Shown here piece after piece: positions 1-64,000 of a DNA stretch of 64,000 bases. Position 1 is the first letter of the stretch; every line of letters starts with the position of its first letter. The DNA is taken from contig NZ_LR134439.1 in assembly GCF_900637845.1 (NCBI RefSeq), positions 1,364,001 to 1,428,000 on the forward strand, in the 5' to 3' direction. This stretch comes from Erysipelothrix rhusiopathiae (lineage in GTDB: Bacteria > Bacillota_I > Bacilli_A > Erysipelotrichales > Erysipelotrichaceae). Position numbers and translations under genes: made by a program. The notes under the pieces were generated by a model. The model searched no databases. It worked only from the letters and a program-made list of their open reading frames with translations, and was not told the origin of the DNA.

Positions 1-2
1 AT

Positions 3-1124
3 ACAACACTGGGTGCTGATGATGGTGCTGGGGTTGCTTATATGATGGCGATTTTAGCGGACTCAGAAACGGGACATCCTGCCCTTGAATGTGTTTTTAC
101 GGTCCAAGAAGAAACGGGATTAACGGGTGCGACTGAACTTGATACATCAATGCTTAAGTCAGAATTATGCATTGGTTTGGATGGATCGGGTGAAGTTGAA
201 ACGTATGTATCCTCATGTGGGGGTGTGCGTGCACGTCTTGCGAAGGCAGTACAATTTGAAGATGTTGATTCGGATACAATTACCGTATCGATTCGTGGTC
301 TTTTAGGCGGTCACTCAGGTGGTGAAATTGATCAAGAGCGTGGGAATGCTTCCAAGATTGCAGGAATCATTATGCGTCGTGCACTCGATCACTTTGATTT
401 CCGTGTGGTTGCCGCAGAGGGTGGTTTAAAAATGAACGCGATTACGCGTGAACATGATTTCACCTTAGCTATGAAAGATATTGAAGGATTTAAAGCATGG
501 TTTAAAGAAATGGAAGCAGGCTTTAAAGAACAATATGAATTCAGTGATGTCGGTTTAAACTTTACCTTAACAGAAGGTCATACAACTCGAGCTTTATGTG
601 AAGCAGACACACTTCGTGTTGTGGATGCACTCTTTATGCTTCCTTACGGTGTAATTCAAATGAGTAAAGCAATTGAAGGCCTGGTCATCACGTCTTCAAA
701 TATTGGAACGGTTCGTTTAGACGAAAAAGAACTTGAAATCACCATGTCGATTCGTGCAACCCAAGCGTTTGTCTTAGATACGGTAATGCGTCAAGTTGAG
801 TGGATTGCAGCACAAAATGATCTTGAGACCGAGTTTACATCACGTTACCCTGGATGGAACTATGATGCGAAGTCAAAACTACGCGAACGTACAATGAGTG
901 TTTATAAAGAACTTCGTGGTCAAGACATGGAAACCGAAGCAACACATGGTGGAATGGAACTTGGAATTTGGAAGGGTAAAATGCCTCATATCGATATCGT
1001 AAGTTTTGGTCCAATTATGTTTGATATTCATACACCGGATGAACGTTTGGATATTGCGTCATTTGACCGTACCTACGAATTCTTGGTGGCATTACTTGAA
1101 TCACTTCACGATTTCAAGGCTTAG
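3..1124 (+). CDS. pepD: Aminoacyl-histidine dipeptidase (Xaa-His dipeptidase, M20 family), 5' end missing
   Basis: This is a zinc-dependent cytosolic dipeptidase of the PepD/M20 type, which hydrolyses dipeptides such as Xaa-His to feed amino-acid pools. The frame is open from the first bases of the window and reads TTLGADDGAGVAYMMAIL, the metal-site region of PepD, so the ATG at 42 is internal and roughly the first 100 residues lie outside the window. The EETGLTGA motif (about residue 40 of the visible part) carries the catalytic Glu pair. GGHSGGEI and the closing segment with IVSFGPIMFDIHTPDE are also typical of the family. The gene ends with TAG and is followed by a 110-bp gap before the EIIA gene. 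Family assignment is firm; the exact peptide preference is not visible. Confidence 0.9.
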   Translation, partial: TTLGADDGAGVAYMMAILADSETGHPALECVFTVQEETGLTGATELDTSMLKSELCIGLDGSGEVETYVSSCGGVRARLAKAVQFEDVDSDTITVSIRGLLGGHSGGEIDQERGNASKIAGIIMRRALDHFDFRVVAAEGGLKMNAITREHDFTLAMKDIEGFKAWFKEMEAGFKEQYEFSDVGLNFTLTEGHTTRALCEADTLRVVDALFMLPYGVIQMSKAIEGLVITSSNIGTVRLDEKELEITMSIRATQAFVLDTVMRQVEWIAAQNDLETEFTSRYPGWNYDAKSKLRERTMSVYKELRGQDMETEATHGGMELGIWKGKMPHIDIVSFGPIMFDIHTPDERLDIASFDRTYEFLVALLESLHDFKA

Positions 1125-1235
1125 TCGCCATATCCGAAATCGTTTACGAAATTTATGCGTAAATTTCAAACACTTAGCAATTATATTTTTAAAATAATAT
1201 GATAAAATTAGAGAAACCGATTGGAGGACGATATT

Positions 1236-1709
1236 ATGTTTGGTTTGTTTAAAAAAAATAAAGAATCATACCGTTCATTTGGTACCGGTACCGTCTTAGC
1301 CCTTAAGGATGTACCAGATCAAGTGTTCTCAACCAAAATGATGGGGGATGGCTATGCCCTTGAACTTACTGAGGGGAAGGTCTATGCACCCATCAGTGGT
1401 GATGTAACCTTAGTCTTTCCTACAGGTCATGCCTTTGGCATTACGGATGCAAGTGGTGTGGAGATGTTAATTCATTTAGGAATTGATACGGTGGAACTTA
1501 ATGGTAAAGGATTTAATGGTGTTGTGAAGCAAGGGGATAAGGTTAACCAAGGTGATCTGTTAACCACTGTGGATCTTGATTATATCCGTGAAAACGGAAA
1601 ATCTTTAATAAGTCCTTTTATTCTAACTTCAGGTCAATCCATTACGCTTCTTAAAGAAGGGGAATCGGTAACACCCGAGTCTGAAGATATTTTCTCAATT
1701 AATGCTTAA
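1236..1709 (+). CDS. PTS glucose-type EIIA protein
   Basis: This is a soluble phosphocarrier that accepts phosphate from HPr and passes it to a sugar-specific EIIB; the glucose family also has regulatory roles. The 157-residue protein matches a free-standing EIIA-Glc domain. It contains the two characteristic histidines, in PTGHAFGI and in MLIHLGIDTV, followed by GKGFNGVVKQGDKV. A TTG upstream at 1221 is in frame, but the GGAGG at 1223-1227 would then lie inside the gene. I therefore choose the ATG at 1236, eight bases after that ribosome site. It stands alone, with no EIIBC beside it, so it probably serves transporters encoded elsewhere. A simple terminator follows the stop codon. Confidence 0.9.
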   Translation: MFGLFKKNKESYRSFGTGTVLALKDVPDQVFSTKMMGDGYALELTEGKVYAPISGDVTLVFPTGHAFGITDASGVEMLIHLGIDTVELNGKGFNGVVKQGDKVNQGDLLTTVDLDYIRENGKSLISPFILTSGQSITLLKEGESVTPESEDIFSINA

Positions 1710-1736
1710 AAGACATCTTCATGATGTCTTTTTTTT
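1708..1736 (+). terminator. Intrinsic terminator after EIIA gene
   Basis: The stem AGACATC/GATGTCT with a five-base loop is flanked by A and T tracts that extend the pairing. It ends in eight consecutive T residues directly after the EIIA stop codon. Confidence 0.85.
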
Positions 1737-1760
1737 CCAAATTATGAAAGAGGTGGCCTA

Positions 1761-2621
1761 ATGCTTAAGAAACTATTAAAAACAGCACAGTTTAATGACG
1801 ATGCAATTTCAATCCTAATCTCACAATATGATAACTATCAATATGTCTTGGAAACCTGTGAGAAGCCGTATACGGGTGAAAAGAATGCACTCCCTATCTT
1901 GAAACTCAATCCCCAAGAACGGCTCATGCGAACGCTTTATATGCTTCCTGAGCTCAAAGCACAATATATTCAGCGTGGTATTGACGATGCAATCTTTAAC
2001 GCCAGCATTCAAGACCTAAACTATCGTATTGAACGTTATCATAAATCCAATGATCATTATGGACTCAGCGATAGTGATGTCATCTGGTTACGCTTTATGT
2101 TCCGTTTTGAAATGTTTGAACTTGGAAGTTTGCGCTATCAAATCTTTCCCTTCAGTTATGCGGAGATTGAACGAAGTGGTCATGACACCATGCACTTACC
2201 CCAACAACAAAAACACCGTTTTCCTGAATACACCATGATGCTTAACATCCACATCAAACGTGATGCCGATTTATCACCACAAGCCATCGATGCATCCCTC
2301 AAGCAAGCACATGACTTCTTTACAAAGACCTTCCCCGAACATCATTTTAAAGCGTTTATTACCCGAACATGGTTAATTCATCGCGGTATTATGGCTTTAA
2401 TTGGTGATCCAAACAGCCATATCGTTCAGTTTGGAAATCGCTTTGAAGTAATTGCTTCATCACATAACCGATATCAAGCACTGGAACGCATCTATGGGAC
2501 AACCGATATGTATGAAATCAGTCGCATGGCCAAAACAACTCAATTACAACGTGATGCATACAAACATCCGGAAATGCTTGGGGTCGCATGTGGGATTATC
2601 GAATTTGAAAGCTTCGAATAA
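1761..2621 (+). CDS. GNAT-like acyltransferase domain protein (NAT_N/GNAT_C type)
   Basis: A 286-residue cytosolic protein without signal or membrane segments. It resembles the Firmicutes proteins annotated as acyltransferase domain-containing, with an N-terminal helical NAT_N part and a C-terminal GNAT_C part. Recognisable segments are LRFMFRFEMFELGSLRYQIFPF near residue 115, an HIKRDADLSPQAIDASLKQA stretch near 175, and FFTKTFPEHHFKAFITRTWLIH near 190. The GNAT_C part usually shows this last type of sequence. The substrate is unknown. It has its own AGAGGTGG ribosome site and is followed after 71 bp by a membrane-anchored protein. The family call is from memory of the motifs, not from a search. 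Confidence 0.65.
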   Translation: MLKKLLKTAQFNDDAISILISQYDNYQYVLETCEKPYTGEKNALPILKLNPQERLMRTLYMLPELKAQYIQRGIDDAIFNASIQDLNYRIERYHKSNDHYGLSDSDVIWLRFMFRFEMFELGSLRYQIFPFSYAEIERSGHDTMHLPQQQKHRFPEYTMMLNIHIKRDADLSPQAIDASLKQAHDFFTKTFPEHHFKAFITRTWLIHRGIMALIGDPNSHIVQFGNRFEVIASSHNRYQALERIYGTTDMYEISRMAKTTQLQRDAYKHPEMLGVACGIIEFESFE

Positions 2622-2692
2622 TGGTGATAGGGATTTCATTATTACGTGAAATAGTCTATTATAGTACTAGATATTCCAAATAGGAGGAAGCC

Positions 2693-3361
2693 ATGGATTA
2701 CTTAAAAATATTTATGATCTTTGTCGTTGCATTTATCGCAATCCAACTTTTAATCCGATTACTGGGTAAAAAAGCGAGTGATAAGGCAATGAAAGCATTT
2801 ATGGAAAGTGACACCCCAACCTTCACGAAAAACATTGATAGTTGGCTTGCGAAGCTGACCATCCCCACATTTAACCGTAACTTCTTTAAACTTAATTATT
2901 TTATGAGTGTAAATGACAGTGAGCAGGTTCAAAGCATTGCGCAGGGTATGGAGAAACTTCATATGAACCGCAATCAAAAATTAGAGTACTTAATGAAACT
3001 TTATGAATATGCATTGATGCGTGATGAAGTTGAATCCACCAAACAAGCACTTGAAGCATTGCGTACCTTTATTCGTGAATCAGATATGGATAATCGCACC
3101 CAGCTTCTTGAGAAACTGGATTTGGATGAATCAATTTTTATTAATCACGATATGGACTCACTAGCTGCCATTGACACCTTGATCGAACAATCCCCCGAGG
3201 AACTTAAAGGTGTTTGGTATTTCCGTAAAGCGATGATCTTGGAAGAAAATGGTCATGACCAACGCGCACTTACTGAAATTGAACGTGCTATGCGCCATGA
3301 ACCCCTCGAGATTAATAAAGAACAATACCAAGTATTAAAAGATCAAATTTTAAAGAAATAG
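2693..3361 (+). CDS. Membrane-anchored protein with helical repeat-like cytosolic part
   Basis: Not recognised as a named family. Residues 4-24 form one hydrophobic segment (IFMIFVVAFIAIQLLIRLLG) and the rest is a charged, mostly helical domain of about 195 residues. The last part (PEELKGVWYFRKAMILEENGHDQRALTEIERAMRHEP) looks like a TPR unit. That suggests a membrane-tethered adaptor for protein-protein contacts, but this is inference. It has a strong AGGAGG ribosome site and sits alone between the acyltransferase-like gene and tRNA-Leu. A terminator follows immediately. Confidence 0.7.
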   Translation: MDYLKIFMIFVVAFIAIQLLIRLLGKKASDKAMKAFMESDTPTFTKNIDSWLAKLTIPTFNRNFFKLNYFMSVNDSEQVQSIAQGMEKLHMNRNQKLEYLMKLYEYALMRDEVESTKQALEALRTFIRESDMDNRTQLLEKLDLDESIFINHDMDSLAAIDTLIEQSPEELKGVWYFRKAMILEENGHDQRALTEIERAMRHEPLEINKEQYQVLKDQILKK

Positions 3362-3362
3362 A

Positions 3363-3390
3363 AGGGTTCACATACGTGAACTCTTTTATT
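3363..3390 (+). terminator. Intrinsic terminator
   Basis: GGGTTCAC and GTGAACTC pair around an ATAC loop (one G-U wobble) and are followed by TTTTA. It lies two bases after the stop of the preceding gene. Confidence 0.8.
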
Positions 3391-3443
3391 TTCATTGGAA
3401 ATAAATAAATTCGTTATTAATGTGAAATACTTTAAGTTTTAGG

Positions 3444-3472
3444 TTGCATTTAAGCCCCTTTTAAGATATTAT
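3444..3472 (+). promoter_or_regulatory. Promoter of tRNA-Leu
   Basis: TTGCAT, a 17-base spacer and TATTAT lie 18 bases upstream of the mature tRNA start, the expected distance for a stable-RNA promoter. Confidence 0.7.
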
Positions 3473-3489
3473 TATTAAGCAAACAACAA

Positions 3490-3576
3490 GCCCGAGTGGT
3501 GAAATCGGTAGACGCACTGGACTCAAAATCCAGCGAGGTAAAACTCATGACGGTTCGAGTCCGTCCTCGGGCACCA
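3490..3576 (+). tRNA. tRNA-Leu (anticodon CAA)
   Basis: An 87-nt class II tRNA. The acceptor GCCCGAG pairs with CTCGGGC, the discriminator is A and CCA is encoded. The anticodon stem CTGGA/TCCAG encloses CTCAAAA, giving anticodon CAA for UUG codons. A long variable arm (GAGGTAAAACTC) and the T-loop GTTCGAGTC are present. Foreign-looking DNA begins right after its terminator, so the 3' end is a plausible integration site, but I found no second copy of the tRNA end in the window. Confidence 0.97.
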
Positions 3577-3590
3577 TATGCATAAATACA

Positions 3591-3624
3591 GACTCTTGAT
3601 TTTATCTAAATCAAGAGTTTTTTT
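3591..3624 (+). terminator. Terminator of tRNA-Leu
   Basis: ACTCTTGAT and ATCAAGAGT form a nine-base stem followed by seven T residues. Confidence 0.9.
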
Positions 3625-3644
3625 GTGCTTATGGAGGTGATGAA

Positions 3645-4016
3645 ATGGAAAGAAAGCCACTCAGATTTATACTTTCTGAGTTTGTGGCTGATGAAGTAAA
3701 AAAAAACGGTTTGACTGTTAGAGGGTTTGCCAAAAAAGCAGGTGTTTCACACTCGACAATTCAGAAACTAAAATATCCAAATTCTGGAGGTGTTCGATTA
3801 GATATTGTTGATGAACTCCTAAATAATCTTGGAGTGACATTGAAAGAAATCATCAATAATATGGTGAGTTTAAGTAAACGCAAAAAAAAGAGCCTTTACG
3901 GCTCCAACCTGCGTTACAACCTTATTAGATATTCGCACTATCTAATAAGTGATTCACCACAATATGCAATTTATAATTGCGTAAATTGTGCTTTTAAGCG
4001 TGTCCAGATTAACTGA
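3645..4016 (+). CDS. Small XRE-family helix-turn-helix regulator, probably with an unnatural C-terminal tail
   Basis: Residues 1-75 form a compact DNA-binding domain of the Cro/CI type, with the helix-turn-helix in LTVRGFAKKAGVSHSTIQKL (23-42) and a second helix pair in VRLDIVDELLNNLGVTLKEII. The ribosome site GGAGGTGATG supports the start. The last 50 residues, after NNMVS, are low-complexity. They are encoded by DNA that on the other strand looks like a complete small RNA gene with promoter and terminator. The original protein therefore probably ended near residue 75, and the present tail may be read-through created when the mobile element joined here. It probably regulates the adjacent replication or integration functions; that is inference. 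Confidence 0.7.
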   Translation: MERKPLRFILSEFVADEVKKNGLTVRGFAKKAGVSHSTIQKLKYPNSGGVRLDIVDELLNNLGVTLKEIINNMVSLSKRKKKSLYGSNLRYNLIRYSHYLISDSPQYAIYNCVNCAFKRVQIN

Positions 4017-4024
4017 CCGCTTGT
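3882..4024 (-). ncRNA. Candidate antisense RNA controlling the RepA_N gene
   Basis: The minus strand carries a complete small transcription unit of about 143 nt. A consensus promoter ends near 4031 and an intrinsic terminator (GAGCC/GGCTC, five-base loop, eight T) sits at 3882-3904. In between are two perfect hairpins: an 11-bp stem at 3921-3949 with a seven-base loop and a 6-bp stem at 3966-3980. The unit lies about 200 bp upstream of, and antisense to the presumed leader of, the RepA_N gene. RepA_N plasmids such as pSK41 control initiator translation with a countertranscribed RNA in the same position. Promoter, hairpins and terminator are seen directly; the function is inferred. Confidence 0.65.
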
Positions 4025-4030
4025 AAAAAT

Positions 4031-4059
4031 ATTATAAGGTAAACTCAACTCAAAATCAA
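4031..4059 (-). promoter_or_regulatory. Promoter of the candidate antisense RNA
   Basis: Read on the minus strand: TTGATT, 17 bases, TATAAT. The -10 box is perfect and the spacing ideal. The start point is expected near 4024. Confidence 0.75.
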
Positions 4060-4226
4060 CGCGAATATTGCAACATCCAGCAATCAAATACACTATTTTT
4101 CATTTTTCTTTAATTTAATGATTAAAGTTGAGACATAGATCTATATTGATGCAGGAATCTATAGGTTCTTGAATACATTTCATGTGTAAGTGCATGCATC
4201 AAAGAATTAAGAAAGAAGGGGTAATT

Positions 4227-4769
4227 ATGACGCAAAGAAGACGATTTCATGTTAGTGATGTGATTAATAGTACATTTTTTCAAGTTCCTAAATTTCTGTT
4301 TACAGATGAGTTTAAAGATTTAAATAGTGATGCGCGGTTACTTTATGCCATGCTAAAAGATAGACACGAGTTATCACTAAAAAACAGATGGTTAACTGAT
4401 GATGGGGAAGTATATCTCATCTATACGCGTGAAGAGATGATGCGCATGTTACAAGTCAGTAAACCTACAGTAATTAAAGCAATGGAAGCATTAAAAGAAC
4501 ATGGGTTGCTAGAAGAAGTAAGACAGGGATTAAGAAAGCCAAACTTATTTTTTATGTACATGATTGAAGATGAATACTTTCAATTTCCTAGTGATTCTTT
4601 AGACGATAAAGAGAAGATAGAAGAAACGAATGCTAATGAAAGAAGCACAAATAAGCGACTAAATAGTGGAGAAATCCCTGAAGTAAAGAATCTTTACCCT
4701 ATCTATACTGATAGTAATAAGACTGATATTTGGTATGGCAACACTTTTTTAGACAAAATCACTAGTTAG
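4227..4769 (+). CDS. RepA_N-type replication initiator, C-terminus replaced by IS sequence
   Basis: This is a replication initiator with the RepA_N DNA-binding domain, which binds iterons inside its own gene in theta-replicating Firmicutes plasmids and some integrative elements. The N-terminal 115 residues match well (FFQVPKFLFTDEFKDLNSDARLLYAMLKDR and a winged-helix part with YTREEMMRMLQVSKPTVIKAM). The ATG at 4227 follows GAAGGGG; the in-frame ATG at 4182 lacks a ribosome site. The IS copy inserted at 4736 supplies the last 11 codons. Removing the IS and one GTA repeat restores a frame that stops four codons later, so the longer C-terminal part of plasmid initiators was already absent. Probably a relic of a plasmid or integrative element. 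Confidence 0.75.
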   Translation: MTQRRRFHVSDVINSTFFQVPKFLFTDEFKDLNSDARLLYAMLKDRHELSLKNRWLTDDGEVYLIYTREEMMRMLQVSKPTVIKAMEALKEHGLLEEVRQGLRKPNLFFMYMIEDEYFQFPSDSLDDKEKIEETNANERSTNKRLNSGEIPEVKNLYPIYTDSNKTDIWYGNTFLDKITS

Positions 4770-5543
4770 TCTTTGTTGGTATTCGACTGGCCTCAAATAA
4801 CCCAGAGTCGAGTGAATGCGTTTGTGATTGAACCAATAAATGTATGTCGATAATTCTTCCTTTAACTCATCGAGACTCTCAAATGATCGTCTCCTTACAA
4901 ACTCTGTTTTAATAATCTTGAATGTGGCTTCCGCTACTGCATTGTCATTAGGTGTACCCTTCGCACTAAGTGATCGTGTAATCCCAAATGCTCCAAGCAT
5001 TTCGCCAATGCTGTAATTCTTGAACTCTGAACCTCTATCGGTATGAAAATATTTTATATTAGATAGATTTCCGCCTACTTTCGTAAAGGCATCCAGGACA
5101 AGAGATGGCGTTTTCCTTTCACCACAACTTGATCCAATTATTTCTCGCGCATGAAGGTCTAAAAGTATGCAAATATAATTCCAGTTATTCCCAACTCTTA
5201 CATAAGTCAAATCACTGACAACAACCTGCAACTTACTTCTATCATTGAAATCTCGGTTTACTAAATTTTCAATTTTTGATTCGTTGACATCAGATGAATG
5301 ATTTCGATACTTCTTTTTAGTATAAACTGACACCAGTTCATGTTTTCTCATAATTCTTGATATACTGCGTCGTGATGTATTTATTCTTTTTCTTTGAAGC
5401 TCAGCCCTGATTTTTCTACTGCCATATATCGAATGACTCTTATAAAATACATCAATAACTTCATCTTCAAAGTGATCAAACTCTTTTATCTTTGGCCTGT
5501 ATGAATAGATTGCGCTTCTTGCTACATTTAGATATTTACACAT
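4749..5543 (-). CDS. IS3-family transposase OrfB (DDE integrase core), copy A
   Basis: The 264-residue visible part starts at an internal ATG (MCKYLNVARSAIYSYR). The frame is open about 70 bases further upstream, as expected for a product normally made by -1 frameshift from OrfA. An HTH_21-like segment (IDVFYKSHSIYGSRKIRAEL) comes first, then the retroviral-integrase fold with D in VVSDLTYVRVG, D in FHTDRGSEFKN and E in NAVAEATFKIIKTE. It differs from copy B mainly in the first 80 residues and is nearly identical after that, a mosaic pattern that suggests recombination between copies. Confidence 0.93.
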   Translation of the reverse strand: MCKYLNVARSAIYSYRPKIKEFDHFEDEVIDVFYKSHSIYGSRKIRAELQRKRINTSRRSISRIMRKHELVSVYTKKKYRNHSSDVNESKIENLVNRDFNDRSKLQVVVSDLTYVRVGNNWNYICILLDLHAREIIGSSCGERKTPSLVLDAFTKVGGNLSNIKYFHTDRGSEFKNYSIGEMLGAFGITRSLSAKGTPNDNAVAEATFKIIKTEFVRRRSFESLDELKEELSTYIYWFNHKRIHSTLGYLRPVEYQQRLTSDFV

Positions 5544-5601
5544 TGAAGAAATTGAATATTTATCCGAATTATTACGTATAATCTCTATTTTCGTCCCATA
5601 A

Positions 5602-5910
<309 letters not shown>

Positions 5911-6017
5911 GATAATATCCTCTTTCTGTTATTTTATATTAACTAACAGATTTGTCTATAACATTGTAGCCGGTCCAGTATTTGTTTTAGCAAATCCAAT
6001 TGGATTGAAAGAGGTAA

Positions 6018-7304
6018 TTATTTGAAATCTATTTGACTAGAAATTTTAAATAATATTACGAAACAGAGGAGTATCCAACCTATAAAAACAAGATACCCTT
6101 GTAAAATTGGTGGAGAAAAGAAAGAACATAAGAGATGAACACAGTTTAGGTAGTAATATGGGGAATATGTTCCTAAGGGAGAATAGAAGGAAAATAAAAG
6201 AATTAATCCTGCAATAATAGTTGATTCAAGAAATAATTTATTGCTTTTTAACCACGATGTGTAAAGTAACATAACCAAAACAGTTAAGAATATGATATTA
6301 AGAATTATAAGAGGAATTGTTGCAAGTAAAAATATGCTCAGTTTAATAAATACTAAATTTTCAGAATAATAAATTGGATCAAAAAATTCTACCACATTGA
6401 TTCCTATAGCAGCAGTATCTTTTATGGTCGTTGTTTTGATTGAGTATGTAAACATCATTTTATGTAACTTTGATGAATCAATCATCATGTTCTTATTAAT
6501 TAATGTAGGAATCTCAAATTGCCACCCAAAGGTCAAACCATAATATATAGATAGAGAAGTTATCTGTATGATTACCAAGGACAGAACTATAAGTGATATT
6601 GAGATTATTTTACTTGTAAACAAAGAATTTCTCGAAACCGACTGCAAAAGTGTTGCATATATTTTACTATTACGATCTCTTCCGAATACAAAGAGTGAAA
6701 CTATTAGTATCATAAGGGGAAGAAAAACAGGTAATATATCTCTAATATAATTAAAAATAGAACTGGATCCAGTATTCTGATATGCTTTTATGGGGGTATG
6801 ATCGAGGGTCTTTCCATACATATTGACATATTGAGAGGATACTAAATAATCAAACGTTTCTAGGTCGATACCATGCATTTTTTCATGCGTGTTAATCTGA
6901 TAACCCCTATCATTAATCATCTGGTAAAGTAAATCGACTCTTTGAGCATAGTTTTCTTTTTCACCGTTGCTCATGGAATTATAGACATTTAACAAGTAAG
7001 TAAAATCAAATTTTTCCTGGTTCGTTAAATATTCGTCAATATTTTTATCTTGTATATTTTTAGTAATTTCAATATTATACTGATTAAGCTCACGATTCAA
7101 ATCATCATAGTCCTCAAAAAGCATCATAATAAATTCATTATTCATATGATAATCAAACCTTGAGTTGTTGTTAATATTACCAAAGTATTTATTTTCATAA
7201 CTATTAAGGATTGTTATGGATAATATAGTAAACAAAATAATAACAATATAAGAAAATGTATTCTTGTAGAAATTTATAAAGTCACTTTTTATTATATTAG
7301 TCAT
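6018..7304 (-). CDS. ABC-2 type transporter permease (second subunit)
   Basis: A 428-residue integral membrane protein. One segment lies near residues 19-38 (TFSYIVIILFTILSITILNS), followed by a large polar domain of about 160 residues outside the membrane. Five to six further hydrophobic segments start near residue 190 (ILPVFLPLMILIVSLFVFG). This is the plan of ABC-2 permeases of the drug, bacteriocin-immunity or sodium-efflux type. The ATG at 7304 is chosen because AGGTGGGAG precedes it; it starts one base after the stop of the gene upstream. With the next two genes it probably forms a self-protection or export transporter for the peptide made by this operon. Its 3' end abuts the IS. Confidence 0.8.
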   Translation of the reverse strand: MTNIIKSDFINFYKNTFSYIVIILFTILSITILNSYENKYFGNINNNSRFDYHMNNEFIMMLFEDYDDLNRELNQYNIEITKNIQDKNIDEYLTNQEKFDFTYLLNVYNSMSNGEKENYAQRVDLLYQMINDRGYQINTHEKMHGIDLETFDYLVSSQYVNMYGKTLDHTPIKAYQNTGSSSIFNYIRDILPVFLPLMILIVSLFVFGRDRNSKIYATLLQSVSRNSLFTSKIISISLIVLSLVIIQITSLSIYYGLTFGWQFEIPTLINKNMMIDSSKLHKMMFTYSIKTTTIKDTAAIGINVVEFFDPIYYSENLVFIKLSIFLLATIPLIILNIIFLTVLVMLLYTSWLKSNKLFLESTIIAGLILLFSFYSPLGTYSPYYYLNCVHLLCSFFSPPILQGYLVFIGWILLCFVILFKISSQIDFK

Positions 7305-7305
7305 G

Positions 7306-8406
7306 TTAACGCTCCCACCTAACTGTGACGAAGACATATAGTCCTACAAACCATAAACAAAATGCAAAGATTATATTATATAAAAAATACAAAGTATTTC
7401 CCGTTGACAGAAGTGCGTTACTTGGCAAAAAATTAAGTATTTCTATTTTTGTGATGGTAGTGTTTATGTAGAGTACAAAACAATATATAATAGAATAATT
7501 TAAAATAGAGTTTTTATTTTTTAGTATCAATCCAACTGTTGGACCAATCAGTCCGTTAATCAAAACTAAACCTAATAATTTTAATAAACCAATTCTAATA
7601 TGAACGATTTGATTTGAATTAAGAGTAACAACAGGGTACTGAGGATTTCCTAGTCCACCCACTACGTAACCAATAATAAATGATGAAACAATTAGAATTA
7701 TAAGATTCATAAAACAGAACACCAGACCCGTTATTGATTTGGAAATATATATTTTTCTTAAATTTGCACCTCTGCAATAATAGGTTTTGTATGCACCTGA
7801 CTCAAAATCATCACTTATAAAATCGGAAGAAAACAATAATATCAAAATTATTATTGCAACAATAAAGCCAGGGGATTCGACCATTTGATATAATAAATTA
7901 AAGCTATTTATTGAGTAAGGGGAATAGTAGGGCTTTATATTTCTTTCTATTAAAAGCTCGGTCAATTCTAAGTCATTATCGAGTTTATCTACCCATTTAG
8001 GGTTATTGATCATCACTTCGTCAAATTCTAACGACACACCGTGACTTTGTTCAATCAAAAAGTCTTTTGTATGATGGAGATCAGCCATGTTTTTAGATTT
8101 ATTATTGATGCTCATTTCATGTGTATAGATATATTGTCTCATTTTATTATAATAATTATTACGGGAATCCATTTCATCTTTAGAAATAACCCCTATTTTT
8201 TTTTGATTTCTATTGATGTCAATCAGTTTTTGATACTCTCTACTCAGGTTCTCATAATAATTATTTTCTGAACTTATAAATTGCTGTTCTTGTATAAACA
8301 TAAATCCCAAGAATACAGAAACAATTAAAAAACCCAAGAGAATAAAATAAATCATTTTCTTCTGCAATATAGATTTTTTTAATTCTAAAAGTATTAGTTT
8401 AGTCAT
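7306..8406 (-). CDS. ABC-2 type transporter permease (first subunit)
   Basis: A 366-residue membrane protein with the same layout as its neighbour: one membrane segment at residues 20-38 (IYFILLGFLIVSVFLGFMF), a polar extracytoplasmic domain of about 140 residues, then five hydrophobic segments starting with IVAIIILILLFSSDFI. The short motif SDFISDDFESGAYKTYYCRG after the second segment is typical of ABC-2 permeases. The start overlaps the end of the ATPase gene by eight bases, so the two are translationally coupled. The heterodimeric permease pair with one ATPase fits RiPP immunity transporters; the substrate is inferred. Confidence 0.8.
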   Translation of the reverse strand: MTKLILLELKKSILQKKMIYFILLGFLIVSVFLGFMFIQEQQFISSENNYYENLSREYQKLIDINRNQKKIGVISKDEMDSRNNYYNKMRQYIYTHEMSINNKSKNMADLHHTKDFLIEQSHGVSLEFDEVMINNPKWVDKLDNDLELTELLIERNIKPYYSPYSINSFNLLYQMVESPGFIVAIIILILLFSSDFISDDFESGAYKTYYCRGANLRKIYISKSITGLVFCFMNLIILIVSSFIIGYVVGGLGNPQYPVVTLNSNQIVHIRIGLLKLLGLVLINGLIGPTVGLILKNKNSILNYSIIYCFVLYINTTITKIEILNFLPSNALLSTGNTLYFLYNIIFAFCLWFVGLYVFVTVRWER

Positions 8407-9253
8407 TTTTATTACCTATAATATTTAGATATATGGATTCTAAATCAATCATTTTTTTATCAATATCTATGATAGTATTTTGTTCTTTAATTATTTTATT
8501 TATTGCACAGTCTAAATTTTCATTATCTGCTAAGGTCATTCTATAGGAATCGTGGTTAATTTTAGTTACATTGTATTCATTAAAAAAATCACTAGATTTA
8601 TTTTGTTTGCTTTTAAAATCAATGATCTTCTCGTATTGTGGGATGTTTTCCACTTCACCAAGAATTTTTCCATTATCAATAAAGACAAAACGATCAGAGA
8701 TTTTTGCGACTTCATCAAGTTTATGGGACGACAATAATATACTTGTGTTAAAGTTACTACGAATTAATTCCAAAACCTCTAAAAAATCTGTAATACCTTC
8801 GACATCTAATCCATTTGTTGGTTCATCTAGAATCAACAAATCAGGTTCGCTGAGTAAAGCAACAGCAAGACCAATTCGCTGTTTCATACCCATCGAATAT
8901 GTTGACACCCTTCGATCTAGATTACTTCCCAATTTAATTAAATCACTACAAAAGTCAATTCTTTCTTGTGTAACCTTCTTAAGAGATCCGAAAAAATTTA
9001 AATTTTGTCGTCCTGTTAGATCTAAATATACTCCGGGGCCTTCTATGACTGAAGATATACTGCAGTTGTAAGTGCAAACTGTGCCAGAAGAGGGATTCAT
9101 TAAGCTACACAAACATTTCATAAGTGTAGACTTTCCAGCACCGTTCGGTCCTAAAAGACCGACTATTTCTTTTTCTTTTATTGATAAATTAACATTATCC
9201 AATGCGATGTTATCACCGAAAATCTTGGACAAATTACTTATTTGTATGAGCAT
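8399..9253 (-). CDS. ABC transporter ATP-binding protein of the ABC-2 system
   Basis: A 284-residue ATPase energising the two downstream permeases. Walker A is GLLGPNGAGKSTLMKC (about 33-48), the signature is STYSMGMKQRIGLA (about 135), Walker B is LLILDEPTNGLD and an H-loop is in LLSSHKLDEVAKIS. The 80 residues after the nucleotide-binding fold form a C-terminal extension usual for CcmA or BcrA-type subunits. The ribosome site GAGAGGTGA supports the start. It begins one base after the ABC exporter gene ends, so it belongs to the same operon. Confidence 0.92.
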   Translation of the reverse strand: MLIQISNLSKIFGDNIALDNVNLSIKEKEIVGLLGPNGAGKSTLMKCLCSLMNPSSGTVCTYNCSISSVIEGPGVYLDLTGRQNLNFFGSLKKVTQERIDFCSDLIKLGSNLDRRVSTYSMGMKQRIGLAVALLSEPDLLILDEPTNGLDVEGITDFLEVLELIRSNFNTSILLSSHKLDEVAKISDRFVFIDNGKILGEVENIPQYEKIIDFKSKQNKSSDFFNEYNVTKINHDSYRMTLADNENLDCAINKIIKEQNTIIDIDKKMIDLESIYLNIIGNKND

Positions 9254-9254
9254 A

Positions 9255-10832
9255 TTAAATCACCTCTCTAAAAGTAGCCGAATCAATTATTTTATCAGCC
9301 ATATCTACAATTTCAGGATCGTGTGATACGATAATCAAGATTGAGACTTGAGAAATTCTTTTTAAAAAATTTCTTAACAAAGTTATAGAATTATTATCTA
9401 AACCTATTGTCGGTTCATCTAAAAGATATACTTTGCATTTTTCAGAGAAAACTATGAGAATTTCTACTTTCATTTGTTCACCAGTTGACATGCGAGAGTA
9501 CTGTTTACCGTTAATATCTTTATAAAATTTAAATAAAGTAGTGTCAGCAAAACAATCAGAGTCATTATATACTTTATCTAATATAGGGATAATTATTTGA
9601 TCATAATAGATGTCATCTATTCCTTCATTCTTAAGTAATATTCTTTTTTTTAACAACCAACTGTGACTTATAATTACTCCCTTATTTGGTGTAATATTAC
9701 CGTATATTAAATTTAAAAGAGTCGTCTTACCACTACCATTTTTTCCGTTAATCACGTAGATTTCACCGATTTTAAATGAATAAGAAAAGTCTTCAATCAG
9801 GTTATAATCACTTATATCGTATGAGCAGTCAACCAAACGAAGTTCAACTTTTTGATTGTTACATGAATGATTAATATTTTTTCTTTTGTGAACCACTGAC
9901 TTCATTATACAATTATTCTTAATTCTTTCCATTGAAATTATAACTTTTTTTCTTACTATCAAATAATTTAATATTGAAATCATAGATGAATTTATATATC
10001 CATAGTAACTCCCGTATTTATAAAAATCGCCAACCGTAAAAATAGAACTGTTTAAATTTTTTGCTAGTAGAAAATAGAATGAACAAGTCAAAATAACAGA
10101 TAGTAGAGTAAACACACGATCAGATAGTTGTGTTTTTAACTCTATTTCTTGTTCAGTTTTATAATATTTCTTTCTTTGTAATAAATAATACGAATTAAAA
10201 AATGCTGTGAGATCGTTTAATGTTGAGTGCCAGAGAGATTTAATTTTTGAAAATGCCACATCATTAATTGATTTTTGATTCCGTAGTGAATCTTTGTACC
10301 ATTTTTCTTCTTTTTTCATAATATATAATAAATATAATGAGTGAACAAGAACAGAAATTAAAATAAATATTAATAATTTAGAGCTAACAGATAAATAGTA
10401 TAGTAAACCAAAAAGCATAAGTGGCAAGTGTATCAAGATAACATCCATAAATTCTAAAAATGAATTGGCTAATATATGACTGTCTTCACTTATAAGTTGT
10501 AAGTATAGCATTTCGTCTGCATTTTTTTGACTTTCGTAAGATAACATATCATAGTTCTCGACTAGTGATTTATTAATGCATTCTATTATTTTAAAATATA
10601 AATTTTTTTGAAGCCAAAAAATTAATAAACCGATGAGAAGTGAAAGGATAGTTAGTAAAAGATACGCGATAATTTGTTTGCTAGAACCATGGTATAGCAA
10701 CTCATTAATAAACTCACCATATATTTTAGGACAGATTAGCAGTAAAAAGTAGTTACATATTTTTAGTAAAGAGATACCTGTAAAAAGAGATTTATTATTT
10801 TTGTAAATTTCCAAATAGAATTTATTAACCAT
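9255..10832 (-). CDS. ABC exporter with fused membrane and ATPase domains, probable peptide exporter
   Basis: A 525-residue half-transporter. About six membrane segments lie in residues 1-300 and a nucleotide-binding domain in 320-525, with Walker A VINGKNGSGKTTLLN, signature SRMSTGEQMKVEIL and Walker B VYLLDEPTIGLD. There is no N-terminal C39 peptidase domain, so leader removal, if any, must use another protease. It is the first gene after the precursor peptide and is separated from it by a perfect 18-bp hairpin. Its ribosome site is weak, consistent with lower expression than the peptide. Most likely it exports the modified peptide. Confidence 0.85.
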   Translation of the reverse strand: MVNKFYLEIYKNNKSLFTGISLLKICNYFLLLICPKIYGEFINELLYHGSSKQIIAYLLLTILSLLIGLLIFWLQKNLYFKIIECINKSLVENYDMLSYESQKNADEMLYLQLISEDSHILANSFLEFMDVILIHLPLMLFGLLYYLSVSSKLLIFILISVLVHSLYLLYIMKKEEKWYKDSLRNQKSINDVAFSKIKSLWHSTLNDLTAFFNSYYLLQRKKYYKTEQEIELKTQLSDRVFTLLSVILTCSFYFLLAKNLNSSIFTVGDFYKYGSYYGYINSSMISILNYLIVRKKVIISMERIKNNCIMKSVVHKRKNINHSCNNQKVELRLVDCSYDISDYNLIEDFSYSFKIGEIYVINGKNGSGKTTLLNLIYGNITPNKGVIISHSWLLKKRILLKNEGIDDIYYDQIIIPILDKVYNDSDCFADTTLFKFYKDINGKQYSRMSTGEQMKVEILIVFSEKCKVYLLDEPTIGLDNNSITLLRNFLKRISQVSILIIVSHDPEIVDMADKIIDSATFREVI

Positions 10833-10844
10833 AAGTAATTGCCC

Positions 10845-10887
10845 TAATTAATAGAACGCACTCGATTAAAGTGCGTTCTATTAATTA
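10845..10887 (-). promoter_or_regulatory. Perfect 18-bp hairpin between precursor peptide and exporter genes
   Basis: Bases 10845-10862 and 10870-10887 are exact reverse complements around a seven-base loop, and the stem includes the stop codon of the precursor gene. There is no T-tract, so it is more likely a partial terminator or an mRNA 3' stabiliser than a full stop. Such a structure would raise precursor mRNA relative to transporter mRNA, a common need in RiPP operons. Confidence 0.75.
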
Positions 10888-11073
10888 CCATGGGTCTCCT
10901 GTAACATATTGATTAGAAATATTTTTTGAACCAATATATTTATCCTGATTTAAGCGTGCCAAATTATCGCCCCACGTACTACAATTTGTACAACCTCTAC
11001 TTATACAAGAACAATTTGAAAGTAATGAGTTAATAGAAGAAGTACTTTGATTCGTTTTCTGTAGTTTATTCAT
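10885..11073 (-). CDS. RiPP precursor peptide with four cysteines (CXC-X4-CXXC)
   Basis: A 62-residue Ser/Asn/Thr-rich peptide with Cys at 21, 23, 28 and 31 (NCSCISRGCTNCSTWG) and a C-terminus ending in VTGDPW. It has no signal peptide and no double-glycine site. Its position between an acyl-carrier-related protein and an exporter, in an operon with a radical SAM/SPASM maturase, identifies it as the likely substrate of thioether or similar crosslinking. It resembles the Cys-rich precursors associated with the clostridial CcpM maturases. The start overlaps the upstream gene by eight bases and has an excellent GAGGAGGTGA ribosome site, which suggests strong translation. The modified residues are not known. 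Confidence 0.85.
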   Translation of the reverse strand: MNKLQKTNQSTSSINSLLSNCSCISRGCTNCSTWGDNLARLNQDKYIGSKNISNQYVTGDPW

Positions 11074-11335
11074 AATTCACCTCCTCTCCATTTAAATTGT
11101 AAACTCTATTTACAATTTTTTCTAAAGTTGATAATCCATAATTCCGATAATCCTCTAATGAAAAATTAATATTAAAATGGTTTTCAATTATTTTGATTAG
11201 GTAAAATAATTCTGATGGTGATAAATCATTATTTTTGCCTAACAGAGAAGATTTATAATCTATGTTTCGATCTTTAATGATATGATTTTGTAACATTAGC
11301 CCTAAAATTATATCGTAAATGCTTCTATGTTCCAT
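11066..11335 (-). CDS. Acyl-carrier-related peptide maturation protein (TIGR04069-like)
   Basis: An 89-residue protein with the helical layout of acyl-carrier proteins (SPSELFYLIKIIENHFNINFSLEDYRNYGLSTLEKIVNRVY). The usual D-S-L phosphopantetheine site is not evident; the closest position reads YGLSTLEKI. It therefore probably acts as a structural or leader-binding partner rather than a carrier of thioesters. Proteins of this kind (ocin_ACP_rel) accompany CcpM-type radical SAM maturases in clostridial Cys-rich peptide loci. It has an AAGGAGGAAC ribosome site and is coupled to the precursor gene by overlap. Confidence 0.75.
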   Translation of the reverse strand: MEHRSIYDIILGLMLQNHIIKDRNIDYKSSLLGKNNDLSPSELFYLIKIIENHFNINFSLEDYRNYGLSTLEKIVNRVYNLNGEEVNYE

Positions 11336-11349
11336 ATGTTCCTCCTTGG

Positions 11350-12345
11350 TTAATCAACTTTCAATTTATTAACAACACTTTTAGCTAGTTTTTCATAAGT
11401 TTTATTCACGTAAACAAAATTTTTATTGCAATCGGATTCCTTCTCGAATTCTATAATATAGTCATGGCTTACTCTAAAACAATCTCGATTGGAAGAATCA
11501 AAAACTGGTTCATCATTTAGTAAAGAAACATTATTTTTTATATGGAAATCAATAGCGTAACCAAATCTTGATCTGTTAAATTTTTCAAAATTATCATTTT
11601 CAACCTCTAATATATAAGAGGAGCAAAGAACTGAGAAATCACAAGATAACGAGTATGATAAAAGATAATTATATACACCCAGATCACCAATAAGTTCATC
11701 ACTTACTTCGCTGTAATTTCCAGGTATAGTCAAGATAATTAAGTCAGGGTTTTCTTTATTTTCTATCCAATTAATCCAGGATGTTAGATAACTTAACCGA
11801 AAGTCAACTGGACTTCTCCAATCAAAGAAAATATCAGGATAAATATAAGATTTTAGAATAGCTGATTCTCTCAAATCTGTAATAATTATTGGATTTACAT
11901 CCAATCGTTCAAGTTGAATTTTAAGTTTGTTAGCTATGTAATATTTATCGAAAGAATCACCTAAATCAGATATAAATAGTATAGGAGTTTTAATTGGCGT
12001 TAATTTAATATAATCTTGAAAACTAAATTTTTCAGTAGATTTATTAATGATATTCATAATATAACTTTCATCAATATATTGAGAAGTTGGCAAAGTCATG
12101 TAATTAATTTCTGAAGAGCGTAAGATGTTGTTCTTATCAATTATACAGTCGAATTTTTCAAATTTAATATCATCAAAATTACAATTGGTAATCCCAATAG
12201 GTGGGAAATTAAGAAGAATCGAAATATCGTCTTCTCCTAAACCATATTTCAAATCACATACAACAAATAATTCATTACCTTGATCATGTAAATTTACTAT
12301 GACAGAGTAATCTTTTTTTGTTGCAGAAAGATATAAAATTTTCAT
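11350..12345 (-). CDS. Peptide maturation system protein, TIGR04066-like
   Basis: A 331-residue cytosolic protein. The N-terminal 110 residues look like a substrate- or nucleotide-binding half (MKILYLSATKKDYSVIVNLHDQGNEL). A second domain starts at about 130 with TPILFISDLGDSFDKYYIANKL, which resembles a P-loop-less nucleotide or cobalamin-type fold. It matches my memory of the TIGR04066 partner found only with clostridial Cys-rich peptide maturases; its reaction is unknown. It overlaps the maturase gene by four bases (ATGA). A fragment of a second copy lies on the other strand at 13935-14108. Confidence 0.75.
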   Translation of the reverse strand: MKILYLSATKKDYSVIVNLHDQGNELFVVCDLKYGLGEDDISILLNFPPIGITNCNFDDIKFEKFDCIIDKNNILRSSEINYMTLPTSQYIDESYIMNIINKSTEKFSFQDYIKLTPIKTPILFISDLGDSFDKYYIANKLKIQLERLDVNPIIITDLRESAILKSYIYPDIFFDWRSPVDFRLSYLTSWINWIENKENPDLIILTIPGNYSEVSDELIGDLGVYNYLLSYSLSCDFSVLCSSYILEVENDNFEKFNRSRFGYAIDFHIKNNVSLLNDEPVFDSSNRDCFRVSHDYIIEFEKESDCNKNFVYVNKTYEKLAKSVVNKLKVD

Positions 12346-13730
12346 AGTAAACCTCTCGTTGAAAGTTCTCTAATAATGCAAACAGTAGCTAAATTATTAA
12401 CAAGATTATTTTTTATATATCCACAAGACTCGCCATATCCGTCATAATTACATAAATCTTTATCAGAACAAAGCGCAATACAATTGGAACAATAATTTAA
12501 AGCGAAACAATTTTCGCATTTTTCATAAAAACTGCTATTAAATCTATATAGTTGATTCACCTTATTATGGTCAATATCTGTATAAACACTTCCTAGTTCA
12601 GTTGAATGATTTTCCATTACCTTTTCACACGGATGTAAATCCCCGTCAACAGAAACAAACATTCTAGTTTTTAGAGGGATGCATTGGCCCGTAGTGTTGA
12701 TTTTTCCTTTATGAGGTATACCAGAATAAAGTTGGAATTTTCTTAAAAATGTTAATAAATCATTTTTATAATTTTTCATTAATACTAGGTATTGGTGAGG
12801 GAATTCTATTTCTGTAAATATATCGATAAGAACTAAAAATTGGAAATATTTGTACTCTTCAATAAAAATTTCACTCTGGGAATAGCTGATATCCAGGCCT
12901 ATTTCAGAAACTATCGAAGCATTTACACCAATATCTTTAAATATGTACATATTGGATTGAATAAAATCTTGGTATTCTGTAAATGTATTATCGGGAGTTA
13001 ATACCATATTGATACTTAAATAACGATATAAACAGGGATAATCTTTTTTTATTAACTCTATTTTATCAATAACCCTTTTGAATACTCCGAGATGTCCATT
13101 AGAAAATTTTCTATTGCGATCATTTATATTTTCTGGCCCATCAATACTAATCATGAGCCTAAAATCATTAGTATCTAGGAATTCTAAGATGTTCCGAGTT
13201 AATAGCGTTGCATTTGTAGTCATATGATATGAAACATTTTCACCAAACATTTTGTTCCCAAATTCAACTGCTTCTTTAATTAGCTTAAAATTAAAAATGG
13301 GCTCTCCACCATAAAATGCTATATTTTTATTATTACAATCTCTAGAGTGTTGAGCATAGAATAGTATGCTTTCTCTTGCAGTTTCAACTGTCATATTTAA
13401 ACTGTTATTATGGCTTCTTGTGAAAGTATTCTCTTGACTATAGGGACAATAAGAACATCTTAAATTACAACCTTGAGTGACTTGTAAAGTTAGCTGAGAA
13501 ATTTGTCTGTTTAGAATTTCTTTGACTAACATCTCATCAGTAGAAGGAGCACATTTTCTTTGAAGAACCGACATATTCTGGAAACTGTTGATAGATTCAT
13601 TAATTTGAGAAGTTGTAATATTTAATGAACCTATTTTAGTTATTTCATCAAAGTCAGAGTTATAGATATACGTGCTACCAATGGTCTTCAAAACAATTTT
13701 TCTAAGCATAACATTACTTGGAATTTTCAT
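12342..13730 (-). CDS. Radical SAM/SPASM peptide maturase (CcpM-like)
   Basis: A 462-residue enzyme that uses S-adenosylmethionine and iron-sulphur clusters to modify the precursor peptide. The cluster motif CNLRCSYC gives Cys 88, 92 and 95, and GGEP follows in FYGGEPIFNF. The C-terminal SPASM region has many cysteines (GQCIPLKTRMFVSVDGDLHPCE, then KCENCFALNYCSNCIALC and a final GESCGYI) for two auxiliary clusters. The first 80 residues probably form the peptide-recognition domain. This is the promoter-proximal gene of the operon, with GAGAGGAAC as ribosome site. Related enzymes make thioether bonds from cysteine to other residues; the exact bond type here is unknown. Confidence 0.9.
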   Translation of the reverse strand: MKIPSNVMLRKIVLKTIGSTYIYNSDFDEITKIGSLNITTSQINESINSFQNMSVLQRKCAPSTDEMLVKEILNRQISQLTLQVTQGCNLRCSYCPYSQENTFTRSHNNSLNMTVETARESILFYAQHSRDCNNKNIAFYGGEPIFNFKLIKEAVEFGNKMFGENVSYHMTTNATLLTRNILEFLDTNDFRLMISIDGPENINDRNRKFSNGHLGVFKRVIDKIELIKKDYPCLYRYLSINMVLTPDNTFTEYQDFIQSNMYIFKDIGVNASIVSEIGLDISYSQSEIFIEEYKYFQFLVLIDIFTEIEFPHQYLVLMKNYKNDLLTFLRKFQLYSGIPHKGKINTTGQCIPLKTRMFVSVDGDLHPCEKVMENHSTELGSVYTDIDHNKVNQLYRFNSSFYEKCENCFALNYCSNCIALCSDKDLCNYDGYGESCGYIKNNLVNNLATVCIIRELSTRGLL

Positions 13731-13752
13731 CGTGATCGCGTTCCTCTCTATT

Positions 13753-13766
13753 TGAAAGCGCTTACC
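13753..13766 (-). promoter_or_regulatory. CcpA-binding cre site in the RiPP operon promoter
   Basis: The sequence TGAAAGCGCTTACC (plus strand) matches the cre consensus TGNAARCGNWWWCA at every position except the last. It covers about +6 to +19 relative to the predicted start, a repressing position. Confidence 0.7.
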
Positions 13767-13778
13767 CTTTATATTCTA

Positions 13779-13807
13779 AATATATGCCACCTGATATCAG
13801 TTGTCAA
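13779..13807 (-). promoter_or_regulatory. Promoter of the RiPP operon
   Basis: On the minus strand: TTGACA, 17 bases, TATATT. A perfect -35, ideal spacing and one -10 mismatch make this one of the strongest promoters in the window. It serves the whole block 13730 to 6018. Confidence 0.8.
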
Positions 13808-13934
13808 GAATGTTTTTTTTGCCGTATTTTCACAAGATTATTTTACAATTAAATTAAAGGATTTAGTAAAATAGGGTCAATCAAAGTAAAACACTATAAT
13901 TATGCTTTGGTTATAATGGCCTATTATTAAGCTT

Positions 13935-14108
13935 ATGAAGGAAATTAAGTACATGACTATGCCACCTTCACATTATATTGATGAAAGTTATATTATAAAT
14001 ATCATTAATAAATCTACTGAAAAATTTAGTTTTCAAGATTATATTAAATTAACGTCAATTAAAACTCCTATACTATTTATATCTGATTTAGGTGATTCTT
14101 TCGATAAA
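13935..14108 (+). pseudogene. Truncated second copy of the TIGR04066-like gene
   Basis: 58 codons are nearly identical in DNA and protein to residues 80-136 of the intact gene at 11350-12345 (YIDESYI.NIINKSTEKFSFQDYIKL.. shared), but lie in the opposite orientation. Sequence similarity starts abruptly at 13937 and ends exactly at the IS border (14109). The rest of the gene is not on the other side of the IS. This is a relic of a second, diverged RiPP cluster or of an IS-driven inversion or duplication. Confidence 0.85.
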
Positions 14109-14175
14109 TGGACCGGCTACAATGTTATAGACAAATCTGTTAGTTAGTATAAAATAACAGAAAGAGGATATTATC

Positions 14176-14484
14176 ATGGAAAAAAGAACAAGAAGAAAAT
14201 TTACTGATGAATTTAAAACACAAATTGTGAAATTGTATCAAGGTGGAAGATCTGCAGGTGACCTTGCGCGCGATTACGATTTGAATGAACAGCTGGTGTA
14301 CCGATGGGTAAAACAACAGACTACTTCAGGATATTTCAAAGCTGCTGTTAATAGAACTGACGAAGAAAATGAACTTATAAAGCTTCGAAAAGAAAACCAA
14401 CAGTTAAAAATGGAAAATGATATTTTAAAGCAAGCAGCGCTGCCTCCTGTACTCTTCGAGTTTTGGGGCATAGTAGTACATTGA
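14176..14484 (+). CDS. IS3-family OrfA, copy B
   Basis: 102 residues, differing from copy A in only two positions (SGY for SGS, FWG for FRG). It has the helix-turn-helix at 13-47 and the coiled coil at 64-89. The 41-bp extra segment is at 14443-14483 in this copy. Without it OrfA would end in KQAALIMGRK, matching the KQTALIMPRK end of the related decayed IS further right. An AAAATAG slippery run sits just downstream. Confidence 0.9.
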   Translation: MEKRTRRKFTDEFKTQIVKLYQGGRSAGDLARDYDLNEQLVYRWVKQQTTSGYFKAAVNRTDEENELIKLRKENQQLKMENDILKQAALPPVLFEFWGIVVH

Positions 14485-14542
14485 TTATGGGACGAAAATA
14501 GAGATTATACGTAAGAATTCGGATAAATATTCAATTTCTTCA

Positions 14543-15337
14543 ATGTGTAAATATCTAAATGTAGCAAGAAGCGCGATCTATTCATACAGGCCAAAGACAA
14601 AAGAAATCGATCAATTTGAAGATGAAGTTATTGATGTATTTTATAAGAGTCATTCGATATATGGCAGTCGTAAAATTAGAGCTGACCTTCGAAGAAATGG
14701 AATCAATACATCACGACGCAGGATATCAAGAATTATGAGAAAACATGAACTGGTGTCAGTTTATACTAAAAAGAAGTATAAAAATCATTCATCTGATGTC
14801 ATCGAATCAAAAATTGAAAATTTAGTAAACCGAGATTTCAATGATAGAAGTAAGTTGCAGGTTGTTGTCAGTGATTTGACTTATGTAAGAGTTGGGAATA
14901 ACTGGAATTATATTTGCATACTTTTAGACCTTCATGCGCGAGAAATAATTGGATCAAGTTGTGGTGAAAGGAAAACGCCATCTCTTGTCCTAGATGCCTT
15001 TACGAAAGTAGACGGAAATCTATCTAATATAAAATATTTTCATACCGATAGAGGTTCAGAGTTCAAGAATTACAGCATTGGCGAAATGCTTGGAGCATTT
15101 GGGATTACACGATCACTTAGTGCGAAGGGTACACCTAATGACAATGCAGTAGCGGAAGCCACATTCAAGATTATTAAAACAGAGTTTGTAAGGAGACGAT
15201 CATTTGAGAGTCTCGATGAGTTAAAGGAAGAATTATCGACATACATTTATTGGTTCAATCACAAACGCATTCACTCGACTTTGGGTTATTTGAGCCCAGT
15301 CGAATACCAACAAAGACTAACTAGTGAATTTGTCTAA
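14543..15337 (+). CDS. IS3-family transposase OrfB, copy B
   Basis: 264 residues from the internal ATG, with an intact DDE triad (VVSDLTYVRVG, FHTDRGSEFKN, NAVAEATFKIIKTE). Residues 18-80 carry about ten changes against copy A; the remainder is almost the same. Translation presumably depends on frameshifting or coupling from OrfA, because no ribosome site precedes the ATG. Confidence 0.92.
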   Translation: MCKYLNVARSAIYSYRPKTKEIDQFEDEVIDVFYKSHSIYGSRKIRADLRRNGINTSRRRISRIMRKHELVSVYTKKKYKNHSSDVIESKIENLVNRDFNDRSKLQVVVSDLTYVRVGNNWNYICILLDLHAREIIGSSCGERKTPSLVLDAFTKVDGNLSNIKYFHTDRGSEFKNYSIGEMLGAFGITRSLSAKGTPNDNAVAEATFKIIKTEFVRRRSFESLDELKEELSTYIYWFNHKRIHSTLGYLSPVEYQQRLTSEFV

Positions 15338-15350
15338 AAAAGTGTTGCCA

Positions 15351-15886
15351 TAACAGATACTAATGATTAAGTTATAATTGATATTAATCCATAAAAAATA
15401 CTTGAATGGCAAACATCTGATATAATAAAGAAGGGTTCATAATTCAACAGATAACCTAAGTAGGTGTGGCTATTGTGATAGAACTCGTCACTCTTTTGAA
15501 TAATTAATAAACTTTTAATTTGGTAGAATGATATTAGATATATGTAATTACTTAATGGAGTTCTTCTTAATTAATACAGGAATCAATCCTTAAATTTAGC
15601 AGATAATTTGATTGTCCAAGATTTGGGGTTAGTTCATAATCGTACAGACTTTTTTTTATTAAACAGAAAAAACCGCACCTTCGGTGGTGCGGTTGAGATT
15701 TAAATTTAAGAATTCTACCGATATATAAATGTTATAAGTAGAGTTTGCTACTCCCACTCAACTACATAAAATCTTTCATTAACCACAAATTACCCATTTC
15801 AAAGCCTATTTTAATATCACTTTTCTCTGTATTCTCACGATTATCTTGTTTCTCAAAGTTTTTGACATCATTTTGATATCACTTGT
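15351..15886. other. Gene-free stretch with decayed sequence
   Basis: 536 bp without a supportable gene. On the minus strand, about 15886 to 15764, a 38-codon open stretch ends in GFEMGNLWLMKDFM and stop. It reads like the C-terminal tail of a protein but has no start, so it may be a remnant. A minus-strand terminator lies at 15667-15694. The junction with the IS at 15350 shows no target duplication. Confidence 0.5.
15667..15694 (-). terminator. Intrinsic terminator, minus strand
   Basis: AACCGCACC pairs with GGTGCGGTT around a six-base loop, followed on the minus strand by a T run. It would end transcripts coming from the two minus-strand genes at 15.9-18.7 kb. Confidence 0.8.
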
Positions 15887-16456
15887 TTAAGATTCATCCA
15901 AAATCGTACGATTATGCTTTTCAATTTTCTTTCCTAGATTATTAGAAAAAAACAATAATGCATCATTATGAATTTCATGATTATAATCACCATCAATAAG
16001 TTTTTCACAGTTAACACAGAATAACTTGTCGGATGAAAAATGCATATTGCCAAATTGCCTCTTGAATGTTAGCTCTCCACCACAACCACATACTGGTCGG
16101 AAGTTAAATCGATTAATAGATACGACATTATTATATGAATCTAAAGTCCATTTGTAATGAATATCTTTATATTTTCCTGAGATATATTCCATATATTCTT
16201 TTGAAATCTTAGTATTTGATTTTGATGATTTAAGAGCAATGATATATAGTGTGACACATAATAAAATAATTGGAACAATAAGTTGCCATATCTTAATTTC
16301 GAAATTTAAAATATTTGCTATTAGTTCAAATAAGTATTCCCATATTTGCAAAAAAGCTTCAATAAAATTAATCTTCTCAATTAAAGCATAAATAACTGAC
16401 GAAATTACGTTTATTATAATTGCAACAATTATAGAATATAGAGCATTTTTCTTCAT
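15887..16456 (-). CDS. Small membrane protein with Cys-rich zinc-ribbon-like domain
   Basis: 189 residues, not recognised. Two hydrophobic segments lie near 7-26 (SIIVAIIINVISSVIYALIE) and 56-77 (IWQLIVPIILLCVTLYIIAL). A cytosolic C-terminal half follows, with CGCGGEL and, 25 residues later, CVNCEKLIDG, a probable CXC...CXXC metal site. The in-frame GTG at 16468 would place the ribosome site GTGAGGAGA inside the gene, so I choose the ATG at 16456. It lies 70 bp downstream of the large ATPase gene on the same strand, and the two may form one unit. A sensing or membrane-effector role in defence is only a guess. Confidence 0.7.
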   Translation of the reverse strand: MKKNALYSIIVAIIINVISSVIYALIEKINFIEAFLQIWEYLFELIANILNFEIKIWQLIVPIILLCVTLYIIALKSSKSNTKISKEYMEYISGKYKDIHYKWTLDSYNNVVSINRFNFRPVCGCGGELTFKRQFGNMHFSSDKLFCVNCEKLIDGDYNHEIHNDALLFFSNNLGKKIEKHNRTILDES

Positions 16457-16525
16457 AGGTCTCCTCACTTACAAACAATATACTTGTTTTCAATCTTTAA
16501 AGCCACAATAGAAGAATAATTCAAT

Positions 16526-18709
16526 TTATGTATTCTTACGATTTTCAATAATATTCATTAGATCCTCAGCTACAAATTTCAAACGTTCGGTACCAACATC
16601 AATAAGTGGCTCATACATGAAACTATTAACATGAATAAAAGATGGCGCGATAATTCTGGAACTTTCTATTACACTGATTTCTTCAGGTATAAGTTTATCT
16701 TTTATTCCATCATACAACTTTGATGAATAGTGACTATCAAAAGAAACACTTGGTATATTTTCTGTATATAGAAGATATGAATCATATAAATACTTTTCAG
16801 AAAAAACTCTTAGAAATATTCCTAGTATTAATTTTTCCTTAATGCTAGTTTCTTTGAGAGTATCGTTTTTCAAGATAGATTTAACCTCATTTTCTAATGT
16901 ATCAATATAGTTCAGGTTATTATACTCAGATTTTTTCGTAATGTTGTATCTAGAGTAAAGATTATCTAAATCATCCAATAACAATTGATCACTTGTATCA
17001 GTATAATGAAGATACTCTGTGCACTTAATATAATCAGGGTCCGTGGCATTTGATTGCAACTGAACCAAGTTTCTTGCTAAAGGAATAAGTGCAATTAATG
17101 AATTTAATTTTTTATCATTTTTCCAACCATTAAAATAGCTATAATCAAACAATTGCTTGTTTTTGGCTTCATATAATACCACGCCATTTTGGTCTTTATA
17201 GGCCAGTATTTTTGAATTCAAATTATCACATGAAATAGAAACAGATCTGAAAAAGTCATAGTTATGAGTTAAAATAATTAACTGAATTTTATCACTTGAT
17301 TGTAATTCTCTAATATACTCAATTATTGCATACTTGTTCTTATAATCAAACGAGTCCGCTACATCGTCAAGTAAAACGATAAAAGGGCTATTATTAGATT
17401 TCATTATTTCAATTTGAAATATCATATTTAGAATAAAAATACTTCTTTTTTCTCCACTACTAAATCTTGTGAAGACAGAATCGTCAACTGGAATACCACT
17501 TTCTCGCACTGAGAAATTAAATGTTGGTAACATTCTTCCAATCAAGGCATCAGATCTGTTTGAAATACTTACATCAAATGTTCCACTCCAAAATCTCTTA
17601 TTAAATATTTCAATCACACTGTCCCAAATCGTACTTTCATTGTTCGCCTCATCAATAATAATATTAATATTATCTTTTGATTCATTAAGTGCATCTTTAA
17701 TTTCTATGATTTCAGTTTTATAATCAAACAGTTTTGAATAAATAATTCTATCTCGCAAAAAAACAGGATCAGAGAAATCGTTAATTATCGTCTTATCACC
17801 CTGTACAACAGTTAATAATTTTCTCGTATCTCTATTTTTGTTCAATGCTTTTTTTATGCTCGAAAACTGTGTCTCTACATCAGTATCTTCATAGAGATCC
17901 TTAATTGTTTTTTCAATTAATAAATCAATATCTTCGCTTTTATATTCAACTTCGTTCAGTACCACTTTATGTCCTGCATCAAAGAACTTACTGATCTTTA
18001 GGTTCTTATTTACATTAACAAGTTCATCAATTCCAAATCCTTCTTTAAAAATAAACTCATCAATTTTTTTGTTAACTTTTTCTAAATATAAGGTACAACT
18101 TTGTGCAAAATTATCATTCGAAAATAGTGCTTGCACGCTATCGTTGTTGAAATCGTTAAACGATAGTTTGTTGTATTTTTCCAATTCATGTTCATCTTTT
18201 TCAAACCTTAAAGTTAAATTAGATATTGATTCTACAATATCCTTGCCGGGATAAATCGTTCTGATCAAAGATTCAGTTTTTGAAGTTCCTCGTTTTTCTT
18301 CAGTAACATTAGTTGAATATAACTCCAAAATTCTTGATATATATGCTTTGACTTTCTCAATTTCCTTTGTGTATTTTTTTCTTAGATCACTTGACATCAC
18401 TAATTTCGCTATATCAGGAATAGAAAAAATATCATTACCTGTTAATTCAGAATCGAAGACTACTACGTCAAGTTTCTTAACAGAAGTTGAATCATATTTC
18501 TCGCCATTATACTCAATTGATATATTTGCTTCCAAATTATTAAACAAATCTTTTGGATTCAAACCGTTTTTCAAATCAATGAATCCATCCCTGAATGAAG
18601 ACTTCATTACTCCATTTGGAGCATAAATTAGGGTGTTCTTTTTGATCAATTCAGGGTTAGTCAGCTTTTTTATTCCGTACACATTATCAAATTTTTCAAT
18701 CTTTAGCAT
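16526..18709 (-). CDS. AAA/SMC-like ATPase with unusual Walker A, putative defence protein
   Basis: 727 residues with ABC/SMC-type ATPase parts at both ends of a coiled central region. Walker A is YAPNGVMKSS (29-38): the first Gly is Ala and the Gly before Lys is Met. I recall this variant from defence-island ATPases of the AAA_13 type. The signature SSGEKRSIFIL, Walker B PFIVLLDDVADSFD and the H-loop LILTHNYDFF follow near 420-500. The 220-residue C-terminal part is helical and of unknown function; RloC- and PrrC-type proteins carry a nuclease there, but I cannot see a clear nuclease motif. It has its own GAGGAGG site. Phage defence is inferred from architecture and context. Confidence 0.75.
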   Translation of the reverse strand: MLKIEKFDNVYGIKKLTNPELIKKNTLIYAPNGVMKSSFRDGFIDLKNGLNPKDLFNNLEANISIEYNGEKYDSTSVKKLDVVVFDSELTGNDIFSIPDIAKLVMSSDLRKKYTKEIEKVKAYISRILELYSTNVTEEKRGTSKTESLIRTIYPGKDIVESISNLTLRFEKDEHELEKYNKLSFNDFNNDSVQALFSNDNFAQSCTLYLEKVNKKIDEFIFKEGFGIDELVNVNKNLKISKFFDAGHKVVLNEVEYKSEDIDLLIEKTIKDLYEDTDVETQFSSIKKALNKNRDTRKLLTVVQGDKTIINDFSDPVFLRDRIIYSKLFDYKTEIIEIKDALNESKDNINIIIDEANNESTIWDSVIEIFNKRFWSGTFDVSISNRSDALIGRMLPTFNFSVRESGIPVDDSVFTRFSSGEKRSIFILNMIFQIEIMKSNNSPFIVLLDDVADSFDYKNKYAIIEYIRELQSSDKIQLIILTHNYDFFRSVSISCDNLNSKILAYKDQNGVVLYEAKNKQLFDYSYFNGWKNDKKLNSLIALIPLARNLVQLQSNATDPDYIKCTEYLHYTDTSDQLLLDDLDNLYSRYNITKKSEYNNLNYIDTLENEVKSILKNDTLKETSIKEKLILGIFLRVFSEKYLYDSYLLYTENIPSVSFDSHYSSKLYDGIKDKLIPEEISVIESSRIIAPSFIHVNSFMYEPLIDVGTERLKFVAEDLMNIIENRKNT

Positions 18710-18777
18710 AAAGTAATATCCTCCTCATTAGTTTTAACTAAAGTATAAACCATTATCTTTAGTAAAGACATAGTGAA

Positions 18778-19968
18778 TGGCAACACTTATATAGACAAAT
18801 TAATAGTAGAATGTTGCTTGTATTCTAATGGTATTTTATACTCCAATGCTGCATGAAGACTCTTGGAATTAAAGCACTCAGCATGTTGCCGAACTCACAA
18901 TTCAATTCTTTAAGTGTTGAGAAAATATGCTATCTGCCAAACTCTGTTTTGATCGTCTTGAATTGTGTCTCGGGACGGCATTGTCGTAAGGGTTGCCCTT
19001 CTGACTTAACGACCGTTTAATCCCAAACGTTGATAAGACATCATCAATTAAATAATTATCGAATTCACTTCCTCTATCTGAGTGAAAGAACTTAATGCTA
19101 CCTAAATTTAAATGTATATTCACAAACGCCTTATGAACAAGTTCTGCGTTTTTCTTTTGCCCACAACTGCATCCAACGATTTCACAATTATGTAAATCGA
19201 TGATGGTGCTGATCTAACTCCAACTAGAACCAAGTCTTAAATAAGTTAAATCATTGACTATTACTTCAAACTGCTTACGATCATCAAACTTCCGATTGAT
19301 TGCATTTGTTGTAGTATTTTTATTGACCTTTGATTTGTATGGTCGATATTTCTTGTTGGTATAAACAGATACTAGGCCATTGTCACACATGATTCGTGAT
19401 ATACGTCTACGGGATAAGATAACTCCTTCGCGTGTCAGTAGCGCCTTCATTTTTCGTGTTCCATAGATTCCATGACTGTCATAGAATACCTTGGTGACTT
19501 TCTCAGCGTATTCATCAACTTTCTCACTTGAATCCACATAGGTATAAACGCCTTGTCTACTAACGTTTAGAATATTGCACATTGCTGATATGGGATACTT
19601 ACGGCGATTGACCGGATGAGTTTTACTTTCGTGGCATAATCAGCGCCGTTTGCTTTAAAATATCATTTTCCATCTTGAACTGTCTGTTTTCTTTCTCAAG
19701 TTCAATGAGTCGGTTCTCTTCAGGAGTATATTCTCAGATGCCTTAAATGAGCCACTCTTGTTGTAGCGCTTCATGCATCAGTAGATTACAGATGCATGAA
19801 GGTCGTACTCTCGCTCGATATTCAGGATGGTCTTGCCGCTGTTATAAAGCTCAACGACTTGCTTCTTGAAATCCACACTCTATCTTTTTCTAGTCATACT
19901 ATGTTCCTCACTTTCTTACATTATTGTATGTCTATTAAGAAACTGTCATCTAAAGTGTAGCCCATCCA
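18778..19968 (-). mobile_element. Decayed IS3-family element
   Basis: About 1,191 bp related to, but distinct from, the two intact copies. The left end reads TGGCAACACTTATATAGAC and the right end, in complement, TGGATGGGCTACAC. Both transposase frames are interrupted by several frameshifts and stops. No target duplication is visible. The orfA end encodes KQTALIMPRK followed by stop, the natural form lacking the 41-bp segment of copies A and B. Confidence 0.85.
18902..19582 (-). pseudogene. Broken OrfB transposase of the decayed IS
   Basis: Two pieces in different frames remain: 19582-19214 (MCNILNVSRQGVYTY to DLTYLRLGSSWS, containing the first catalytic Asp) and 19123-18902 (FHSDRGSEFDNYLIDDVLS with the second Asp). 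The sequence that should carry the Glu is frameshifted. The orfA part at about 19620-19900 is also disrupted. It is not functional. Confidence 0.85.
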
Positions 19969-20140
19969 ACTTAACATACATATATATGCAGAGTGGAATT
20001 TGTAATATGAAAATATAATAAAGTTGACCTCATTCATAAAAACGATAGAAAATAAAACGAATCTATATATCTTAAATCTGCCTATTTATCGTTTTTTTAA
20101 TGATATACTATATGCATATATAACTACGAAAGGAAACTAA

Positions 20141-23100
20141 ATGCAAACTTCAGAAAACAAACCAAAAAATTTTGATAATATAATTGAGAAAAGAAAAAAA
20201 CTCTTGGATGTATATCCTAATTCAAATAAAGATGATTATGATAAGTATGAAGAACAATTAAATCTTGTGTTTTCTAATGAAGAAATTAATACTACTGCGA
20301 TTGTTGGGGGATATGGTACCGGAAAAAGCACACTCATTAAAACACTAGAAAAAAATAAAAAACTAAAATTTTGTTATATTTCAGCACTTCCTTATTCATC
20401 AAATGTGAAACAGAAAAACCACATTGAAGATGACGAAAGTAAACTTGATTCTGATTGTAATAGTGGGATTGCGTTAGAGAAAAAAATAATTGAGCAAATC
20501 TATAATCAAGTTTCTAACAGATCCAACCAGAGACTTGACTATTTTCTGTATCCACTCTTTTCACTATGTACACTTGGAATTGCTATCGTTTATTTTTTAG
20601 GACCAAGGATTGAAAATATAAAATCTTTTTGGAGTACCCTTAGAAATGCTATAACTATAAAGGCAATACCTATATTGCCTGAATCAACCGTCATACTATT
20701 TACTTTCTCAGTTTTGTGGATTCTTTACTCGATTTATGTTTTGATTTCAACTTCAAACTTTTCGTCAATAATAAATCGAGTTAAAATTCCGTCGATCGAG
20801 GTACAACTTAGTCAACATGATGTTGGGTTTGATAGAGTAACGACAGAATTAATAAGACTATTATCCAAATCAAATTTTGATGCTGTGATTGTTGAAGATT
20901 TAGATCGATTTATGGATAAGGGTGTTATTTTTCAATTAAGAGAATTTGCTAATTTATACAATAGAAGCGCAATGCGCAAAATGAAGTTTATATTTCTCTT
21001 AGACTTTAGTACTATCGATGATGAAAAACTAAGAGCGAAGTTTTTTGACCATTCCATAAATGTTGTCCCATATATGAGTTACTCGTATTCTTATAGTTAT
21101 GTTAAAGAAATTCAAAAACTTTGTGAAGATTTAGGAAACTATTCATTGACTCACGTTTCGGATGGACTGATAAGGATTTTAACAAATTGCATTCATGAGT
21201 CTAGACTACTAAGAATAATTATATCTGACTATATATTTCTATCTGAATCCTATTATGGAGATAAAATTTCAAAACTTGGTTTGGAAGATCAGGAGAGAAC
21301 AAAAATTGAAGATTTATTGCTTTCGCTATCAATTTACAAACATATTTTCACACAAGATTACAACAGTTTTTTAGAAGGTAATGGCAATCTGCATAGCCTT
21401 CTTATAAAAAATGAGAACGAACAAACAGCTAAATTAAAAACAAGTAATGAATCTTATGAAAAAAATATTGATTCAGCAAAGAAAGATATTTTAAATGATG
21501 AGAAAGAAATATTATTGGTTGAGACTTTTAAAATTTCAGAACCAAATTATTTTAATGATTCTGAGCTAAGTAGTTCATATGGATATATTTATAATCGTCA
21601 TTTTAAGGATGTAATGCAATCGCAAAGTTATAAAACGCGAATCAAGTTCTTAAATTCTAATTATGAAAAATATATTGCTGATCTAGAGGAAAAAATTAAT
21701 TCTAATATGATGAAAATATCTTATTACGTTCCAGAAGGAGATAATGAACTTAAAATAGAGTGGTCAGAAAATACGAATTATAATGAAGTAATCGGGGAAT
21801 TACTCTTTAAGGGCTATCTAACTTCAAAAGTAAGTATATATATAAGCCATAGAAGTGATGATTTAACTCCTGAAGAGACATTTCTAGTTGAACAGGCTAT
21901 TAGTAATGATACTAGTATCGACCCAAGCATTAAAGTGAATGAAGAAAATATTCCAACCATCATGTCTTTAATCAATAATGAAAAATTTGAAACATCAAAG
22001 TTGTTTAATTACAATATGATGAATTTTTTTAGAGAAAGAAAACAATATATTTCACAATATAAACAGATGGTAATTAATCTAGAAGACCAAATTAAGAGAA
22101 AAAAACCACAAATGGCAATAGAGTTCTTTTCATATGGATATTATGGTATGGCAAAATATAGTAATGATATTTATAAAATAATGTTACAAGATTGTGAATA
22201 CTATTCTGAAGAGTTTATTAGTGTTATGTTCAATAATTTTGATTCCAAAGAGATGGGTTTTGCCAATACAAGTTATTACTTATTTCTAGCGTTATTAGCT
22301 ACTAAGAGTTTAGATGATATACTTAAAATTGATTCTTTCGTAAGCTTTGTTAACAATATGTTTGAAATTAAGTCATTAGATTCACTTATCGATAGAACCA
22401 TCAATTTTGGTCAAGAAATAAATGAGATTGAAAGAAAGTTCATGCTTCTTGTTGCATCTGATAAAATCAGAATAAAATTTGAACGATATTTCATCGATAA
22501 CCCAAGTGTCTTATTTAAAAAAAGTTTAACTCAATATAAAGAAACACTAAAACAAAAAATTGAGAAACATCAATTTAAGAATAGTCATAGATTGATGCAA
22601 TTAATGTTTTTTTATCCTGATTCCGAGGATGCTTTATATTTAAATCTAAAATTAGATAAAGAAAACGAGAGAAAAATGATTGACTTTATGTTGGAAAATC
22701 CTATAGAAACTAGAGATAGTCTGATTGTTGGACCTAGACCCATCGATACAGATAAAAGTATTAGATTCTGGATTAATAATAAAAGTCTTAATGAGTATGA
22801 TTTTGAAGAACGTTTGATTAATAATTTGGGTCTTAAAGAATCGCTTGTAATATTTGATTCAATCGAGAACTACTCAACTGAGAGAGTTCCATTACAGTAT
22901 AAGGATATGTTTAGAAGAGATGCAAATTCCGAATTTATTCATTGGTTTGATGACTTAAGTAAATTAAATGAAGAGGTAGTCGAGGAAGTTATAACTAGAA
23001 ATTTATTTAAAATAAATCAACCAAATATTGACTATATTGTTAATTTATTTTTAGATAGTGAACCCAATAAACCAATGCTTGAATTTTTGTCAACATATGA

Positions 23101-23701
23101 CTATAATGAGTGCGTTTCTAATATATTGGAATGTAAAAACAGTAGAACTTTTTTCACAAAACTATTTGTAAATATTTCAGATAAATCTGATGTTGAATCA
23201 CTTGAAAGACTTGTAAGTAAATTACCCTTGAGAATAATAGAATTAGTTGAATTCACGATGAAAGAAACAATTAGTGATACCGATTGTGAGAACATTCTTA
23301 TTGAGAAAGGTTTTCTTTATCCATCATTTGATTTGCTGAGAAAGATAATATCAGAAGGCAATAATAATGCCCTTGACCGATATAAAAAATACATCATCGA
23401 CGTAATAGATGACCACAAGGAATTAATTGACAAACTATTCAGCAATGAAGAAGTAAAGTCACCTAAAACTATATTGGAAATAATGAAAGAAACTAATCAA
23501 TTTAAACGAGATATATTCAAGAAATTTGAAAAAACGAGAGAATTTACTGTTATAAGTACCAATGCTTATAGTAAGAGCTTTCGTAAACCAGTAACAAATA
23601 AAGTTAATTGTGACTTGGAGTTACTTAAAGAAGAAAAATTAGTAAAAGTTTCTGAGGAAAATGATTCGATAATAACGTTTAAAATAAACTGGCAAAAATA
23701 A
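20141..23701 (+). CDS. YobI-like membrane P-loop ATPase (KAP-related), putative defence protein
   Basis: 1,186 residues. An N-terminal P-loop ATPase has Walker A GGYGTGKS (56-63). It is split by two membrane segments (about 133-155 and 178-202) and resumes with Walker B FDAVIVEDLDRF near 250, followed by an Arg-containing helix. This insertion of two membrane helices inside the ATPase is the plan of KAP and YobI-type NTPases. The remaining 800 residues are helical, rich in Lys/Asn/Asp, without a recognisable effector domain. It is a single gene with AAAGGAAAC as ribosome site. KAP and YobI families are associated with bacterial conflict systems; the function here is inferred. Codon usage is as AT-rich as the neighbouring mobile DNA. 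Confidence 0.75.
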   Translation: MQTSENKPKNFDNIIEKRKKLLDVYPNSNKDDYDKYEEQLNLVFSNEEINTTAIVGGYGTGKSTLIKTLEKNKKLKFCYISALPYSSNVKQKNHIEDDESKLDSDCNSGIALEKKIIEQIYNQVSNRSNQRLDYFLYPLFSLCTLGIAIVYFLGPRIENIKSFWSTLRNAITIKAIPILPESTVILFTFSVLWILYSIYVLISTSNFSSIINRVKIPSIEVQLSQHDVGFDRVTTELIRLLSKSNFDAVIVEDLDRFMDKGVIFQLREFANLYNRSAMRKMKFIFLLDFSTIDDEKLRAKFFDHSINVVPYMSYSYSYSYVKEIQKLCEDLGNYSLTHVSDGLIRILTNCIHESRLLRIIISDYIFLSESYYGDKISKLGLEDQERTKIEDLLLSLSIYKHIFTQDYNSFLEGNGNLHSLLIKNENEQTAKLKTSNESYEKNIDSAKKDILNDEKEILLVETFKISEPNYFNDSELSSSYGYIYNRHFKDVMQSQSYKTRIKFLNSNYEKYIADLEEKINSNMMKISYYVPEGDNELKIEWSENTNYNEVIGELLFKGYLTSKVSIYISHRSDDLTPEETFLVEQAISNDTSIDPSIKVNEENIPTIMSLINNEKFETSKLFNYNMMNFFRERKQYISQYKQMVINLEDQIKRKKPQMAIEFFSYGYYGMAKYSNDIYKIMLQDCEYYSEEFISVMFNNFDSKEMGFANTSYYLFLALLATKSLDDILKIDSFVSFVNNMFEIKSLDSLIDRTINFGQEINEIERKFMLLVASDKIRIKFERYFIDNPSVLFKKSLTQYKETLKQKIEKHQFKNSHRLMQLMFFYPDSEDALYLNLKLDKENERKMIDFMLENPIETRDSLIVGPRPIDTDKSIRFWINNKSLNEYDFEERLINNLGLKESLVIFDSIENYSTERVPLQYKDMFRRDANSEFIHWFDDLSKLNEEVVEEVITRNLFKINQPNIDYIVNLFLDSEPNKPMLEFLSTYDYNECVSNILECKNSRTFFTKLFVNISDKSDVESLERLVSKLPLRIIELVEFTMKETISDTDCENILIEKGFLYPSFDLLRKIISEGNNNALDRYKKYIIDVIDDHKELIDKLFSNEEVKSPKTILEIMKETNQFKRDIFKKFEKTREFTVISTNAYSKSFRKPVTNKVNCDLELLKEEKLVKVSEENDSIITFKINWQK

Positions 23702-24145
23702 TAAAGAATACATAATCTTTAGAGGAACCTATAATGCAAATAGAATTATTTTACGTATATCTGTATTTATGTAATTAATCACTTCTGTTAGTTGTGTATT
23801 AGATGATTCCGGCAATTTTGGATCGGACAATGGTTTGAAATAAAAAGATGAAATATACTTGAGTTCATGGAAGACAGTGAGGATCGAAGCTTGGGACCCG
23901 CAATCTAGAAATAGCATTTGGAGTCAAGCAGAAATTTGATTATAAGCAACAGATAGAGCAAGTTCTGAGTATTGTCATGTTGGATCGTGGGAAATTGGTA
24001 AGATACCTGAGGTTTCCCAACGTTTACGCTTATTGGGTGGGACTTTATACACCTATGCTATTCTGTGTTATGAATAACCCGTACTTAATAAGTTAATTTA
24101 ATGGTTAAAAACTAACATAGCATTAAAAAAAAGAGGGGAATTGCA
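23702..24145. other. Gene-free stretch, probably decayed coding DNA
   Basis: 444 bp with no intact gene. A plus-strand stretch around 23815-23940 reads KDEIYLSSWKTVRIEAWDP after an in-frame stop, and 24000-24080 reads like a short helical segment. Neither has a start or a recognisable family. This may be the right border of accessory region A. Confidence 0.45.
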
Positions 24146-26305
24146 ATGTCATCAAAAATTACGAGAGTCTTTACGTCTGTTTTCATCGTCTTTATAGTAA
24201 TGTTCTCAATCTTGTTAGTGTCCGCACAACAAGAAACGATGCTTAATGATATTTTTAAATCAGGATCCTATAAGAGTATTTATATACCAGATACTGCAAA
24301 AATATCGAAAGATGAGTTTATGAGTATTATCGGTTCTGCCCAAAAAAACCATGTTTATTTTGGAAAATACAGCGAGAAAATTCGCTATGTATCTGTTAAT
24401 GACTTTAGCACTGACGTCAAAGAATTTTTAGGCGTAAGAATTCCGCCGGGAACATTAAGTTTATCAACTTTTGAAACGAATAAAAATCACGATTTTTATG
24501 TCAAACCACTAAACATTGGTTCAAACGAGCAACTTGAATTAACTTTTAAAAAACTTGATGAAAGTACCTTAGACGAAGAAGTCTACGGTTTTCTTGATCT
24601 CTATGCAAAAGATCAAGAACAAGCTGAAGTATATATTGAAGAAATTGCTCAGCGAGCGGGGTTAGATGCTGATGAAATTGTTCAGCAAAAAACAATCTCA
24701 AGTGATGCTGAGTTTTTCTTCTTGTTTTTGATGGTTGCAATTGTAATTTTTTCGATAAGTAATATGCTCGTAACGATTTTTAGTTTTGTAAAAAGAAATA
24801 AAGAAATCGGCGTATATAAATTACTTGGATTGTCTGATTTTTCAGTAGCAAAAAAAGGAATATCTAAATATATTTCGTGGTATATAGTTTTCTCGGTTAT
24901 TGTAATGTTTGTGACATCATTAATTTTGAACTATTGGAATATTTACCTAATTAAAATTCAGATCACATATCTATCAGTATATCTACTGGCATCGATTATT
25001 TTGATTATTACAGCTTCAACTGTTATTACGCGAAAATATAGCATTGCTTCGCTTACAAAAAACCAAAAAACAACAAATGCGATAATTAGGATTTCGATGG
25101 TGTCCAAGGTATTATTTACAATTATCCTGGGATATTTTTTACTCAATACGACAAATATGTTAGAGTCGCTTACTGATCAACGCTATAAACTCAGTATTTT
25201 TGAAAACTATCGGGACACTTATGCTTTTACAAGTTATGCAAAAAACAGATCAGATAATAATTCTACAAGCAATAAGCGTGTTCCAATAGGATATCCAGAA
25301 TTTAATTATTCAGATTTTTATAAAAAAATCGTCGCGGGTAATAATGGCTACTATGTTGATTTTTCCGCTTATTCTTGCCCTGATGAAACGAACGAACGAA
25401 AGTTAGCAAGAAATTGTTATGATGATCAGTATATTTTTGCTCTGGTTAATGATATCTATATAAACGATTATAAATTATTACCGATGGAACAAATTAAAAA
25501 CGCCCTAAAAGAAGAAAAACGTGTCATATTAATACCGAGAGAGCTACAAGATTCTGAGAACTCGATACTTCAAGACTATAGCGAGTATTTCCAATCAACG
25601 AAAACAATCGTAGATGATTTGCAGATGGAATCAATAATCTATGAAGACTCAGATTTTTTCTCAATGAACAGTGAAGTAGTCGGTTCGGATTATCTTATCC
25701 ATAATCCGATATTAATTGTATTTGATGAGAATACAGTTAAAGGGATTCCCGATTATCAACTCCGATTCTTTGGTTATGGAACGTCAACAGCTGCGCAGTT
25801 TAGTCTGGACTCGACGGAAACAAAGGAATCGTGGTATAAGAAGAATGAAGATGTTTTCAAACAGTTCAATATAGAGAATAATATTTCTGTTGAACATTTT
25901 AACAACACTTCAAATGATCTAAATATAATGATTTCTATTTTGGAATTTTCTGTAAAGATCTATACCGGTATACTGCTTATCTCAATTTTATTAATCAGTT
26001 TTGTATCCTTTAATATAACACATACGTATATGAGCGATATTCGAAAAGAAATCTTCGTTAGAAAACTAATAGGGGAATCTGATTTCAATATATTCAAACA
26101 ATACATTCTTTTGTTATTCTTTACAGATTTACTTGCTGTTGTTATTGTTACTGTAATTTTGCCGGTGTTCTTAAAAACGACCATTAGTTTTAAAGGAATT
26201 GGAGTTCTGTTTCTGTTAATTATAATGATTGATGTTATCGTATTTAGTATTGTGAAATCGAAGTTTGTTAGAAATAATTCGAGTAATCAGATAAAGGGGG
26301 AATAG
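24146..26305 (+). CDS. DUF1430-type ABC permease (bacteriocin-associated integral membrane protein)
   Basis: 719 residues with the layout of the large permease of lactococcin-972-type ABC systems. A first membrane segment lies at 6-27 and a 165-residue outside domain follows. Three membrane segments lie around 190-330 (FFFLFLMVAIVIFSISNMLVTIFSFVKRNKEIGVYKLLG is the typical FtsX-like turn). A second outside domain contains two nearby Cys (SCPDETNERKLARNC), and three segments close the protein. AGAGGGG gives the ribosome site. The ATPase gene starts directly after its stop. A related pair lies at 52788-55570. Export or resistance to a bacteriocin-like protein is the usual role; the substrate is unknown. 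Confidence 0.82.
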   Translation: MSSKITRVFTSVFIVFIVMFSILLVSAQQETMLNDIFKSGSYKSIYIPDTAKISKDEFMSIIGSAQKNHVYFGKYSEKIRYVSVNDFSTDVKEFLGVRIPPGTLSLSTFETNKNHDFYVKPLNIGSNEQLELTFKKLDESTLDEEVYGFLDLYAKDQEQAEVYIEEIAQRAGLDADEIVQQKTISSDAEFFFLFLMVAIVIFSISNMLVTIFSFVKRNKEIGVYKLLGLSDFSVAKKGISKYISWYIVFSVIVMFVTSLILNYWNIYLIKIQITYLSVYLLASIILIITASTVITRKYSIASLTKNQKTTNAIIRISMVSKVLFTIILGYFLLNTTNMLESLTDQRYKLSIFENYRDTYAFTSYAKNRSDNNSTSNKRVPIGYPEFNYSDFYKKIVAGNNGYYVDFSAYSCPDETNERKLARNCYDDQYIFALVNDIYINDYKLLPMEQIKNALKEEKRVILIPRELQDSENSILQDYSEYFQSTKTIVDDLQMESIIYEDSDFFSMNSEVVGSDYLIHNPILIVFDENTVKGIPDYQLRFFGYGTSTAAQFSLDSTETKESWYKKNEDVFKQFNIENNISVEHFNNTSNDLNIMISILEFSVKIYTGILLISILLISFVSFNITHTYMSDIRKEIFVRKLIGESDFNIFKQYILLLFFTDLLAVVIVTVILPVFLKTTISFKGIGVLFLLIIMIDVIVFSIVKSKFVRNNSSNQIKGE

Positions 26306-26923
26306 ATGATGATTCAATTGAAGTCGGTAAGTCGAACATTTGGTAATCGCACGCTGTTTCATGATATTAATGAAAAATTTGTGGTGGGTGAGTTGGTTGG
26401 GATATCCGGGAAAAGTGGCTCTGGAAAAAGTACACTATTAAATATAATCGGTTTAATTGATTCTGATTATGAAGGAGAATTATTAATTGATTCGATAGCT
26501 ACTAAAAATATTAGCAAACGTAAAAAAGTGCAATTGGTCCGTGAGAATATCAACTATCTATTTCAAAACTATGCCTTAATTGATAATGAGAGCGTTCGGT
26601 ATAATCTTGAGTTGGTACTTAAAAAGAAAGATGATAATAAGTTAGACGATGCTTTAAAACAAGTTGGACTCGATAGCGCAATATTAGAAACCCCAATCTA
26701 TATACTTAGTGGAGGGGAGCAACAGAGAGTTGCATTGGCCCGGTGTATTTTAAAAAAAGGTAATATCGTTCTAGCGGATGAACCAACCGGTAATTTGGAT
26801 CAAGAAAATGCAGAGATTGTGATGGGAATTCTTTCTGAGTTTACAAAGCAAGGGAAAGTCGTTGTGATTGTTTCTCATAGTAAAGAAATTATGCAATTAT
26901 GCGATCGAGTTATAGAACTATAA
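26306..26923 (+). CDS. ABC ATPase of the lactococcin-972 export group
   Basis: 205 residues, the short MacB/LolD-like form that pairs with DUF1430 permeases. Walker A is GISGKSGSGKSTLLN (33-47), the Q-loop is in INYLFQNYALI, the signature is LSGGEQQRVALAR, Walker B is IVLADEPTGNLD and the H-loop is VIVSHSKEIM. It starts right after the permease stop with AAGGGGG inside the permease end, so the two are made together. A 660-bp gap follows. Confidence 0.9.
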   Translation: MMIQLKSVSRTFGNRTLFHDINEKFVVGELVGISGKSGSGKSTLLNIIGLIDSDYEGELLIDSIATKNISKRKKVQLVRENINYLFQNYALIDNESVRYNLELVLKKKDDNKLDDALKQVGLDSAILETPIYILSGGEQQRVALARCILKKGNIVLADEPTGNLDQENAEIVMGILSEFTKQGKVVVIVSHSKEIMQLCDRVIEL

Positions 26924-27585
26924 TAAGATGAATAGTCTATTAAGGGCATTCGTAAATCTAGATCTTTAATTCCGAAATAATAGTAGTAATTTTTATATCT
27001 AATATTTCGTTGAATAAACCGAACGCCTAATTATGCATGTGGCTTTTCAGGCGGTTGATGTGTCACTTAAAATGAATCTATCTCGGAAGATAGATTACCA
27101 ATGCACTTATTATTTTTTATTTTGACAAAGTGTCTTGATTATTGATCATGTTATGGTAATATCTGTGTAAGGGCTTTCTAAGTTGAAGCATGATTTTATA
27201 AGGTATAAATAATATCGGTAGATGCTTTTTCTATAATCAATGTTGGAGTATTTCTCTGAGAAAAGAATCGACTATAAACTATTAGATAGTAGCTTTTTAT
27301 TTTCAATTTCAACATTTATAACGTAACCAATGATCGAATGCATAATGAACAAGTTATCTAATCTTATAGATTCAAATCAAAAGAGCAAAAGGTATGTTTT
27401 GACGTAGTCATCGAATTGGCGTACCAGTACCTAGTCATAGTAGAAATGGGTACTCAGGGGATGATTTGATCATAATTCGTACTCCTTGGGTCTATTTGTA
27501 TAATGTAAGTGCAGTGCTTAAGAACAGAATTATATTCAAATATTGAGTGTAATTTATTATTAATAAAATTATGAGGGGGAATATT
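26924..27585. other. Long gene-free stretch
   Basis: 662 bp without a supportable gene. An inverted repeat (AACCG..CGCCT near 27018 and AGGCGGTT near 27050) may end the ABC transcript. A possible promoter (TTGATT, 16 bases, TAATAT) lies near 27138-27165 but has no gene behind it. The stretch may hold a decayed gene or an unrecognised RNA. Confidence 0.4.
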
Positions 27586-27828
27586 ATGAATAAAAATAAA
27601 CAGGCAATGAAACTTGGAGAAATATCATTTGGTGCTGGCTTTTTTGCTTTTGTTGTACTAAGAATCGCACATGTTTTTTATGCTGCTGATCGGGTTATAA
27701 GTGGAGACTCATGGAACATATTCTTACAATTTAAAGGACTTACGATGATTAATCTATTATCATATGCATTAATTGTATTTTCGATAATAGCTTTTATTTA
27801 TTCTTTGCTTAATATTGTTAAAGAATAG
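27586..27828 (+). CDS. Small membrane protein, unknown function
   Basis: 80 residues with two hydrophobic segments (about 13-33, FGAGFFAFVVLRIAHVFYAA; and 54-77, LLSYALIVFSIIAFIYSLLNIV). The ATG at 27586 follows GAGGGGGAATATT. The more upstream in-frame ATG at 27571 overlaps that ribosome site and is rejected. It lies inside the export and immunity cluster. Small two-helix proteins of this kind often protect against bacteriocins, but nothing in the sequence proves this. Confidence 0.6.
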   Translation: MNKNKQAMKLGEISFGAGFFAFVVLRIAHVFYAADRVISGDSWNIFLQFKGLTMINLLSYALIVFSIIAFIYSLLNIVKE

Positions 27829-27930
27829 ACCATATGGATATGAATCAAAAACATCAGATCCAGTCTATCTATTTGGAAGAAATCATTTAGTTTGAATATC
27901 TACAGCCCTTTAAATGAGTATAGCTTTGTT

Positions 27931-27957
27931 AGTGCGGGAAATGACCGCACTTTTTTT
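27931..27957 (+). terminator. Intrinsic terminator
   Basis: AGTGCGG and CCGCACT pair around a seven-base loop and are followed by seven T residues, about 100 bp after the small membrane protein gene. Confidence 0.85.
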
Positions 27958-28147
27958 ATAAAAAATGAGTTAGATTCATTATGTAGAAATACTCTGTCTA
28001 ACACTATGATATTAGACAGTAAATAATATGAAAATACTCTGTTTAAAAATCTTATGTTTGAATGGTAGATTACTTAAATTGGAATAATCCTACATAGATT
28101 AAAGTTGATGAAAAACATGTATAATAAAATTAACAGGAGGAATTTGA

Positions 28148-28552
28148 ATGAAAAGGTTCATAATCGTATGGGTACTTGTTTTAGCGTTCATTTCCGGTTG
28201 TAGTAAGCAAGACATGCTTAAGACAATGCAAGATGATATTGAGTTAAATGGTATTGAAAGTGTTCGCATAGAGAGACATATCGGTCCAACTGTTTTAGAA
28301 CGTGAAGTGAATGCTGAAGATATCCCAGAACTCGTAGACGCATTAGATGAATTTGAGGTAGAGAAAATCTCTAAGAATAAAATGGAAGTTATCTATGGTG
28401 GAATGATAGCACTAACAATAAATCTAAAGAGTGGAACTACTTACGAATTTAACAATGTAGGTAATTATTACTTGATTATTAATAATGAGAATTATATTAT
28501 TAAAAATAATAGTTTTAAATCATTTGATAGTTGGGTCGATGCGGTATTGTAG
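28148..28552 (+). CDS. Small lipoprotein, unknown function
   Basis: 134 residues with a lipoprotein signal (hydrophobic 4-16, lipobox ISGC with Cys 19). A mature domain of about 115 residues follows, mixed beta-strand in character (SVRIERHIGPTVLEREV, ALTINLKSGTTYEFNN). The ribosome site AGGAGG supports the start. The mature part loosely resembles the protein at 38020-38436 in length and strand pattern. It would sit on the outer face of the membrane. A terminator follows. It could be an immunity lipoprotein, by location only. Confidence 0.7.
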   Translation: MKRFIIVWVLVLAFISGCSKQDMLKTMQDDIELNGIESVRIERHIGPTVLEREVNAEDIPELVDALDEFEVEKISKNKMEVIYGGMIALTINLKSGTTYEFNNVGNYYLIINNENYIIKNNSFKSFDSWVDAVL

Positions 28553-28642
28553 CGATAAACTTTATACTGATTTGATATGTTCGAAAAATTATTATTGAGA
28601 ATAATTGAATTAGGTATTACTCGATAAATGAATATATATGCA

Positions 28643-28668
28643 AAGTGCGAAATCATTCGCACTTTTTT
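28643..28668 (+). terminator. Intrinsic terminator after the lipoprotein gene
   Basis: AAGTGCGA and TCGCACTT form an eight-base stem with a six-base loop, followed by a T run. Confidence 0.85.
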
Positions 28669-28863
28669 GTCATTTAAGAGTAAAACGACGATTAAAAAAT
28701 TTCCGTATCTAATTTAATACTGGGGTATAAAATGGAAGTATTATATGCAATAATCTAAATATTTCCTAAATATAATCGTGTCTCTAATACGAAATAGCGG
28801 AGTAAAATAAAGGCTTTTTTTGTGTTATATTTTATGCGTACACAAAAGAATAGGAGGATGATT

Positions 28864-29292
28864 ATGAGAAAAGCATTTTGTGTATCGGTTTTTTTGATTT
28901 TTACGATGGTGTTAGGAAGTATCGTTGATTTATCCGTCCAAGCGAATGAAGCTGCTGGACCAACGGACTATAATTGCTATTATTATGGTTTTGATGGTCG
29001 TGCAAATAGAAGAAGAGCGATAGTTTCAAGTGTTGTTGATAAAGAGACGTATAGCCCAAGTGGTATTGAATGGGATTATTCGTCTTTAAAAGGTCTCAAC
29101 ATGTTCTTTTCGATTCATAATTCTAGAACGGGTAAGGAACAAAGAGAGGTTCTTTTTATGAATCATGACTCGGGTTGTTTTACAATAACAAATACCAATA
29201 CAAAGAGAGGAACTCAATATGATCTTCGGGCTCGCAGACAAAATATATGGGATAGTGGGTATACACAAGTTTCGGGATCTTGGAGACCGTAA
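28864..29292 (+). CDS. Secreted two-cysteine protein, copy 1 (candidate bacteriocin-like effector)
   Basis: 142 residues. The signal peptide spans about 1-27 (KAFCVSVFLIFTMVLGSI, cleavage likely after VQA). A mature protein of about 115 residues has two Cys (NCYYYGFDG and DSGCFTI), probably forming one disulphide, and ends in VSGSWRP. I start at the ATG at 28864 behind AGGAGG; the ORF start at 28822 lacks a site. It is not a recognised family, though the size, secretion and ABC neighbours recall lactococcin-972-like proteins. Its paralogue at 33760 has an almost identical signal region but a more divergent mature part. It heads a four-gene unit with two membrane proteins and an ATPase. Confidence 0.75.
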   Translation: MRKAFCVSVFLIFTMVLGSIVDLSVQANEAAGPTDYNCYYYGFDGRANRRRAIVSSVVDKETYSPSGIEWDYSSLKGLNMFFSIHNSRTGKEQREVLFMNHDSGCFTITNTNTKRGTQYDLRARRQNIWDSGYTQVSGSWRP

Positions 29293-29320
29293 GACTTTAA
29301 AATAGGATAGGAATTGTAAT

Positions 29321-30187
29321 ATGCTTTCACGTAACGTAAGAAAAAATAGTGATTACCTACTTATTGTATTACTTTCTGCATCTGTATTTTTCATTTCTCT
29401 AGAATCGAATAATCACACGCTATCAACGCTTTGGGATGGATTTCAGAATTGTTTTAAGTTTTCGGGAATCGATGCGTTAGAATTCGGTGGAGAGAACAAT
29501 TGGTGGCCGTTTTTCCATCAAAGTGTAGGGTCCTACATTAGTATGATGATCTGGGGCTCGAATTTATTTCAATTATTACTTCCTCTATTTATCACTATTG
29601 TTGGGATAAACATCTACCTAAAGAAAAACAATGAGCACTTTTTTGAGTGTTACCGTTTTGATTGTTATTCAAAATTCATACGGAAGAAGATTTTTGAAGA
29701 GTCGCTTAAAGTTTCAATTTCAATCTTCTTGGGTTATTTAATTTTCTATATATTCGCCTCATTATTTGGAAGTAAAGTGAGTGCAGATGATATACAATTT
29801 GGTATTCCGGTAAAACTATTCATTGATTGGCTGCCTAAAGATTTCTTTTTAAACCACTGTAGGCTTTATCACTTATTATGGGGAATATTTGTATTCTTTA
29901 TTGTTCCATTTATTTATGGCGTCGCATATGGATTTGTAGTCCCTTATTTCCAAAATTTACCTATGGTAACACTAGCATTTACGATGTATTTTATTGCGTT
30001 TTCAATCGCAAGTTCATTATTTATCCCTTATAACTCTGTATTTAGATATATGTTCGATCCATCAGCTGTAATCGTTTCAGGAGCTTATAGTTATCCTAAT
30101 ACACTTATGTATCTATCGTCATTGCTTATTCCGATTATCACAGCAGTAGTTTTGTACTTTATAAGTTGGCGTCGTTATGAAGTTTAG
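29321..30187 (+). CDS. Polytopic membrane protein of the module, copy 1 (ABC-2-like permease)
   Basis: 288 residues with about six hydrophobic segments (15-32, 85-102, 135-155, 190-210, 220-240, 262-282). It has the size and spacing of small ABC-2-type permeases but no clear family signature. The start MLSRNVRKNSDYLL follows a weak GGATAGG site 28 bp after the secreted-protein gene. Its end overlaps the next permease gene by 11 bp, so the two are coupled. With the next two genes it likely forms a transporter that exports or neutralises the secreted protein; this is inferred from order. Confidence 0.75.
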   Translation: MLSRNVRKNSDYLLIVLLSASVFFISLESNNHTLSTLWDGFQNCFKFSGIDALEFGGENNWWPFFHQSVGSYISMMIWGSNLFQLLLPLFITIVGINIYLKKNNEHFFECYRFDCYSKFIRKKIFEESLKVSISIFLGYLIFYIFASLFGSKVSADDIQFGIPVKLFIDWLPKDFFLNHCRLYHLLWGIFVFFIVPFIYGVAYGFVVPYFQNLPMVTLAFTMYFIAFSIASSLFIPYNSVFRYMFDPSAVIVSGAYSYPNTLMYLSSLLIPIITAVVLYFISWRRYEV

Positions 30188-30902
30188 AAAAATAAAAAAA
30201 ATCTTACCATGTATTATGGTCCTCCCATTACTGATCATTACTTTTATACACTTGGTAAATGTACACCTTGATTCGATACATGGATTCCAAATTTACGCTG
30301 AGCATAAAGTATATTTCATGAACTCATCTGCATTCAGTAGAGTCGGACTCTATTTCAAAGACATAATAATTTTTGGGGTATTGAATCTGATTGTTTATTA
30401 CTTGTTTCTCTATACAGATACCGTAAGCGAACAGGAAACGTCAATTCATATGTTTATGATGTCACGATTTAAAAGTATAACCCGTTATTGGCTCTATCTA
30501 TTTTCAAAATATTTAAAGAACTCCCTCGCCATAATTATGGGTTATGGAGCACTTTTAGTTGCTTTTTCAAATACTCAACACATTCGTTTCGTTTTGTCTC
30601 CTAATAGTTTAGTTGAACTTTTTTTACAGGGCATCAAGATAGCACTATTGATGGTATTTTTAAAACTACTTTATAATTTTATAAACATAGCAACAAAAAA
30701 CGGTTCTCGATCAATTCACAAAATATTTACTGTATTTATATTGTTGTTAGCAGATATAATCATCGGCAAGTATCATTTAATTGTAATGCCTGACACGTAT
30801 GATATCAATTTACGGTATATCTCAATCTATATATGTTTCATTGTTATGACTTATTTTTTATACTGGGGTCATTCAAAAAAGATTGGAGAATATTATGATT
30901 AA
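30177..30902 (+). CDS. Second polytopic membrane protein of the module, copy 1
   Basis: 241 residues with about six hydrophobic segments (first at 10-29, LPCIMVLPLLIITFIHLV). Translation is coupled on both sides: it overlaps the preceding gene by 11 bp and the ATPase start by eight bp. It has 90% or more identity by eye to its copy at 35065. It probably forms the heterodimeric membrane part of an ABC transporter with its neighbour. Confidence 0.75.
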   Translation: MKFRKIKKILPCIMVLPLLIITFIHLVNVHLDSIHGFQIYAEHKVYFMNSSAFSRVGLYFKDIIIFGVLNLIVYYLFLYTDTVSEQETSIHMFMMSRFKSITRYWLYLFSKYLKNSLAIIMGYGALLVAFSNTQHIRFVLSPNSLVELFLQGIKIALLMVFLKLLYNFINIATKNGSRSIHKIFTVFILLLADIIIGKYHLIVMPDTYDINLRYISIYICFIVMTYFLYWGHSKKIGEYYD

Positions 30903-31530
30903 GATAAGAAATGTATCGAAACGATTTAAATATTTAGAAATTTTCGACGACATCTCTTTGGAACTTCCGAAGGGTAAGATTGTAGGACTCGTTGGAGAGA
31001 ATGGGTCTGGTAAAAGTGTACTCTTGAAGATGCTGTGTGGCTATTCTAAACCCACCTCAGGATCAATCAATGTGTATGGTGAAACATTAGGTGTAAACCG
31101 TGATTTTCCGAACAGTGTTGGCGTTTTAATTAATGATTCGCATTTCATCAAAAACTACACAGGTATGGAAAATCTCGAGTACTTGATAAATATTCGTAAA
31201 CAAACGGATAAAACCTTCATTAACGAATTAATTCAAATCTTCGATATGGAACGCAATATTCACAAGCACTATAAGTCTTATTCGTTAGGAATGAAACAAA
31301 AGTTACGAATCATTCAAGCGTTTATGGAACAACCAAATCTCGTACTCTTAGATGAACCCTTTAATGCTCTTGATAAAAGGTCAACAATGGTACTCGTAGA
31401 TTTAATTAAAAGATATATCAATGAAGACCGAATCATTATCTTCACAAGCCATGAGTATCAACATATCGAGCACCTAGCAGATACCGTCTTAACAATACAA
31501 GATAAAAAAATCATGGTTGATTGTGCATAA
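30895..31530 (+). CDS. ABC transporter ATPase of the module, copy 1
   Basis: 211 residues. Walker A is GLVGENGSGKSVLLK (about 31-45), the signature is YSLGMKQKLRII, Walker B is LVLLDEPFNALD and the H-loop is FTSHEYQHIEHLAD. The Ser-Val after Lys in Walker A is slightly unusual but allowed. The ATG at 30895 follows TTGGAGA; the in-frame TTG at 30883 is part of that site. It energises the two membrane proteins before it. A terminator follows. Confidence 0.9.
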   Translation: MIKIRNVSKRFKYLEIFDDISLELPKGKIVGLVGENGSGKSVLLKMLCGYSKPTSGSINVYGETLGVNRDFPNSVGVLINDSHFIKNYTGMENLEYLINIRKQTDKTFINELIQIFDMERNIHKHYKSYSLGMKQKLRIIQAFMEQPNLVLLDEPFNALDKRSTMVLVDLIKRYINEDRIIIFTSHEYQHIEHLADTVLTIQDKKIMVDCA

Positions 31531-31555
31531 GAGCCAATCAATAAAACATTGATAA

Positions 31556-31608
31556 AAAAACACGCTCATCAAACTGGATGTAGACCAGTCGAATGAACGT
31601 GTTTTTTT
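31556..31608 (+). terminator. Terminator of module copy 1
   Basis: AAACACGCTCAT and ATGAACGTGTTT pair with one mismatch around an inner CTGG/CCAG stem, followed by T residues. The copy 2 module ends with a similar but shorter hairpin. The rest of 31609-31888 holds no gene. Confidence 0.8.
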
Positions 31609-31888
31609 ATATATAATCTTAACCGTACTTAGACTGCTTCGGTTGAAATCAACATTTAGGTAGAAGACTTTCGTCAAGATTCGTTTTAGAATGAATTCAA
31701 ATACAAAAGACTTTTTAATTTACACGCGTTGAAGTTAGTATCGAAAGTACTTTAAAATCAAGAATAACTTAAAAGTATAATATTATTTCCATTGTTAAGT
31801 TTACGGAGAAAAAAACAATGTTGATTTTAATATTTGAATAGTGTTACTGTTTGTATATACTACAAATTGAACATAAAGAGGGGAAATT

Positions 31889-32503
31889 ATGGAGAAGCGT
31901 AGAAATTGTTTTTTGAAGATTGTTACTGTTGTACTTGTAGGTGTGATAACCTTTTCAGCCTCACTAACAGATTTATATGCCGCAAGTGGTAAGAAAACTT
32001 TATGGGTTCCACTGTATAAGCAAGGGCAAACGTATTGGTGTTGGGCTACGTCAGCTAAGATGGTAGGGGATTACCTTTACGGAAGTAGAGGGTCGATTTC
32101 AGATATAGTCTATCAGGTGACAGGCGAGAGGAATACTTCGTCAAAAGGAAGTGTTTCTGAAACGGTCGAGGCTGTTAATTATGCTTCTGCCTATGGAAAT
32201 CACTATATTTCTAAGTATGGACCTTTGGGTTATTGGAAATATGCTACTTCCATTAATAATGGAAAACCTTACATCATTTTATTTGAATCAGACTTTAAAG
32301 AGGGAAGAAGTGGTCATGCGATTGTAGGAAGAGGTTATAAATGGGTCGAAAATAAAAACTCGTCCGATTATCATTATATTGAAGTCAATGATCCTTGGGG
32401 AAGAACCGTTTTTGTTGAATACGCTTCATTTGTTGGAGGAAAAGATCATATCTGGAATAAAGCAAATATTGTTTATAGTATCGTAGCGAAGGGGAAATTC
32501 TAA
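31889..32503 (+). CDS. Secreted papain-like cysteine protease (C39/C70-like)
   Basis: 204 residues. The signal peptide is 1-32 (IVTVVLVGVITFSASLTDLYAA) and a protease domain follows directly. The catalytic Cys 51 is in QTYWCWATSAKMVGDYL, with Gln 46 as probable oxyanion residue. His 143 is in RSGHAIVGRGY and Asn 167 in YIEVNDPWG. This order fits the papain-like families of AvrRpt2 and C39-like secreted enzymes. No other domain is present. It lies between the two copies of the secreted-protein module, two bases upstream of a membrane-anchored partner. It could process the secreted proteins or act as an effector itself; neither is shown. Confidence 0.82.
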   Translation: MEKRRNCFLKIVTVVLVGVITFSASLTDLYAASGKKTLWVPLYKQGQTYWCWATSAKMVGDYLYGSRGSISDIVYQVTGERNTSSKGSVSETVEAVNYASAYGNHYISKYGPLGYWKYATSINNGKPYIILFESDFKEGRSGHAIVGRGYKWVENKNSSDYHYIEVNDPWGRTVFVEYASFVGGKDHIWNKANIVYSIVAKGKF

Positions 32504-32505
32504 TT

Positions 32506-33426
32506 ATGAGTAGATTTAAGATAAAGTATTGGATTATTTTGGGATTCGTCTTAATTGTGACTGCTTCGAGTCATATTTTACCAAAAAACTTAGTTTATGC
32601 AGATAGCGATGAGGGTACACAAATAGACGCGATCAGTATAAAAGCTAAGGATAAGGAATCAGTTAATGAGAGTCAAAAGTTTTTTGAATTGTTTATCGAT
32701 GATCAAAGTCCAAGGAGAAGTAGAAGTCTAGGACAGGATACTTTTATTAGTCCGCTAAGTGGTAAGATGATAAAGCTTCTCATGTTGAATAAAGATATTG
32801 TTATTTCTATTTTAGAAAATGAGGACATCAACTTAAATGAGGCTTCAATCGCATTTGAGTCATTAACAGAAACAAATCAAATTGCAAACTTTCAAGAAGT
32901 AGATGGCGAATATATTCTAACAAATTTAGAGATGACCGATAGTGGAACACTTTCTATCGACTTGGACTATGTTGAAAATTATATTAATGATAACAAGCTT
33001 GATTCAGAAAAGGTTGCGTATGTTAGAACTGGGCTACGTCCTGATTTAGCATTTGTATATTCTACTGAGACAGAGGAAATTATTCCCTTCTATAAAAATA
33101 TTGGAGATTTTATTGAAATAGAAGGCGTTAAAAACGGACAAATATATAAAGCTGAAGAATTGAGAGGGCCATTGCAAAAATATTATGATGCAATATATAC
33201 TGTGGTTCCTGAAGAAGGCATTACTAAAGGAAGCGAATTATTTGGCGGACCATCTAAAAGTGTTTTTGGTAAAAACGATTTAAGTGAAAATTTTAGAATT
33301 AACAATTCTAAATCTAAATTGGTTAGATCAATCATAATTGCAACACTTTCAATGATTGCTACTGGAATCGCTATTCTATATACCAGTAATAGAAAAAAAC
33401 TTAAGCAAAGAAAGAATCAAGATTAA
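32506..33426 (+). CDS. Membrane-anchored extracellular protein, partner of the protease
   Basis: 306 residues with a signal peptide (about 1-30, YWIILGFVLIVTASSHIL), an acidic extracellular domain of about 230 residues and a C-terminal membrane helix (274-292, SIIIATLSMIATGIAILYT) followed by the basic tail NRKKLKQRKNQD. No LPXTG motif is present, so it stays in the membrane. Not a known family. It starts two bases after the protease stop, so the two are co-translated. An inhibitor or propeptide-like partner, or an immunity protein for the protease, would fit, but this is speculation. A terminator follows at 33470. Confidence 0.7.
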   Translation: MSRFKIKYWIILGFVLIVTASSHILPKNLVYADSDEGTQIDAISIKAKDKESVNESQKFFELFIDDQSPRRSRSLGQDTFISPLSGKMIKLLMLNKDIVISILENEDINLNEASIAFESLTETNQIANFQEVDGEYILTNLEMTDSGTLSIDLDYVENYINDNKLDSEKVAYVRTGLRPDLAFVYSTETEEIIPFYKNIGDFIEIEGVKNGQIYKAEELRGPLQKYYDAIYTVVPEEGITKGSELFGGPSKSVFGKNDLSENFRINNSKSKLVRSIIIATLSMIATGIAILYTSNRKKLKQRKNQD

Positions 33427-33469
33427 CTGAGTAAGTTTCAATCCTGGTTAGCTATTAGCCTCATAAACA

Positions 33470-33510
33470 AAAAGAACTAACACCTGTTTTAATCCGGCGT
33501 TAGTTCTTTT
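33470..33510 (+). terminator. Terminator of the protease operon
   Basis: AAAAGAACTAAC and GTTAGTTCTTTT pair around a loop with an inner CC/GG, ending in T residues. The following 250 bp up to the next gene contain only the conserved leader of module copy 2. Confidence 0.85.
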
Positions 33511-33759
33511 ATTTGTTAATAGAATTATTCTGTTATTACATTGGGTTCTCAGGACTTTCACTTGAGCATAACAAAGAGAAAAGTGTGCTTGAATTCTAAA
33601 AAATATGTACTTTTGATATTAAACTGAATAGATTTATTCTATGCAATTAATCGAATATCTCCTTAATAATAGAATGAAATTCCTACGAAAGAGCGGAGTA
33701 AAAAAACGCTTTTTTTTATGATATATTTTATGCGTACACAAATGAAAAGGAGGGTGGTT

Positions 33760-34188
33760 ATGAGAAAAACGTTTTGTGTATCGGTTTTTTTGATTTTTAC
33801 GATGGTGTTAGGAAGTATTGTTGATTTATCCGTCCAAGCGAATGAAGCTGCTGGACCAACGGACTATAATTGCTATTATTATGGTTTCGATGGCAAAGCA
33901 AATAGAACGAGAGCTAGGGTGTCAAGTATCGTTGATAAGGAAACCAATAGTCCAAGCGGTATTGAGTGGGATGCTTCTTCTATTAAAGGGATTAACATGT
34001 ACTTCTCAATTCATGAAGCAAAAACAGATTATCTTAAAAAAGAGGTGTTCTTTGCAAATTCAGATTATGGATGCTTTACGATCACGGGTACTGACACTGT
34101 AAAAGGGGTGCAATATGATTTGCGCGCACGCCGTCAACATATTTGGGATTTTAGAGCAACTCATGTTTCAGGTTCCTGGAGACCTTAG
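33760..34188 (+). CDS. Secreted two-cysteine protein, copy 2
   Basis: 142 residues with the same plan as copy 1: signal peptide ending at VQA, Cys in NCYYYGFDG and DYGCFTI, and end VSGSWRP. The first 45 codons are nearly identical in DNA to copy 1, while the next 90 differ at roughly one residue in three, concentrated in SIHEAKTDYLKKEVFFANSD and the last 20 residues. The conserved delivery part and variable body suggest diversification of an exported effector. The start at 33760 is set by AAGGAGGGTGG. It lies 20 bp upstream of its permease gene. Confidence 0.75.
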   Translation: MRKTFCVSVFLIFTMVLGSIVDLSVQANEAAGPTDYNCYYYGFDGKANRTRARVSSIVDKETNSPSGIEWDASSIKGINMYFSIHEAKTDYLKKEVFFANSDYGCFTITGTDTVKGVQYDLRARRQHIWDFRATHVSGSWRP

Positions 34189-34208
34189 ATGAAGTGATGA
34201 TTGATAGT

Positions 34209-35075
34209 ATGTTACCGAAATTTGTAAGAAAGAACACTGATTACCTTCTTATTGCATTACTTTCGTCATCTGTATTCTTTATCTCGATCGAGTGCGAATA
34301 TGGTACTCTTTCAAGGCTTTGGGAGGGATACCAAAATGGTTTCAAACTTACGAGCTTAGAAGCATTAAAGTATGGCTCAGAAATAAACTGGTGGACATTG
34401 TTTCACCATAGTGTTGGATCCTATATAGGTATGATGATTTGGGGCACAAATTTATTTCAATTATTACTTCCACTATTTATCACTATTGTTGGGATAAACA
34501 TCTACTTAAAGAAAAACAATGAGTACTTTTTTGAGTGTTATCGTCATGACCGTCATTCGAAGTTTATGCTTAAAAAAATTGTTGGAGAATCGCTAAAAGT
34601 ATCGGCATCAATCTTTTTGGGATATCTACTCTTTTATATATTCACATTTTTTGTGGGAAGCAAAGTTACTGTCGATGACATGCAATTTGGTATTCCAGTA
34701 AAACTATTCATTGATTGGTTTCCTAAAGATTTCTTTTTAAATCACTGTAGGCTGTATCACTTATTATGGGGAATCTTTGTATTCTTTATTGTTCCATTAA
34801 TTTATGGCGTCGCATATGGATTTGTAGTCCCTTATTTCCGAAATTTGCCTATGGCAACACTAGTATTTACGATGTATTTTATTGCATTTTCAATCGCAAG
34901 TTCATTATTTATCCCTTATAACTCTGTTTTTAGATATATGTTCGATCCATCAGCTGTGATCGTTTCAGGAGCTTATAGTTATCCTAATACACTTATGTAT
35001 CTATCGTCATTGCTGGTTCCGATTATCACAGCAGGAGTATTGTACTTTATAAGTTGGCGTCGTTATGAAGTTTAG
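34209..35075 (+). CDS. Polytopic membrane protein of the module, copy 2
   Basis: 288 residues with about six hydrophobic segments, homologous along its length to the protein at 29321. The N-terminal 60 residues differ more than the rest (ECEYGTLSRLWEGYQNGFKLTSLEALKYG). An in-frame ATG at 34194 exists, but alignment with copy 1 favours the ATG at 34209, which gives the same 288-residue length. Neither start has a strong ribosome site, so coupling to the upstream gene is likely. It overlaps the next gene by 11 bp. Confidence 0.72.
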   Translation: MLPKFVRKNTDYLLIALLSSSVFFISIECEYGTLSRLWEGYQNGFKLTSLEALKYGSEINWWTLFHHSVGSYIGMMIWGTNLFQLLLPLFITIVGINIYLKKNNEYFFECYRHDRHSKFMLKKIVGESLKVSASIFLGYLLFYIFTFFVGSKVTVDDMQFGIPVKLFIDWFPKDFFLNHCRLYHLLWGIFVFFIVPLIYGVAYGFVVPYFRNLPMATLVFTMYFIAFSIASSLFIPYNSVFRYMFDPSAVIVSGAYSYPNTLMYLSSLLVPIITAGVLYFISWRRYEV

Positions 35076-35790
35076 AAAAATAAAAACAATCTTACCATGT
35101 ATGATGGTCCTCCCATTACTGACCATTACTTTTATACACTTGGTAAACGTACACCTTGATACGACACATGGATTCCAAATTTACGATGAGTATAAAGTAT
35201 ATTTCATGAACTCAGCTGCATTCAGTAGAGTCGGACTATATTTCAAAGAAATAATAATCTTTGGGGTATTGAATCTGATTGTGTATTACTTGTTTCTCTA
35301 TACTGATACCGTAAGCGAACAAGAAACGTCAATTCATATGTTTATGATGTCACGATTTAAAAGTATAACCTGTTATTGGCTCTATCTATTTTTAAAATAT
35401 TTAAAGAACTCCTTCGTCATAATTATGGGTTATGGAGCACTTTTAGTTGCTTTTTCAAATGCTCAACACGTTCGTTTCGTTTTGTCTCCTAATAGTTTAG
35501 TTGAACTTTTTTTACAGGACATCAAGATAGTGCTATTGATGGTATTTTTAAAACTATTTTATAACTTTATAAACATAACGACAAAAAACGGTTCTCGATC
35601 AATTCACAAAATATTTACTGTATTTATGTTGTTGTTAGCAGATATAATCATCGGCAAGTATCATTTAATTGTGATGCCTGACTCGTATGACATCAATTTA
35701 CGGTATATCTCAATCTATATTTGTTTCATTGTTATGACTTATTTTTTATACTGGGGTCATTCAAAAAAGATTGGAGAATATTATGATTAA
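35065..35790 (+). CDS. Second polytopic membrane protein of the module, copy 2
   Basis: 241 residues, nearly identical to the protein at 30177. The few substitutions include DEYKVYF for AEHKVYF and LQDIKIVLLMVFLKL for LQGIKIALLMVFLKL. It has six hydrophobic segments and overlaps at both ends with neighbouring genes. The higher conservation than in the first permease suggests that the first permease and the secreted protein carry the specificity of the module. Confidence 0.75.
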   Translation: MKFRKIKTILPCMMVLPLLTITFIHLVNVHLDTTHGFQIYDEYKVYFMNSAAFSRVGLYFKEIIIFGVLNLIVYYLFLYTDTVSEQETSIHMFMMSRFKSITCYWLYLFLKYLKNSFVIIMGYGALLVAFSNAQHVRFVLSPNSLVELFLQDIKIVLLMVFLKLFYNFINITTKNGSRSIHKIFTVFMLLLADIIIGKYHLIVMPDSYDINLRYISIYICFIVMTYFLYWGHSKKIGEYYD

Positions 35791-36418
35791 GATTAGAAAT
35801 ATATCAAAACGATTTAAAAATTTAGAAATTTTCGAAGACGTCTCTTTGGAAATTCCGACGGGTAAGATTGTAGGCCTCGTTGGAGAGAATGGGTCTGGTA
35901 AAAGTGTACTCATGAAGATGCTGTGTGGCTATTCTAAACCCACCTCAGGATCAATCAATGTCTATGAAGAAACATTAGGTGTAAACCGTGATTTTCCACG
36001 GAGTGTTGGGGTTTTGATTAATGACTCGCATTTCATCAAAAATTACACAGGTATGGAGAATCTCGAGTACTTGATAAATATTCGTAAACAAACGGATAAA
36101 ACCTTCCTTAACGAATTAATTCAAATCTTCGATATGGAACGCAATATTCACAAGCGTTATAAGGCTTATTCGTTAGGAATGAAACAAAAGTTAAGAATTA
36201 TTCAAGCGTTCATGGAACAACCAAATCTCGTACTCTTAGATGAACCCTTTAATGCTCTTGATAAAAGATCAACGATGGTACTCGTAGATTTAATAAAAAG
36301 ATATATCAATGAAGACCGAATCATTATCTTCACAAGCCATGAGTATCAACATATCGAGCACCTTGCAGATACCGTCTTAACAATACAAGATAAAAATATC
36401 ATGGTTGATTGTGCATAA
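35783..36418 (+). CDS. ABC transporter ATPase of the module, copy 2
   Basis: 211 residues, almost the same as the ATPase at 30895. The motifs GLVGENGSGKSVLMK, YSLGMKQKLRII and LVLLDEPFNALD are intact. The start overlaps the preceding permease by eight bp behind TTGGAGA. It is the last gene of the duplicated module. Confidence 0.9.
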   Translation: MIKIRNISKRFKNLEIFEDVSLEIPTGKIVGLVGENGSGKSVLMKMLCGYSKPTSGSINVYEETLGVNRDFPRSVGVLINDSHFIKNYTGMENLEYLINIRKQTDKTFLNELIQIFDMERNIHKRYKAYSLGMKQKLRIIQAFMEQPNLVLLDEPFNALDKRSTMVLVDLIKRYINEDRIIIFTSHEYQHIEHLADTVLTIQDKNIMVDCA

Positions 36419-36444
36419 GAGCCAATCAATAAAACATTGATAAA

Positions 36445-36493
36445 AAAAACACGCTCATGCAACTGAAATTATGTCAGAAAGGAGCGTGTTTTG
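36445..36493 (+). terminator. Terminator of module copy 2
   Basis: AACACGCTC and GAGCGTGTT pair around an inner CTGA/TCAG stem. A runs on the left and T residues on the right allow use from both directions, so it may also end the convergent aldo/keto reductase transcript. Confidence 0.75.
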
Positions 36494-36516
36494 TATATGT
36501 TTGAGTACGTTGAATC

Positions 36517-37359
36517 TTAGAAATCTACTGAATCAGGATCGAGTGCTACTTTCGCCGTCCCTTTTAACGAGTCGATGAAAGTCATCGTTTCTTGATCTAA
36601 TTCAAAATCAAATACTTGAAGGTTTTCAATAATTCTACTTGTAGTTACCGATTTTGGTAGAGGTAAGAAACCATGTTGAATCGACCAACGTAGAACAACC
36701 TGCGCTACTGTGTGGTTATACTTTTGAGCGATTTCTTGTAGTTCTTTAACCTCGAAGATACTACCTGTTCCAAGGGGGCTGTATGCTTCGGTTAGAATAC
36801 CATGTGCTTTATTGTATGCTACAAGTTCTTCTTGCATGTCACTTGGACTTAAGTAAATCTGATTCACACTTGGCTTAATCACAGCTGTTTTTAAAAGTGC
36901 GTCAAGATGATGTGGGTGGAAATTAGATACCCCAATGCTCTTAACCTTACCGGTACGATAAGCTACTTCCATGGCTTTCCATGCTTCAGCGTTTGCTTGT
37001 TCCCAGGTGTCACGAAGTGGAAGTGGGTTTGCCCAGTGAATAAGGTAGAGATCTACATAATCTAATTGAAGTTTTTTCAATGATAGATCCAAGGCTTCTA
37101 AAGCACCTTCGTAAGAGTGAGCATCATTCCAAAGTTTTGTAGTGATGAAAAGTTCTTCACGGGGAATGCCACTTTTAATAATTGCACGACCAACACTTTC
37201 TTCGTTACCGTATACGGCAGCAGTATCAATATGACGGTATCCAGCTTCAAGAGCATCGAGTACGGATTGTTCCGCAATCTCGCCATCCGGTGTTTGCCAT
37301 GTACCAAAACCAATTACAGGAATTTCTAAATCATTATTTAAAGTATATGTATTTTTCAT
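36517..37359 (-). CDS. Aldo/keto reductase
   Basis: 280 residues; an NADPH-dependent carbonyl reductase of the AKR5-like bacterial group. The catalytic tetrad is visible as Asp 45 and Tyr 50 (HIDTAAVYGNEESVG), Lys 75 (FITTKLWND) and His 108 (LYLIHWANPL). The cofactor-binding end reads LPKSVTTSRIIENLQVFDFEL. An in-frame ATG 12 bases upstream overlaps the ribosome site GGAGGAAC, so the ATG at 37359 is used. The physiological substrate cannot be told; methylglyoxal or diketogulonate reductases are common members. It is a single gene facing the secreted-protein module. Confidence 0.92.
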   Translation of the reverse strand: MKNTYTLNNDLEIPVIGFGTWQTPDGEIAEQSVLDALEAGYRHIDTAAVYGNEESVGRAIIKSGIPREELFITTKLWNDAHSYEGALEALDLSLKKLQLDYVDLYLIHWANPLPLRDTWEQANAEAWKAMEVAYRTGKVKSIGVSNFHPHHLDALLKTAVIKPSVNQIYLSPSDMQEELVAYNKAHGILTEAYSPLGTGSIFEVKELQEIAQKYNHTVAQVVLRWSIQHGFLPLPKSVTTSRIIENLQVFDFELDQETMTFIDSLKGTAKVALDPDSVDF

Positions 37360-37571
37360 AGGTTCCTCCATGGATAAAGTATATCAGTTTTAGGTCTGAT
37401 AGCGCATGGATATACATCAAACTAAGATGAAATTAAGATGAACATCTACCTTGGTAATCAATTATGAACTTTATTGAATAAGCATCGATGATGATAAGAT
37501 GTCGATTGTTTTGAATAGGATAGGAGTGGGTATGGTATAATATTAATAAGAAAATTGAAAGCGAGAATTAC

Positions 37572-37769
37572 ATGAACGGAAAAAATCGTAAAGATATAAC
37601 AATAGGTGCCCATGTTAATGTTGTGTTGAAACAAGACCAACGTACAGGGAAGCTTACAGAAGGGTATGTAGACCGTATTCTTACAAACAGTTCACATCAT
37701 CCACATGGCATTAAAGTAATGTTGGCTGACGGACAAGTGGGACGCGTCCAAGAAATTTTAGAAGACTAA
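37572..37769 (+). CDS. ywbE: YwbE family protein
   Basis: 65 residues; a small conserved protein of the YwbE (DUF2196) family, recognised by DITIGAHVNVVLKQDQRTGKLTEGYV and NSSHHPHGIKVMLADGQVGRV. A single KOW-like beta fold with a basic face suggests nucleic-acid contact, but the role of the family is not established. It lies alone with its own promoter region and a good terminator. Confidence 0.88.
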   Translation: MNGKNRKDITIGAHVNVVLKQDQRTGKLTEGYVDRILTNSSHHPHGIKVMLADGQVGRVQEILED

Positions 37770-37797
37770 AAGGATTTCATTTTGAAATCTTTTTTTA
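37770..37797 (+). terminator. Terminator of ywbE
   Basis: GATTTCA and TGAAATC with a three-base loop, followed by seven T residues. Confidence 0.88.
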
Positions 37798-38019
37798 TTC
37801 TTTAGATTCGATGGATAATGGTCGGATTATTTTGGTTTGGTATGATATGATGAGTTTAAGAAGATAATGATTTAATCATATCCATCGGATAATCGATGTG
37901 AGTCGGGGAGTGTCATGAGGTTTAAGATAATTAACCTCTTGACTTGAAGCGAAACTTTCAATTCGAATAAATTAATGTCGTATGAATCGATATTGATGGA
38001 TAATGGGAGTGGGGAGAAC

Positions 38020-38436
38020 ATGAAAAAACTTATAAAGATTTTTGGGGTAGGAATCATCGTAACGATTATTGCTCTAGTGGGTGATCGTTTTTTAAGTCAA
38101 CGTAAAATTGATCAACTCGAGACACAAAATATTACACGGATCAGTACACGATACTTTGATGATGTTGTTGAGATTAAAAAATCTGATCCTAACTTTCAAA
38201 AAGTAATTGAACTTACTTCCAAAATAAAACTCGAACGTCGACATCGTTTTTTTGTGATTTATGGAATGCCGATAACGGTTACTTTTTATGATGGAGATGA
38301 TGTTGTCGTTGAACTCTCACCAAACTATAATTTGATGGATGTAGACAATAAGATGTATCATACAAAATTATCGAGTTTTGATGAGTTGGAAACCTTGAGA
38401 TCGCTCTTGGGTGTATATTATGGTTTTGATCAGTAA
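38020..38436 (+). CDS. Small membrane-anchored protein, unknown function
   Basis: 138 residues. One N-terminal membrane helix (5-22, IKIFGVGIIVTIIALVGD) is followed by an extracytoplasmic domain of about 110 residues with strands such as FFVIYGMPITVTFYDGDDVVVEL. I use the ATG at 38020 behind GGGGAG; the ORF start at 37975 has no site. The domain resembles small Firmicutes proteins that share this pattern with the lipoprotein at 28148, but I cannot name it. Confidence 0.65.
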   Translation: MKKLIKIFGVGIIVTIIALVGDRFLSQRKIDQLETQNITRISTRYFDDVVEIKKSDPNFQKVIELTSKIKLERRHRFFVIYGMPITVTFYDGDDVVVELSPNYNLMDVDNKMYHTKLSSFDELETLRSLLGVYYGFDQ

Positions 38437-38483
38437 ATTTAGATTTTAATATTTCTATAACTGAAAATTAGGAGGTAGATGCT

Positions 38484-38932
38484 GTGATTATATACCGATA
38501 TGTTAATTTTGAAACGCTCAATGAATTTGAACTTGAAGCACTCATTAATCTATCCATAGAGTGGGATCAGGAACAATGCAGTACGGCTTACAGTGCCAAT
38601 ACGAAAGATTATTATAAGGATAAAGAATTGTTTTTGGCTACGGATGAAACAAAGATAATTGGTTATGCATTAGGAACAATTAAGACATTATCACAAGCGA
38701 CATCCTACGACCAAGTTGGTGAGCAGGCTTTCGAACTGGATGAATTGTTTGTCTCGAAACCCTATCGAAATCAAAAGGTTGGACAAGGATTGTTTAAGTT
38801 TATGGAAGAGCGTGTAGCTTCACATGTGGATTTGATTGGGGTGCATCAGATTACCAAAAATTATTAAGTTTATATGTTGAAGATCTCGGTATGGATTTTA
38901 AACATGCTCTAATTATCAAACGAACACGATGA
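38484..38932 (+). pseudogene. GNAT acetyltransferase with a frameshift
   Basis: The GTG-started frame (AGGAGG site) gives a normal GNAT N-terminus: IIGYALGTIK, ELDELFVSKPYRNQKVGQGLFKFMEERV with the acetyl-CoA loop. It then breaks at GVHQITKNY and stops at 38867. The +1 frame continues as ASDYQKLLSLYVEDLGMDFKHALIIKRTR to a stop at 38932, the expected end of the domain. One base appears to be missing near the GGGG at 38837-38840. This is either a recent inactivation, a sequencing error or slippage at the short G run. Confidence 0.85.
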
Positions 38933-38956
38933 GCATATCTTAAGCAGAACGAAATA

Positions 38957-38984
38957 AAAAACTCACAGACTTGTGAGTTTTTTA
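38957..38984 (+). terminator. Intrinsic terminator after the acetyltransferase
   Basis: AAACTCACA and TGTGAGTTT with a four-base loop and following T run. Confidence 0.88.
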
Positions 38985-39180
38985 TTTGTCCTTACACTTA
39001 TTTGTATCAAAAGTATCGCGGTTTTGGAAATAGATTGAATACCGTAGAGATTGAAACTATTACAAAATAACGCTACAAATAGCATTGGAAAATGTATTTA
39101 CGTGGTGTGATGTTAAATCACACACTATTATCAGTTTAATATTCTACATTAAATAATTAATGTATTTGGTAAGGGTAGGG

Positions 39181-39961
39181 GGAGATATAATGCTCGGATT
39201 GTTGAATAAATAAGAGAAGTTTAAACTGGAATTGTACATTGTTTCAAGCCTTGCTCATTTAAGAACGCTTGGCACAGCAAAAAATTAAAATTAGTGATAT
39301 TTCATATTTAAATTAAATGATACAAACTGTAATGGAAATCATTACTTTAAGTGTCAATGTAATCGAAGACATCAGTGCACTTGCTCATTTTGATGCCATT
39401 GATTTCTTATAAATTGGAAACAATCCGTTAAGTTCAATTACTGCTTTTGATGACATTATTGTTGATGGGGTTGTTGATACGACTAATCCGAGTACGTATT
39501 TAATTAACTATCGATATGAATCCACTTCCGCAAGCGCCACGATTGTGGTCAAAGAAGACTTAACGCGTATTAACGTAAAAGACTCGACGATTCATGTGAG
39601 TGATACGTGGAATGCTAAAGATAAGTTAATGTCCGCAAAGGACCAAGACTGGAATTTTGTCGAGTCTTCACTGGATACCATTGACGTCAAAGCTTATGTA
39701 GACACACAACATGCAGGCGAATACACGATTATGTATAGCCTAAAATCTATGTCACGTAGTGATGAAAAGAACACTTATGCAGAGATTACAGTTCGTGTTA
39801 TTGATGATAACGCACCGATAATTCATGAGAAGCCTAAAACTCAAGATCCAATTCCTACTAATACGGGGATTTCAAATACCTACTTCGGTGATGGGGTCAT
39901 TGGCGTTGGTGCCTTGTTACTTGTTTTAGAAGCGATGAAAGCAAAGCGTAATACGAACTAG
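39181..39961 (+). pseudogene. Decayed leucine-rich-repeat surface protein
   Basis: Fragments of an internalin-like protein remain. LRR units with internal stops lie near 39240-39300 (VSSLAHLRTLGTAKN) and 39350-39440 (VIEDISALAHFDAIDFL, stop, IGNNPLSSI). From 39420 an open stretch runs to the end through an LRR-adjacent/Ig-like domain (TDTTNP.. to YAEITVRVIDDNAP), a Pro-rich linker, a degenerate sorting motif (PTNTG in place of LPXTG), a hydrophobic helix and the tail KAKRNTN. The start is not preserved. The intact relative is at 46850. Confidence 0.8.
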
Positions 39962-40012
39962 TATTATTAGTAAGTTTAAAAACACGTATAAGATTTCAAT
40001 TATGAAAAGATA

Positions 40013-40090
40013 AAAAAGCCTCAATTCAATGAATCATCTCCCACGGAACTAGGTCAGTTCCCAATGATTCTCGAATCAAGGTTTTTTTAT
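40013..40090. terminator. Large structured bidirectional terminator
   Basis: Nested pairs AAAAAGCCT..AATTC with GAATC.AAGGTTTTTT, GAATCAT with ATGATTC, and GGAACT with AGTTCC form one long hairpin with A and T tracts at its ends. It lies between the decayed LRR gene and the convergent DeoR gene. Confidence 0.75.
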
Positions 40091-40151
40091 ACTTATAAAG
40101 ATACAAAAGTAGTAACCCCAATTTGAAAAATACTCAGATTTTCGAGTAGAT

Positions 40152-40940
40152 TTAATCCGAGGAAACTTGAAGTACTTGAACTCCAAGCTCTTCAATTTCC
40201 CGAATGCTTTGGGTATCAGCGTATGTATCTGTAATTAAGATATCGACATGGGAGAGGTCTGTCACATTAAAGTTAGTATCATTGCCCACCTTACGATGGT
40301 CTGCAACGACAATAACCAAGTCGTGTGCATTCTGAATCATTCGTGCGTTAACATTTGCTTCATGAATATTGTTTGTTGATATTCCATGTTGTGCACTGAT
40401 TCCAGAGCATCCCATAATCGCAATATTTGCTTGGACTTTTTCAAGTGCTCGCAATGCAATATCACCAACGAGTGCCTCTTTATGAGAACGAATCTCTCCG
40501 CCGGTCAAGATTACAGTGATCCCCGAGTGTAGGTTCATTGTAGCCAATCGTAAATTATTGCTTATTAATGTAAGATTGTCCTGGCAGACATAGGAAAGAA
40601 CTGAAGCTGCAGTAGAACTGGAATTGAGAAATATCGTTGATCCGGAAGGTATGTAGGTTGCAGCTCGTTGTGCTAAGGATGTTTTAAGTCCTTCAAGATA
40701 TATGTCACAGTGAGCTGTGTTTTTATGGTTAGGAAGTTCATTCAAGCGAACACCACCGTGAAATCGTGTTACAAGATTGGTTTGCTCAAGTGTTTGAAGA
40801 TCACGTCTTACAGTCATTTCCGAAACTCCCAAATAATCAGCTATATCTGTAGTCAGCATTCTTGATTTATTTTCAGCTAAAAGATTTAAGATTGTGGTTC
40901 TTCGAGTTTTAAGTTCATCCTGAGTACTTTTTTTATACAT
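40152..40940 (-). CDS. DeoR/GlpR-family repressor of the ascorbate operon
   Basis: 262 residues. The N-terminal winged helix (LKTRRTTILNLLAENKSRMLTTDIADYLGVSEMTVRRDLQTLEQTNLVTRFHGG is the DeoR signature, residues 6-60) precedes a sugar-phosphate-binding domain of the phosphosugar isomerase type (SSSTAASVLSYV, LISNNLRLATMNL, GGEIRSHKEALVGDIAL). The ORF extends upstream, but the AGGAGGTG site at 40944-40951 fixes the ATG at 40940. It is divergent from ulaG, the same position as UlaR of enterobacteria, and so probably represses the operon until ascorbate 6-phosphate binds. Confidence 0.88.
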   Translation of the reverse strand: MYKKSTQDELKTRRTTILNLLAENKSRMLTTDIADYLGVSEMTVRRDLQTLEQTNLVTRFHGGVRLNELPNHKNTAHCDIYLEGLKTSLAQRAATYIPSGSTIFLNSSSTAASVLSYVCQDNLTLISNNLRLATMNLHSGITVILTGGEIRSHKEALVGDIALRALEKVQANIAIMGCSGISAQHGISTNNIHEANVNARMIQNAHDLVIVVADHRKVGNDTNFNVTDLSHVDILITDTYADTQSIREIEELGVQVLQVSSD

Positions 40941-41002
40941 AAAGCACCTCCTATGTTCATATGATAACATAAATACTATATTTTTTGTTGTTAATGTTGG
41001 TA

Positions 41003-41035
41003 CGAACATATAATTACATAAAATGAACATATAAT
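41003..41035 (+). promoter_or_regulatory. ula promoter with paired repressor-like repeats
   Basis: Two direct repeats GAACATATAAT start at 41004 and 41025, exactly 21 bp (two helical turns) apart. The second contains the -10 box TATAAT at 41030-41035. A related inverted motif (TGTTCAT) lies at 40954 near the repressor gene start. This suits binding of the divergently encoded DeoR protein. The -35 region is poor. Confidence 0.65.
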
Positions 41036-41040
41036 GGACT

Positions 41041-41054
41041 GGTAAGCGCTTTCT
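41041..41054 (+). promoter_or_regulatory. cre site downstream of the ula promoter
   Basis: GGTAAGCGCTTTCT matches the CcpA consensus except for its outermost bases and contains the perfect core AAGCGCTT. It lies at about the start point, so catabolite repression of ascorbate use is expected. Confidence 0.65.
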
Positions 41055-41096
41055 CGCAGGAGTATGATGATACTGTAAAAAACAGAAGGAGACGAT

Positions 41097-42167
41097 ATGT
41101 ATATGAATGGTATTCATGATGTTACAAAAGAGAAATGGCTTCAAGCTACATTTCCAGAGTGGGGAACATGGCTTAATGAAGAGATTGCAGAGACGGAAGT
41201 TCCAGAAAAATCTTTTTCAATGTGGTGGTTAGGATGTACTGGTATTTGGTTGAAAACACATGAAAATACGAACATTTTAGTTGATATGTGGTCTGGGACA
41301 GGAAAGCGAACACACGGGAATGGCATGATGAAGAAAGGTCATCAAATGATGCGTATGGCAGGCGTAAAGGCAATACAGCCAAATCGTAGAAATGTTCCAT
41401 TTGTTATTGATCCATTTGAAATTCAGGGGGTCGATGCACTTGTTGTTTCCCATATTCACTCAGATCATCTTGATTTAGTAACAGCAGCAGTTGTAGCTGA
41501 AAACTGTCCTAATGCCCTTTTTATTGGCCCTAAAAAAGTTGTGGAAACATGGATTAAATGGGGGATTCCGAAGGCACGTACTCGTATTGTGAGACCGAAT
41601 GATGTTTTAGAAGTTGGTAGCGTCGAACTTGAATTTCTAGACTCATTTGATAATACTGCCTTAATTACGGTAGAGAATCCCGATGAAATTCTAGCTGGAA
41701 CACTTCCACAAGATATGGACGATATTGCTGTAAATATTTTAATGAAAACATCAGGTGGTAACATCTATCATGGTGCAGATTCTCATTATTCTGTTCTATA
41801 TGCGAAACATGGGAAAGAACACAAGATTGATGTCGCATTAGCAAATTTTGGCGAAAACCCGGTAGGAATCCATGATAAATTAACTTCTTCAGATGTATTA
41901 CGCATGGCAGAAGCGCTTCGAACAAAAGTTATTATTCCTCTCCACTATGATATTTGGACAAATTTCTGGGCAGATCCGCATGAAATCGTAACGTTATGGA
42001 ATTTTAAGAAAGATCGATTAAAATACCATTTTAAACCGTTTATTTGGCAAGTAGGAGGTGAATATTGTTATCCACAAGATACAAATCATATCGCTTTTAT
42101 GTTTGATCGAGGATTCCATGATCATTTCGAAAATGATACAGATGTTCCTTATCCGTCGTTTCTTTAG
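41097..42167 (+). CDS. ulaG: L-ascorbate-6-phosphate lactonase
   Basis: 356 residues; a metallo-beta-lactamase-fold enzyme that opens L-ascorbate 6-phosphate to 3-keto-L-gulonate 6-phosphate in the cytosol. The metal-binding motif is SHIHSDHLD (about 120-128), with further ligands in GADSHYS and PLHYDIWTNF. The opening MWWLGCTGIWLKT is typical of UlaG. It is the first gene of the operon, with AAGGAGA before the ATG at 41097; a second in-frame ATG at 41103 is also possible. Confidence 0.95.
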   Translation: MYMNGIHDVTKEKWLQATFPEWGTWLNEEIAETEVPEKSFSMWWLGCTGIWLKTHENTNILVDMWSGTGKRTHGNGMMKKGHQMMRMAGVKAIQPNRRNVPFVIDPFEIQGVDALVVSHIHSDHLDLVTAAVVAENCPNALFIGPKKVVETWIKWGIPKARTRIVRPNDVLEVGSVELEFLDSFDNTALITVENPDEILAGTLPQDMDDIAVNILMKTSGGNIYHGADSHYSVLYAKHGKEHKIDVALANFGENPVGIHDKLTSSDVLRMAEALRTKVIIPLHYDIWTNFWADPHEIVTLWNFKKDRLKYHFKPFIWQVGGEYCYPQDTNHIAFMFDRGFHDHFENDTDVPYPSFL

Positions 42168-42182
42168 GAGTCGGACTGGTTT

Positions 42183-42626
42183 ATGTTAAAGTACTTTAAA
42201 GAAAATGATTTAGTGCAATTTATTGATAGAACTGAGTGTGATTGGAAAGAAGCGATTCGATTAAGTTGTCATAAATTACTTGAACATGATTATATTGGTG
42301 AAGACTATGTTGAGGGCATTATTGATTGTGTTGAAAAATATGGACCTTATATCGTAATTTTGCCCCATGTGGCGATGCCACACGCATCGCCAGTTGAGTT
42401 CAAAATCAAAAAAAGTGGCATCGCCTTTACAAAGTTTAAAGAGCCAATACAATTTCCAGAAAGCAATCATGTTAAAGAAGCAAATTTATTTTTTACAGTT
42501 TCAGCAAAAGACGCAACAGAGCATTTAAATAATATTGTAAATTTGATGGAATTATTGAGTGATGAATCCGTAATTGAAACGCTAATGAAAACAGATAACA
42601 TGATGGATTTTGAAAAATTACTTTAA
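42183..42626 (+). CDS. ulaC: Ascorbate-type PTS EIIA component
   Basis: 147 residues of the mannitol/fructose EIIA fold. The phosphorylated His is in ILPHVAMPHASP (MPHA motif, His about 67). It passes phosphate from HPr to the EIIB encoded two genes later. It lies 15 bp after ulaG in the same operon. In enterobacteria ulaC comes after ulaA and ulaB, so the order differs here. Confidence 0.92.
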   Translation: MLKYFKENDLVQFIDRTECDWKEAIRLSCHKLLEHDYIGEDYVEGIIDCVEKYGPYIVILPHVAMPHASPVEFKIKKSGIAFTKFKEPIQFPESNHVKEANLFFTVSAKDATEHLNNIVNLMELLSDESVIETLMKTDNMMDFEKLL

Positions 42627-42645
42627 AAGGGGAGGGTACATTATT

Positions 42646-44130
42646 ATGTTAGATTTTGCAATGAATGTTTGGTCTTTTTTTGCACAAAATATTCTTACAC
42701 AACCTGCATTTTTAATCGGATTTATTGTCTTGATTGGGTATATTTTACTTGAGCGTCCACTCTATGAGAGTATCTCTGGATTCTTAAAAGCAACAGTTGG
42801 ATATTTTATTCTTGCTGTAGGGTCGGGGGGATTAATTAAAAACTTTCGTCCAATTTTGGTCGGATTAAAAGATCGCTTTAATTTAGATGCGATGGTTATT
42901 GATCCTTATTTTGGTCAAAATGCAATTACTGCGGGTGTTGAACCAACATTTGGACGTCATTTTAGTGATGTAATGTTGCTTCTTCTGATAGCATTTATTG
43001 TAAATATTATTCTTGTTCGATTGAAAAAGTATACAAAAATGCGCGCAGTCTTTACGACTGGAAATGTGCAAGTTCAGCAGGCTTCTACCGCATTTTGGAT
43101 TATTCTCTTTTGTTATCCATTTTTAGGACGCGTTGAAGTACTGGTTGTGATGTCGATTATCTTGGGATTGTATTGGGCTGTGGGTTCAAATTTAACTGTT
43201 GATTATGCGCAAGAACTTACAGAGGGAGCCGGATTTGCTATTGCTCACCAACAAATGTTTGGTGTCGCTATTTTTTCGAAACTCTCAGAATATTTTAAAC
43301 CTAAAGATAATTCGAAATCGTTAAAGCGTATTGAAGATATAAAGTTACCTGGATTTATGTCAATTTTTAATGATAACATGGTAGCCACATCACTTCTTAT
43401 GCTTATGTTTTTTGGTTCGATTTTATTGATTCTTGGGAAACCTTACTTAGTCGAGAATGAATTTATTACTGCTGATAAAAACTTTTTTTTCTATATTCTC
43501 GAATCTGCCTTACATTTTACGGTTTATCTTGCAATTTTACAGTTAGGCGTACGAACTTTTGTTGCTGAGTTAACAGAGTCTTTCCAAGGGATTGCAAATA
43601 AACTTTTACCCGGTGCAGTACCAGGGATTGATGTTGCTGCTAATTTCGCATTTGGATCACCAAATGCAGTAACACTCGGATTTCTATTTGGTGCATTGGG
43701 GCAGTTTTTAATGATTATACTACTTATTGTCCTAAAAGCACCGACGATTGTCATTGCGGGATTTATTCCGATGTTTTTTGATAATGCTGTCATTGCAACA
43801 TATGCAAATCATCGAGGTGGCATTAAACCGGCTGTAATTTTCCCATTTATTTCGGGAATGATTCAAGTTTTAGGATCAGCACTTTTTGCTTCTTGGATTG
43901 GTCTTTCTCAATATGGTGGTTATCTAGGTATGTTTGACTGGGCCACTGTATGGCCAGGATTTACGATAATCATGAAAACACTGGGATATCTAGGAATTCT
44001 TGTCGTAATTTTTATTTTAGTTCTGATTCCTCAGCTTCAATATCGAAGAAATCCTCATGCATACTTCTTAATAACGGAAGATTATGAAGGTTATAAACAA
44101 AAATTTAAAAAAGAGGGGGTGCCATCATGA
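42646..44130 (+). CDS. ulaA: Ascorbate-type PTS EIIC permease
   Basis: 494 residues of the SgaT/UlaA family, a homodimeric membrane channel that takes up L-ascorbate with phosphorylation. About 11 hydrophobic segments are visible, with hallmark stretches YFILAVGSGGLIKNFRPI, NAITAGVEPTFGRHFSDVM, GAVPGIDVAANFAFGSPNAVTLGF and FFDNAVIATYANHRGG. The ATG at 42646 follows GGGGAGGG; the ORF start at 42610 is inside the preceding gene. It overlaps the EIIB gene by four bp. Confidence 0.95.
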   Translation: MLDFAMNVWSFFAQNILTQPAFLIGFIVLIGYILLERPLYESISGFLKATVGYFILAVGSGGLIKNFRPILVGLKDRFNLDAMVIDPYFGQNAITAGVEPTFGRHFSDVMLLLLIAFIVNIILVRLKKYTKMRAVFTTGNVQVQQASTAFWIILFCYPFLGRVEVLVVMSIILGLYWAVGSNLTVDYAQELTEGAGFAIAHQQMFGVAIFSKLSEYFKPKDNSKSLKRIEDIKLPGFMSIFNDNMVATSLLMLMFFGSILLILGKPYLVENEFITADKNFFFYILESALHFTVYLAILQLGVRTFVAELTESFQGIANKLLPGAVPGIDVAANFAFGSPNAVTLGFLFGALGQFLMIILLIVLKAPTIVIAGFIPMFFDNAVIATYANHRGGIKPAVIFPFISGMIQVLGSALFASWIGLSQYGGYLGMFDWATVWPGFTIIMKTLGYLGILVVIFILVLIPQLQYRRNPHAYFLITEDYEGYKQKFKKEGVPS

Positions 44131-44438
44131 GAATTTTGGTTGCCTGTGGTAATGGATCAGGTACAAGTTTAATGCTGAAGAAGACTGTGGAGAAGGCGAT
44201 GAAAGATTTAAATAAACCAATCACATTGATTCATCAAGCAGCGGTCTCAGAAGGTAAGAACACAGCAAAAAATTATGATGTCGTTTTTACTCCATTGAAT
44301 TTCGTTTCGATGTTCGATCGTGCTCAAGATCAGCACAATGTTAAAGTTTTTGGCATTAAAAATGTGATGTCTATTTCAGAAGTGACATCAGCGTTGGCGT
44401 CATATCTAAGTGGGAAGGAGAACAATTGTAATGAATAG
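44127..44438 (+). CDS. ulaB: Ascorbate-type PTS EIIB component
   Basis: 103 residues. The phosphocysteine loop is CGNGSGTSLML (Cys 7), exactly as in lactose/ascorbate-type EIIB proteins. It accepts phosphate from EIIA and gives it to ascorbate on EIIC. The start overlaps the EIIC stop (ATGA). The last codons overlap the start of ulaD slightly. Confidence 0.93.
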   Translation: MRILVACGNGSGTSLMLKKTVEKAMKDLNKPITLIHQAAVSEGKNTAKNYDVVFTPLNFVSMFDRAQDQHNVKVFGIKNVMSISEVTSALASYLSGKENNCNE

Positions 44439-45075
44439 ACCGCGATTACAAGTGGCTTTGGATTATTCAAATCTTGAAGATGGAATTGCTGCTGCAGTCG
44501 CAGTAGGGTGTGCTGTAGACATTGTGGAAGCAGGTACAATTATGCTACTTCAGACGGGAATGCAAGCGACGCGTATACTACGAAAATTGTTTCCTGACAA
44601 AATCATTGTTGCGGATACCAAGTGTGCAGATGCTGGCGGTACTGTGGCCAAAAATTGCAAAGATAATGGTGCTACTTGGATGACATGTATCTGCTCAGCA
44701 ACGCTTCCAACCATTAAAGCAGCACTTAGGGAGATTGATGAAGTTCAAATTGAATTATATGGTGACTGGACCATGGAACAGGCGGTAAATTGGAGACAAT
44801 GTGGTGTAAAACATCTAATTTATCATCAAAGTCGTGATGCGCTTTTTTCAGGAACATCCTGGGAACCATCTGATTTGAAAAGAATCCAAAAATTAATCGA
44901 GATGGGATTTGAGATTTCGGTGACAGGAGGGCTCAATTTAGAGACCTTGAAACTATTCAAAGGAATGAACATTGGTACTTTTATTGTAGGGCGCAGTATT
45001 ACAGAATCCGAATCTCCTGGAACTCGTGCGCAAGCATTTCAAAATAAAATTAGTGAACTATGGTGTGATTCATGA
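44431..45075 (+). CDS. ulaD: 3-keto-L-gulonate-6-phosphate decarboxylase
   Basis: 214 residues; an orotidine-monophosphate-decarboxylase-superfamily TIM barrel that converts 3-keto-L-gulonate 6-phosphate to L-xylulose 5-phosphate. Motifs are LQVALDYSNLEDG, DIVEAGT, IIVADTKCADAGG with the catalytic Asp-X-Lys-X-X-Asp (DTKCAD), and VTGGLNLETL with FIVGRSI for phosphate binding. The ATG at 44431 follows AAGGAGAAC; the in-frame GTG at 44410 is too early. Confidence 0.94.
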   Translation: MNRPRLQVALDYSNLEDGIAAAVAVGCAVDIVEAGTIMLLQTGMQATRILRKLFPDKIIVADTKCADAGGTVAKNCKDNGATWMTCICSATLPTIKAALREIDEVQIELYGDWTMEQAVNWRQCGVKHLIYHQSRDALFSGTSWEPSDLKRIQKLIEMGFEISVTGGLNLETLKLFKGMNIGTFIVGRSITESESPGTRAQAFQNKISELWCDS

Positions 45076-45938
45076 TGACTGCACTTGGAGTTTATGAAAA
45101 AGCACTGCCCCCTAATCTTTCTTGGGTCGAAAAATTCGAACTTGCAAAAAAACTAGGATTTTCTTATATAGAACTTTCTATTGATGAATCAGACGCGCGC
45201 TTAGATCGTTTGGATTGGGATATGAAAACACTTAGGGAGATTTCTGATGCTATGGATAAAACAGATATACGGATTCAGTCGCTTTGTTTAAGTGCACACC
45301 GTCGCTATCCCTTAGGTTCTTTGGATGCTAATACACGACATCATGCGCTCATTATTCTGAAGAAAGCCGTTAAAATAGCATCTATGTTAGGAATTCGTAC
45401 AATTCAACTTGCTGGTTATGATGTTTACTATGAAGAGAAGTCTGAACTAACACGAGAATACTTTATAAGTAACTTAAAAAAATGTGTCGAAATTGCCGCT
45501 TCCAAACAAGTGATGTTAGCAATCGAAATTATGGATGATCCTTTTATCAATTCAATTACAAAGTATAATGCCATCAAATCACAAATACCATCTCCTTGGC
45601 TACAAGTTTATCCTGATATTGGGAATCTTTCGGCTTGGCCCGGGAATGATGTTGGTCAGGAATTGGAACAAAATATTGCGGCTATTGCAGCAATCCATAT
45701 TAAAGATGTTGTTAAAGTTTCTCCACAAACAACCGGTGTCTTTAAAAATGTACGTTTTGGTGAAGGAGATGTTAATTTTCTAGCTAATTTTAAAACTTTG
45801 TTTCGAATAGGATATCGAGGAAGTTTTGTTTTAGAAATGTGGAGTGAGTCTGATCAGAATCCCGTTCGTTCGATAACAGAAGCATTGTTATACATTAAAC
45901 CAATACTTAAGGAGGCAGGATATGTCCTTGAATCGTGA
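45072..45938 (+). CDS. ulaE: L-xylulose-5-phosphate 3-epimerase
   Basis: 288 residues; a TIM-barrel epimerase of the AP-endonuclease-2-like family that makes L-ribulose 5-phosphate. Typical segments are GVYEKALPPNLSWVEKFELAKKLGFSYIELSIDE, LSAHRRYPLGS and HIKDVVKVSPQTTGVFKNVRFGEG. The metal-site Glu is in AIEIMDDPF. The start overlaps the ulaD stop, so the two are coupled. Confidence 0.94.
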   Translation: MMTALGVYEKALPPNLSWVEKFELAKKLGFSYIELSIDESDARLDRLDWDMKTLREISDAMDKTDIRIQSLCLSAHRRYPLGSLDANTRHHALIILKKAVKIASMLGIRTIQLAGYDVYYEEKSELTREYFISNLKKCVEIAASKQVMLAIEIMDDPFINSITKYNAIKSQIPSPWLQVYPDIGNLSAWPGNDVGQELEQNIAAIAAIHIKDVVKVSPQTTGVFKNVRFGEGDVNFLANFKTLFRIGYRGSFVLEMWSESDQNPVRSITEALLYIKPILKEAGYVLES

Positions 45939-46653
45939 AACTTTAAACAAAATTAAAGAAGAAGTCTTTGAAGCTAACCGAAATTTGATTGAACAAGGCC
46001 TTGTAACATTAACATGGGGTAATGTTAGTGTTTTGAATCGCACTGAGGGGTATGTGGTTATTAAGCCAAGCGGCGTTGATTATCACAAAATGAGTCGTGA
46101 AGATATGGTTGTTACAGATCTTGAAGGAAATTCATTGGAGTCAGGTCAGCTCAAACCGTCTTCGGATTTAAAGACACATCTCGAATTGTATCGACATTTT
46201 CATTCCATATCTTCCGTGGTTCATACACATAGTGTTCATGCTGTTAGTTGGTCCCAATCTGGGCGTGATTTGCCAACTTATGGTACAACTCACGCGGATA
46301 CGTTTAATGGCGATATTCCAAATACGCGGTTTTTAACGGAAAATGAAGTGGCGACAGATTATGAAAAAAATACGGGTACCGTAATTGTGGAGACATTTAG
46401 AGAGCGCCATTTAGATGAAATGGCGATACCTGGTATTCTTGTTAATGGTCACGGACCTTTTACTTGGGGTACAAGTGCTAAAGAAGCAGTTATGAATAGT
46501 CATATTTTAGAAATTATCTGTACTATGGCTTGCCAAACAGAAACGATAGTAAAAGATGCATCGCATTTACCGGACTATATTCTAAAAAAACATTATGAAC
46601 GAAAACATGGACGTGATGCTTACTATGGCCAAGATTTCGATATTTTGAAATAA
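45922..46653 (+). CDS. ulaF: L-ribulose-5-phosphate 4-epimerase
   Basis: 243 residues; a class II aldolase-fold zinc enzyme that yields D-xylulose 5-phosphate, which enters the pentose phosphate pathway. Zinc ligands are the histidines of VVHTHSVHAV and ILVNGHGPFTWG. TWGNVSVLNR and KPSGVDYHKM bind the phosphate. It overlaps ulaE by 17 bp with AAGGAGG just before the start. Last gene of the operon, followed by a strong terminator. Confidence 0.93.
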   Translation: MSLNRETLNKIKEEVFEANRNLIEQGLVTLTWGNVSVLNRTEGYVVIKPSGVDYHKMSREDMVVTDLEGNSLESGQLKPSSDLKTHLELYRHFHSISSVVHTHSVHAVSWSQSGRDLPTYGTTHADTFNGDIPNTRFLTENEVATDYEKNTGTVIVETFRERHLDEMAIPGILVNGHGPFTWGTSAKEAVMNSHILEIICTMACQTETIVKDASHLPDYILKKHYERKHGRDAYYGQDFDILK

Positions 46654-46662
46654 AGTATCTTT

Positions 46663-46692
46663 AACGAGAACGATCGTGTTCTCGTTTTTTTT
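46663..46692 (+). terminator. Terminator of the ula operon
   Basis: AACGAGAAC pairs with GTTCTCGTT, then a T run of eight. Confidence 0.9.
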
Positions 46693-46777
46693 GTAGATAC
46701 AAACGAAAATTGAGTTTACGTGAAGAATATGAAAAAGAAAATTATAATAAAATTTGTGTAGATTCTAATAAAAATTA

Positions 46778-46833
46778 TTGACTTCGTAGCGAAATTCGAA
46801 TATTCTAAATGCGAATGCTTTGCATTTAGAATA
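46778..46833 (+). promoter_or_regulatory. Promoter and palindromic operator of the LRR-LPXTG gene
   Basis: TTGACT, 17 bases, TATTCT forms a good promoter. The -10 hexamer is the first half of a perfect 12-bp inverted repeat (TATTCTAAATGC at 46801-46812, its complement at 46822-46833, nine-base centre). The right arm ends immediately before the ribosome site AAGGAG. It could be a repressor operator, an mRNA hairpin hiding the ribosome site, or both. I do not recognise the operator type. Confidence 0.7.
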
Positions 46834-46849
46834 AAGGAGATAGGATACC

Positions 46850-48382
46850 GTGAAGAAAAAAATTGTTGTTTTACTGTGTGCATTCATGTTTTGGTTTCAA
46901 ATACCTGTACATGCTACATCCATTACCCTCGGGGATGAAGGGATTCGAAATGCCGTCCAACGGGCATTGAAATCAAAAGAAAATGCCTTTGATTTAGAGT
47001 CTTTAAAGGGAATAGAGGATTTAAATCGATTTCCAGTTCGCAATACCAAAAGTCTAGATGAATTTGAATACATTCCAAACTTAAAGAAACTGATGATTAT
47101 GAATTCAGGAGTGCAGGACTATACCCCACTAAAGCACTTAAATGAATTAAAGAGTCTCTTGATTACTCAGTTCAAGAAAAATGATACCCAATTTGATGCG
47201 GATGTTCTGAAAAATATTCATCTTACTCAACTTGGATTTCAAAATATTAATGTCGTTAATCCAGAGCGTTTGCCCAACACAATCCATGATTTATCGATGG
47301 TAAATACCGGAATGGAAGATGCGAACTTTCTGAGTGGTTACCAGGAACTTGAACGTCTTATCGTTCGGGATGAACGGATTAATCCAAGGACGTTGAGTCT
47401 TAATCATCCCCAACTCCAATATTTGACGCTTGATTCGTTGGGGCTTGAATCATTGCCAGATGTAGACCAACTAAACCGTCTTGTCTTTGCGAATTTCAAA
47501 AATAATGAATTGAAAAATGTAGATTCATTGAAAACGTTACCGCAACTGAAAGAACTTGATCTTTCCAAAAATAGAATCTCTGATTTGAGTCATATCCCAA
47601 GTTCAGTTACGGACTTGAAAGCATTTGACCAAGTTGCGGAAGTTGATCTTTTAGAACATGAAGGTGTGTACTCATTTAAGAATCCATTTAAGTGGATTGA
47701 TGGAGACGTAATTAAGCCTGATATTTTCTCGGATGAAATCACATATAATAATGAAAACCATGAATTTACACTTGAAGATCTTGATTTAGTTCATGAGATT
47801 CGTTTCTTAAAAAATGATTTGAGTGATGGAGAAAAAATGATGACGGGTCGCTTGAAAATTGGTCGTATCGTGGAAACGAGCCCGCTTATTCCGCTGCAAC
47901 CAATGCCCAAAGTAAATTTACCTCAAGAATTTACGACATCTTTAGGAAATCCGTATTTGTTTGAGTCACTTTTAAATGATCATCCAGAGATTCAAACAAT
48001 GACGTTGGATGTACCTGTCGACTATGATGTTGAAGGTACGCTCAAGCGCAATCTTAATGTCGTTTTTAAATCGGGACATGTGGTTTCTCATCCAGTAACA
48101 ATTGTGATCACGTCAAAGACTTCTGAAGAGGAAAAGAACACCCCAAAACATGATTTAGATACCCAAAATCGACCACAACAACACGAAGATAAATCCCACT
48201 CAGTGATGCCACCTGAAACAAAATCTGCGAATAAATCCAAAACGACAACAAATAATAAGGTAGAACCAAATACCTTGCCGTTGACGGGCGTTAGCGAACG
48301 TGATACTGTTTCACATTACTTAATTGTCTTTGGTATGTTACTTCTCGTTTGTAGATCTGTACGCCATCGCCCATGTAAGTAA
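46850..48382 (+). CDS. Leucine-rich-repeat surface protein with LPXTG anchor
   Basis: 510 residues. The signal peptide is about 1-24 (IVVLLCAFMFWFQIPVHA). An LRR domain of roughly 60-260 has units such as IPNLKKLMIMNSGVQDYTPL and LPQLKELDLSKNRISDLSHI. A region of unknown fold follows to 420, then a polar Lys/Thr/Asn-rich wall-spanning stalk and the sorting signal LPLTG (residue about 473) with hydrophobic helix and basic end CRSVRHRPCK. Sortase should attach it to peptidoglycan. The start is a GTG ten bases after AAGGAG. It is probably an adhesin; the ligand is unknown. Confidence 0.88.
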   Translation: MKKKIVVLLCAFMFWFQIPVHATSITLGDEGIRNAVQRALKSKENAFDLESLKGIEDLNRFPVRNTKSLDEFEYIPNLKKLMIMNSGVQDYTPLKHLNELKSLLITQFKKNDTQFDADVLKNIHLTQLGFQNINVVNPERLPNTIHDLSMVNTGMEDANFLSGYQELERLIVRDERINPRTLSLNHPQLQYLTLDSLGLESLPDVDQLNRLVFANFKNNELKNVDSLKTLPQLKELDLSKNRISDLSHIPSSVTDLKAFDQVAEVDLLEHEGVYSFKNPFKWIDGDVIKPDIFSDEITYNNENHEFTLEDLDLVHEIRFLKNDLSDGEKMMTGRLKIGRIVETSPLIPLQPMPKVNLPQEFTTSLGNPYLFESLLNDHPEIQTMTLDVPVDYDVEGTLKRNLNVVFKSGHVVSHPVTIVITSKTSEEEKNTPKHDLDTQNRPQQHEDKSHSVMPPETKSANKSKTTTNNKVEPNTLPLTGVSERDTVSHYLIVFGMLLLVCRSVRHRPCK

Positions 48383-48443
48383 CGCCTTAAAAATAGATAA
48401 CTGACTTCTGTTAAACTATGGATGGAAGGGAAGTGCTGATATC

Positions 48444-48569
48444 ACCAATCATTTTCAACACCAACCCAAACCAAAGACTTTGGCGAAAACCGGAATTTCA
48501 GATAATCATATCGGATCAATATTTGTTTTCCCAGGCATGGCATTGATGGTTATCAAAAATCGTAATTAG
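48444..48569 (+). pseudogene. Remnant of an LPXTG surface protein C-terminus
   Basis: The frame reads QHQPKPKTLAKTGISDNHIGS, then a hydrophobic stretch (IFVFPGMALMVI) and KNRN before stop. It is a Pro/Lys stalk, a degenerate sorting motif LAKTG, a membrane helix and a charged tail. Nothing upstream remains readable. The rest of the 347-bp gap between genes is featureless apart from the terminator. Confidence 0.7.
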
Positions 48570-48587
48570 ATCTTAAACTTTTAGAAT

Positions 48588-48623
48588 GAAAAAGCTCGTA
48601 AGCCTTTGCTGCGGGCTTTTTTT
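48588..48623 (+). terminator. Intrinsic terminator
   Basis: AAAAGC and GCTTTT with inner CG pairs, followed by seven T residues. Confidence 0.7.
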
Positions 48624-48729
48624 GTATAAACATGTTGTTCAGAATTGCTTTCTTTTTGATTTACACATAGCCTTAACCTATTTAATTGGTGAAAGTGATA
48701 AAATAGAGAAAAAGTAGAAGGAGTATGGT

Positions 48730-49911
48730 ATGAGCCAATTAAAAGATTCATCACTAGAATTACATCGAAAACTTCAAGGGAAAATTGAAGTCAATATTAA
48801 AAAACCTGTAATATCACAAGAGGACCTTAGACTTTTGTATTCTCCAGGCGTTGCAGAGCCTTGTCTTCAAATAAAAGAAGATCTCAATAAAGTCTATGAC
48901 TATACATGGAAGGGCAATACGGTCGCTGTGATTAGTAACGGTTCTGCAGTCCTCGGTTTAGGAAATATTGGCGCAGAAGCAGGACTTCCCGTAATGGAAG
49001 GAAAAGCAATGCTTTTTAAGGCGTTTTCGGGTTTAAATGCGATTCCATTAGTTATTAATGCGCAAACTCCTGAAGCAATCATTTCATTTTGTGAGATGGT
49101 AGCACCATCTTTTGGAGCAATAAATCTTGAAGATATTAGGGCACCCGAATGTGTTCTCATTGAAGAAACCCTTCAAAAAACACTCTCGATACCCGTATTC
49201 CATGATGATCAACACGGTACGGCGATTGTTGTTCTTGCGGGACTTATTAATGCATGTCGTTTGGTGGGGAAAGATTTAAAAGATACAAAGATTGTGATTT
49301 CAGGAACGGGTGCAGCAGGGAGTGCTATTATCAAAATGCTTTATGCATACGGTGCAAGACATCTCTATGCAGTCAACAGTCAAGGCATTATTTCACCAAC
49401 ACATCAAGATACTGATGATGAAGTTGTTTCAGCTTTATATCAGTATTTGAATGAAGATAACGAAGCAAAAACGCTGCAAGACCTTTTGGTTGATGCAGAT
49501 ATCTTTATTGGTGTGTCGATTGCGAACCTATTAACATCACAAGATATTGCATCAATGCGTAAGGATGCGATTGTGTTTGCACTTGCCAACCCAAATCCAG
49601 AAATTCCTTATGATGAAGCAATAAAAGGTGGTGCTCGTATTGTAGGGACAGGACGATCGGATTATCCAAATCAAATCAATAACGTTCTTGCATTCCCAGG
49701 AATATTTAAAGGGGCAATGTCGGTTCGAGCTACAGAAATTAATGCCCCCATGAAACTTGCGGCTGCAGAAGCCATTGCATCACTCATTTGTACAGAGGAA
49801 CTCAAGGAAACGTATATTATACCAAGTGTCCTTGATCCTCGTGTTGTGGAAGAAGTATCTCAAGCAGTAGCGCAAAAAGCGCTTGAAACAGGTGTTGTAA
49901 AGGAGGACTAA
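48730..49911 (+). CDS. NAD(P)-dependent malic enzyme (oxaloacetate-decarboxylating malate dehydrogenase)
   Basis: 393 residues, the short bacterial form without a phosphotransacetylase domain. It converts malate to pyruvate, CO2 and reduced cofactor. Visible are LYSPGVAEPCLQI with the catalytic Tyr, AVISNGSAVLGLGNIG, the metal site in VFHDDQHGTAIV and the Rossmann loop ISGTGAAGSA. It is the first gene of a three-gene unit: fumarase starts on the next base after its stop, and aspartase follows. Together they turn aspartate into pyruvate and ammonia. Confidence 0.95.
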   Translation: MSQLKDSSLELHRKLQGKIEVNIKKPVISQEDLRLLYSPGVAEPCLQIKEDLNKVYDYTWKGNTVAVISNGSAVLGLGNIGAEAGLPVMEGKAMLFKAFSGLNAIPLVINAQTPEAIISFCEMVAPSFGAINLEDIRAPECVLIEETLQKTLSIPVFHDDQHGTAIVVLAGLINACRLVGKDLKDTKIVISGTGAAGSAIIKMLYAYGARHLYAVNSQGIISPTHQDTDDEVVSALYQYLNEDNEAKTLQDLLVDADIFIGVSIANLLTSQDIASMRKDAIVFALANPNPEIPYDEAIKGGARIVGTGRSDYPNQINNVLAFPGIFKGAMSVRATEINAPMKLAAAEAIASLICTEELKETYIIPSVLDPRVVEEVSQAVAQKALETGVVKED

Positions 49912-51279
49912 ATGTCAACATTTGAAGATAAGTTTGGAAAGATTGATATTCCGGAAGGCGCGTTGTGGGGTGTTAATACACAACGAAGCTTACAAAATTT
50001 TCCGATTGGTCAAGAAACGATGCCTGAATCATTGATTGAAGCTTTAATTGTATTAAAGAAAGTATCAGCCAAAGTACACCGCGTTCATCATAAAATGGAT
50101 GAGGATATCGCTAAAGTGATTGTGGAAGCGTGTGATTATCTTCTGGATGGTGACTTGAAGGAAGCATTTCCGCTTTCCATCTGGCAAACTGGAAGTGGTA
50201 CCCAAACAAATATGAATGTGAATGAAGTGATTGCTCATCTTGCGAATACACGATTTCACGGACATCACGTTCATCCCAATGATCATGTGAACCAGGGACA
50301 AAGTTCCAATGATATCTTTCCAAGTGCAATGCATATCAGTACGGTATTGTTGGTAAAAAACAGTCTCATGCTAAGTTTGGAGGACATGATTGAAACCTTT
50401 GATGCACTGATTGATCAATATGGTCTTGTGATGAAAACCGGTCGAACACATCTTCAAGATGCAACACCGATTACTTTTGGCCAAGAGCTTGGTGCTTGGC
50501 GACATATGTACCAAGAGGGTCTTGACCAATTGAATCAGTGTCTTGAATCCTTACAGCCACTTGCAATGGGAGCAACAGCGGTAGGTACGGGTTTAAATTC
50601 TTATGAAGGTTTTGATCAAGCAATATGTGATGAACTTAACCAAATGTATCACGAATCATTTAGACCTTCTGTCAATAAATTCCATGCGATCAGTTCTAAA
50701 GATAGTTTTGTTTTCCTTCAGGGTGCTCTTGCAGCCATTGCCTCAAATAGTCTGAAAATGGCGAATGATATTCGTTTTCTTGCTAGTGGACCACGTTGTG
50801 GTTTGGGAGAAATCTCTATGCCGGAAAATGAAGCCGGTAGTTCCATCATGCCTGGGAAGGTAAATCCAACTCAGTGTGAAGCTTTAATGATGGTGTGTGC
50901 CCAAGTTATGGGAAATCAAACCGCGGTCACAGTCGGTGCGGCTTTGGGTAATTTTCAGTTGAATACGTTTATGCCGTTAATTATTCATAACACTACCCAA
51001 TCAATATGTTTACTTTCAGATGCACTTAATTCCTTTAACCTTCGTTGTTTACAAGGCATCGAGGTTGATAAAGAAAAAATGTCAGATAACCTACACAAAT
51101 CACTGATGACAGCAACATTTTTAAACCGTAAGTTCGGTTACGATCACACTGCGAAAATTGTGAATCAAGCCCATCAAGAGGGAAAAAGTATAAAAACGGT
51201 TGTGGTAGAGTCGGGTGCTATGGGTGACGATGAATTTGATGCATTCTTTGATTATCAAAAAATGATACAACCGGATTAA
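49912..51279 (+). CDS. fumC: Class II fumarate hydratase
   Basis: 455 residues; hydrates fumarate to malate in the cytosol, iron-independent tetramer. Motifs are WGVNTQRSLQNFPIG, TGSGTQTNMNVNEVI, GRTHLQDATPITFGQE and the superfamily signature GSSIMPGKVNP with the catalytic Ser. The neighbour at 51315 is a paralogue, but this one has the fumarase form of the substrate loops (HPNDHVNQGQSSNDIFPSAMHI). It has AAAGGAGG directly inside the end of the malic enzyme gene. Confidence 0.92.
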   Translation: MSTFEDKFGKIDIPEGALWGVNTQRSLQNFPIGQETMPESLIEALIVLKKVSAKVHRVHHKMDEDIAKVIVEACDYLLDGDLKEAFPLSIWQTGSGTQTNMNVNEVIAHLANTRFHGHHVHPNDHVNQGQSSNDIFPSAMHISTVLLVKNSLMLSLEDMIETFDALIDQYGLVMKTGRTHLQDATPITFGQELGAWRHMYQEGLDQLNQCLESLQPLAMGATAVGTGLNSYEGFDQAICDELNQMYHESFRPSVNKFHAISSKDSFVFLQGALAAIASNSLKMANDIRFLASGPRCGLGEISMPENEAGSSIMPGKVNPTQCEALMMVCAQVMGNQTAVTVGAALGNFQLNTFMPLIIHNTTQSICLLSDALNSFNLRCLQGIEVDKEKMSDNLHKSLMTATFLNRKFGYDHTAKIVNQAHQEGKSIKTVVVESGAMGDDEFDAFFDYQKMIQPD

Positions 51280-51314
51280 ATCACTTAAAACTTAAATACA
51301 AAATGGAGATCGGT

Positions 51315-52709
51315 ATGAAAAACCAAAATGTTCGGATTGAATATGATTCATTAGGAAGTGTTAAGGTTCCAAAAGATGCTTTATATGGTGCACAAACAGT
51401 ACGTGCACTCCAAAATTTTCAGATTACAGGAAGACACGTTAATGATATGATGTACCTAGCATTAGCACAGGTAAAAAAAGCATGTGCGCTTGCGAATAAA
51501 TCGGTTGGGGAATTGGATGGCCCCCGCTGTGATGCGATTGTTTTTGCGTGTGATGAGATTATCAGTGGTAAGTACAAAGAAGCCTTTATTACTGATGCAA
51601 TCCAAGGTGGTGCAGGAACGTCCATGAATATGAATGTGAACGAAATTATCGCAAATCGGGCAGCACAAATATTAAATAGACCCATTGGCGTCTATGATTA
51701 CATTCACCCAAACGATCATGTAAATCGGGCGCAATCCACAAACGATATCATTCCAACGGCAGGAAAACTAACCGTTTTAAATCTAGGACTGTTACTCGTC
51801 GAAGAAATGATCTTTCTTGCTGATACATTTCATGCGAAAGCCCTTGAATTTAGTAACATCATCAAAGTTGGACGCACCCATCTACAAGATGCTGTCCTCA
51901 TATCAATGGGTCAAGTTTTCCATAGTTATGAGTCGGTAGTACGTCGTGATATTCAACGTTTAAAACAGTCACTCAGTGAAATGCAAGTTATTAATTTAGG
52001 TGCTACTGCGGTGGGTACAGGTATCAATTCAGTAGAAGGATATCGTGAACATGCTGTAACGCATTTAAGTCGTATAACGGGTAAATCCTTTGTGAGTGCA
52101 GAAGATTTAGTGGATGCAACCAAACATGTGGATGGATTTGCGAATGTCCATGGTTCATTAAAAACATTTGCAGTGGGATTGTCACGAATTTGTAATGATA
52201 TCCGTATGATGGCATCAGGACCTAAGGTAGGGTTTAATGAGATATTTTTACCAGAAAAACAACCGGGAAGTTCAATAATGCCGGGTAAAGTTAATCCAGT
52301 AATTCCCGAAGTTGTGAATCAAGTATGTTTTCAAGTGATTGGTAATGATGCAACCGTTACTCTTGCGGCTGAAGCAGGACAAATGGAATTGAATGTTTTT
52401 GAACCAGTTCTATTCGATAACCTGTTTGAATCGCTTGAGATATTACGGCATGCATGCGCAACCTTACGCATCCACGCAATTCAAGACATTAAGGTCAATG
52501 AACATCGCATTCAAGATTATGTGGAACACTCTCTTGCGATGGCGACAGCACTCGTTAAGTATCTTGGCTATGAGAAAGTATCTGAAATTACGAAACAAGC
52601 TCTAAAAGAAAACAAATCACTAAAGACATTAGTGCTTGAACAAGGTTTGATGAGTGAAGCTGAAGTGGATGAAGCTTTAAAACCAGAATCGATGATTCAT
52701 CCGCGATAA
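51315..52709 (+). CDS. aspA: Aspartate ammonia-lyase
   Basis: 464 residues; cleaves L-aspartate to fumarate and ammonia. It is related to fumarase but has aspartase features: YGAQTVRALQNFQITGR, GGAGTSMNMNVNEIIANRA, HPNDHVNRAQSTNDIIPTA and GSSIMPGKVNPVIPE. The ATG at 51315 is preferred over 51303 because GGAGA lies between them. It is last in the operon, with a terminator 25 bp later. It supplies fumarate for the two upstream enzymes. Confidence 0.92.
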   Translation: MKNQNVRIEYDSLGSVKVPKDALYGAQTVRALQNFQITGRHVNDMMYLALAQVKKACALANKSVGELDGPRCDAIVFACDEIISGKYKEAFITDAIQGGAGTSMNMNVNEIIANRAAQILNRPIGVYDYIHPNDHVNRAQSTNDIIPTAGKLTVLNLGLLLVEEMIFLADTFHAKALEFSNIIKVGRTHLQDAVLISMGQVFHSYESVVRRDIQRLKQSLSEMQVINLGATAVGTGINSVEGYREHAVTHLSRITGKSFVSAEDLVDATKHVDGFANVHGSLKTFAVGLSRICNDIRMMASGPKVGFNEIFLPEKQPGSSIMPGKVNPVIPEVVNQVCFQVIGNDATVTLAAEAGQMELNVFEPVLFDNLFESLEILRHACATLRIHAIQDIKVNEHRIQDYVEHSLAMATALVKYLGYEKVSEITKQALKENKSLKTLVLEQGLMSEAEVDEALKPESMIHPR

Positions 52710-52733
52710 GCGTTAAAAAGGATTTTTTAGATG

Positions 52734-52766
52734 AAAAAACACAGTGTCTTAAACCTGTGTTTTTTC
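52734..52766 (+). terminator. Terminator of the aspartate operon
   Basis: AAAAAACACAG and CTGTGTTTTTT form an 11-base stem with a ten-base loop. Confidence 0.88.
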
Positions 52767-52787
52767 ACAAAATAAAGGGGGGATTCT

Positions 52788-54950
52788 ATGCGGAAATTGG
52801 GTTCGATTTTCACAATTTTGACGGCATTGCTTTTGTTTAGTATTACTTTTACACAGTTTGATCGCGGTTATAAAGCAAGTCAAAGAACGCTCTATAAACA
52901 AGAACAACTTAACCAATCAATCCAAACGGTAACGATGAGTTTGAGTATGGAACGGTTTCAAGGAGATCAAGCATCGTTTCTTAAGGCGCTTATAACGTTC
53001 TTACAAAATCACGATTACGACGCCTTGGTTAACATTCAAGATCGTTATACCAATAATTTCTATGTTTATACTGATCAAAGTGTGGCATGGAATCATTTAA
53101 AACTAAGTAGAGGACTTGATGATCTTAATTTTAAATCACAAGAAGAATATCGATTTATTTCAAACAGTACGCTTCAAAGCGAGGCGTATGCATACGTACT
53201 ACCGTTTAATCGAAATGATAAACCACCTAAAAGTGATTCATACAATCCAGAGATAAACTATTATCCGCTTCACTTTTTGAATAAGACAGAAAATAAGACC
53301 GAAAACTTAATTGTCGGACTGGAAGTATTTGTGCAACCGGAAATGGTAACTCAATTTAAAACTGATTACTACAATGAATTTTTGCTTCCATATTTTCCCT
53401 GTTCAGATGTCAGTGCGAATGCTTATTGTGGCATGCTTATTACAACTGATAATACAGGAGTACAAATTCTTGATCAACTCATGCAGCTGAATGCTTTTAC
53501 AAATCCACTTGAGTTTCCTAACTCATTATTAATCCTAACGATTGGTACCTTATTCACCATTCTTATGATGATTAACATGGAACAAAATCGTGAAATTACC
53601 ATTCGTCACCTTCATGGGAATCGGTCGCTTCTTATTTTTAAGCGAATTTTTATGAAACCCGTGATGGCTTATATTGGTTTGTTTATGGGAACACTGATTG
53701 GACTAAGTATTTATAACGTGGGATTTATGAATACTGTTTCTTTACGGTATTTCCAGAATTTAGCTATTCTCACCGCAATTTATATCGGGTTTGTCATCAT
53801 TACAACCATTTTGTTTTTCATATTTCAAACCGTTACCGTAAAAAGTATATTTTTAAAGAAACGCACAAAATCTAAAATTATGCAGATTGTCATTCCGAGT
53901 TTTAAAATCGTTGCGGTCGTCATCTTACTCATTCCGTTGGTTGGAATCTATGATACATATCAAAACATTCGTCGTTATCAAAGCGTTGTTTCTAGAAAAC
54001 CTGAATTGCAATCAGGAATGATGATCAATTCAATTAATTATGGTTACGATACGACTTCGGTTGAAACAGATTTGTTTAATGTGAAAGTTTTTGAATTGGT
54101 GGAACGCTATGGCTTATCATATATCAACAATGAAGCAATGGTAGATCGTCATGATGACCTTGGATATATCATTACAAATCGAAATGCGTTAACGCATGAA
54201 TCCATCATGACCCGTGATGGTCATGAACTTGATGTAAGCAGACTGGAAGCGAACACATTGCTTGTACCTGAAGGCAGTGATGATATGGCCGTTCCACACT
54301 TTAAAGTGGATACCATTCCGGTTCGAAAAACGCCTACTGTCGCAGCCATAAGTTACAATAACACTCAAAAAAGCATCCGTGATAATGCGCCCATTCTAAT
54401 TGTGGTTACACCCGACTCAATGTTTGTGGAATGGATTGGGGATGGTTCTGTATTTACTTCTAAATCCAATCAAGCATCGTTTGACGCGATGATTGAAGCA
54501 ATTTCAATGTGGAGTGATATGCCAGAAGTTACAAAATTGGAAGATGCGTATGAAACTACGATGACCCTGTATCAACATCAACAGTTTAAATTTTATGCAA
54601 TGTTTGGTGCAACCGTGTCATTGATGATCTTATTTTCAACGTTAATATTTGAAATGTTTATTGATTTAAAAGGTATGGAAGTATCCGTACAGTATTTACA
54701 GGGGAAATATCGTTTAAAGCGCTATGGTAAGCTTGTGCTATGGAACATGATGTCATTAGTGCTTGGGTATGGTTTCACGCTTATTCATCGTAGTATTACG
54801 GCTACAGAAGTGAATCCTGCAATTTCATTGTATAGCCTCAGCGTATTATCACTTGTAGTGCTTATTACAGATTTAATGTGGATGATATATCAGATTCGAA
54901 AATTTGAAAAAGAAGTTATGTTGTATTTATTGAAAGGAGATTTAGGATGA
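52788..54950 (+). CDS. DUF1430-type ABC permease, second pair
   Basis: 720 residues with the same plan as the permease at 24146. One membrane helix lies near 7-24 and a 210-residue outside domain follows, with a close Cys pair (YFPCSDVSANAYCGM). Three to four helices come near 250-380, then a second outside domain and three helices to the end. The FtsX-like junction reads EQNREITIRHLHGNRSLLIFKRIF. AAGGGGGG is the ribosome site. It is coupled to its ATPase by an ATGA overlap. No secreted-protein gene lies next to it. Confidence 0.82.
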   Translation: MRKLGSIFTILTALLLFSITFTQFDRGYKASQRTLYKQEQLNQSIQTVTMSLSMERFQGDQASFLKALITFLQNHDYDALVNIQDRYTNNFYVYTDQSVAWNHLKLSRGLDDLNFKSQEEYRFISNSTLQSEAYAYVLPFNRNDKPPKSDSYNPEINYYPLHFLNKTENKTENLIVGLEVFVQPEMVTQFKTDYYNEFLLPYFPCSDVSANAYCGMLITTDNTGVQILDQLMQLNAFTNPLEFPNSLLILTIGTLFTILMMINMEQNREITIRHLHGNRSLLIFKRIFMKPVMAYIGLFMGTLIGLSIYNVGFMNTVSLRYFQNLAILTAIYIGFVIITTILFFIFQTVTVKSIFLKKRTKSKIMQIVIPSFKIVAVVILLIPLVGIYDTYQNIRRYQSVVSRKPELQSGMMINSINYGYDTTSVETDLFNVKVFELVERYGLSYINNEAMVDRHDDLGYIITNRNALTHESIMTRDGHELDVSRLEANTLLVPEGSDDMAVPHFKVDTIPVRKTPTVAAISYNNTQKSIRDNAPILIVVTPDSMFVEWIGDGSVFTSKSNQASFDAMIEAISMWSDMPEVTKLEDAYETTMTLYQHQQFKFYAMFGATVSLMILFSTLIFEMFIDLKGMEVSVQYLQGKYRLKRYGKLVLWNMMSLVLGYGFTLIHRSITATEVNPAISLYSLSVLSLVVLITDLMWMIYQIRKFEKEVMLYLLKGDLG

Positions 54951-55570
54951 TTCAAATCGATAAAATTACGAAAACTTTTGGAAACCGTGTGATTCTCAAA
55001 GATTATTCTCTTGAGATTCATCAAAACAGTTTTACCGTTATTGCGGGACCCTCAGGTTCTGGAAAAAGCACACTTTTAAATATTATGGGACTTTTGGATG
55101 TACCCGATTCGGGTAATGTAACCCTTCTAGATCAACGAAATCTTAAACCATTCTCACGAAGTGCTTCCACGATGTTACGGAAACACATCGGTTACTTATT
55201 TCAAAATTTCGCACTGGTTCCTGAGAAAACCGTTGAATACAATTTGAAAATAGCAATGGAAGGGTATAAACATTCTAAAGACGCTATGATTGATGCATTA
55301 AAACAAGTAGGACTTCCCAATATTCTTGATCAATATGTTTACCAATGTTCTGGTGGTGAACAACAACGAATTGCGATAGCACGCTTATTGCTTAAACCTT
55401 GCGATTTGATTCTTGCAGATGAACCCACGGGAAGTTTGGATGAGGCAAATAAATATCTAATATTTGACCTGTTAAAAACATTACAAAAACTCGGGAAAAC
55501 CTTAGTGATTGTTACACATGATCCTGATTTGATTGCGCAAGCAGACAATGTCATTTACTTAGAAACTTAA
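54947..55570 (+). CDS. ABC ATPase of the lactococcin-972 export group, second pair
   Basis: 207 residues. Walker A is VIAGPSGSGKSTLLN (32-46), the Q-loop is in IGYLFQNFALV, the signature is CSGGEQQRIAIAR (Cys in place of the usual Leu/Tyr at the first position), Walker B is LILADEPTGSLD and the H-loop is IVTHDPDLIAQ. It is similar along its length to the ATPase at 26306. It overlaps the permease gene by four bases. Confidence 0.9.
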   Translation: MIQIDKITKTFGNRVILKDYSLEIHQNSFTVIAGPSGSGKSTLLNIMGLLDVPDSGNVTLLDQRNLKPFSRSASTMLRKHIGYLFQNFALVPEKTVEYNLKIAMEGYKHSKDAMIDALKQVGLPNILDQYVYQCSGGEQQRIAIARLLLKPCDLILADEPTGSLDEANKYLIFDLLKTLQKLGKTLVIVTHDPDLIAQADNVIYLET

Positions 55571-55629
55571 AGTAGACGACGCCAACTGTCGCTTATTCAC
55601 GCTATACTTACAGTAAGGAGGTGGTTTGT

Positions 55630-57018
55630 ATGAATATGGTCTTTGATTATGATAAAGAACCTTCACGGGATATATTATGCATTGATTGTAAGAGTTTTTA
55701 TGCATCATGCGAAGCCGTTGCTCGGGGTTTAAATCCATTAAAAACAAAGTTAGTTGTGATGAGTTACCCCAGTGATAGTGTACGTGAACGAGGAAGTGGT
55801 TTGATTCTTGCCTCAAGTCCTATGGCTAAGAAAGCATTTGGAATCAGCAATGTAAGTCGCGCACGTGATTTACCGTTTCCATATCCCGAAGATCTCGTGA
55901 TTGCTCCACCTAGGATGAATCTGTATATGACCGTTCATCGTCAAATCAATGAAATTTTTAGATGTTATGTTGATGATCAAAATGTTGCTACTTATTCTGT
56001 AGATGAAACATTTCTAGATGTGACAGATTCGTTATCCTATTTTAACTGCAAAACTGCTTATGAACTTGCAAAAATCATTCAAACCCATGTTTACAAGGAT
56101 ACTGGAATTTATACGACAGTGGGTATTGGTGACAATCCTTTACTTGCGAAGCTGGCTTTAGACAACGAAGCCAAGCATACTCGTGATATGAAAGCAGAAT
56201 GGCGTTATGAAGATGTTGCATCGAAACTTTGGAAGATTGAAACGATTACAGATTTTTGGGGAATCGGAAGTCGTACGGCACTTCGACTTAAACGTATGGG
56301 AATCGATACAATCGAACAGCTCGCTCACGCAAACTATCATCACCTCAAAAAAGAAATGGGTGTGATTGGCATGCAACTGTATGCACACGCTTGGGGCATT
56401 GATCGTACCTTTCTTGGAGAACACTACATCCCAAAATCAAAATCGATTGGAAACTCACAAGTTTTAAACCGTGATTATACGAATAAACAAGAGATTATTG
56501 TTGTGATTCGCGAAATGGCTGACCAAGTGGCGACACGACTTCGTAAGGAAAACAAATACACAAAATGCATTGGCTTATGGATTGGTTATTCGCTAAGCTA
56601 TATTGATGAAACCGGTAAAACCGGATTCAGTAAACAAGTGAAAATCGAAGCAACCAGCAACAGTGCCCGAATTGCGGAAGCGCTACTTCAAATTTTTGAT
56701 CAGTATTACGACGTGCAAGTTGTACGAAATCTCGGTATTAATTGTACTCAACTGGAAAATCCTACCCAAGATCAATTAAGTCTTTTTGAACCTCTAGAAA
56801 TCAAAGATCGCGATCGAAAACTCGATCAGGTGGTTGATGATGTTCGTAGCAAATTTGGATTTACGAAACTTGTATACGCAAGCAGTTTGACACAAGGAGG
56901 GCGTGCCATTGCGAGAAGCTCCTTAGTAGGTGGGCATGCTGGAGGCATGGAAGGTATTGAAAGTCGAGGTAGTGAAGATGACACGGAAGCGGACAAGAAA
57001 AACATTTACAAATTATAA
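55630..57018 (+). CDS. Y-family DNA polymerase (UmuC/UvrX type)
   Basis: 462 residues; a translesion polymerase that copies damaged DNA with low fidelity. The palm has the catalytic Asp in ILCIDCKSFYASCEA and the Asp-Glu pair in YSVDETFLDVT. The thumb contains helix-hairpin-helix elements (FWGIGSRTALRLKRMGIDTIEQLA) and the little-finger domain follows. A C-terminal tail carries QLSLFEPLE, a likely beta-clamp-binding motif. The ATG at 55630 sits behind AAGGAGGTGG; the GTG at 55621 is part of that site. It overlaps the next gene by 41 bp, the arrangement seen for uvrX-yolD pairs in Bacillus. Confidence 0.92.
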   Translation: MNMVFDYDKEPSRDILCIDCKSFYASCEAVARGLNPLKTKLVVMSYPSDSVRERGSGLILASSPMAKKAFGISNVSRARDLPFPYPEDLVIAPPRMNLYMTVHRQINEIFRCYVDDQNVATYSVDETFLDVTDSLSYFNCKTAYELAKIIQTHVYKDTGIYTTVGIGDNPLLAKLALDNEAKHTRDMKAEWRYEDVASKLWKIETITDFWGIGSRTALRLKRMGIDTIEQLAHANYHHLKKEMGVIGMQLYAHAWGIDRTFLGEHYIPKSKSIGNSQVLNRDYTNKQEIIVVIREMADQVATRLRKENKYTKCIGLWIGYSLSYIDETGKTGFSKQVKIEATSNSARIAEALLQIFDQYYDVQVVRNLGINCTQLENPTQDQLSLFEPLEIKDRDRKLDQVVDDVRSKFGFTKLVYASSLTQGGRAIARSSLVGGHAGGMEGIESRGSEDDTEADKKNIYKL

Positions 57019-57349
57019 TGACTACCATGATCGTCGCTTCGGTTTAAAATGGGGAACGGCCTTTGCTTTATCAGAACTTACTAAAACAATCAATGAAGGC
57101 CAGGTTCAGGCAATGAAAAAAAATATTGAATTGCCACAAATGACCCAAGAGGAAATGGATTTGGTGCTTCAACATGCTTTTACGAAATCCTGTCGCATTA
57201 GTATCCAAGTAAACCTACGTGATGAAAACAATAATCTCATCGATACCATTACCGGTTCATTTACCGGCTACTCAGATCACATGTATCTTTATGTAGAAAA
57301 TAACGTGATTAGTTGGGATGTTATCCGAAATATTTCTTTAGAAACCTAA
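56978..57349 (+). CDS. YolD-like protein
   Basis: 123 residues of the YolD-like family, small proteins encoded with Y-family polymerases in Firmicutes and thought to work with them. The centre has the usual pattern FALSELTKTINEGQVQAMKKNIELPQMTQEE, followed by a small beta barrel (ISIQVNLRDENNNLIDTITGSFTGYSDHMYLYVE). The start at 56978 lies inside the polymerase gene and has only a weak GAGG site, so translation is coupled. Confidence 0.8.
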   Translation: MTRKRTRKTFTNYNDYHDRRFGLKWGTAFALSELTKTINEGQVQAMKKNIELPQMTQEEMDLVLQHAFTKSCRISIQVNLRDENNNLIDTITGSFTGYSDHMYLYVENNVISWDVIRNISLET

Positions 57350-57540
57350 GTGAATATAGATATATGATGATTAAAAGTACATCTTAACGGCACTATATCC
57401 GTTTGAATCGTATTGTGACAGTTATGTCAACTATTTCTTACACATATTATACAGTATGTGATTTTATGAGATGATACTAGGCTATAGAGACGAGACTCTT
57501 TAAGATTAAAACGTTGATGTTTCTATAGTGGGAGGCTGTA
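57350..57540. other. Gene-free stretch after the polymerase pair
   Basis: I see no gene or clear terminator here. A possible promoter for the following decayed gene (TTGTGACAG region and TATACAGTATG) lies near 57411-57460. Confidence 0.35.
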
Positions 57541-58060
57541 ATGAAGCGATTTTTAGTAGTATCGTATTAAGTATTATGATGGTGATTGCATTCAGTAATC
57601 CATTCGTTTATGCGGACGATCTGACAAACACTTGAGAACTTGATCAAGTACTTCAAAACTATAATATTTTTTAGTTTTGGTATCACATCATAGCACCCAT
57701 GTCGGATATTTATAGTCATGTAGGACACTTCGCAGGTTCTGTAATTACCAATAATTTTTGGAGTAAATCAGAAGCGCATTTTTATCCCTCTAAAAGGCCA
57801 ATAATACCTGTTACACCAATCGACGCGGATGTCCCAGTCGTTCCAGAAGATCTAGTGGATTTAAGTATTCCATAAAAACCAGAAGATCCTGTATATGCGA
57901 TTGTTTCTAAAAAACTGTAGTACCAAAAGTAAGCCAAGAAGACAAACACAAAAAGTCGAAGGACATCTTACACAATACCGGTAAATCAAGAAACCTCGGT
58001 GGATACATTCTTATAGGTGCTGGAATTTATTTTCATAGAAAAAATCGAAATAATTTGTGA
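57541..58060 (+). pseudogene. Decayed LPXTG surface protein
   Basis: The remains of a complete short surface gene in several frames. Its start is MKRFLVV followed by a frameshift and SIMMVIAFSNPFVYADDLTNT (signal peptide). The middle contains a Pro-rich stalk (TPIDADVPVVPEDLVDLSIP, stop, KPEDPVYAIVSKK). The end has a degenerate sorting signal LHNTG, a hydrophobic helix (GGYILIGAGIYFH) and RKNRNNL. At least three frameshifts or stops inactivate it. Confidence 0.8.
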
Positions 58061-58084
58061 TCAATTGTTTTATAGATAAATTAA

Positions 58085-58117
58085 GAAAAAAACACACAAT
58101 ATCGTGTGTCTTTTTTT
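58085..58117. terminator. Bidirectional terminator
   Basis: ACACAC and GTGTGT around a six-base loop with A tract left and T tract right; it sits between the decayed gene and the convergent hexosaminidase gene. Confidence 0.85.
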
Positions 58118-58131
58118 CATGAACGAACTAA

Positions 58132-59913
58132 TTAGGATTTTCTTTTTAATACAAGTGCGCCACCGAATAACATGAGGCTACCCAAAATTTTATTGGTTAA
58201 ATCGTACTGGATTCCTGTAATAGGAAGTGTTGTTTCTTTTGGTTTCATAGTTTGTGTCGTCGAAGTTATCTGTGTGGTAGGTGTTTTAGACATCGTTGTG
58301 GGTTTGTTTTCTGTTTTGGTGTCTAAGATTGTTGTGTCATCTTCTTTAGGGTTTGGTACATTTGGCTCATCGTTTTTGAATATGAGCGCTTTAAGTGCAT
58401 TTTCTAGAGTTTCAGTCCACTCATCCACGTCACTTTGATGTGTGATTTTACGATTATTTTCGATAAGTGCTAATGCATCAGTAATAACTTCATAGTTTTC
58501 GTAGTCATCAGCATTTAATTTCGTAACACGTTCTTTGAGGACCTCTAGTTTTGAATAATCTGCCATCTTTAGTTCAAGATTTTTAATCGCATCTTCGAGT
58601 TGTGAATTAATTGCATCAACTTTATTCTGCTCAGGGATTCGGTATGAACGTACAATTGATGCAACAAGGTTTTGAAGCTTCATTACCGACTCATCAGAAT
58701 AAAGATCAAGATTTTTAGGGATTGCTGTTAGAGTGTGATCGAGTACTGAATAATCTGCAGGTTTCACTAATTTATCTGCATGACGCGTAGCAAACGCATC
58801 CATGAGTTCGATAATATGATTCATACCGTGATCTTGTGATGGATCATCCGCCCAAATCGCTTGCATGCTTCCAATCGATGGAATTTTACTGCCCCCAGCT
58901 AAGTCGTTAAAATCGTTGGTTTGTGTTCGCTTCAGAGCATCTTTAAGGTTGTAACCATCTTTATCGATTCGACCTAATACCCAGTACCATCCATCATTTG
59001 TATTAAGAATTGGATGTCCTTTTGATGCAAAGTAGTCTGGTTTCGCGACATTAAATCCCCACCAACCTGAAGTCCAATATGAAATAATAATATCTTTATC
59101 AAAAGTTCCGAATTGATCTTTACTATTGTAGTAGATACCATCGTTAAAACTCATGGGTTTCATACCTGCATCTTTAATGATTTGAGCTAAAGTATTTGAG
59201 TATGCAATAAAATCTCCATAAAGTCCATTTTTTTGCAGTTCACCCCAACCAGGTGATGTGAATACATCATTTGCATATTCATCAGCACCAAAGTTGAAAA
59301 TTGAGGATGCACCCGCATTTCCAAAGTAGTCAACATATTTCTTAGTTAATGCTTGAACAAAAGCGATTGCTTCTTTATTTTCAATATTAACTGTACGTTC
59401 TGAAGTTTTGTTATTGTTTTGGTAACGGACATTGCTTAGTCCAAGTTCTTCCATAGCTACAAGGATTGCGTCCATGTGGCCGGGGCTGTTAATGACTGGA
59501 ATAATGTCAATTCCGATTGCTTTCGCGTGATTTAGAATGCGTGTCATTTCTGCTTCAGTTAAAACATCACCATTTGGATCATTATAATAACTCTTATTAC
59601 CAACTGTGATGGCTTTCTTAAGTGCATCGCTTTCAAATGTTTTCCCCTGTACATTCATGGACATATCGTCCAAAACAAAGCGTAAGCCATCATTTCCAAG
59701 AAGTATTTGTACCCCAGTATAGCCATTTTGATGTGCTTGATCAATAATGGTCATTAATTGTTCTTCAGAGAAGTATTTTCGACCTGCGTCAATCGAAAGA
59801 ATGCTTAAAGGGACTTCGGCGGGTTCGTCCGCATAAATCTTATTACCAAAACCTGTGAATGCTAATCCAAAACTTAAAGCTAAGATTACGAATTGTTTCT
59901 TCAAGTGTTTCAT
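58132..59913 (-). CDS. Cell-wall-anchored beta-N-acetylhexosaminidase (GH20)
   Basis: 593 residues. The signal peptide is about 1-28 (FVILALSFGLAFTGFGNKIYA) and a GH20 TIM barrel covers 35-385. The catalytic Asp-Glu pair is 211-212 in FNFGADEYAND; the substrate-site HMDAIL and ISYWTSGWWG are also present. A helical region to 510 with FIVAR-like units precedes a Thr/Pro-rich stalk and the sorting signal LPITG. It removes terminal N-acetylhexosamines from host glycans at the cell surface. The ATG at 59913 has AAGGAGGAAAC; a GTG 30 bases upstream in the same frame also has a good site, so a longer form is possible. A leader terminator precedes the gene. Confidence 0.92.
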   Translation of the reverse strand: MKHLKKQFVILALSFGLAFTGFGNKIYADEPAEVPLSILSIDAGRKYFSEEQLMTIIDQAHQNGYTGVQILLGNDGLRFVLDDMSMNVQGKTFESDALKKAITVGNKSYYNDPNGDVLTEAEMTRILNHAKAIGIDIIPVINSPGHMDAILVAMEELGLSNVRYQNNNKTSERTVNIENKEAIAFVQALTKKYVDYFGNAGASSIFNFGADEYANDVFTSPGWGELQKNGLYGDFIAYSNTLAQIIKDAGMKPMSFNDGIYYNSKDQFGTFDKDIIISYWTSGWWGFNVAKPDYFASKGHPILNTNDGWYWVLGRIDKDGYNLKDALKRTQTNDFNDLAGGSKIPSIGSMQAIWADDPSQDHGMNHIIELMDAFATRHADKLVKPADYSVLDHTLTAIPKNLDLYSDESVMKLQNLVASIVRSYRIPEQNKVDAINSQLEDAIKNLELKMADYSKLEVLKERVTKLNADDYENYEVITDALALIENNRKITHQSDVDEWTETLENALKALIFKNDEPNVPNPKEDDTTILDTKTENKPTTMSKTPTTQITSTTQTMKPKETTLPITGIQYDLTNKILGSLMLFGGALVLKRKS

Positions 59914-59962
59914 TGTTTCCTCCTTATGGTTGATGTTCACGGTAACGTTTTCCTCCTTCCAT

Positions 59963-60012
59963 AAAAAAAGACAGGACAATTACAAAAACGACGTTTTGTA
60001 ATCACCCTGCCT
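59963..60012 (-). terminator. Leader terminator (possible attenuator) of the hexosaminidase gene
   Basis: On the minus strand AGGCAGG..ATTACAAAAC pairs with GTTTTTGTAAT..CCTGTCT, a stem of about 20 pairs with small internal mismatches, followed by seven T residues. It lies between the promoter at 60051-60079 and the gene start at 59913. Transcripts from that promoter should therefore end after about 80 nt unless the terminator is opened. Confidence 0.8.
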
Positions 60013-60050
60013 AATTAAATAGTAACATGTGAACATTCATTTACATTATC

Positions 60051-60079
60051 AAAATACATGAGAAAAAGTGCCTTGTCAA
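60051..60079 (-). promoter_or_regulatory. Promoter of the hexosaminidase leader
   Basis: Minus strand: TTGACA, 17 bases, TATTTT. The expected start is near 60044. The 60080-60313 region beyond it shows no gene. Confidence 0.75.
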
Positions 60080-60313
60080 GCATTTCTCGTTAAAAATGAT
60101 ACCGGTATCATTAATAACACAATGCATTTCATTAAAAGTATAGATTAACGTTAGAATGTACTCACAAATCTTAAGAAATCTTAATAGAGCCCTTAAAGCA
60201 GCTCAAAACGAAAAAATATCTTTACATGACCGAGATTTTATTTTATTTTTAATTCAGAAACATATCAAAAAAACAACATTATATTTCAAAATAGAACAAA
60301 GGGGATGGAAGGC

Positions 60314-62242
60314 ATGACACATAAATCAAAATACATATCACGATTTTTAAAGTTTATGATATGTTCTTGTATTAGTTTTACGGTTTTAATGAGTAAGACA
60401 ACACTTATTAATGCTCAAGAACTAAAACAAGCAGAACAAGATTTGAAATACTACTCTGAATTGACACCAGAACGAGCATTAGTAATGTTTAAAGCTTACT
60501 TATACTCATTTGATGGGATGACGGAAGAACGTGTTAATCGTTATATTAATCAGATTAAAAAACTTCCGGTAGAACAGCAAGCGGCCAAGATTGTGGAACT
60601 GAAAAAACCATTTGAAGAACGTAGAGTTCGAGAAAATCGTTTAAAAGCGATTGAGACGCTTACAGAGGAAATCCGTGGTAAGTTCTTTTTTATTCCAAGT
60701 AACGTTAAAGAAAACTATATCAGTTTAATTCAAAGTGCACCACTTGAAGAACTAGAGAAATATCGCGAGGAATTACAAGCACTTGATAAGAAGAATTCTT
60801 TAATGGCGGATGTGTTTTTAAAACTTCGTGAAGAACTTTTCAAAATGAAATTTTTATCTCAAAGTGAGAAAAATCACTATGATGATGAGATGGAATCTGC
60901 ATACAACGATAAAAATGAATACATGCTGCAAAGTGTTTTCAAACGAGCACAAGAAGCGAATGAAAAGGCACGTTTAAAAGCTCCTGAAACACTCCTTGGT
61001 AATGCGAAAGCGAATGCGAAAACCAAAATCGAACGTTTATACGCCATGATTGATGCAATGGATCACGATCTTAAACCGTTACCCGATACTGCATTCTATC
61101 AAGGGTATAAACCTTTTTGGAAACAATATCAATCAATGCGTATACCAAAAGAAGCAATGTTGAAGGAATTGGAAAAGCAAAAACGTGTTGAAGATGTTGA
61201 ATCATATATTTCACAAAAAGTAATGCAACACATGGACTATGTTTCGTTAGAGTATTCAGCACGAAAAGCTTTAAGCTTAGCAAAGCTTTATCCTAATGTT
61301 GCATCCGTTCAAAAACACCTTGCAGAAGATATATTCAAAACATGGCCTCAAGGTGATATTTCGGGTGTGTCTTTTGTATCCGATAGACGACTTCAACGCA
61401 TTGAACTCGCAATCCAGGAATATAAGAACCAAACTAAAAAACCGGATGAACCTGCAAAACCAGTTGTACATATAAAACCAGATGTGCCTGCAAAACCAGG
61501 TGCACCTGTTAAACCAGTAGCACCTGTTAAACCAGTAGCACCTGTTAAACCAGTAGCACCTGTTAAACCAGTAGCACCTGTTAAACCAGTAGCACCTGTC
61601 AAATCAGTATTACCAGAAAAACCAAAAGTTTTGATTAAAAACACATGGAAAAAAATCAATCAGAAGAATTACTACTTCAATCAAGACGGACTTCCACTAA
61701 CTGGATTTTTCAATGTAAATCAAAAACTTTATTATGCAACTGTAGAAGATGGGACGAAATTAGGTTGGCATAAGGTCAATAAAAAGTGGTACTTTACCGA
61801 ACAAGACGGTTTAGTCGTTATGGGTTGGAAAAAGATTAAGAATCAGTGGTATTACTTAGATAACAGTGGTGTTATGGCAACAGGTTGGAAAAAAGTATCG
61901 AATAAGTGGTATTACCTTGGGGAATCGGGTGCTATGGCATCGGGATGGAAAAAGATAAACAATAAGTGGTACTATCTTGAAAACTCAGGTGTGATGGCAA
62001 CAGGCTGGAAAAAAGTGAATCATAAGTGGTACTATCTTGAAAATTCAGGAGCGATGGCTACAGGATGGAAAAAAATTAATAATACGTGGTATTTTCTTGA
62101 ACCGTCAGGAATGATGGCAACGGGATGGAAGAAAGTTAACCAGCAATGGTATTACTTTAATGATTCAGGCGCTATGATAACAGGACGGCACAAAATACAG
62201 GGGAAATGGTACCGATTTAATGAGAATGGGGTCTGGTTATAA
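60314..62242 (+). CDS. Secreted GW-repeat (choline-binding-type) surface protein
   Basis: 642 residues. The signal peptide is about 1-32 ([24 protein letters not shown]). A charged helical region (35-370) has unknown function. A Pro-rich spacer of six APVKPV units (about 397-432) leads to about ten 20-residue repeats of the form [20 protein letters not shown]. These repeats bind phosphorylcholine or similar wall decorations and hold the protein on the surface, as in Erysipelothrix SpaA. No LPXTG is present. The ATG at 60314 is preferred to 60305, which touches the AAGGGGA site. The N-terminal domain is probably the functional part; I cannot assign it. Confidence 0.88.
61502..61609 (+). repeat. 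18-bp tandem repeat encoding APVKPV
   Basis: Five exact units of GCACCTGTTAAACCAGTA and a sixth with two changes. It lies within the Pro-rich spacer and stays in frame. It is a likely variable-number tandem repeat that sets spacer length. Confidence 0.95.
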
Positions 62243-62251
62243 TCGACAAAC

Positions 62252-62279
62252 AAAAACACTTCGTTTTGGAGTGTTTTTC
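62252..62279 (+). terminator. Terminator of the GW-repeat gene
   Basis: AAAAACACT and AGTGTTTTT with a loop of about ten bases. Confidence 0.85.
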
Positions 62280-62459
62280 TTTGTTGATTGACAAATGTAT
62301 CATGAAAATGTAATACAGATAAATTAGAGAAGCTGAGTATGAATTTAACACAATGATATACTTATACACTTTATATGTATTGAAAAAAAAGACGAAAAAT
62401 GGGACAATAAGTCACAAAGGCTCTATTAAAAAGAGTAAGATATTAAGCGAGGAAGAATC

Positions 62460-63443
62460 ATGACACAAAATTTTTGGAAGGCACTACCAAAGCCCTTTTT
62501 TATACTAGCACCGATGGAAGATGTAACGGATGTGGTATTTCGCCATGTTGTTGCGAAAGCAGCTCAACCCGATGTATATTTCACAGAATTTACAAATAGC
62601 GAGAGTTATTTCCATGCGAAAGGACGAGAGAGTCTTCGTGGAAGATTGCTCTTCACAGAGGATGAACAACCGATTGTTGCTCATATTTGGGGTGATAATC
62701 CTGACTATTTTCGTGATATGAGTATTGGCTTGGCTGAGATGGGGTTTCAAGGTATTGATATCAATATGGGGTGTCCTGCACCGAACGTTTTTAAACATGG
62801 TCGTGGCTCGGGTCTAATTTTACGTCCCGAAGTTGCCGCTGAAATTATACAATCGGCTAAAGCAGGTGGTCTTCCTGTGAGTGTCAAAACGCGTTTAGGA
62901 CATCGTGATGTTCAAGAATATAAATCATGGATTGCTCATGTGCTACGTCAAGATATTTCTAATCTATCGATACATCTTAGAACGAAGACGGAAATGAGTA
63001 AGGTTGACGCACATTGGGAGTTAATACCTGAAATCTTAAAACTTCGTGATGAAATTGCTCCGGATACCTTAATCACAATTAATGGTGATATTATGGATTA
63101 TAAAATGGGGAAAGAACTTGCAGATCTTTATGGTGTTGATGGTGTCATGATCGGTCGTGGTATTTTTCATAATCCATTCGCATTTGAAAAAGAACCGCAA
63201 GAGCATAGTGCAAAGGAACTCCTTGACCTTTTCCGCTATCATTTAGATCAATATGATTTGTATTCTGCACAAGAACCCGGCTTATCAAAACCACTACATC
63301 GTTTCTTCAAGATTTATATTCGAGAATTTAAGGGAGCTAATGATTTGCGTACAGCACTTATGGATACAAAAACCACTGATGATGCGCGTACAATTTTGGA
63401 TGCATTTGAGAAGGAACACCTTGATCTTTTACTTACAATATAA
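62460..63443 (+). CDS. dus: tRNA-dihydrouridine synthase
   Basis: 327 residues; an FMN-dependent enzyme that reduces uridines in the D-loop of t[20 protein letters not shown] is the opening of the FMN barrel, the catalytic Cys 105 is in [20 protein letters not shown], Lys and Arg are in SVKTRLG, and [15 protein letters not shown] binds phosphate. The C-terminal helical domain ([14 protein letters not shown]) recognises tRNA. The GAGGAAG site supports the start. recQ follows 12 bp later, so both are probably co-transcribed. Confidence 0.94.
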
Positions 63444-63455
63444 TAAGGAGGCATC

Positions 63456-64000
63456 ATGAATACATTTCAAGTGCTACAAGATTATTTTGGATTTGACGCA
63501 TTTCGTAGTGGTCAAGAAGAAATCGTGAATACAATTTTAAACGGTCAGGATGTATTAGCGTTAATGCCAACTGGTGGTGGTAAGTCTTTATGTTATCAAG
63601 TTCCGGCAGTAATGTTGGAGGGGATTACTGTTGTTGTATCACCCTTAATTTCACTTATGAAAGATCAAGTGAATGCTTTAAACTTGATGGGGATTCCATC
63701 GGCATACATCAATAGCTCATTAAATGAAAATCAGAAAAGACTTGTTTATGAGCGTGCTCTTCAAAACCACTATAAATTAATTTACGTCGCTCCTGAACAA
63801 TTGTTGACGCAACGATTTCAAACGTTGATTCAAGGGATCACAATTTCTCAAGTTTCGGTTGATGAAGCGCATTGTGTTTCACAGTGGGGTAATGATTTTA
63901 GACCCCAATACTTAGACATACCCAAATTTATAGAGATGGTTCATCCACGTCCTGTTGTAACGGCCTTTACCGCTACCGCAACCGAACGAGTACGCGAAGA
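63456..64000 (+). CDS. recQ: ATP-dependent DNA helicase RecQ, 3' end missing
   Basis: The first 181 residues of a RecQ family helicase, which unwinds DNA 3' to 5' in recombination and repair. Motif 0 is FGFDAFRSGQEEIV, Walker A is MPTGGGKSLCYQVP, motif Ia is VVSPLISLMKDQV, motif II is VDEAHCVSQWG with FRPQY, and motif III is TAFTATAT. The ribosome site AAGGAGG precedes the ATG at 63456. The gene runs off the window, so the RecQ-Ct and HRDC domains are not seen. Confidence 0.95.
   Translation, partial: MNTFQVLQDYFGFDAFRSGQEEIVNTILNGQDVLALMPTGGGKSLCYQVPAVMLEGITVVVSPLISLMKDQVNALNLMGIPSAYINSSLNENQKRLVYERALQNHYKLIYVAPEQLLTQRFQTLIQGITISQVSVDEAHCVSQWGNDFRPQYLDIPKFIEMVHPRPVVTAFTATATERVRE

Follow-up and report, generated by a model that had tools for sequence, protein, structure and literature searches.

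Between a small HTH gene and the remains of a RepA_N-type repA gene in the chromosome of Erysipelothrix rhusiopathiae, the minus strand carries a promoter, a series of hairpins and a terminator. Is this the gene of an antisense RNA and, if so, what does the RNA control? The first-pass annotation of the locus took it, if still expressed, for the copy-control RNA of a RepA_N plasmid, to be compared with RNAI of pSK41, kept on a tRNA-linked island and possibly able to silence incoming related plasmids. To our knowledge, the copy control of integrative elements has been little studied.

RNA control has been suggested as possibly universal for the RepA_N family (PMC8129170, available in part) and, as far as the accessible text of a 2017 review goes, pSK41-like RNA control is apparently absent in RepA_N plasmids of other genera (PMC5703833). 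ICEs of E. rhusiopathiae have been described (PMC11083093), a location at tRNA genes not being confirmed in the accessible part of that paper. Searches of open-access papers turned up no antisense RNA of an ICE replicon.

Results

A minus-strand unit upstream of repA

The window, by which we mean the whole 64,000-nt stretch analysed (G000:C1:1364001-1428000, from a genome of 1.77 Mb in a single contig), carries the features listed in Table 1. The minus-strand promoter and terminator lie where the first-pass annotation had placed them, the 3′ end of the small RNA having the form GGAGCC-loop-GGCTCT-T7; of its two hairpins described as perfect, SL3 is indeed a perfect 11-bp hairpin and SL2 has a bulged lower stem. 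The 5′ end lies 203 nt from the RepA_N gene (PF06970, E 1e-24).

Table 1. Features around the small RNA gene, numbered from the first base of the window.
Feature	Position	Strand	Remark
tRNA-Leu(CAA)	3490..3576	+	its final 16 bases (3561-3576) recur in relatives as the core of the direct repeat at the left end of the element
Intrinsic terminator between tRNA and HTH gene	3590..3620	+	HTH ribosome-binding site close behind
Small HTH (Cro/C1-type) gene	3645..4016	+	frameshifted near its end, frame extends to 4016
Small RNA gene	3882..4024	-	about 140-143 nt; 5′ end inferred from the -10 box
SL1	4022-3996	-
SL2	3990-3958	-
SL3	3949-3921	-
SL4		-	weak in the window
SL5/terminator	3905-3889	-	T-run to 3882
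Small RNA promoter, TTGATT-N17-TATAAT	4031..4059	-	-35 at 4059-4054, spacer 17 nt, -10 TATAAT at 4036-4031
Non-coding leader, small RNA start to repA	4025..4226	+	no sense terminator found
repA (RepA_N domain) remnant, cut off	4227..4730	+	homologous to G001 repA up to 4730
IS3-type insertion element truncating repA	4727..5977	-	97.5% identical to inverted copy 14109-15359

Promoter-like sites were about as frequent as in shuffled sequence (6 observed, 5.7 expected), so that chance alone would account for the promoter match; terminators were more frequent than in shuffles (4 observed, 0.5 expected), and that of the small RNA is one of the four. The small RNA folds with an MFE of -40.8 kcal/mol (z -3.96), which none of 200 shuffles equalled. 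Since the plus strand at the same place has an even more negative z (-5.37), folding in the window alone leaves the strand undecided. Rfam at the curated score gave the tRNA as its sole match, with no family for the small RNA, and at E values up to 10 gave only weak, unrelated matches on the other strand.

A family of eight loci

A covariance model (R1) built from four training sequences found eight loci in 6 of the 13 genomes of the genus. Four of these loci are the training set itself; the other four—a second locus in G003, two in G007 and one in G006—were new, with E values from 5e-10 to 1e-5. Weaker model matches in G206, G207 and G249 (E 0.01-0.04) were treated as noise and left out of all counts, two of them still being rows of alignment A4. 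Two further blastn matches within the genus (G009, G012) were dropped, as they lie inside unrelated genes. No DNA match was found among 72,556 plasmids and 50,697 phages, and neither the RepA fragment nor a 43-nt SL2 pattern had a match in genome_contigs or viral_contigs.

Conservation of the hairpins in relatives, proposed as a check in the first-pass annotation, was borne out: SL1, SL2, SL3 and the terminator fold at all eight loci, and most add a GAAC/GUUC hairpin, giving about five stem-loops in an RNA of 140-164 nt. In the lower stem of SL1 all 40 cells of the alignment are paired, with two-sided changes in three of the five pairs (pair types AU/GU/CG, AU/GU, GC/GU/AU, CG and GC/AU), a covariation score that 3 of 500 shuffles reached. 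The pair count over four sequences was not significant, being reached by 122 of 500 shuffles, and RNAalifold on plain MAFFT alignments recovered the terminator alone.

The strand follows from the eight loci together, which show a conserved promoter, a U-run, a lower MFE and pairing changes on the minus strand. The promoter stands at an equal distance from the small RNA in seven of them, as placed by script, the one in G007b having TATACT and a weaker -35 element. At all eight loci the minus strand has the lower MFE, and at all but the window it also has the more negative z; G-U pairs number 49 of 396 on the minus strand versus 22 of 334 on the plus strand. As judged by this conservation and by a fold below that of shuffles, the unit at 4059-3882 is a real, conserved gene of a small structured RNA. 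To that extent the first-pass annotation, which had placed an antisense-oriented gene ahead of the RepA_N gene on a tRNA-linked island, is supported.

Beyond the small RNA promoter in G011 and G003 (L063, L065), at about 50-100 nt, the minus strand has another hairpin with a T8 run after it; a TTGACT/TATAAT-like promoter immediately precedes this hairpin, and the resulting RNA would be only about 30-40 nt long.

A constant gene order at tRNA ends

Matches to the HTH gene were found in 9 of 272 genomes of the family (E up to 0.001); two of them (G237 and G006:C1:3970) were discarded as apparently unrelated. G004 and G002 have the HTH gene with a small RNA that is decayed or unrecognisable; in G003 and G011 the HTH gene lies directly behind tRNA-Leu(CAA), with the same promoter and terminator layout on the other strand as in the window. 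The order is constant: tRNA end, terminator, HTH gene, small RNA, initiator-like gene. A tRNA gene stands directly upstream in seven of the eight loci (Leu three times, Gln twice, Val and Phe once each), and the eighth (G001) has a tRNA-end repeat. The terminator between tRNA and HTH gene was found by script in G000, G001, G011, G006 and G007a and by eye in G003a, G004, G002 and G007b. The 3′ end of the small RNA lies at most 7 nt from the HTH stop codon in 7 of 8 loci, and in all eight the distance from its 5′ end to the start of the RepA_N or RepX gene is 67-329 nt.

The gene after the small RNA is of the RepA_N type at two loci, the window and G001, and at the other six belongs to a group that we call RepX, one of them weakly related. 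The RNA thus belongs with a family of integrative conjugative elements and not with RepA_N plasmids as such, since it travels with the HTH gene and precedes a non-RepA_N gene in other members. One RepA_N gene of the genus, on G011:C2, is without it. RepX of G011, of G003 (twice), of G007a and of G006 has 383-421 aa, the others being 22-51% identical to the G011 protein; the G007b protein (349 aa), which the RepX search missed, is 23% identical to G011 RepX in the same alignment. RepX (L059:1297-2445 and homologues, 349-421 aa) matched nothing in Pfam or PHROG and nothing convincingly in NCBIfam, was not found among the 72,556 plasmids, and gave nothing convincing in a profile search of solved chains. 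Its predicted structure, of modest quality (pLDDT 62.9), resembles relaxase domains, namely those of R1162 MobA (Foldseek E 9.7e-4, VIA Z 11.4, 158 aligned, 4.2 Å) and 4ht4 (Z 10.4). From its position and modelled fold, RepX is more plausibly an initiator than another relaxase, because G011 carries a separate MobP3-type relaxase.

The carriers are best seen in G011, where a 37-kb element lies between the tRNA end and an exact 15-bp copy of it and carries a serine recombinase (about 6 kb short of the far end), a MobP3-type relaxase and VirD4; the tRNA-end direct repeats, recombinase, relaxase, coupling protein and secretion ATPase expected of an ICE were all found there. Similar recombinases lie about 29 kb from the G006 RNA, about 33 kb from the G007a RNA and, if the contig is circular, about 53 kb from the G007b RNA; for the G006 and G007 elements, the stretches examined at the far end showed no att repeat. 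ParA-like ORFs follow the rep position in G001, G011, G003a, G003b, G007a and G007b, recognised by eye except in G001, in a reading that covered these six loci and the window, which has none.

A decayed element in the window and an intact relative

The locus of G001 is 94% identical to that of the window and retains an intact repA (344-aa ORF) and an HTH gene of 77 aa. Behind repA follow parA, parB, a large surface protein, a VirB4-like ATPase, a MobP3-type relaxase and a CD1115-type VirD4. This element begins on its left with a repeat of the bases of the tRNA-Leu 3′ end, CCGTCCTCGGGCACCA, and between tRNA-Leu and that repeat lies a prophage with its own tyrosine integrase. The G001 region at 708-744 kb (L052-L053, L010) thus presents a tandem accretion at one tRNA-Leu, prophage then conjugative element. 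No recombinase was found near the G001 element.

Compared with G001, the HTH gene of the window has lost one base near its end, and repA keeps its first ~168 codons before the IS3-type element cuts it off. A search of the window for eight backbone proteins of G001 returned the 5′ part of repA as its sole convincing match (others E 0.016 or weaker); parAB and transfer genes are absent, and the gene set of an ICE was not found in the island. From about 23697 onward the sequence is again chromosomal and 98% like that of G001. Judging by what is left—an att end, a frameshifted HTH gene, the small RNA gene and the 5′ part of repA—the window's element is a decayed remnant, so any action of the small RNA there would have to be in trans, on a related element.

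Other features of the window were noted in passing. The inverted IS3-type copies at 4727-5977 and 14109-15359 (97.5% identical) flank a radical SAM/ABC transporter cluster with an ORF for a 62-aa cysteine-rich peptide at 10885-11073, which looks like a peptide-natural-product cluster moved into repA as a composite element. At the island's right end (20141-23701) lies a YobI-type P-loop ATPase gene whose 3′ part matches G001 at ~781 kb with ~83% identity; neighbouring four-gene copies at 28822-31530 and 33718-36418 (156-aa, 288/293-aa, 241-aa and a 215-aa ABC ATPase) look like a tandem duplication; and 60305-62242 encodes a choline-binding-repeat surface protein.

Substitutions between window and G001 are unevenly spread: 23 of 237 sites in the HTH gene, 15 of 140 in the small RNA, 0 of 36 in its promoter region (4024-4059), 1 of 167 in the leader (4060-4226) and 22 of 300 in the first 100 repA codons. 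The small RNA evolves faster than the leader (Fisher p 9e-5), and of its 15 substitutions 10 are at unpaired sites, which make up 52 of the 140 (Fisher p 0.021); the five at paired sites keep the pair in every case on the minus strand and in two of five on the plus strand. The SL3 loop reads GTGCGAA in the window and CTACGCA in G001, which makes cross-silencing of G001 by the window RNA doubtful, as three of seven positions differ. A fast-changing RNA with changes in unpaired sites and in the SL3 loop would fit a counter-transcribed RNA with loop-set specificity, selection and recombination being indistinguishable from two genomes. An 8-bp complementarity of the sense-strand SL3 loop with 4062-4069, seen by eye, was rejected because it is not kept in G001.

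The leader between small RNA and initiator gene

A sense terminator between the small RNA start and rep was not found in six of the eight loci; G007a has one and G011 a weak one. Neither the window nor G001 has a leader hairpin or terminator overlapping the ribosome site, by a script that does find the antisense terminator of pSK41 and its sense hairpin 7 nt from the ATG, and that finds the antisense unit in the window. Predicted plus-strand promoters differ among the loci, except in the near-identical G000 and G001, so that no shared rep promoter emerged. Covering the presumed target had no visible effect on accessibility of the rep start site, a calculation in which the pSK41 control barely moved either.

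In a survey of RepA_N leaders in the family, in which four loci had no ORF found and three were duplicates, 12 of 25 distinct relatives had a terminator-like hairpin on the sense strand, 17-42 nt ahead of the start codon and resembling the pSK41 OFF structure; RNA or attenuation control may thus occur outside staphylococci.

Discussion

The evidence leans towards the small RNA and the HTH gene forming a replication-control module, by antisense restraint of initiator synthesis, of conjugative elements at tRNA 3′ ends. Transcription from the HTH side would pass through the complement of the small RNA into the rep leader, and such a transcript could carry the complement into rep because six of eight loci are without a sense terminator in between; since the terminator and the HTH ribosome site stand so close together that a promoter would hardly fit between them, transcription of the operon may come for the most part from the opposite end of the excised circle. 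The small RNA, probably constitutive, would pair with the rep leader, probably first through its variable loops, and pairing would lower initiator synthesis in proportion to the copy number of the element, with the HTH protein as a putative second, Cop-like brake.

That the small RNA instead controls the HTH gene, shaping the 3′ end of its mRNA or blocking read-through from the tRNA side, strikes us as unlikely, even though the two are convergent, the HTH gene is the closest constant neighbour with its stop so near, and the downstream gene changes family among loci: the RNA also sits just upstream of an initiator-like gene in every locus, Inc18 plasmids are known to place an antisense RNA between cop and rep, and several conserved stems would be superfluous in a simple 3′-end blocker. 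Somewhat less probable still is a trans-acting RNA of the element, directed at transfer, excision or host genes and antisense to the rep leader by position alone; its constant intergenic place between HTH gene and rep in six genomes, beside four kinds of tRNA, argues for a local role, against the strong fold of its own with variable loops and the leader in which no structure switch was seen (nor much of one in the pSK41 control). We find it very improbable that promoter, hairpins and terminator met by chance, or that they are a dead relic functionless throughout the family, for promoter, fold and pairing changes are conserved in other species, despite the decay of the window's element and promoter-like sites no commoner than in shuffles.

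Tentatively, the pair of HTH gene and antisense RNA could be a portable, initiator-independent cassette for replication control and incompatibility, its specificity coded in fast-changing loops, which in decayed islands would persist as a chromosomal incompatibility locus against incoming relatives; conjugative elements would then swap RepA_N for a relaxase-fold initiator yet keep their copy control. What the loci do show is a conserved, structured, antisense-oriented RNA of integrated conjugative elements which, outside staphylococci, stands before a RepA_N gene and in other members before an unrelated initiator-like gene. The eight loci allow a direct test of whether an antisense RNA sets ICE copy number and incompatibility.

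Comparison with known systems

Membership in the pSK41/pSA564 family of RepA_N antisense RNAs, with whose pSK41 type the first-pass annotation had suggested a comparison, can be set aside as hardly credible: the RNA shares with RNAI/RNA1 its position and minus-strand orientation upstream of a RepA_N repA, but has ~140 nt and about five stem-loops against ~83 nt and two there (PMC5703833, in its accessible part), no terminator structure overlapping the ribosome site was found, the HTH gene is linked and co-oriented whereas that of pSK41 runs the opposite way, and an unrelated gene follows the RNA in other members.

SGI1 offers a likeness of another kind, being an integrative element with its own initiator whose family includes members with unrelated alternative initiators, as here (PMC7433901, available in part). 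It is, however, Gram-negative and carries different genes, and the available text of that paper mentions neither 'antisense' nor 'small RNA'.

By analogy of arrangement, the closest known layout is copR-RNAIII-repR of Inc18. In pIP501, copR encodes a 92-aa HTH protein, RNAIII has 136 nt, as against 140-164 nt here, and the leader has 329 bp (PMC4981023, in its accessible part). The elements described here differ in that their initiators are RepA_N or a relaxase-fold protein, that they are tRNA-integrated conjugative elements, and that no general sense attenuator was found, leader sense terminators being limited to the two loci named above. The likeness is one of layout, and the Inc18-type layout, a small HTH gene upstream and an antisense RNA within a long leader before an initiator-like gene, recurs in all eight loci.

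Follow-up and report, generated by a model that had tools for sequence, protein, structure and literature searches.

A foreign, divergent CcpM-type RiPP operon with a separable ABC-2 transporter trio in Erysipelothrix rhusiopathiae

Introduction

Do eight closely spaced genes of Erysipelothrix rhusiopathiae, lying within the 64,000-nucleotide stretch of DNA analysed here as a whole (the window), constitute a CcpM-type system for the production of a cysteine-rich modified peptide, and is such a system still at work in this host? An earlier note, made from the letters alone, had read the locus as a complete operon of this kind, encoding an exported crosslinked peptide and a means of protection against it. 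Our analysis leads to the answer that the operon is real, foreign and of a divergent CcpM type, and that it is probably functional: most likely, its eight genes make and export a Cys-crosslinked antibacterial peptide and protect the producer.

Results

The eight ORFs run leftward on the minus strand from 13730 to 6018; all are open and tightly packed, with neighbours joined by start/stop overlaps or small gaps, just as had been described before, and a plausible ribosome-binding site precedes most of them. Their order, beginning at the predicted promoter, is as follows.

13779..13807, minus strand: predicted operon promoter, TTGACA-17-TATATT, sigma-70-like in 11/12 positions, a consensus match only
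12342..13730, minus strand: radical SAM/SPASM maturase (CcpM-like), 462 aa, with a shortened N-terminal RRE-like leader-binding domain; TIGR04068 match
11350..12345, minus strand: TIGR04066-like accessory protein, 331 aa, of the DUF1611/TM0796/DgcN-type two-domain fold with a degenerate P-loop; profile and model
11066..11335, minus strand: acyl-carrier-like (ACP-like) protein, 89 aa, without the phosphopantetheine serine; TIGR04069 match and ACP fold
10885..11073, minus strand: precursor, 62 aa, with a 20-residue leader, CSC-ISRG-CTNC and a 31-residue Cys-free tail; match to a profile of 53 precursors
10834..10886, minus strand: strong RNA hairpin at the precursor/exporter junction, 19-bp stem, -27.9 kcal/mol, z -7.25
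9255..10832, minus strand: ABC exporter with fused membrane and ATPase domains and no peptidase domain; profile match
8399..9253, minus strand: ABC-2 ATPase of the putative protection trio; TIGR03740 (lantibiotic-protection ATPase), 181 bits, below cut-off
7306..8406, minus strand: ABC-2 permease 1; PF12679
6018..7337, minus strand: ABC-2-like permease 2, no family match, start probably at about 7304

The single promoter that the earlier note had placed ahead of the first gene is thus borne out as a prediction. The sole long intergenic gap of the operon, 52 bp at the precursor-exporter junction, is occupied by the hairpin, a feature absent from that note and likely to be an attenuator or an mRNA stabiliser.

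All three maturation proteins are recognised by the models of their presumed families. The maturase matches TIGR04068, the equivalog model of CcpM, with 329.5 bits (E 3.5e-98), the TIGR04066-like protein matches TIGR04066 with 66.4 bits (E 2.2e-18), and the ACP-like protein matches TIGR04069 with 25.6 bits (E 1.3e-5). The kinship claimed previously therefore stands as significant similarity, but strict membership in the three families does not, because every score lies below its curated cut-off (500, 200 and 70, respectively). Among the relatives, the maturase of Tissierella pigra (L039) scores 426 against TIGR04068, also below 500, and those of the loci L016, L021 and L036 score above the cut-off. 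All ten cluster cysteines of the maturase, three of the radical-SAM motif (CX3CX2C) and seven of the SPASM domain, are intact, in agreement with its assignment as a radical SAM/SPASM enzyme, and these positions are invariant across the aligned sequences (73/73). The best PDB relative of the maturase family profile is CteB (5wgg, E 9.1e-54, aligned from profile position 5); the N-terminal domain of the window maturase is shorter than in most relatives. In the maturase tree the window sequence, on a long branch (1.48), takes a basal position in the CcpM group next to T. pigra, with limited support, from SH-aLRT only, and the common basal placement of these two sequences may partly be a long-branch effect.

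Single-sequence searches with the maturase found nothing in the genome and viral collections, and an alignment query was needed; the genome scan with this query provided the 79 relatives that were fetched. A TIGR04066-type gene accompanies the maturase in 76 of them, most of which also possess an ACP-like gene. The window operon has the same composition, namely the genes for the maturase, the TIGR04066-like protein and the ACP-like protein in this order, plus one for a Cys-rich precursor, which makes it a CcpM-type system in the broad sense and agrees with the RiPP logic ascribed to it before; as the order of the three maturation genes is the same in nearly all relatives, this family link goes beyond chance. 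The plasmid matches to the maturase belong to other RiPP systems, e.g., the Apre_1838 and huazacin types, and the plasmid records contained no TIGR04066-like match. The relatives are found in Lachnospiraceae, Oscillospiraceae, Paenibacillus, Spirochaetota, Chloroflexota, and Desulfovibrionaceae, which contradicts the view of the earlier note that the class occurs mainly in Clostridium. Its other statement on host range, that this host lineage is unusual, agrees with our sampling of 195 other genomes from the host's family, none of which has a convincing TIGR04066 gene.

For the precursor, a profile was built from the curated precursors of 53 relatives, the window peptide being left out. Among the 510 ORFs of the window, the precursor was the only one under the inclusion threshold (E 2.4e-4), and none of 2000 shuffles scored as high, so that the match, although modest (16 bits), exceeds chance. 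With TIGR04065 (the CLI_3235 precursor model for the leader and the region of the first cysteine, cut-off 26 bits) no match to the precursor was obtained up to E 10. The cysteines read C21-S-C23-ISRG-C28-TN-C31, i.e., CXC-X4-CXXC as reported; the first cysteine is offset by 20 residues and the Cys-free tail counts 31, the family medians being 20 and 29. The four-cysteine core had been presented as a novelty; it is not new in itself, since 5 of the 53 curated precursors already have four cysteines (two have three).

The AlphaFold model of the TIGR04066-like protein (pLDDT 80.5, with residues 81-96 and 101-104 of low confidence) matches, over nearly its full length, the structures 2obn (Z 14.6, 274 residues), 2g0t (Z 14.0) and DgcN (7xrj, Z 12.6), and an independent sequence-profile search of the PDB also retrieved 2g0t (E 8.4e-5). 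Of the features that define DUF1611 proteins, the two-domain Rossmann plus P-loop fold is present and the intact P-loop is not: in the profile alignment with 2g0t, the P-loop GTDCVVGKRT corresponds to G-x6-K-F, the lysine being conserved in 50/71 sequences and the second glycine and Ser/Thr being lost. Because of this degeneration, a binding or scaffolding role is more likely for the protein than NTP hydrolysis, though a DgcN-like transfer onto the peptide N-terminus may also be envisaged. SacP23, the product of a cluster of this class in Paenibacillus polymyxa #23, has an N-terminus blocked in Edman degradation (PMC10731318), which is compatible with such a transfer and equally with crosslinking. 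The SacP23 study took TIGR04066 for an immunity protein (PMC10731318); this possible reading finds no support in the DUF1611-like fold.

The ACP fold of the neighbouring protein is supported by the profile and by an AlphaFold model (pLDDT 91, Z about 12). In the column of the phosphopantetheine serine it has proline, and 44 of 59 family members have proline or alanine there; the lack of an evident attachment serine, pointed out before, is thus real, and classical acyl carriage by this protein is unlikely for want of that residue.

The exporter aligns with the model of peptidase-containing transporters only from position 147, past the peptidase segment, in keeping with the claim that it has no peptidase domain. 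An S8 subtilase stands beside at least 27 of the 47 relatives with sufficient context, a lower bound given by a strict profile that replaced an iterated one, which had over-collected. In the window operon we found neither an S8 subtilase nor any other dedicated leader protease, and a C39 peptidase is absent from the host genome, whose one S8 protease lies within a distant 1542-aa frame.

The ABC-2 trio with its upstream edge (window positions 5978-9273) recurs with 97% DNA identity in a genome of a sister species (G109), where it stands alone. Permease 2 is 96% identical there, no TIGR04066 gene was found in that genome, and the core gene adjoining the island shows just 84% protein identity with it. 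The trio is a separable module, and a lone copy of such identity fits a transferable module for immunity or resistance. We interpret the trio as a putative immunity module, and the lone copy strengthens the protective role that had been suggested for it. The trio could also act in general resistance or as a second exporter. In comparison with the T. pigra locus, permease 1 shows 26% identity (E 3e-14) and the ATPase 38%; homology is claimed only for these two, as permease 2, when compared by profile, had no significant match to the 440-aa permeases of T. pigra.

The operon is foreign and mobile. Its GC content is 28%, against 37-39% in the adjoining core DNA, and it is bracketed by a pair of insertion sequences, of which only two near-identical copies occur genome-wide.

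4727..5977, minus strand: IS3-family element, left copy; inverted 1251-nt arms, 98% identical
14109..15359, plus strand: IS3-family element, right copy, inverted partner of the left one
13941..14109, plus strand: inverted remnant of a second TIGR04066-like gene, 169 nt, 162/169 (96%) identical to 11943-12111 and ending exactly at the right IS

Since the remnant is 96% identical to the TIGR04066-like gene of the operon, a second, closely related copy must once have existed. The left IS lies within a RepA_N gene and disrupts it. We rejected the idea of a clean composite transposon: at the ends read, neither IS has matching target duplications, inner or outer, and for this reason we limit our claim to IS-mediated rearrangement. 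Synteny with sister species stops at 3577, one base past tRNA-Leu, where the low-GC island begins; within the window, the 3' end of this tRNA was found only once. The island additionally carries two lactococcin-972-like cassettes and a candidate defence ATPase. The inverted IS pair, the duplicate fragment and the tRNA-borne island had all gone unrecorded in the earlier note.

Discussion

We consider it distinctly probable that the locus, mobile and deeply diverged, is a RiPP operon of the CcpM type that makes an exported thioether peptide, with the trio protecting the producer. The proposed course of events is as follows. The MNKLQK-type leader of the precursor would be bound by the RRE-like N-terminal domain of the maturase, perhaps with the TIGR04066-like protein and the ACP-like protein assisting. 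The maturase would most likely join some or all of Cys21, 23, 28, and 31 to residues of the Cys-free tail, forming up to four thioether bonds with a loss of 2 Da each. The product would be secreted by the peptidase-less ABC exporter, its leader being cut off by a protease of the host or trimmed outside the cell, and the ABC-2 trio would protect the producer. The hairpin would permit an excess of the precursor over the exporter and the trio. Several features of the sequence argue for this scheme: the family matches, albeit below the cut-offs, the conserved gene order, the independent precursor profile, the intact Fe-S cysteines and the likeness to CteB. Further support comes from the lone trio in the sister species, the ABC-2 genes of T. 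pigra, the hairpin, and the activity of the bacteriocin SacP23 (PMC10731318). What counts against it are the lack of a dedicated leader protease, the short N-terminal domain of the maturase, the modest precursor match and the miss with TIGR04065.

The assignment of immunity to the trio is the part most exposed to another interpretation. It might be what actually exports the product, or a pump for resistance to peptides in general, leaving the ABC exporter with another role; the presence of the trio in the sister species without biosynthetic genes would suit this, as would the T. pigra ORFs read, among which there are ABC-2 genes only and no peptidase-less type I exporter. We hold this to be rather unlikely, given that a separate ABC exporter gene lies directly 3' of the precursor gene and that the ATPase most resembles those of lantibiotic protection and drug resistance.

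The same lone trio, together with the IS pair, the truncated second TIGR04066 copy, the interrupted RepA_N gene and the missing protease, could be taken as signs of a decaying cluster that arrived with insertion sequences, lost its protease and is kept mainly for the trio, that is, for resistance without production. However, eight open frames, most of them with a plausible ribosome-binding site, and a maturase with all its metal-binding cysteines make such decay improbable.

Signalling roles have been reported for ranthipeptides, and a CXC/CXXC pattern could bind metal, so the product might be a signalling or metal-binding peptide rather than a bacteriocin. Competition is indicated instead by the ABC-2 protection module and by the lactococcin-972-like cassettes that share its island, and a peptide of this class, SacP23, has antibacterial activity (PMC10731318); a non-antibacterial function appears quite doubtful.

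It is very unlikely that the product is a hybrid acylated thioether peptide whose N-terminus the two partner proteins (TIGR04066-like and ACP-like) have acylated or capped in another way: the match to DgcN (an N-acetyltransferase by its PDB title), the adjacency of the TIGR04066-like gene to an ACP-fold gene and the blocked N-terminus of SacP23 (PMC10731318) are outweighed by the missing acyl-carrying serine and the degenerate P-loop, a common fold proves no function, and thioether crosslinks or cyclisation can also block Edman sequencing. We give as little credence to a more general version, in which a TIGR04066 protein with the DgcN fold would pair with a TIGR04069 protein of serine-less carrier fold, for catalysis or as a scaffold, and add a second modification, e.g., N-terminal acylation, to peptides crosslinked by radical SAM enzymes; the window operon would be the minimal, protease-free form of this hybrid pathway.

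With this locus a scarcely characterised RiPP class gains a new host family and a distant branch to which present models would assign no name. The compact operon is well suited to questions on the roles of TIGR04066 and TIGR04069, for which a DUF1611/DgcN-like fold beside a serine-less carrier protein provides a testable clue, and the lone trio offers a natural experiment in apparent immunity without production.

Comparison with known systems

The SCIFF maturase CteB has a different precursor and is not known to have a TIGR04066 or ACP-like partner. Its architecture (PDB 5wgg), an N-terminal RRE followed by radical SAM and SPASM domains, is that of the window maturase, and it forms thioethers. 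The DUF1611 proteins TM0796 (2g0t), Ava_3511 (2obn) and DgcN (7xrj) share the two-domain fold with the TIGR04066-like protein, from which they differ by the P-loop residues that TIGR04066 proteins have lost.

With the CcpM/TIGR04066/TIGR04069/CLI_3235 systems of NCBIfam the window operon has in common the kinds of enzymes, the gene order and a KL-x-K-type leader on a Cys-rich precursor. It is set apart from them by its scores below the cut-offs, the absence of a TIGR04065 match and of an S8 protease, the dedicated ABC-2 trio, and its deep basal branch. The SacP23 cluster, which yielded an antibacterial product after expression in B. subtilis, likewise combines TIGR04068, TIGR04066 and TIGR04069 genes with a Cys-rich precursor and an ABC exporter, but, unlike the window operon, it possesses a subtilase and a sigma-factor gene and no ABC-2 trio is listed for it (PMC10731318).

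The nearest match in gene order is the T. pigra locus (L039/L117), whose proteins also remain under the TIGR04068 and TIGR04066 cut-offs. It differs in having six tandem permease copies, and an ACP-like gene and a type I exporter were not recognised among the ORFs read. As in the window, genes for a maturase (32% identity), a TIGR04066-like protein and a four-Cys peptide are followed there, in one array, by those for ABC-2 permeases and an ATPase. By these sequence comparisons, the window operon appears to be distantly related to the known clusters and not yet catalogued.

Genomic setting of the operon

Synteny with the sister species is lost one base past tRNA-Leu(CAA) (window 3490-3577), which marks an integration hot spot; a second attachment repeat for the site was looked for within the window, and none was found. 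The following gene lies at the left IS3-family copy (window 4727-5977):

4182-4769, RepA_N replication initiator gene

This gene is apparently interrupted by the left IS, and its presence points to DNA of plasmid origin. Elsewhere in the window, an ATPase (16526-18709) matched the PADLOC candidate defence family PDC-S46 (E 6.3e-133), and a large YobI-like P-loop NTPase (PF20693) is encoded at 20141-23701.

Related genes in other genomes and in the window

The ABC-2 trio of the operon is found by itself, among unrelated genes and with a DNA identity of 97%, in the sister-species genome G109 (locus L113, 8336-11601). In Tissierella pigra (locus L039, 3796-11966) six ABC-2 permease genes, sharing 66-85% mutual identity, stand in tandem downstream of the four-Cys peptide, a striking case of gene amplification. 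CcpM-type operons are also present in three records from human faeces labelled Bacteriophage sp. (L012, L013 and L014), which look like either bacterial contigs or operons borne by phages.

The window further contains two near-duplicate cassettes (28822-31530 and 33718-36418), with a gene for a C39-like secreted protease (31889-32503) between them. Each includes three ABC-2 genes and one encoding a small secreted peptide, which we take to be similar, in both cassettes, to lactococcin 972.
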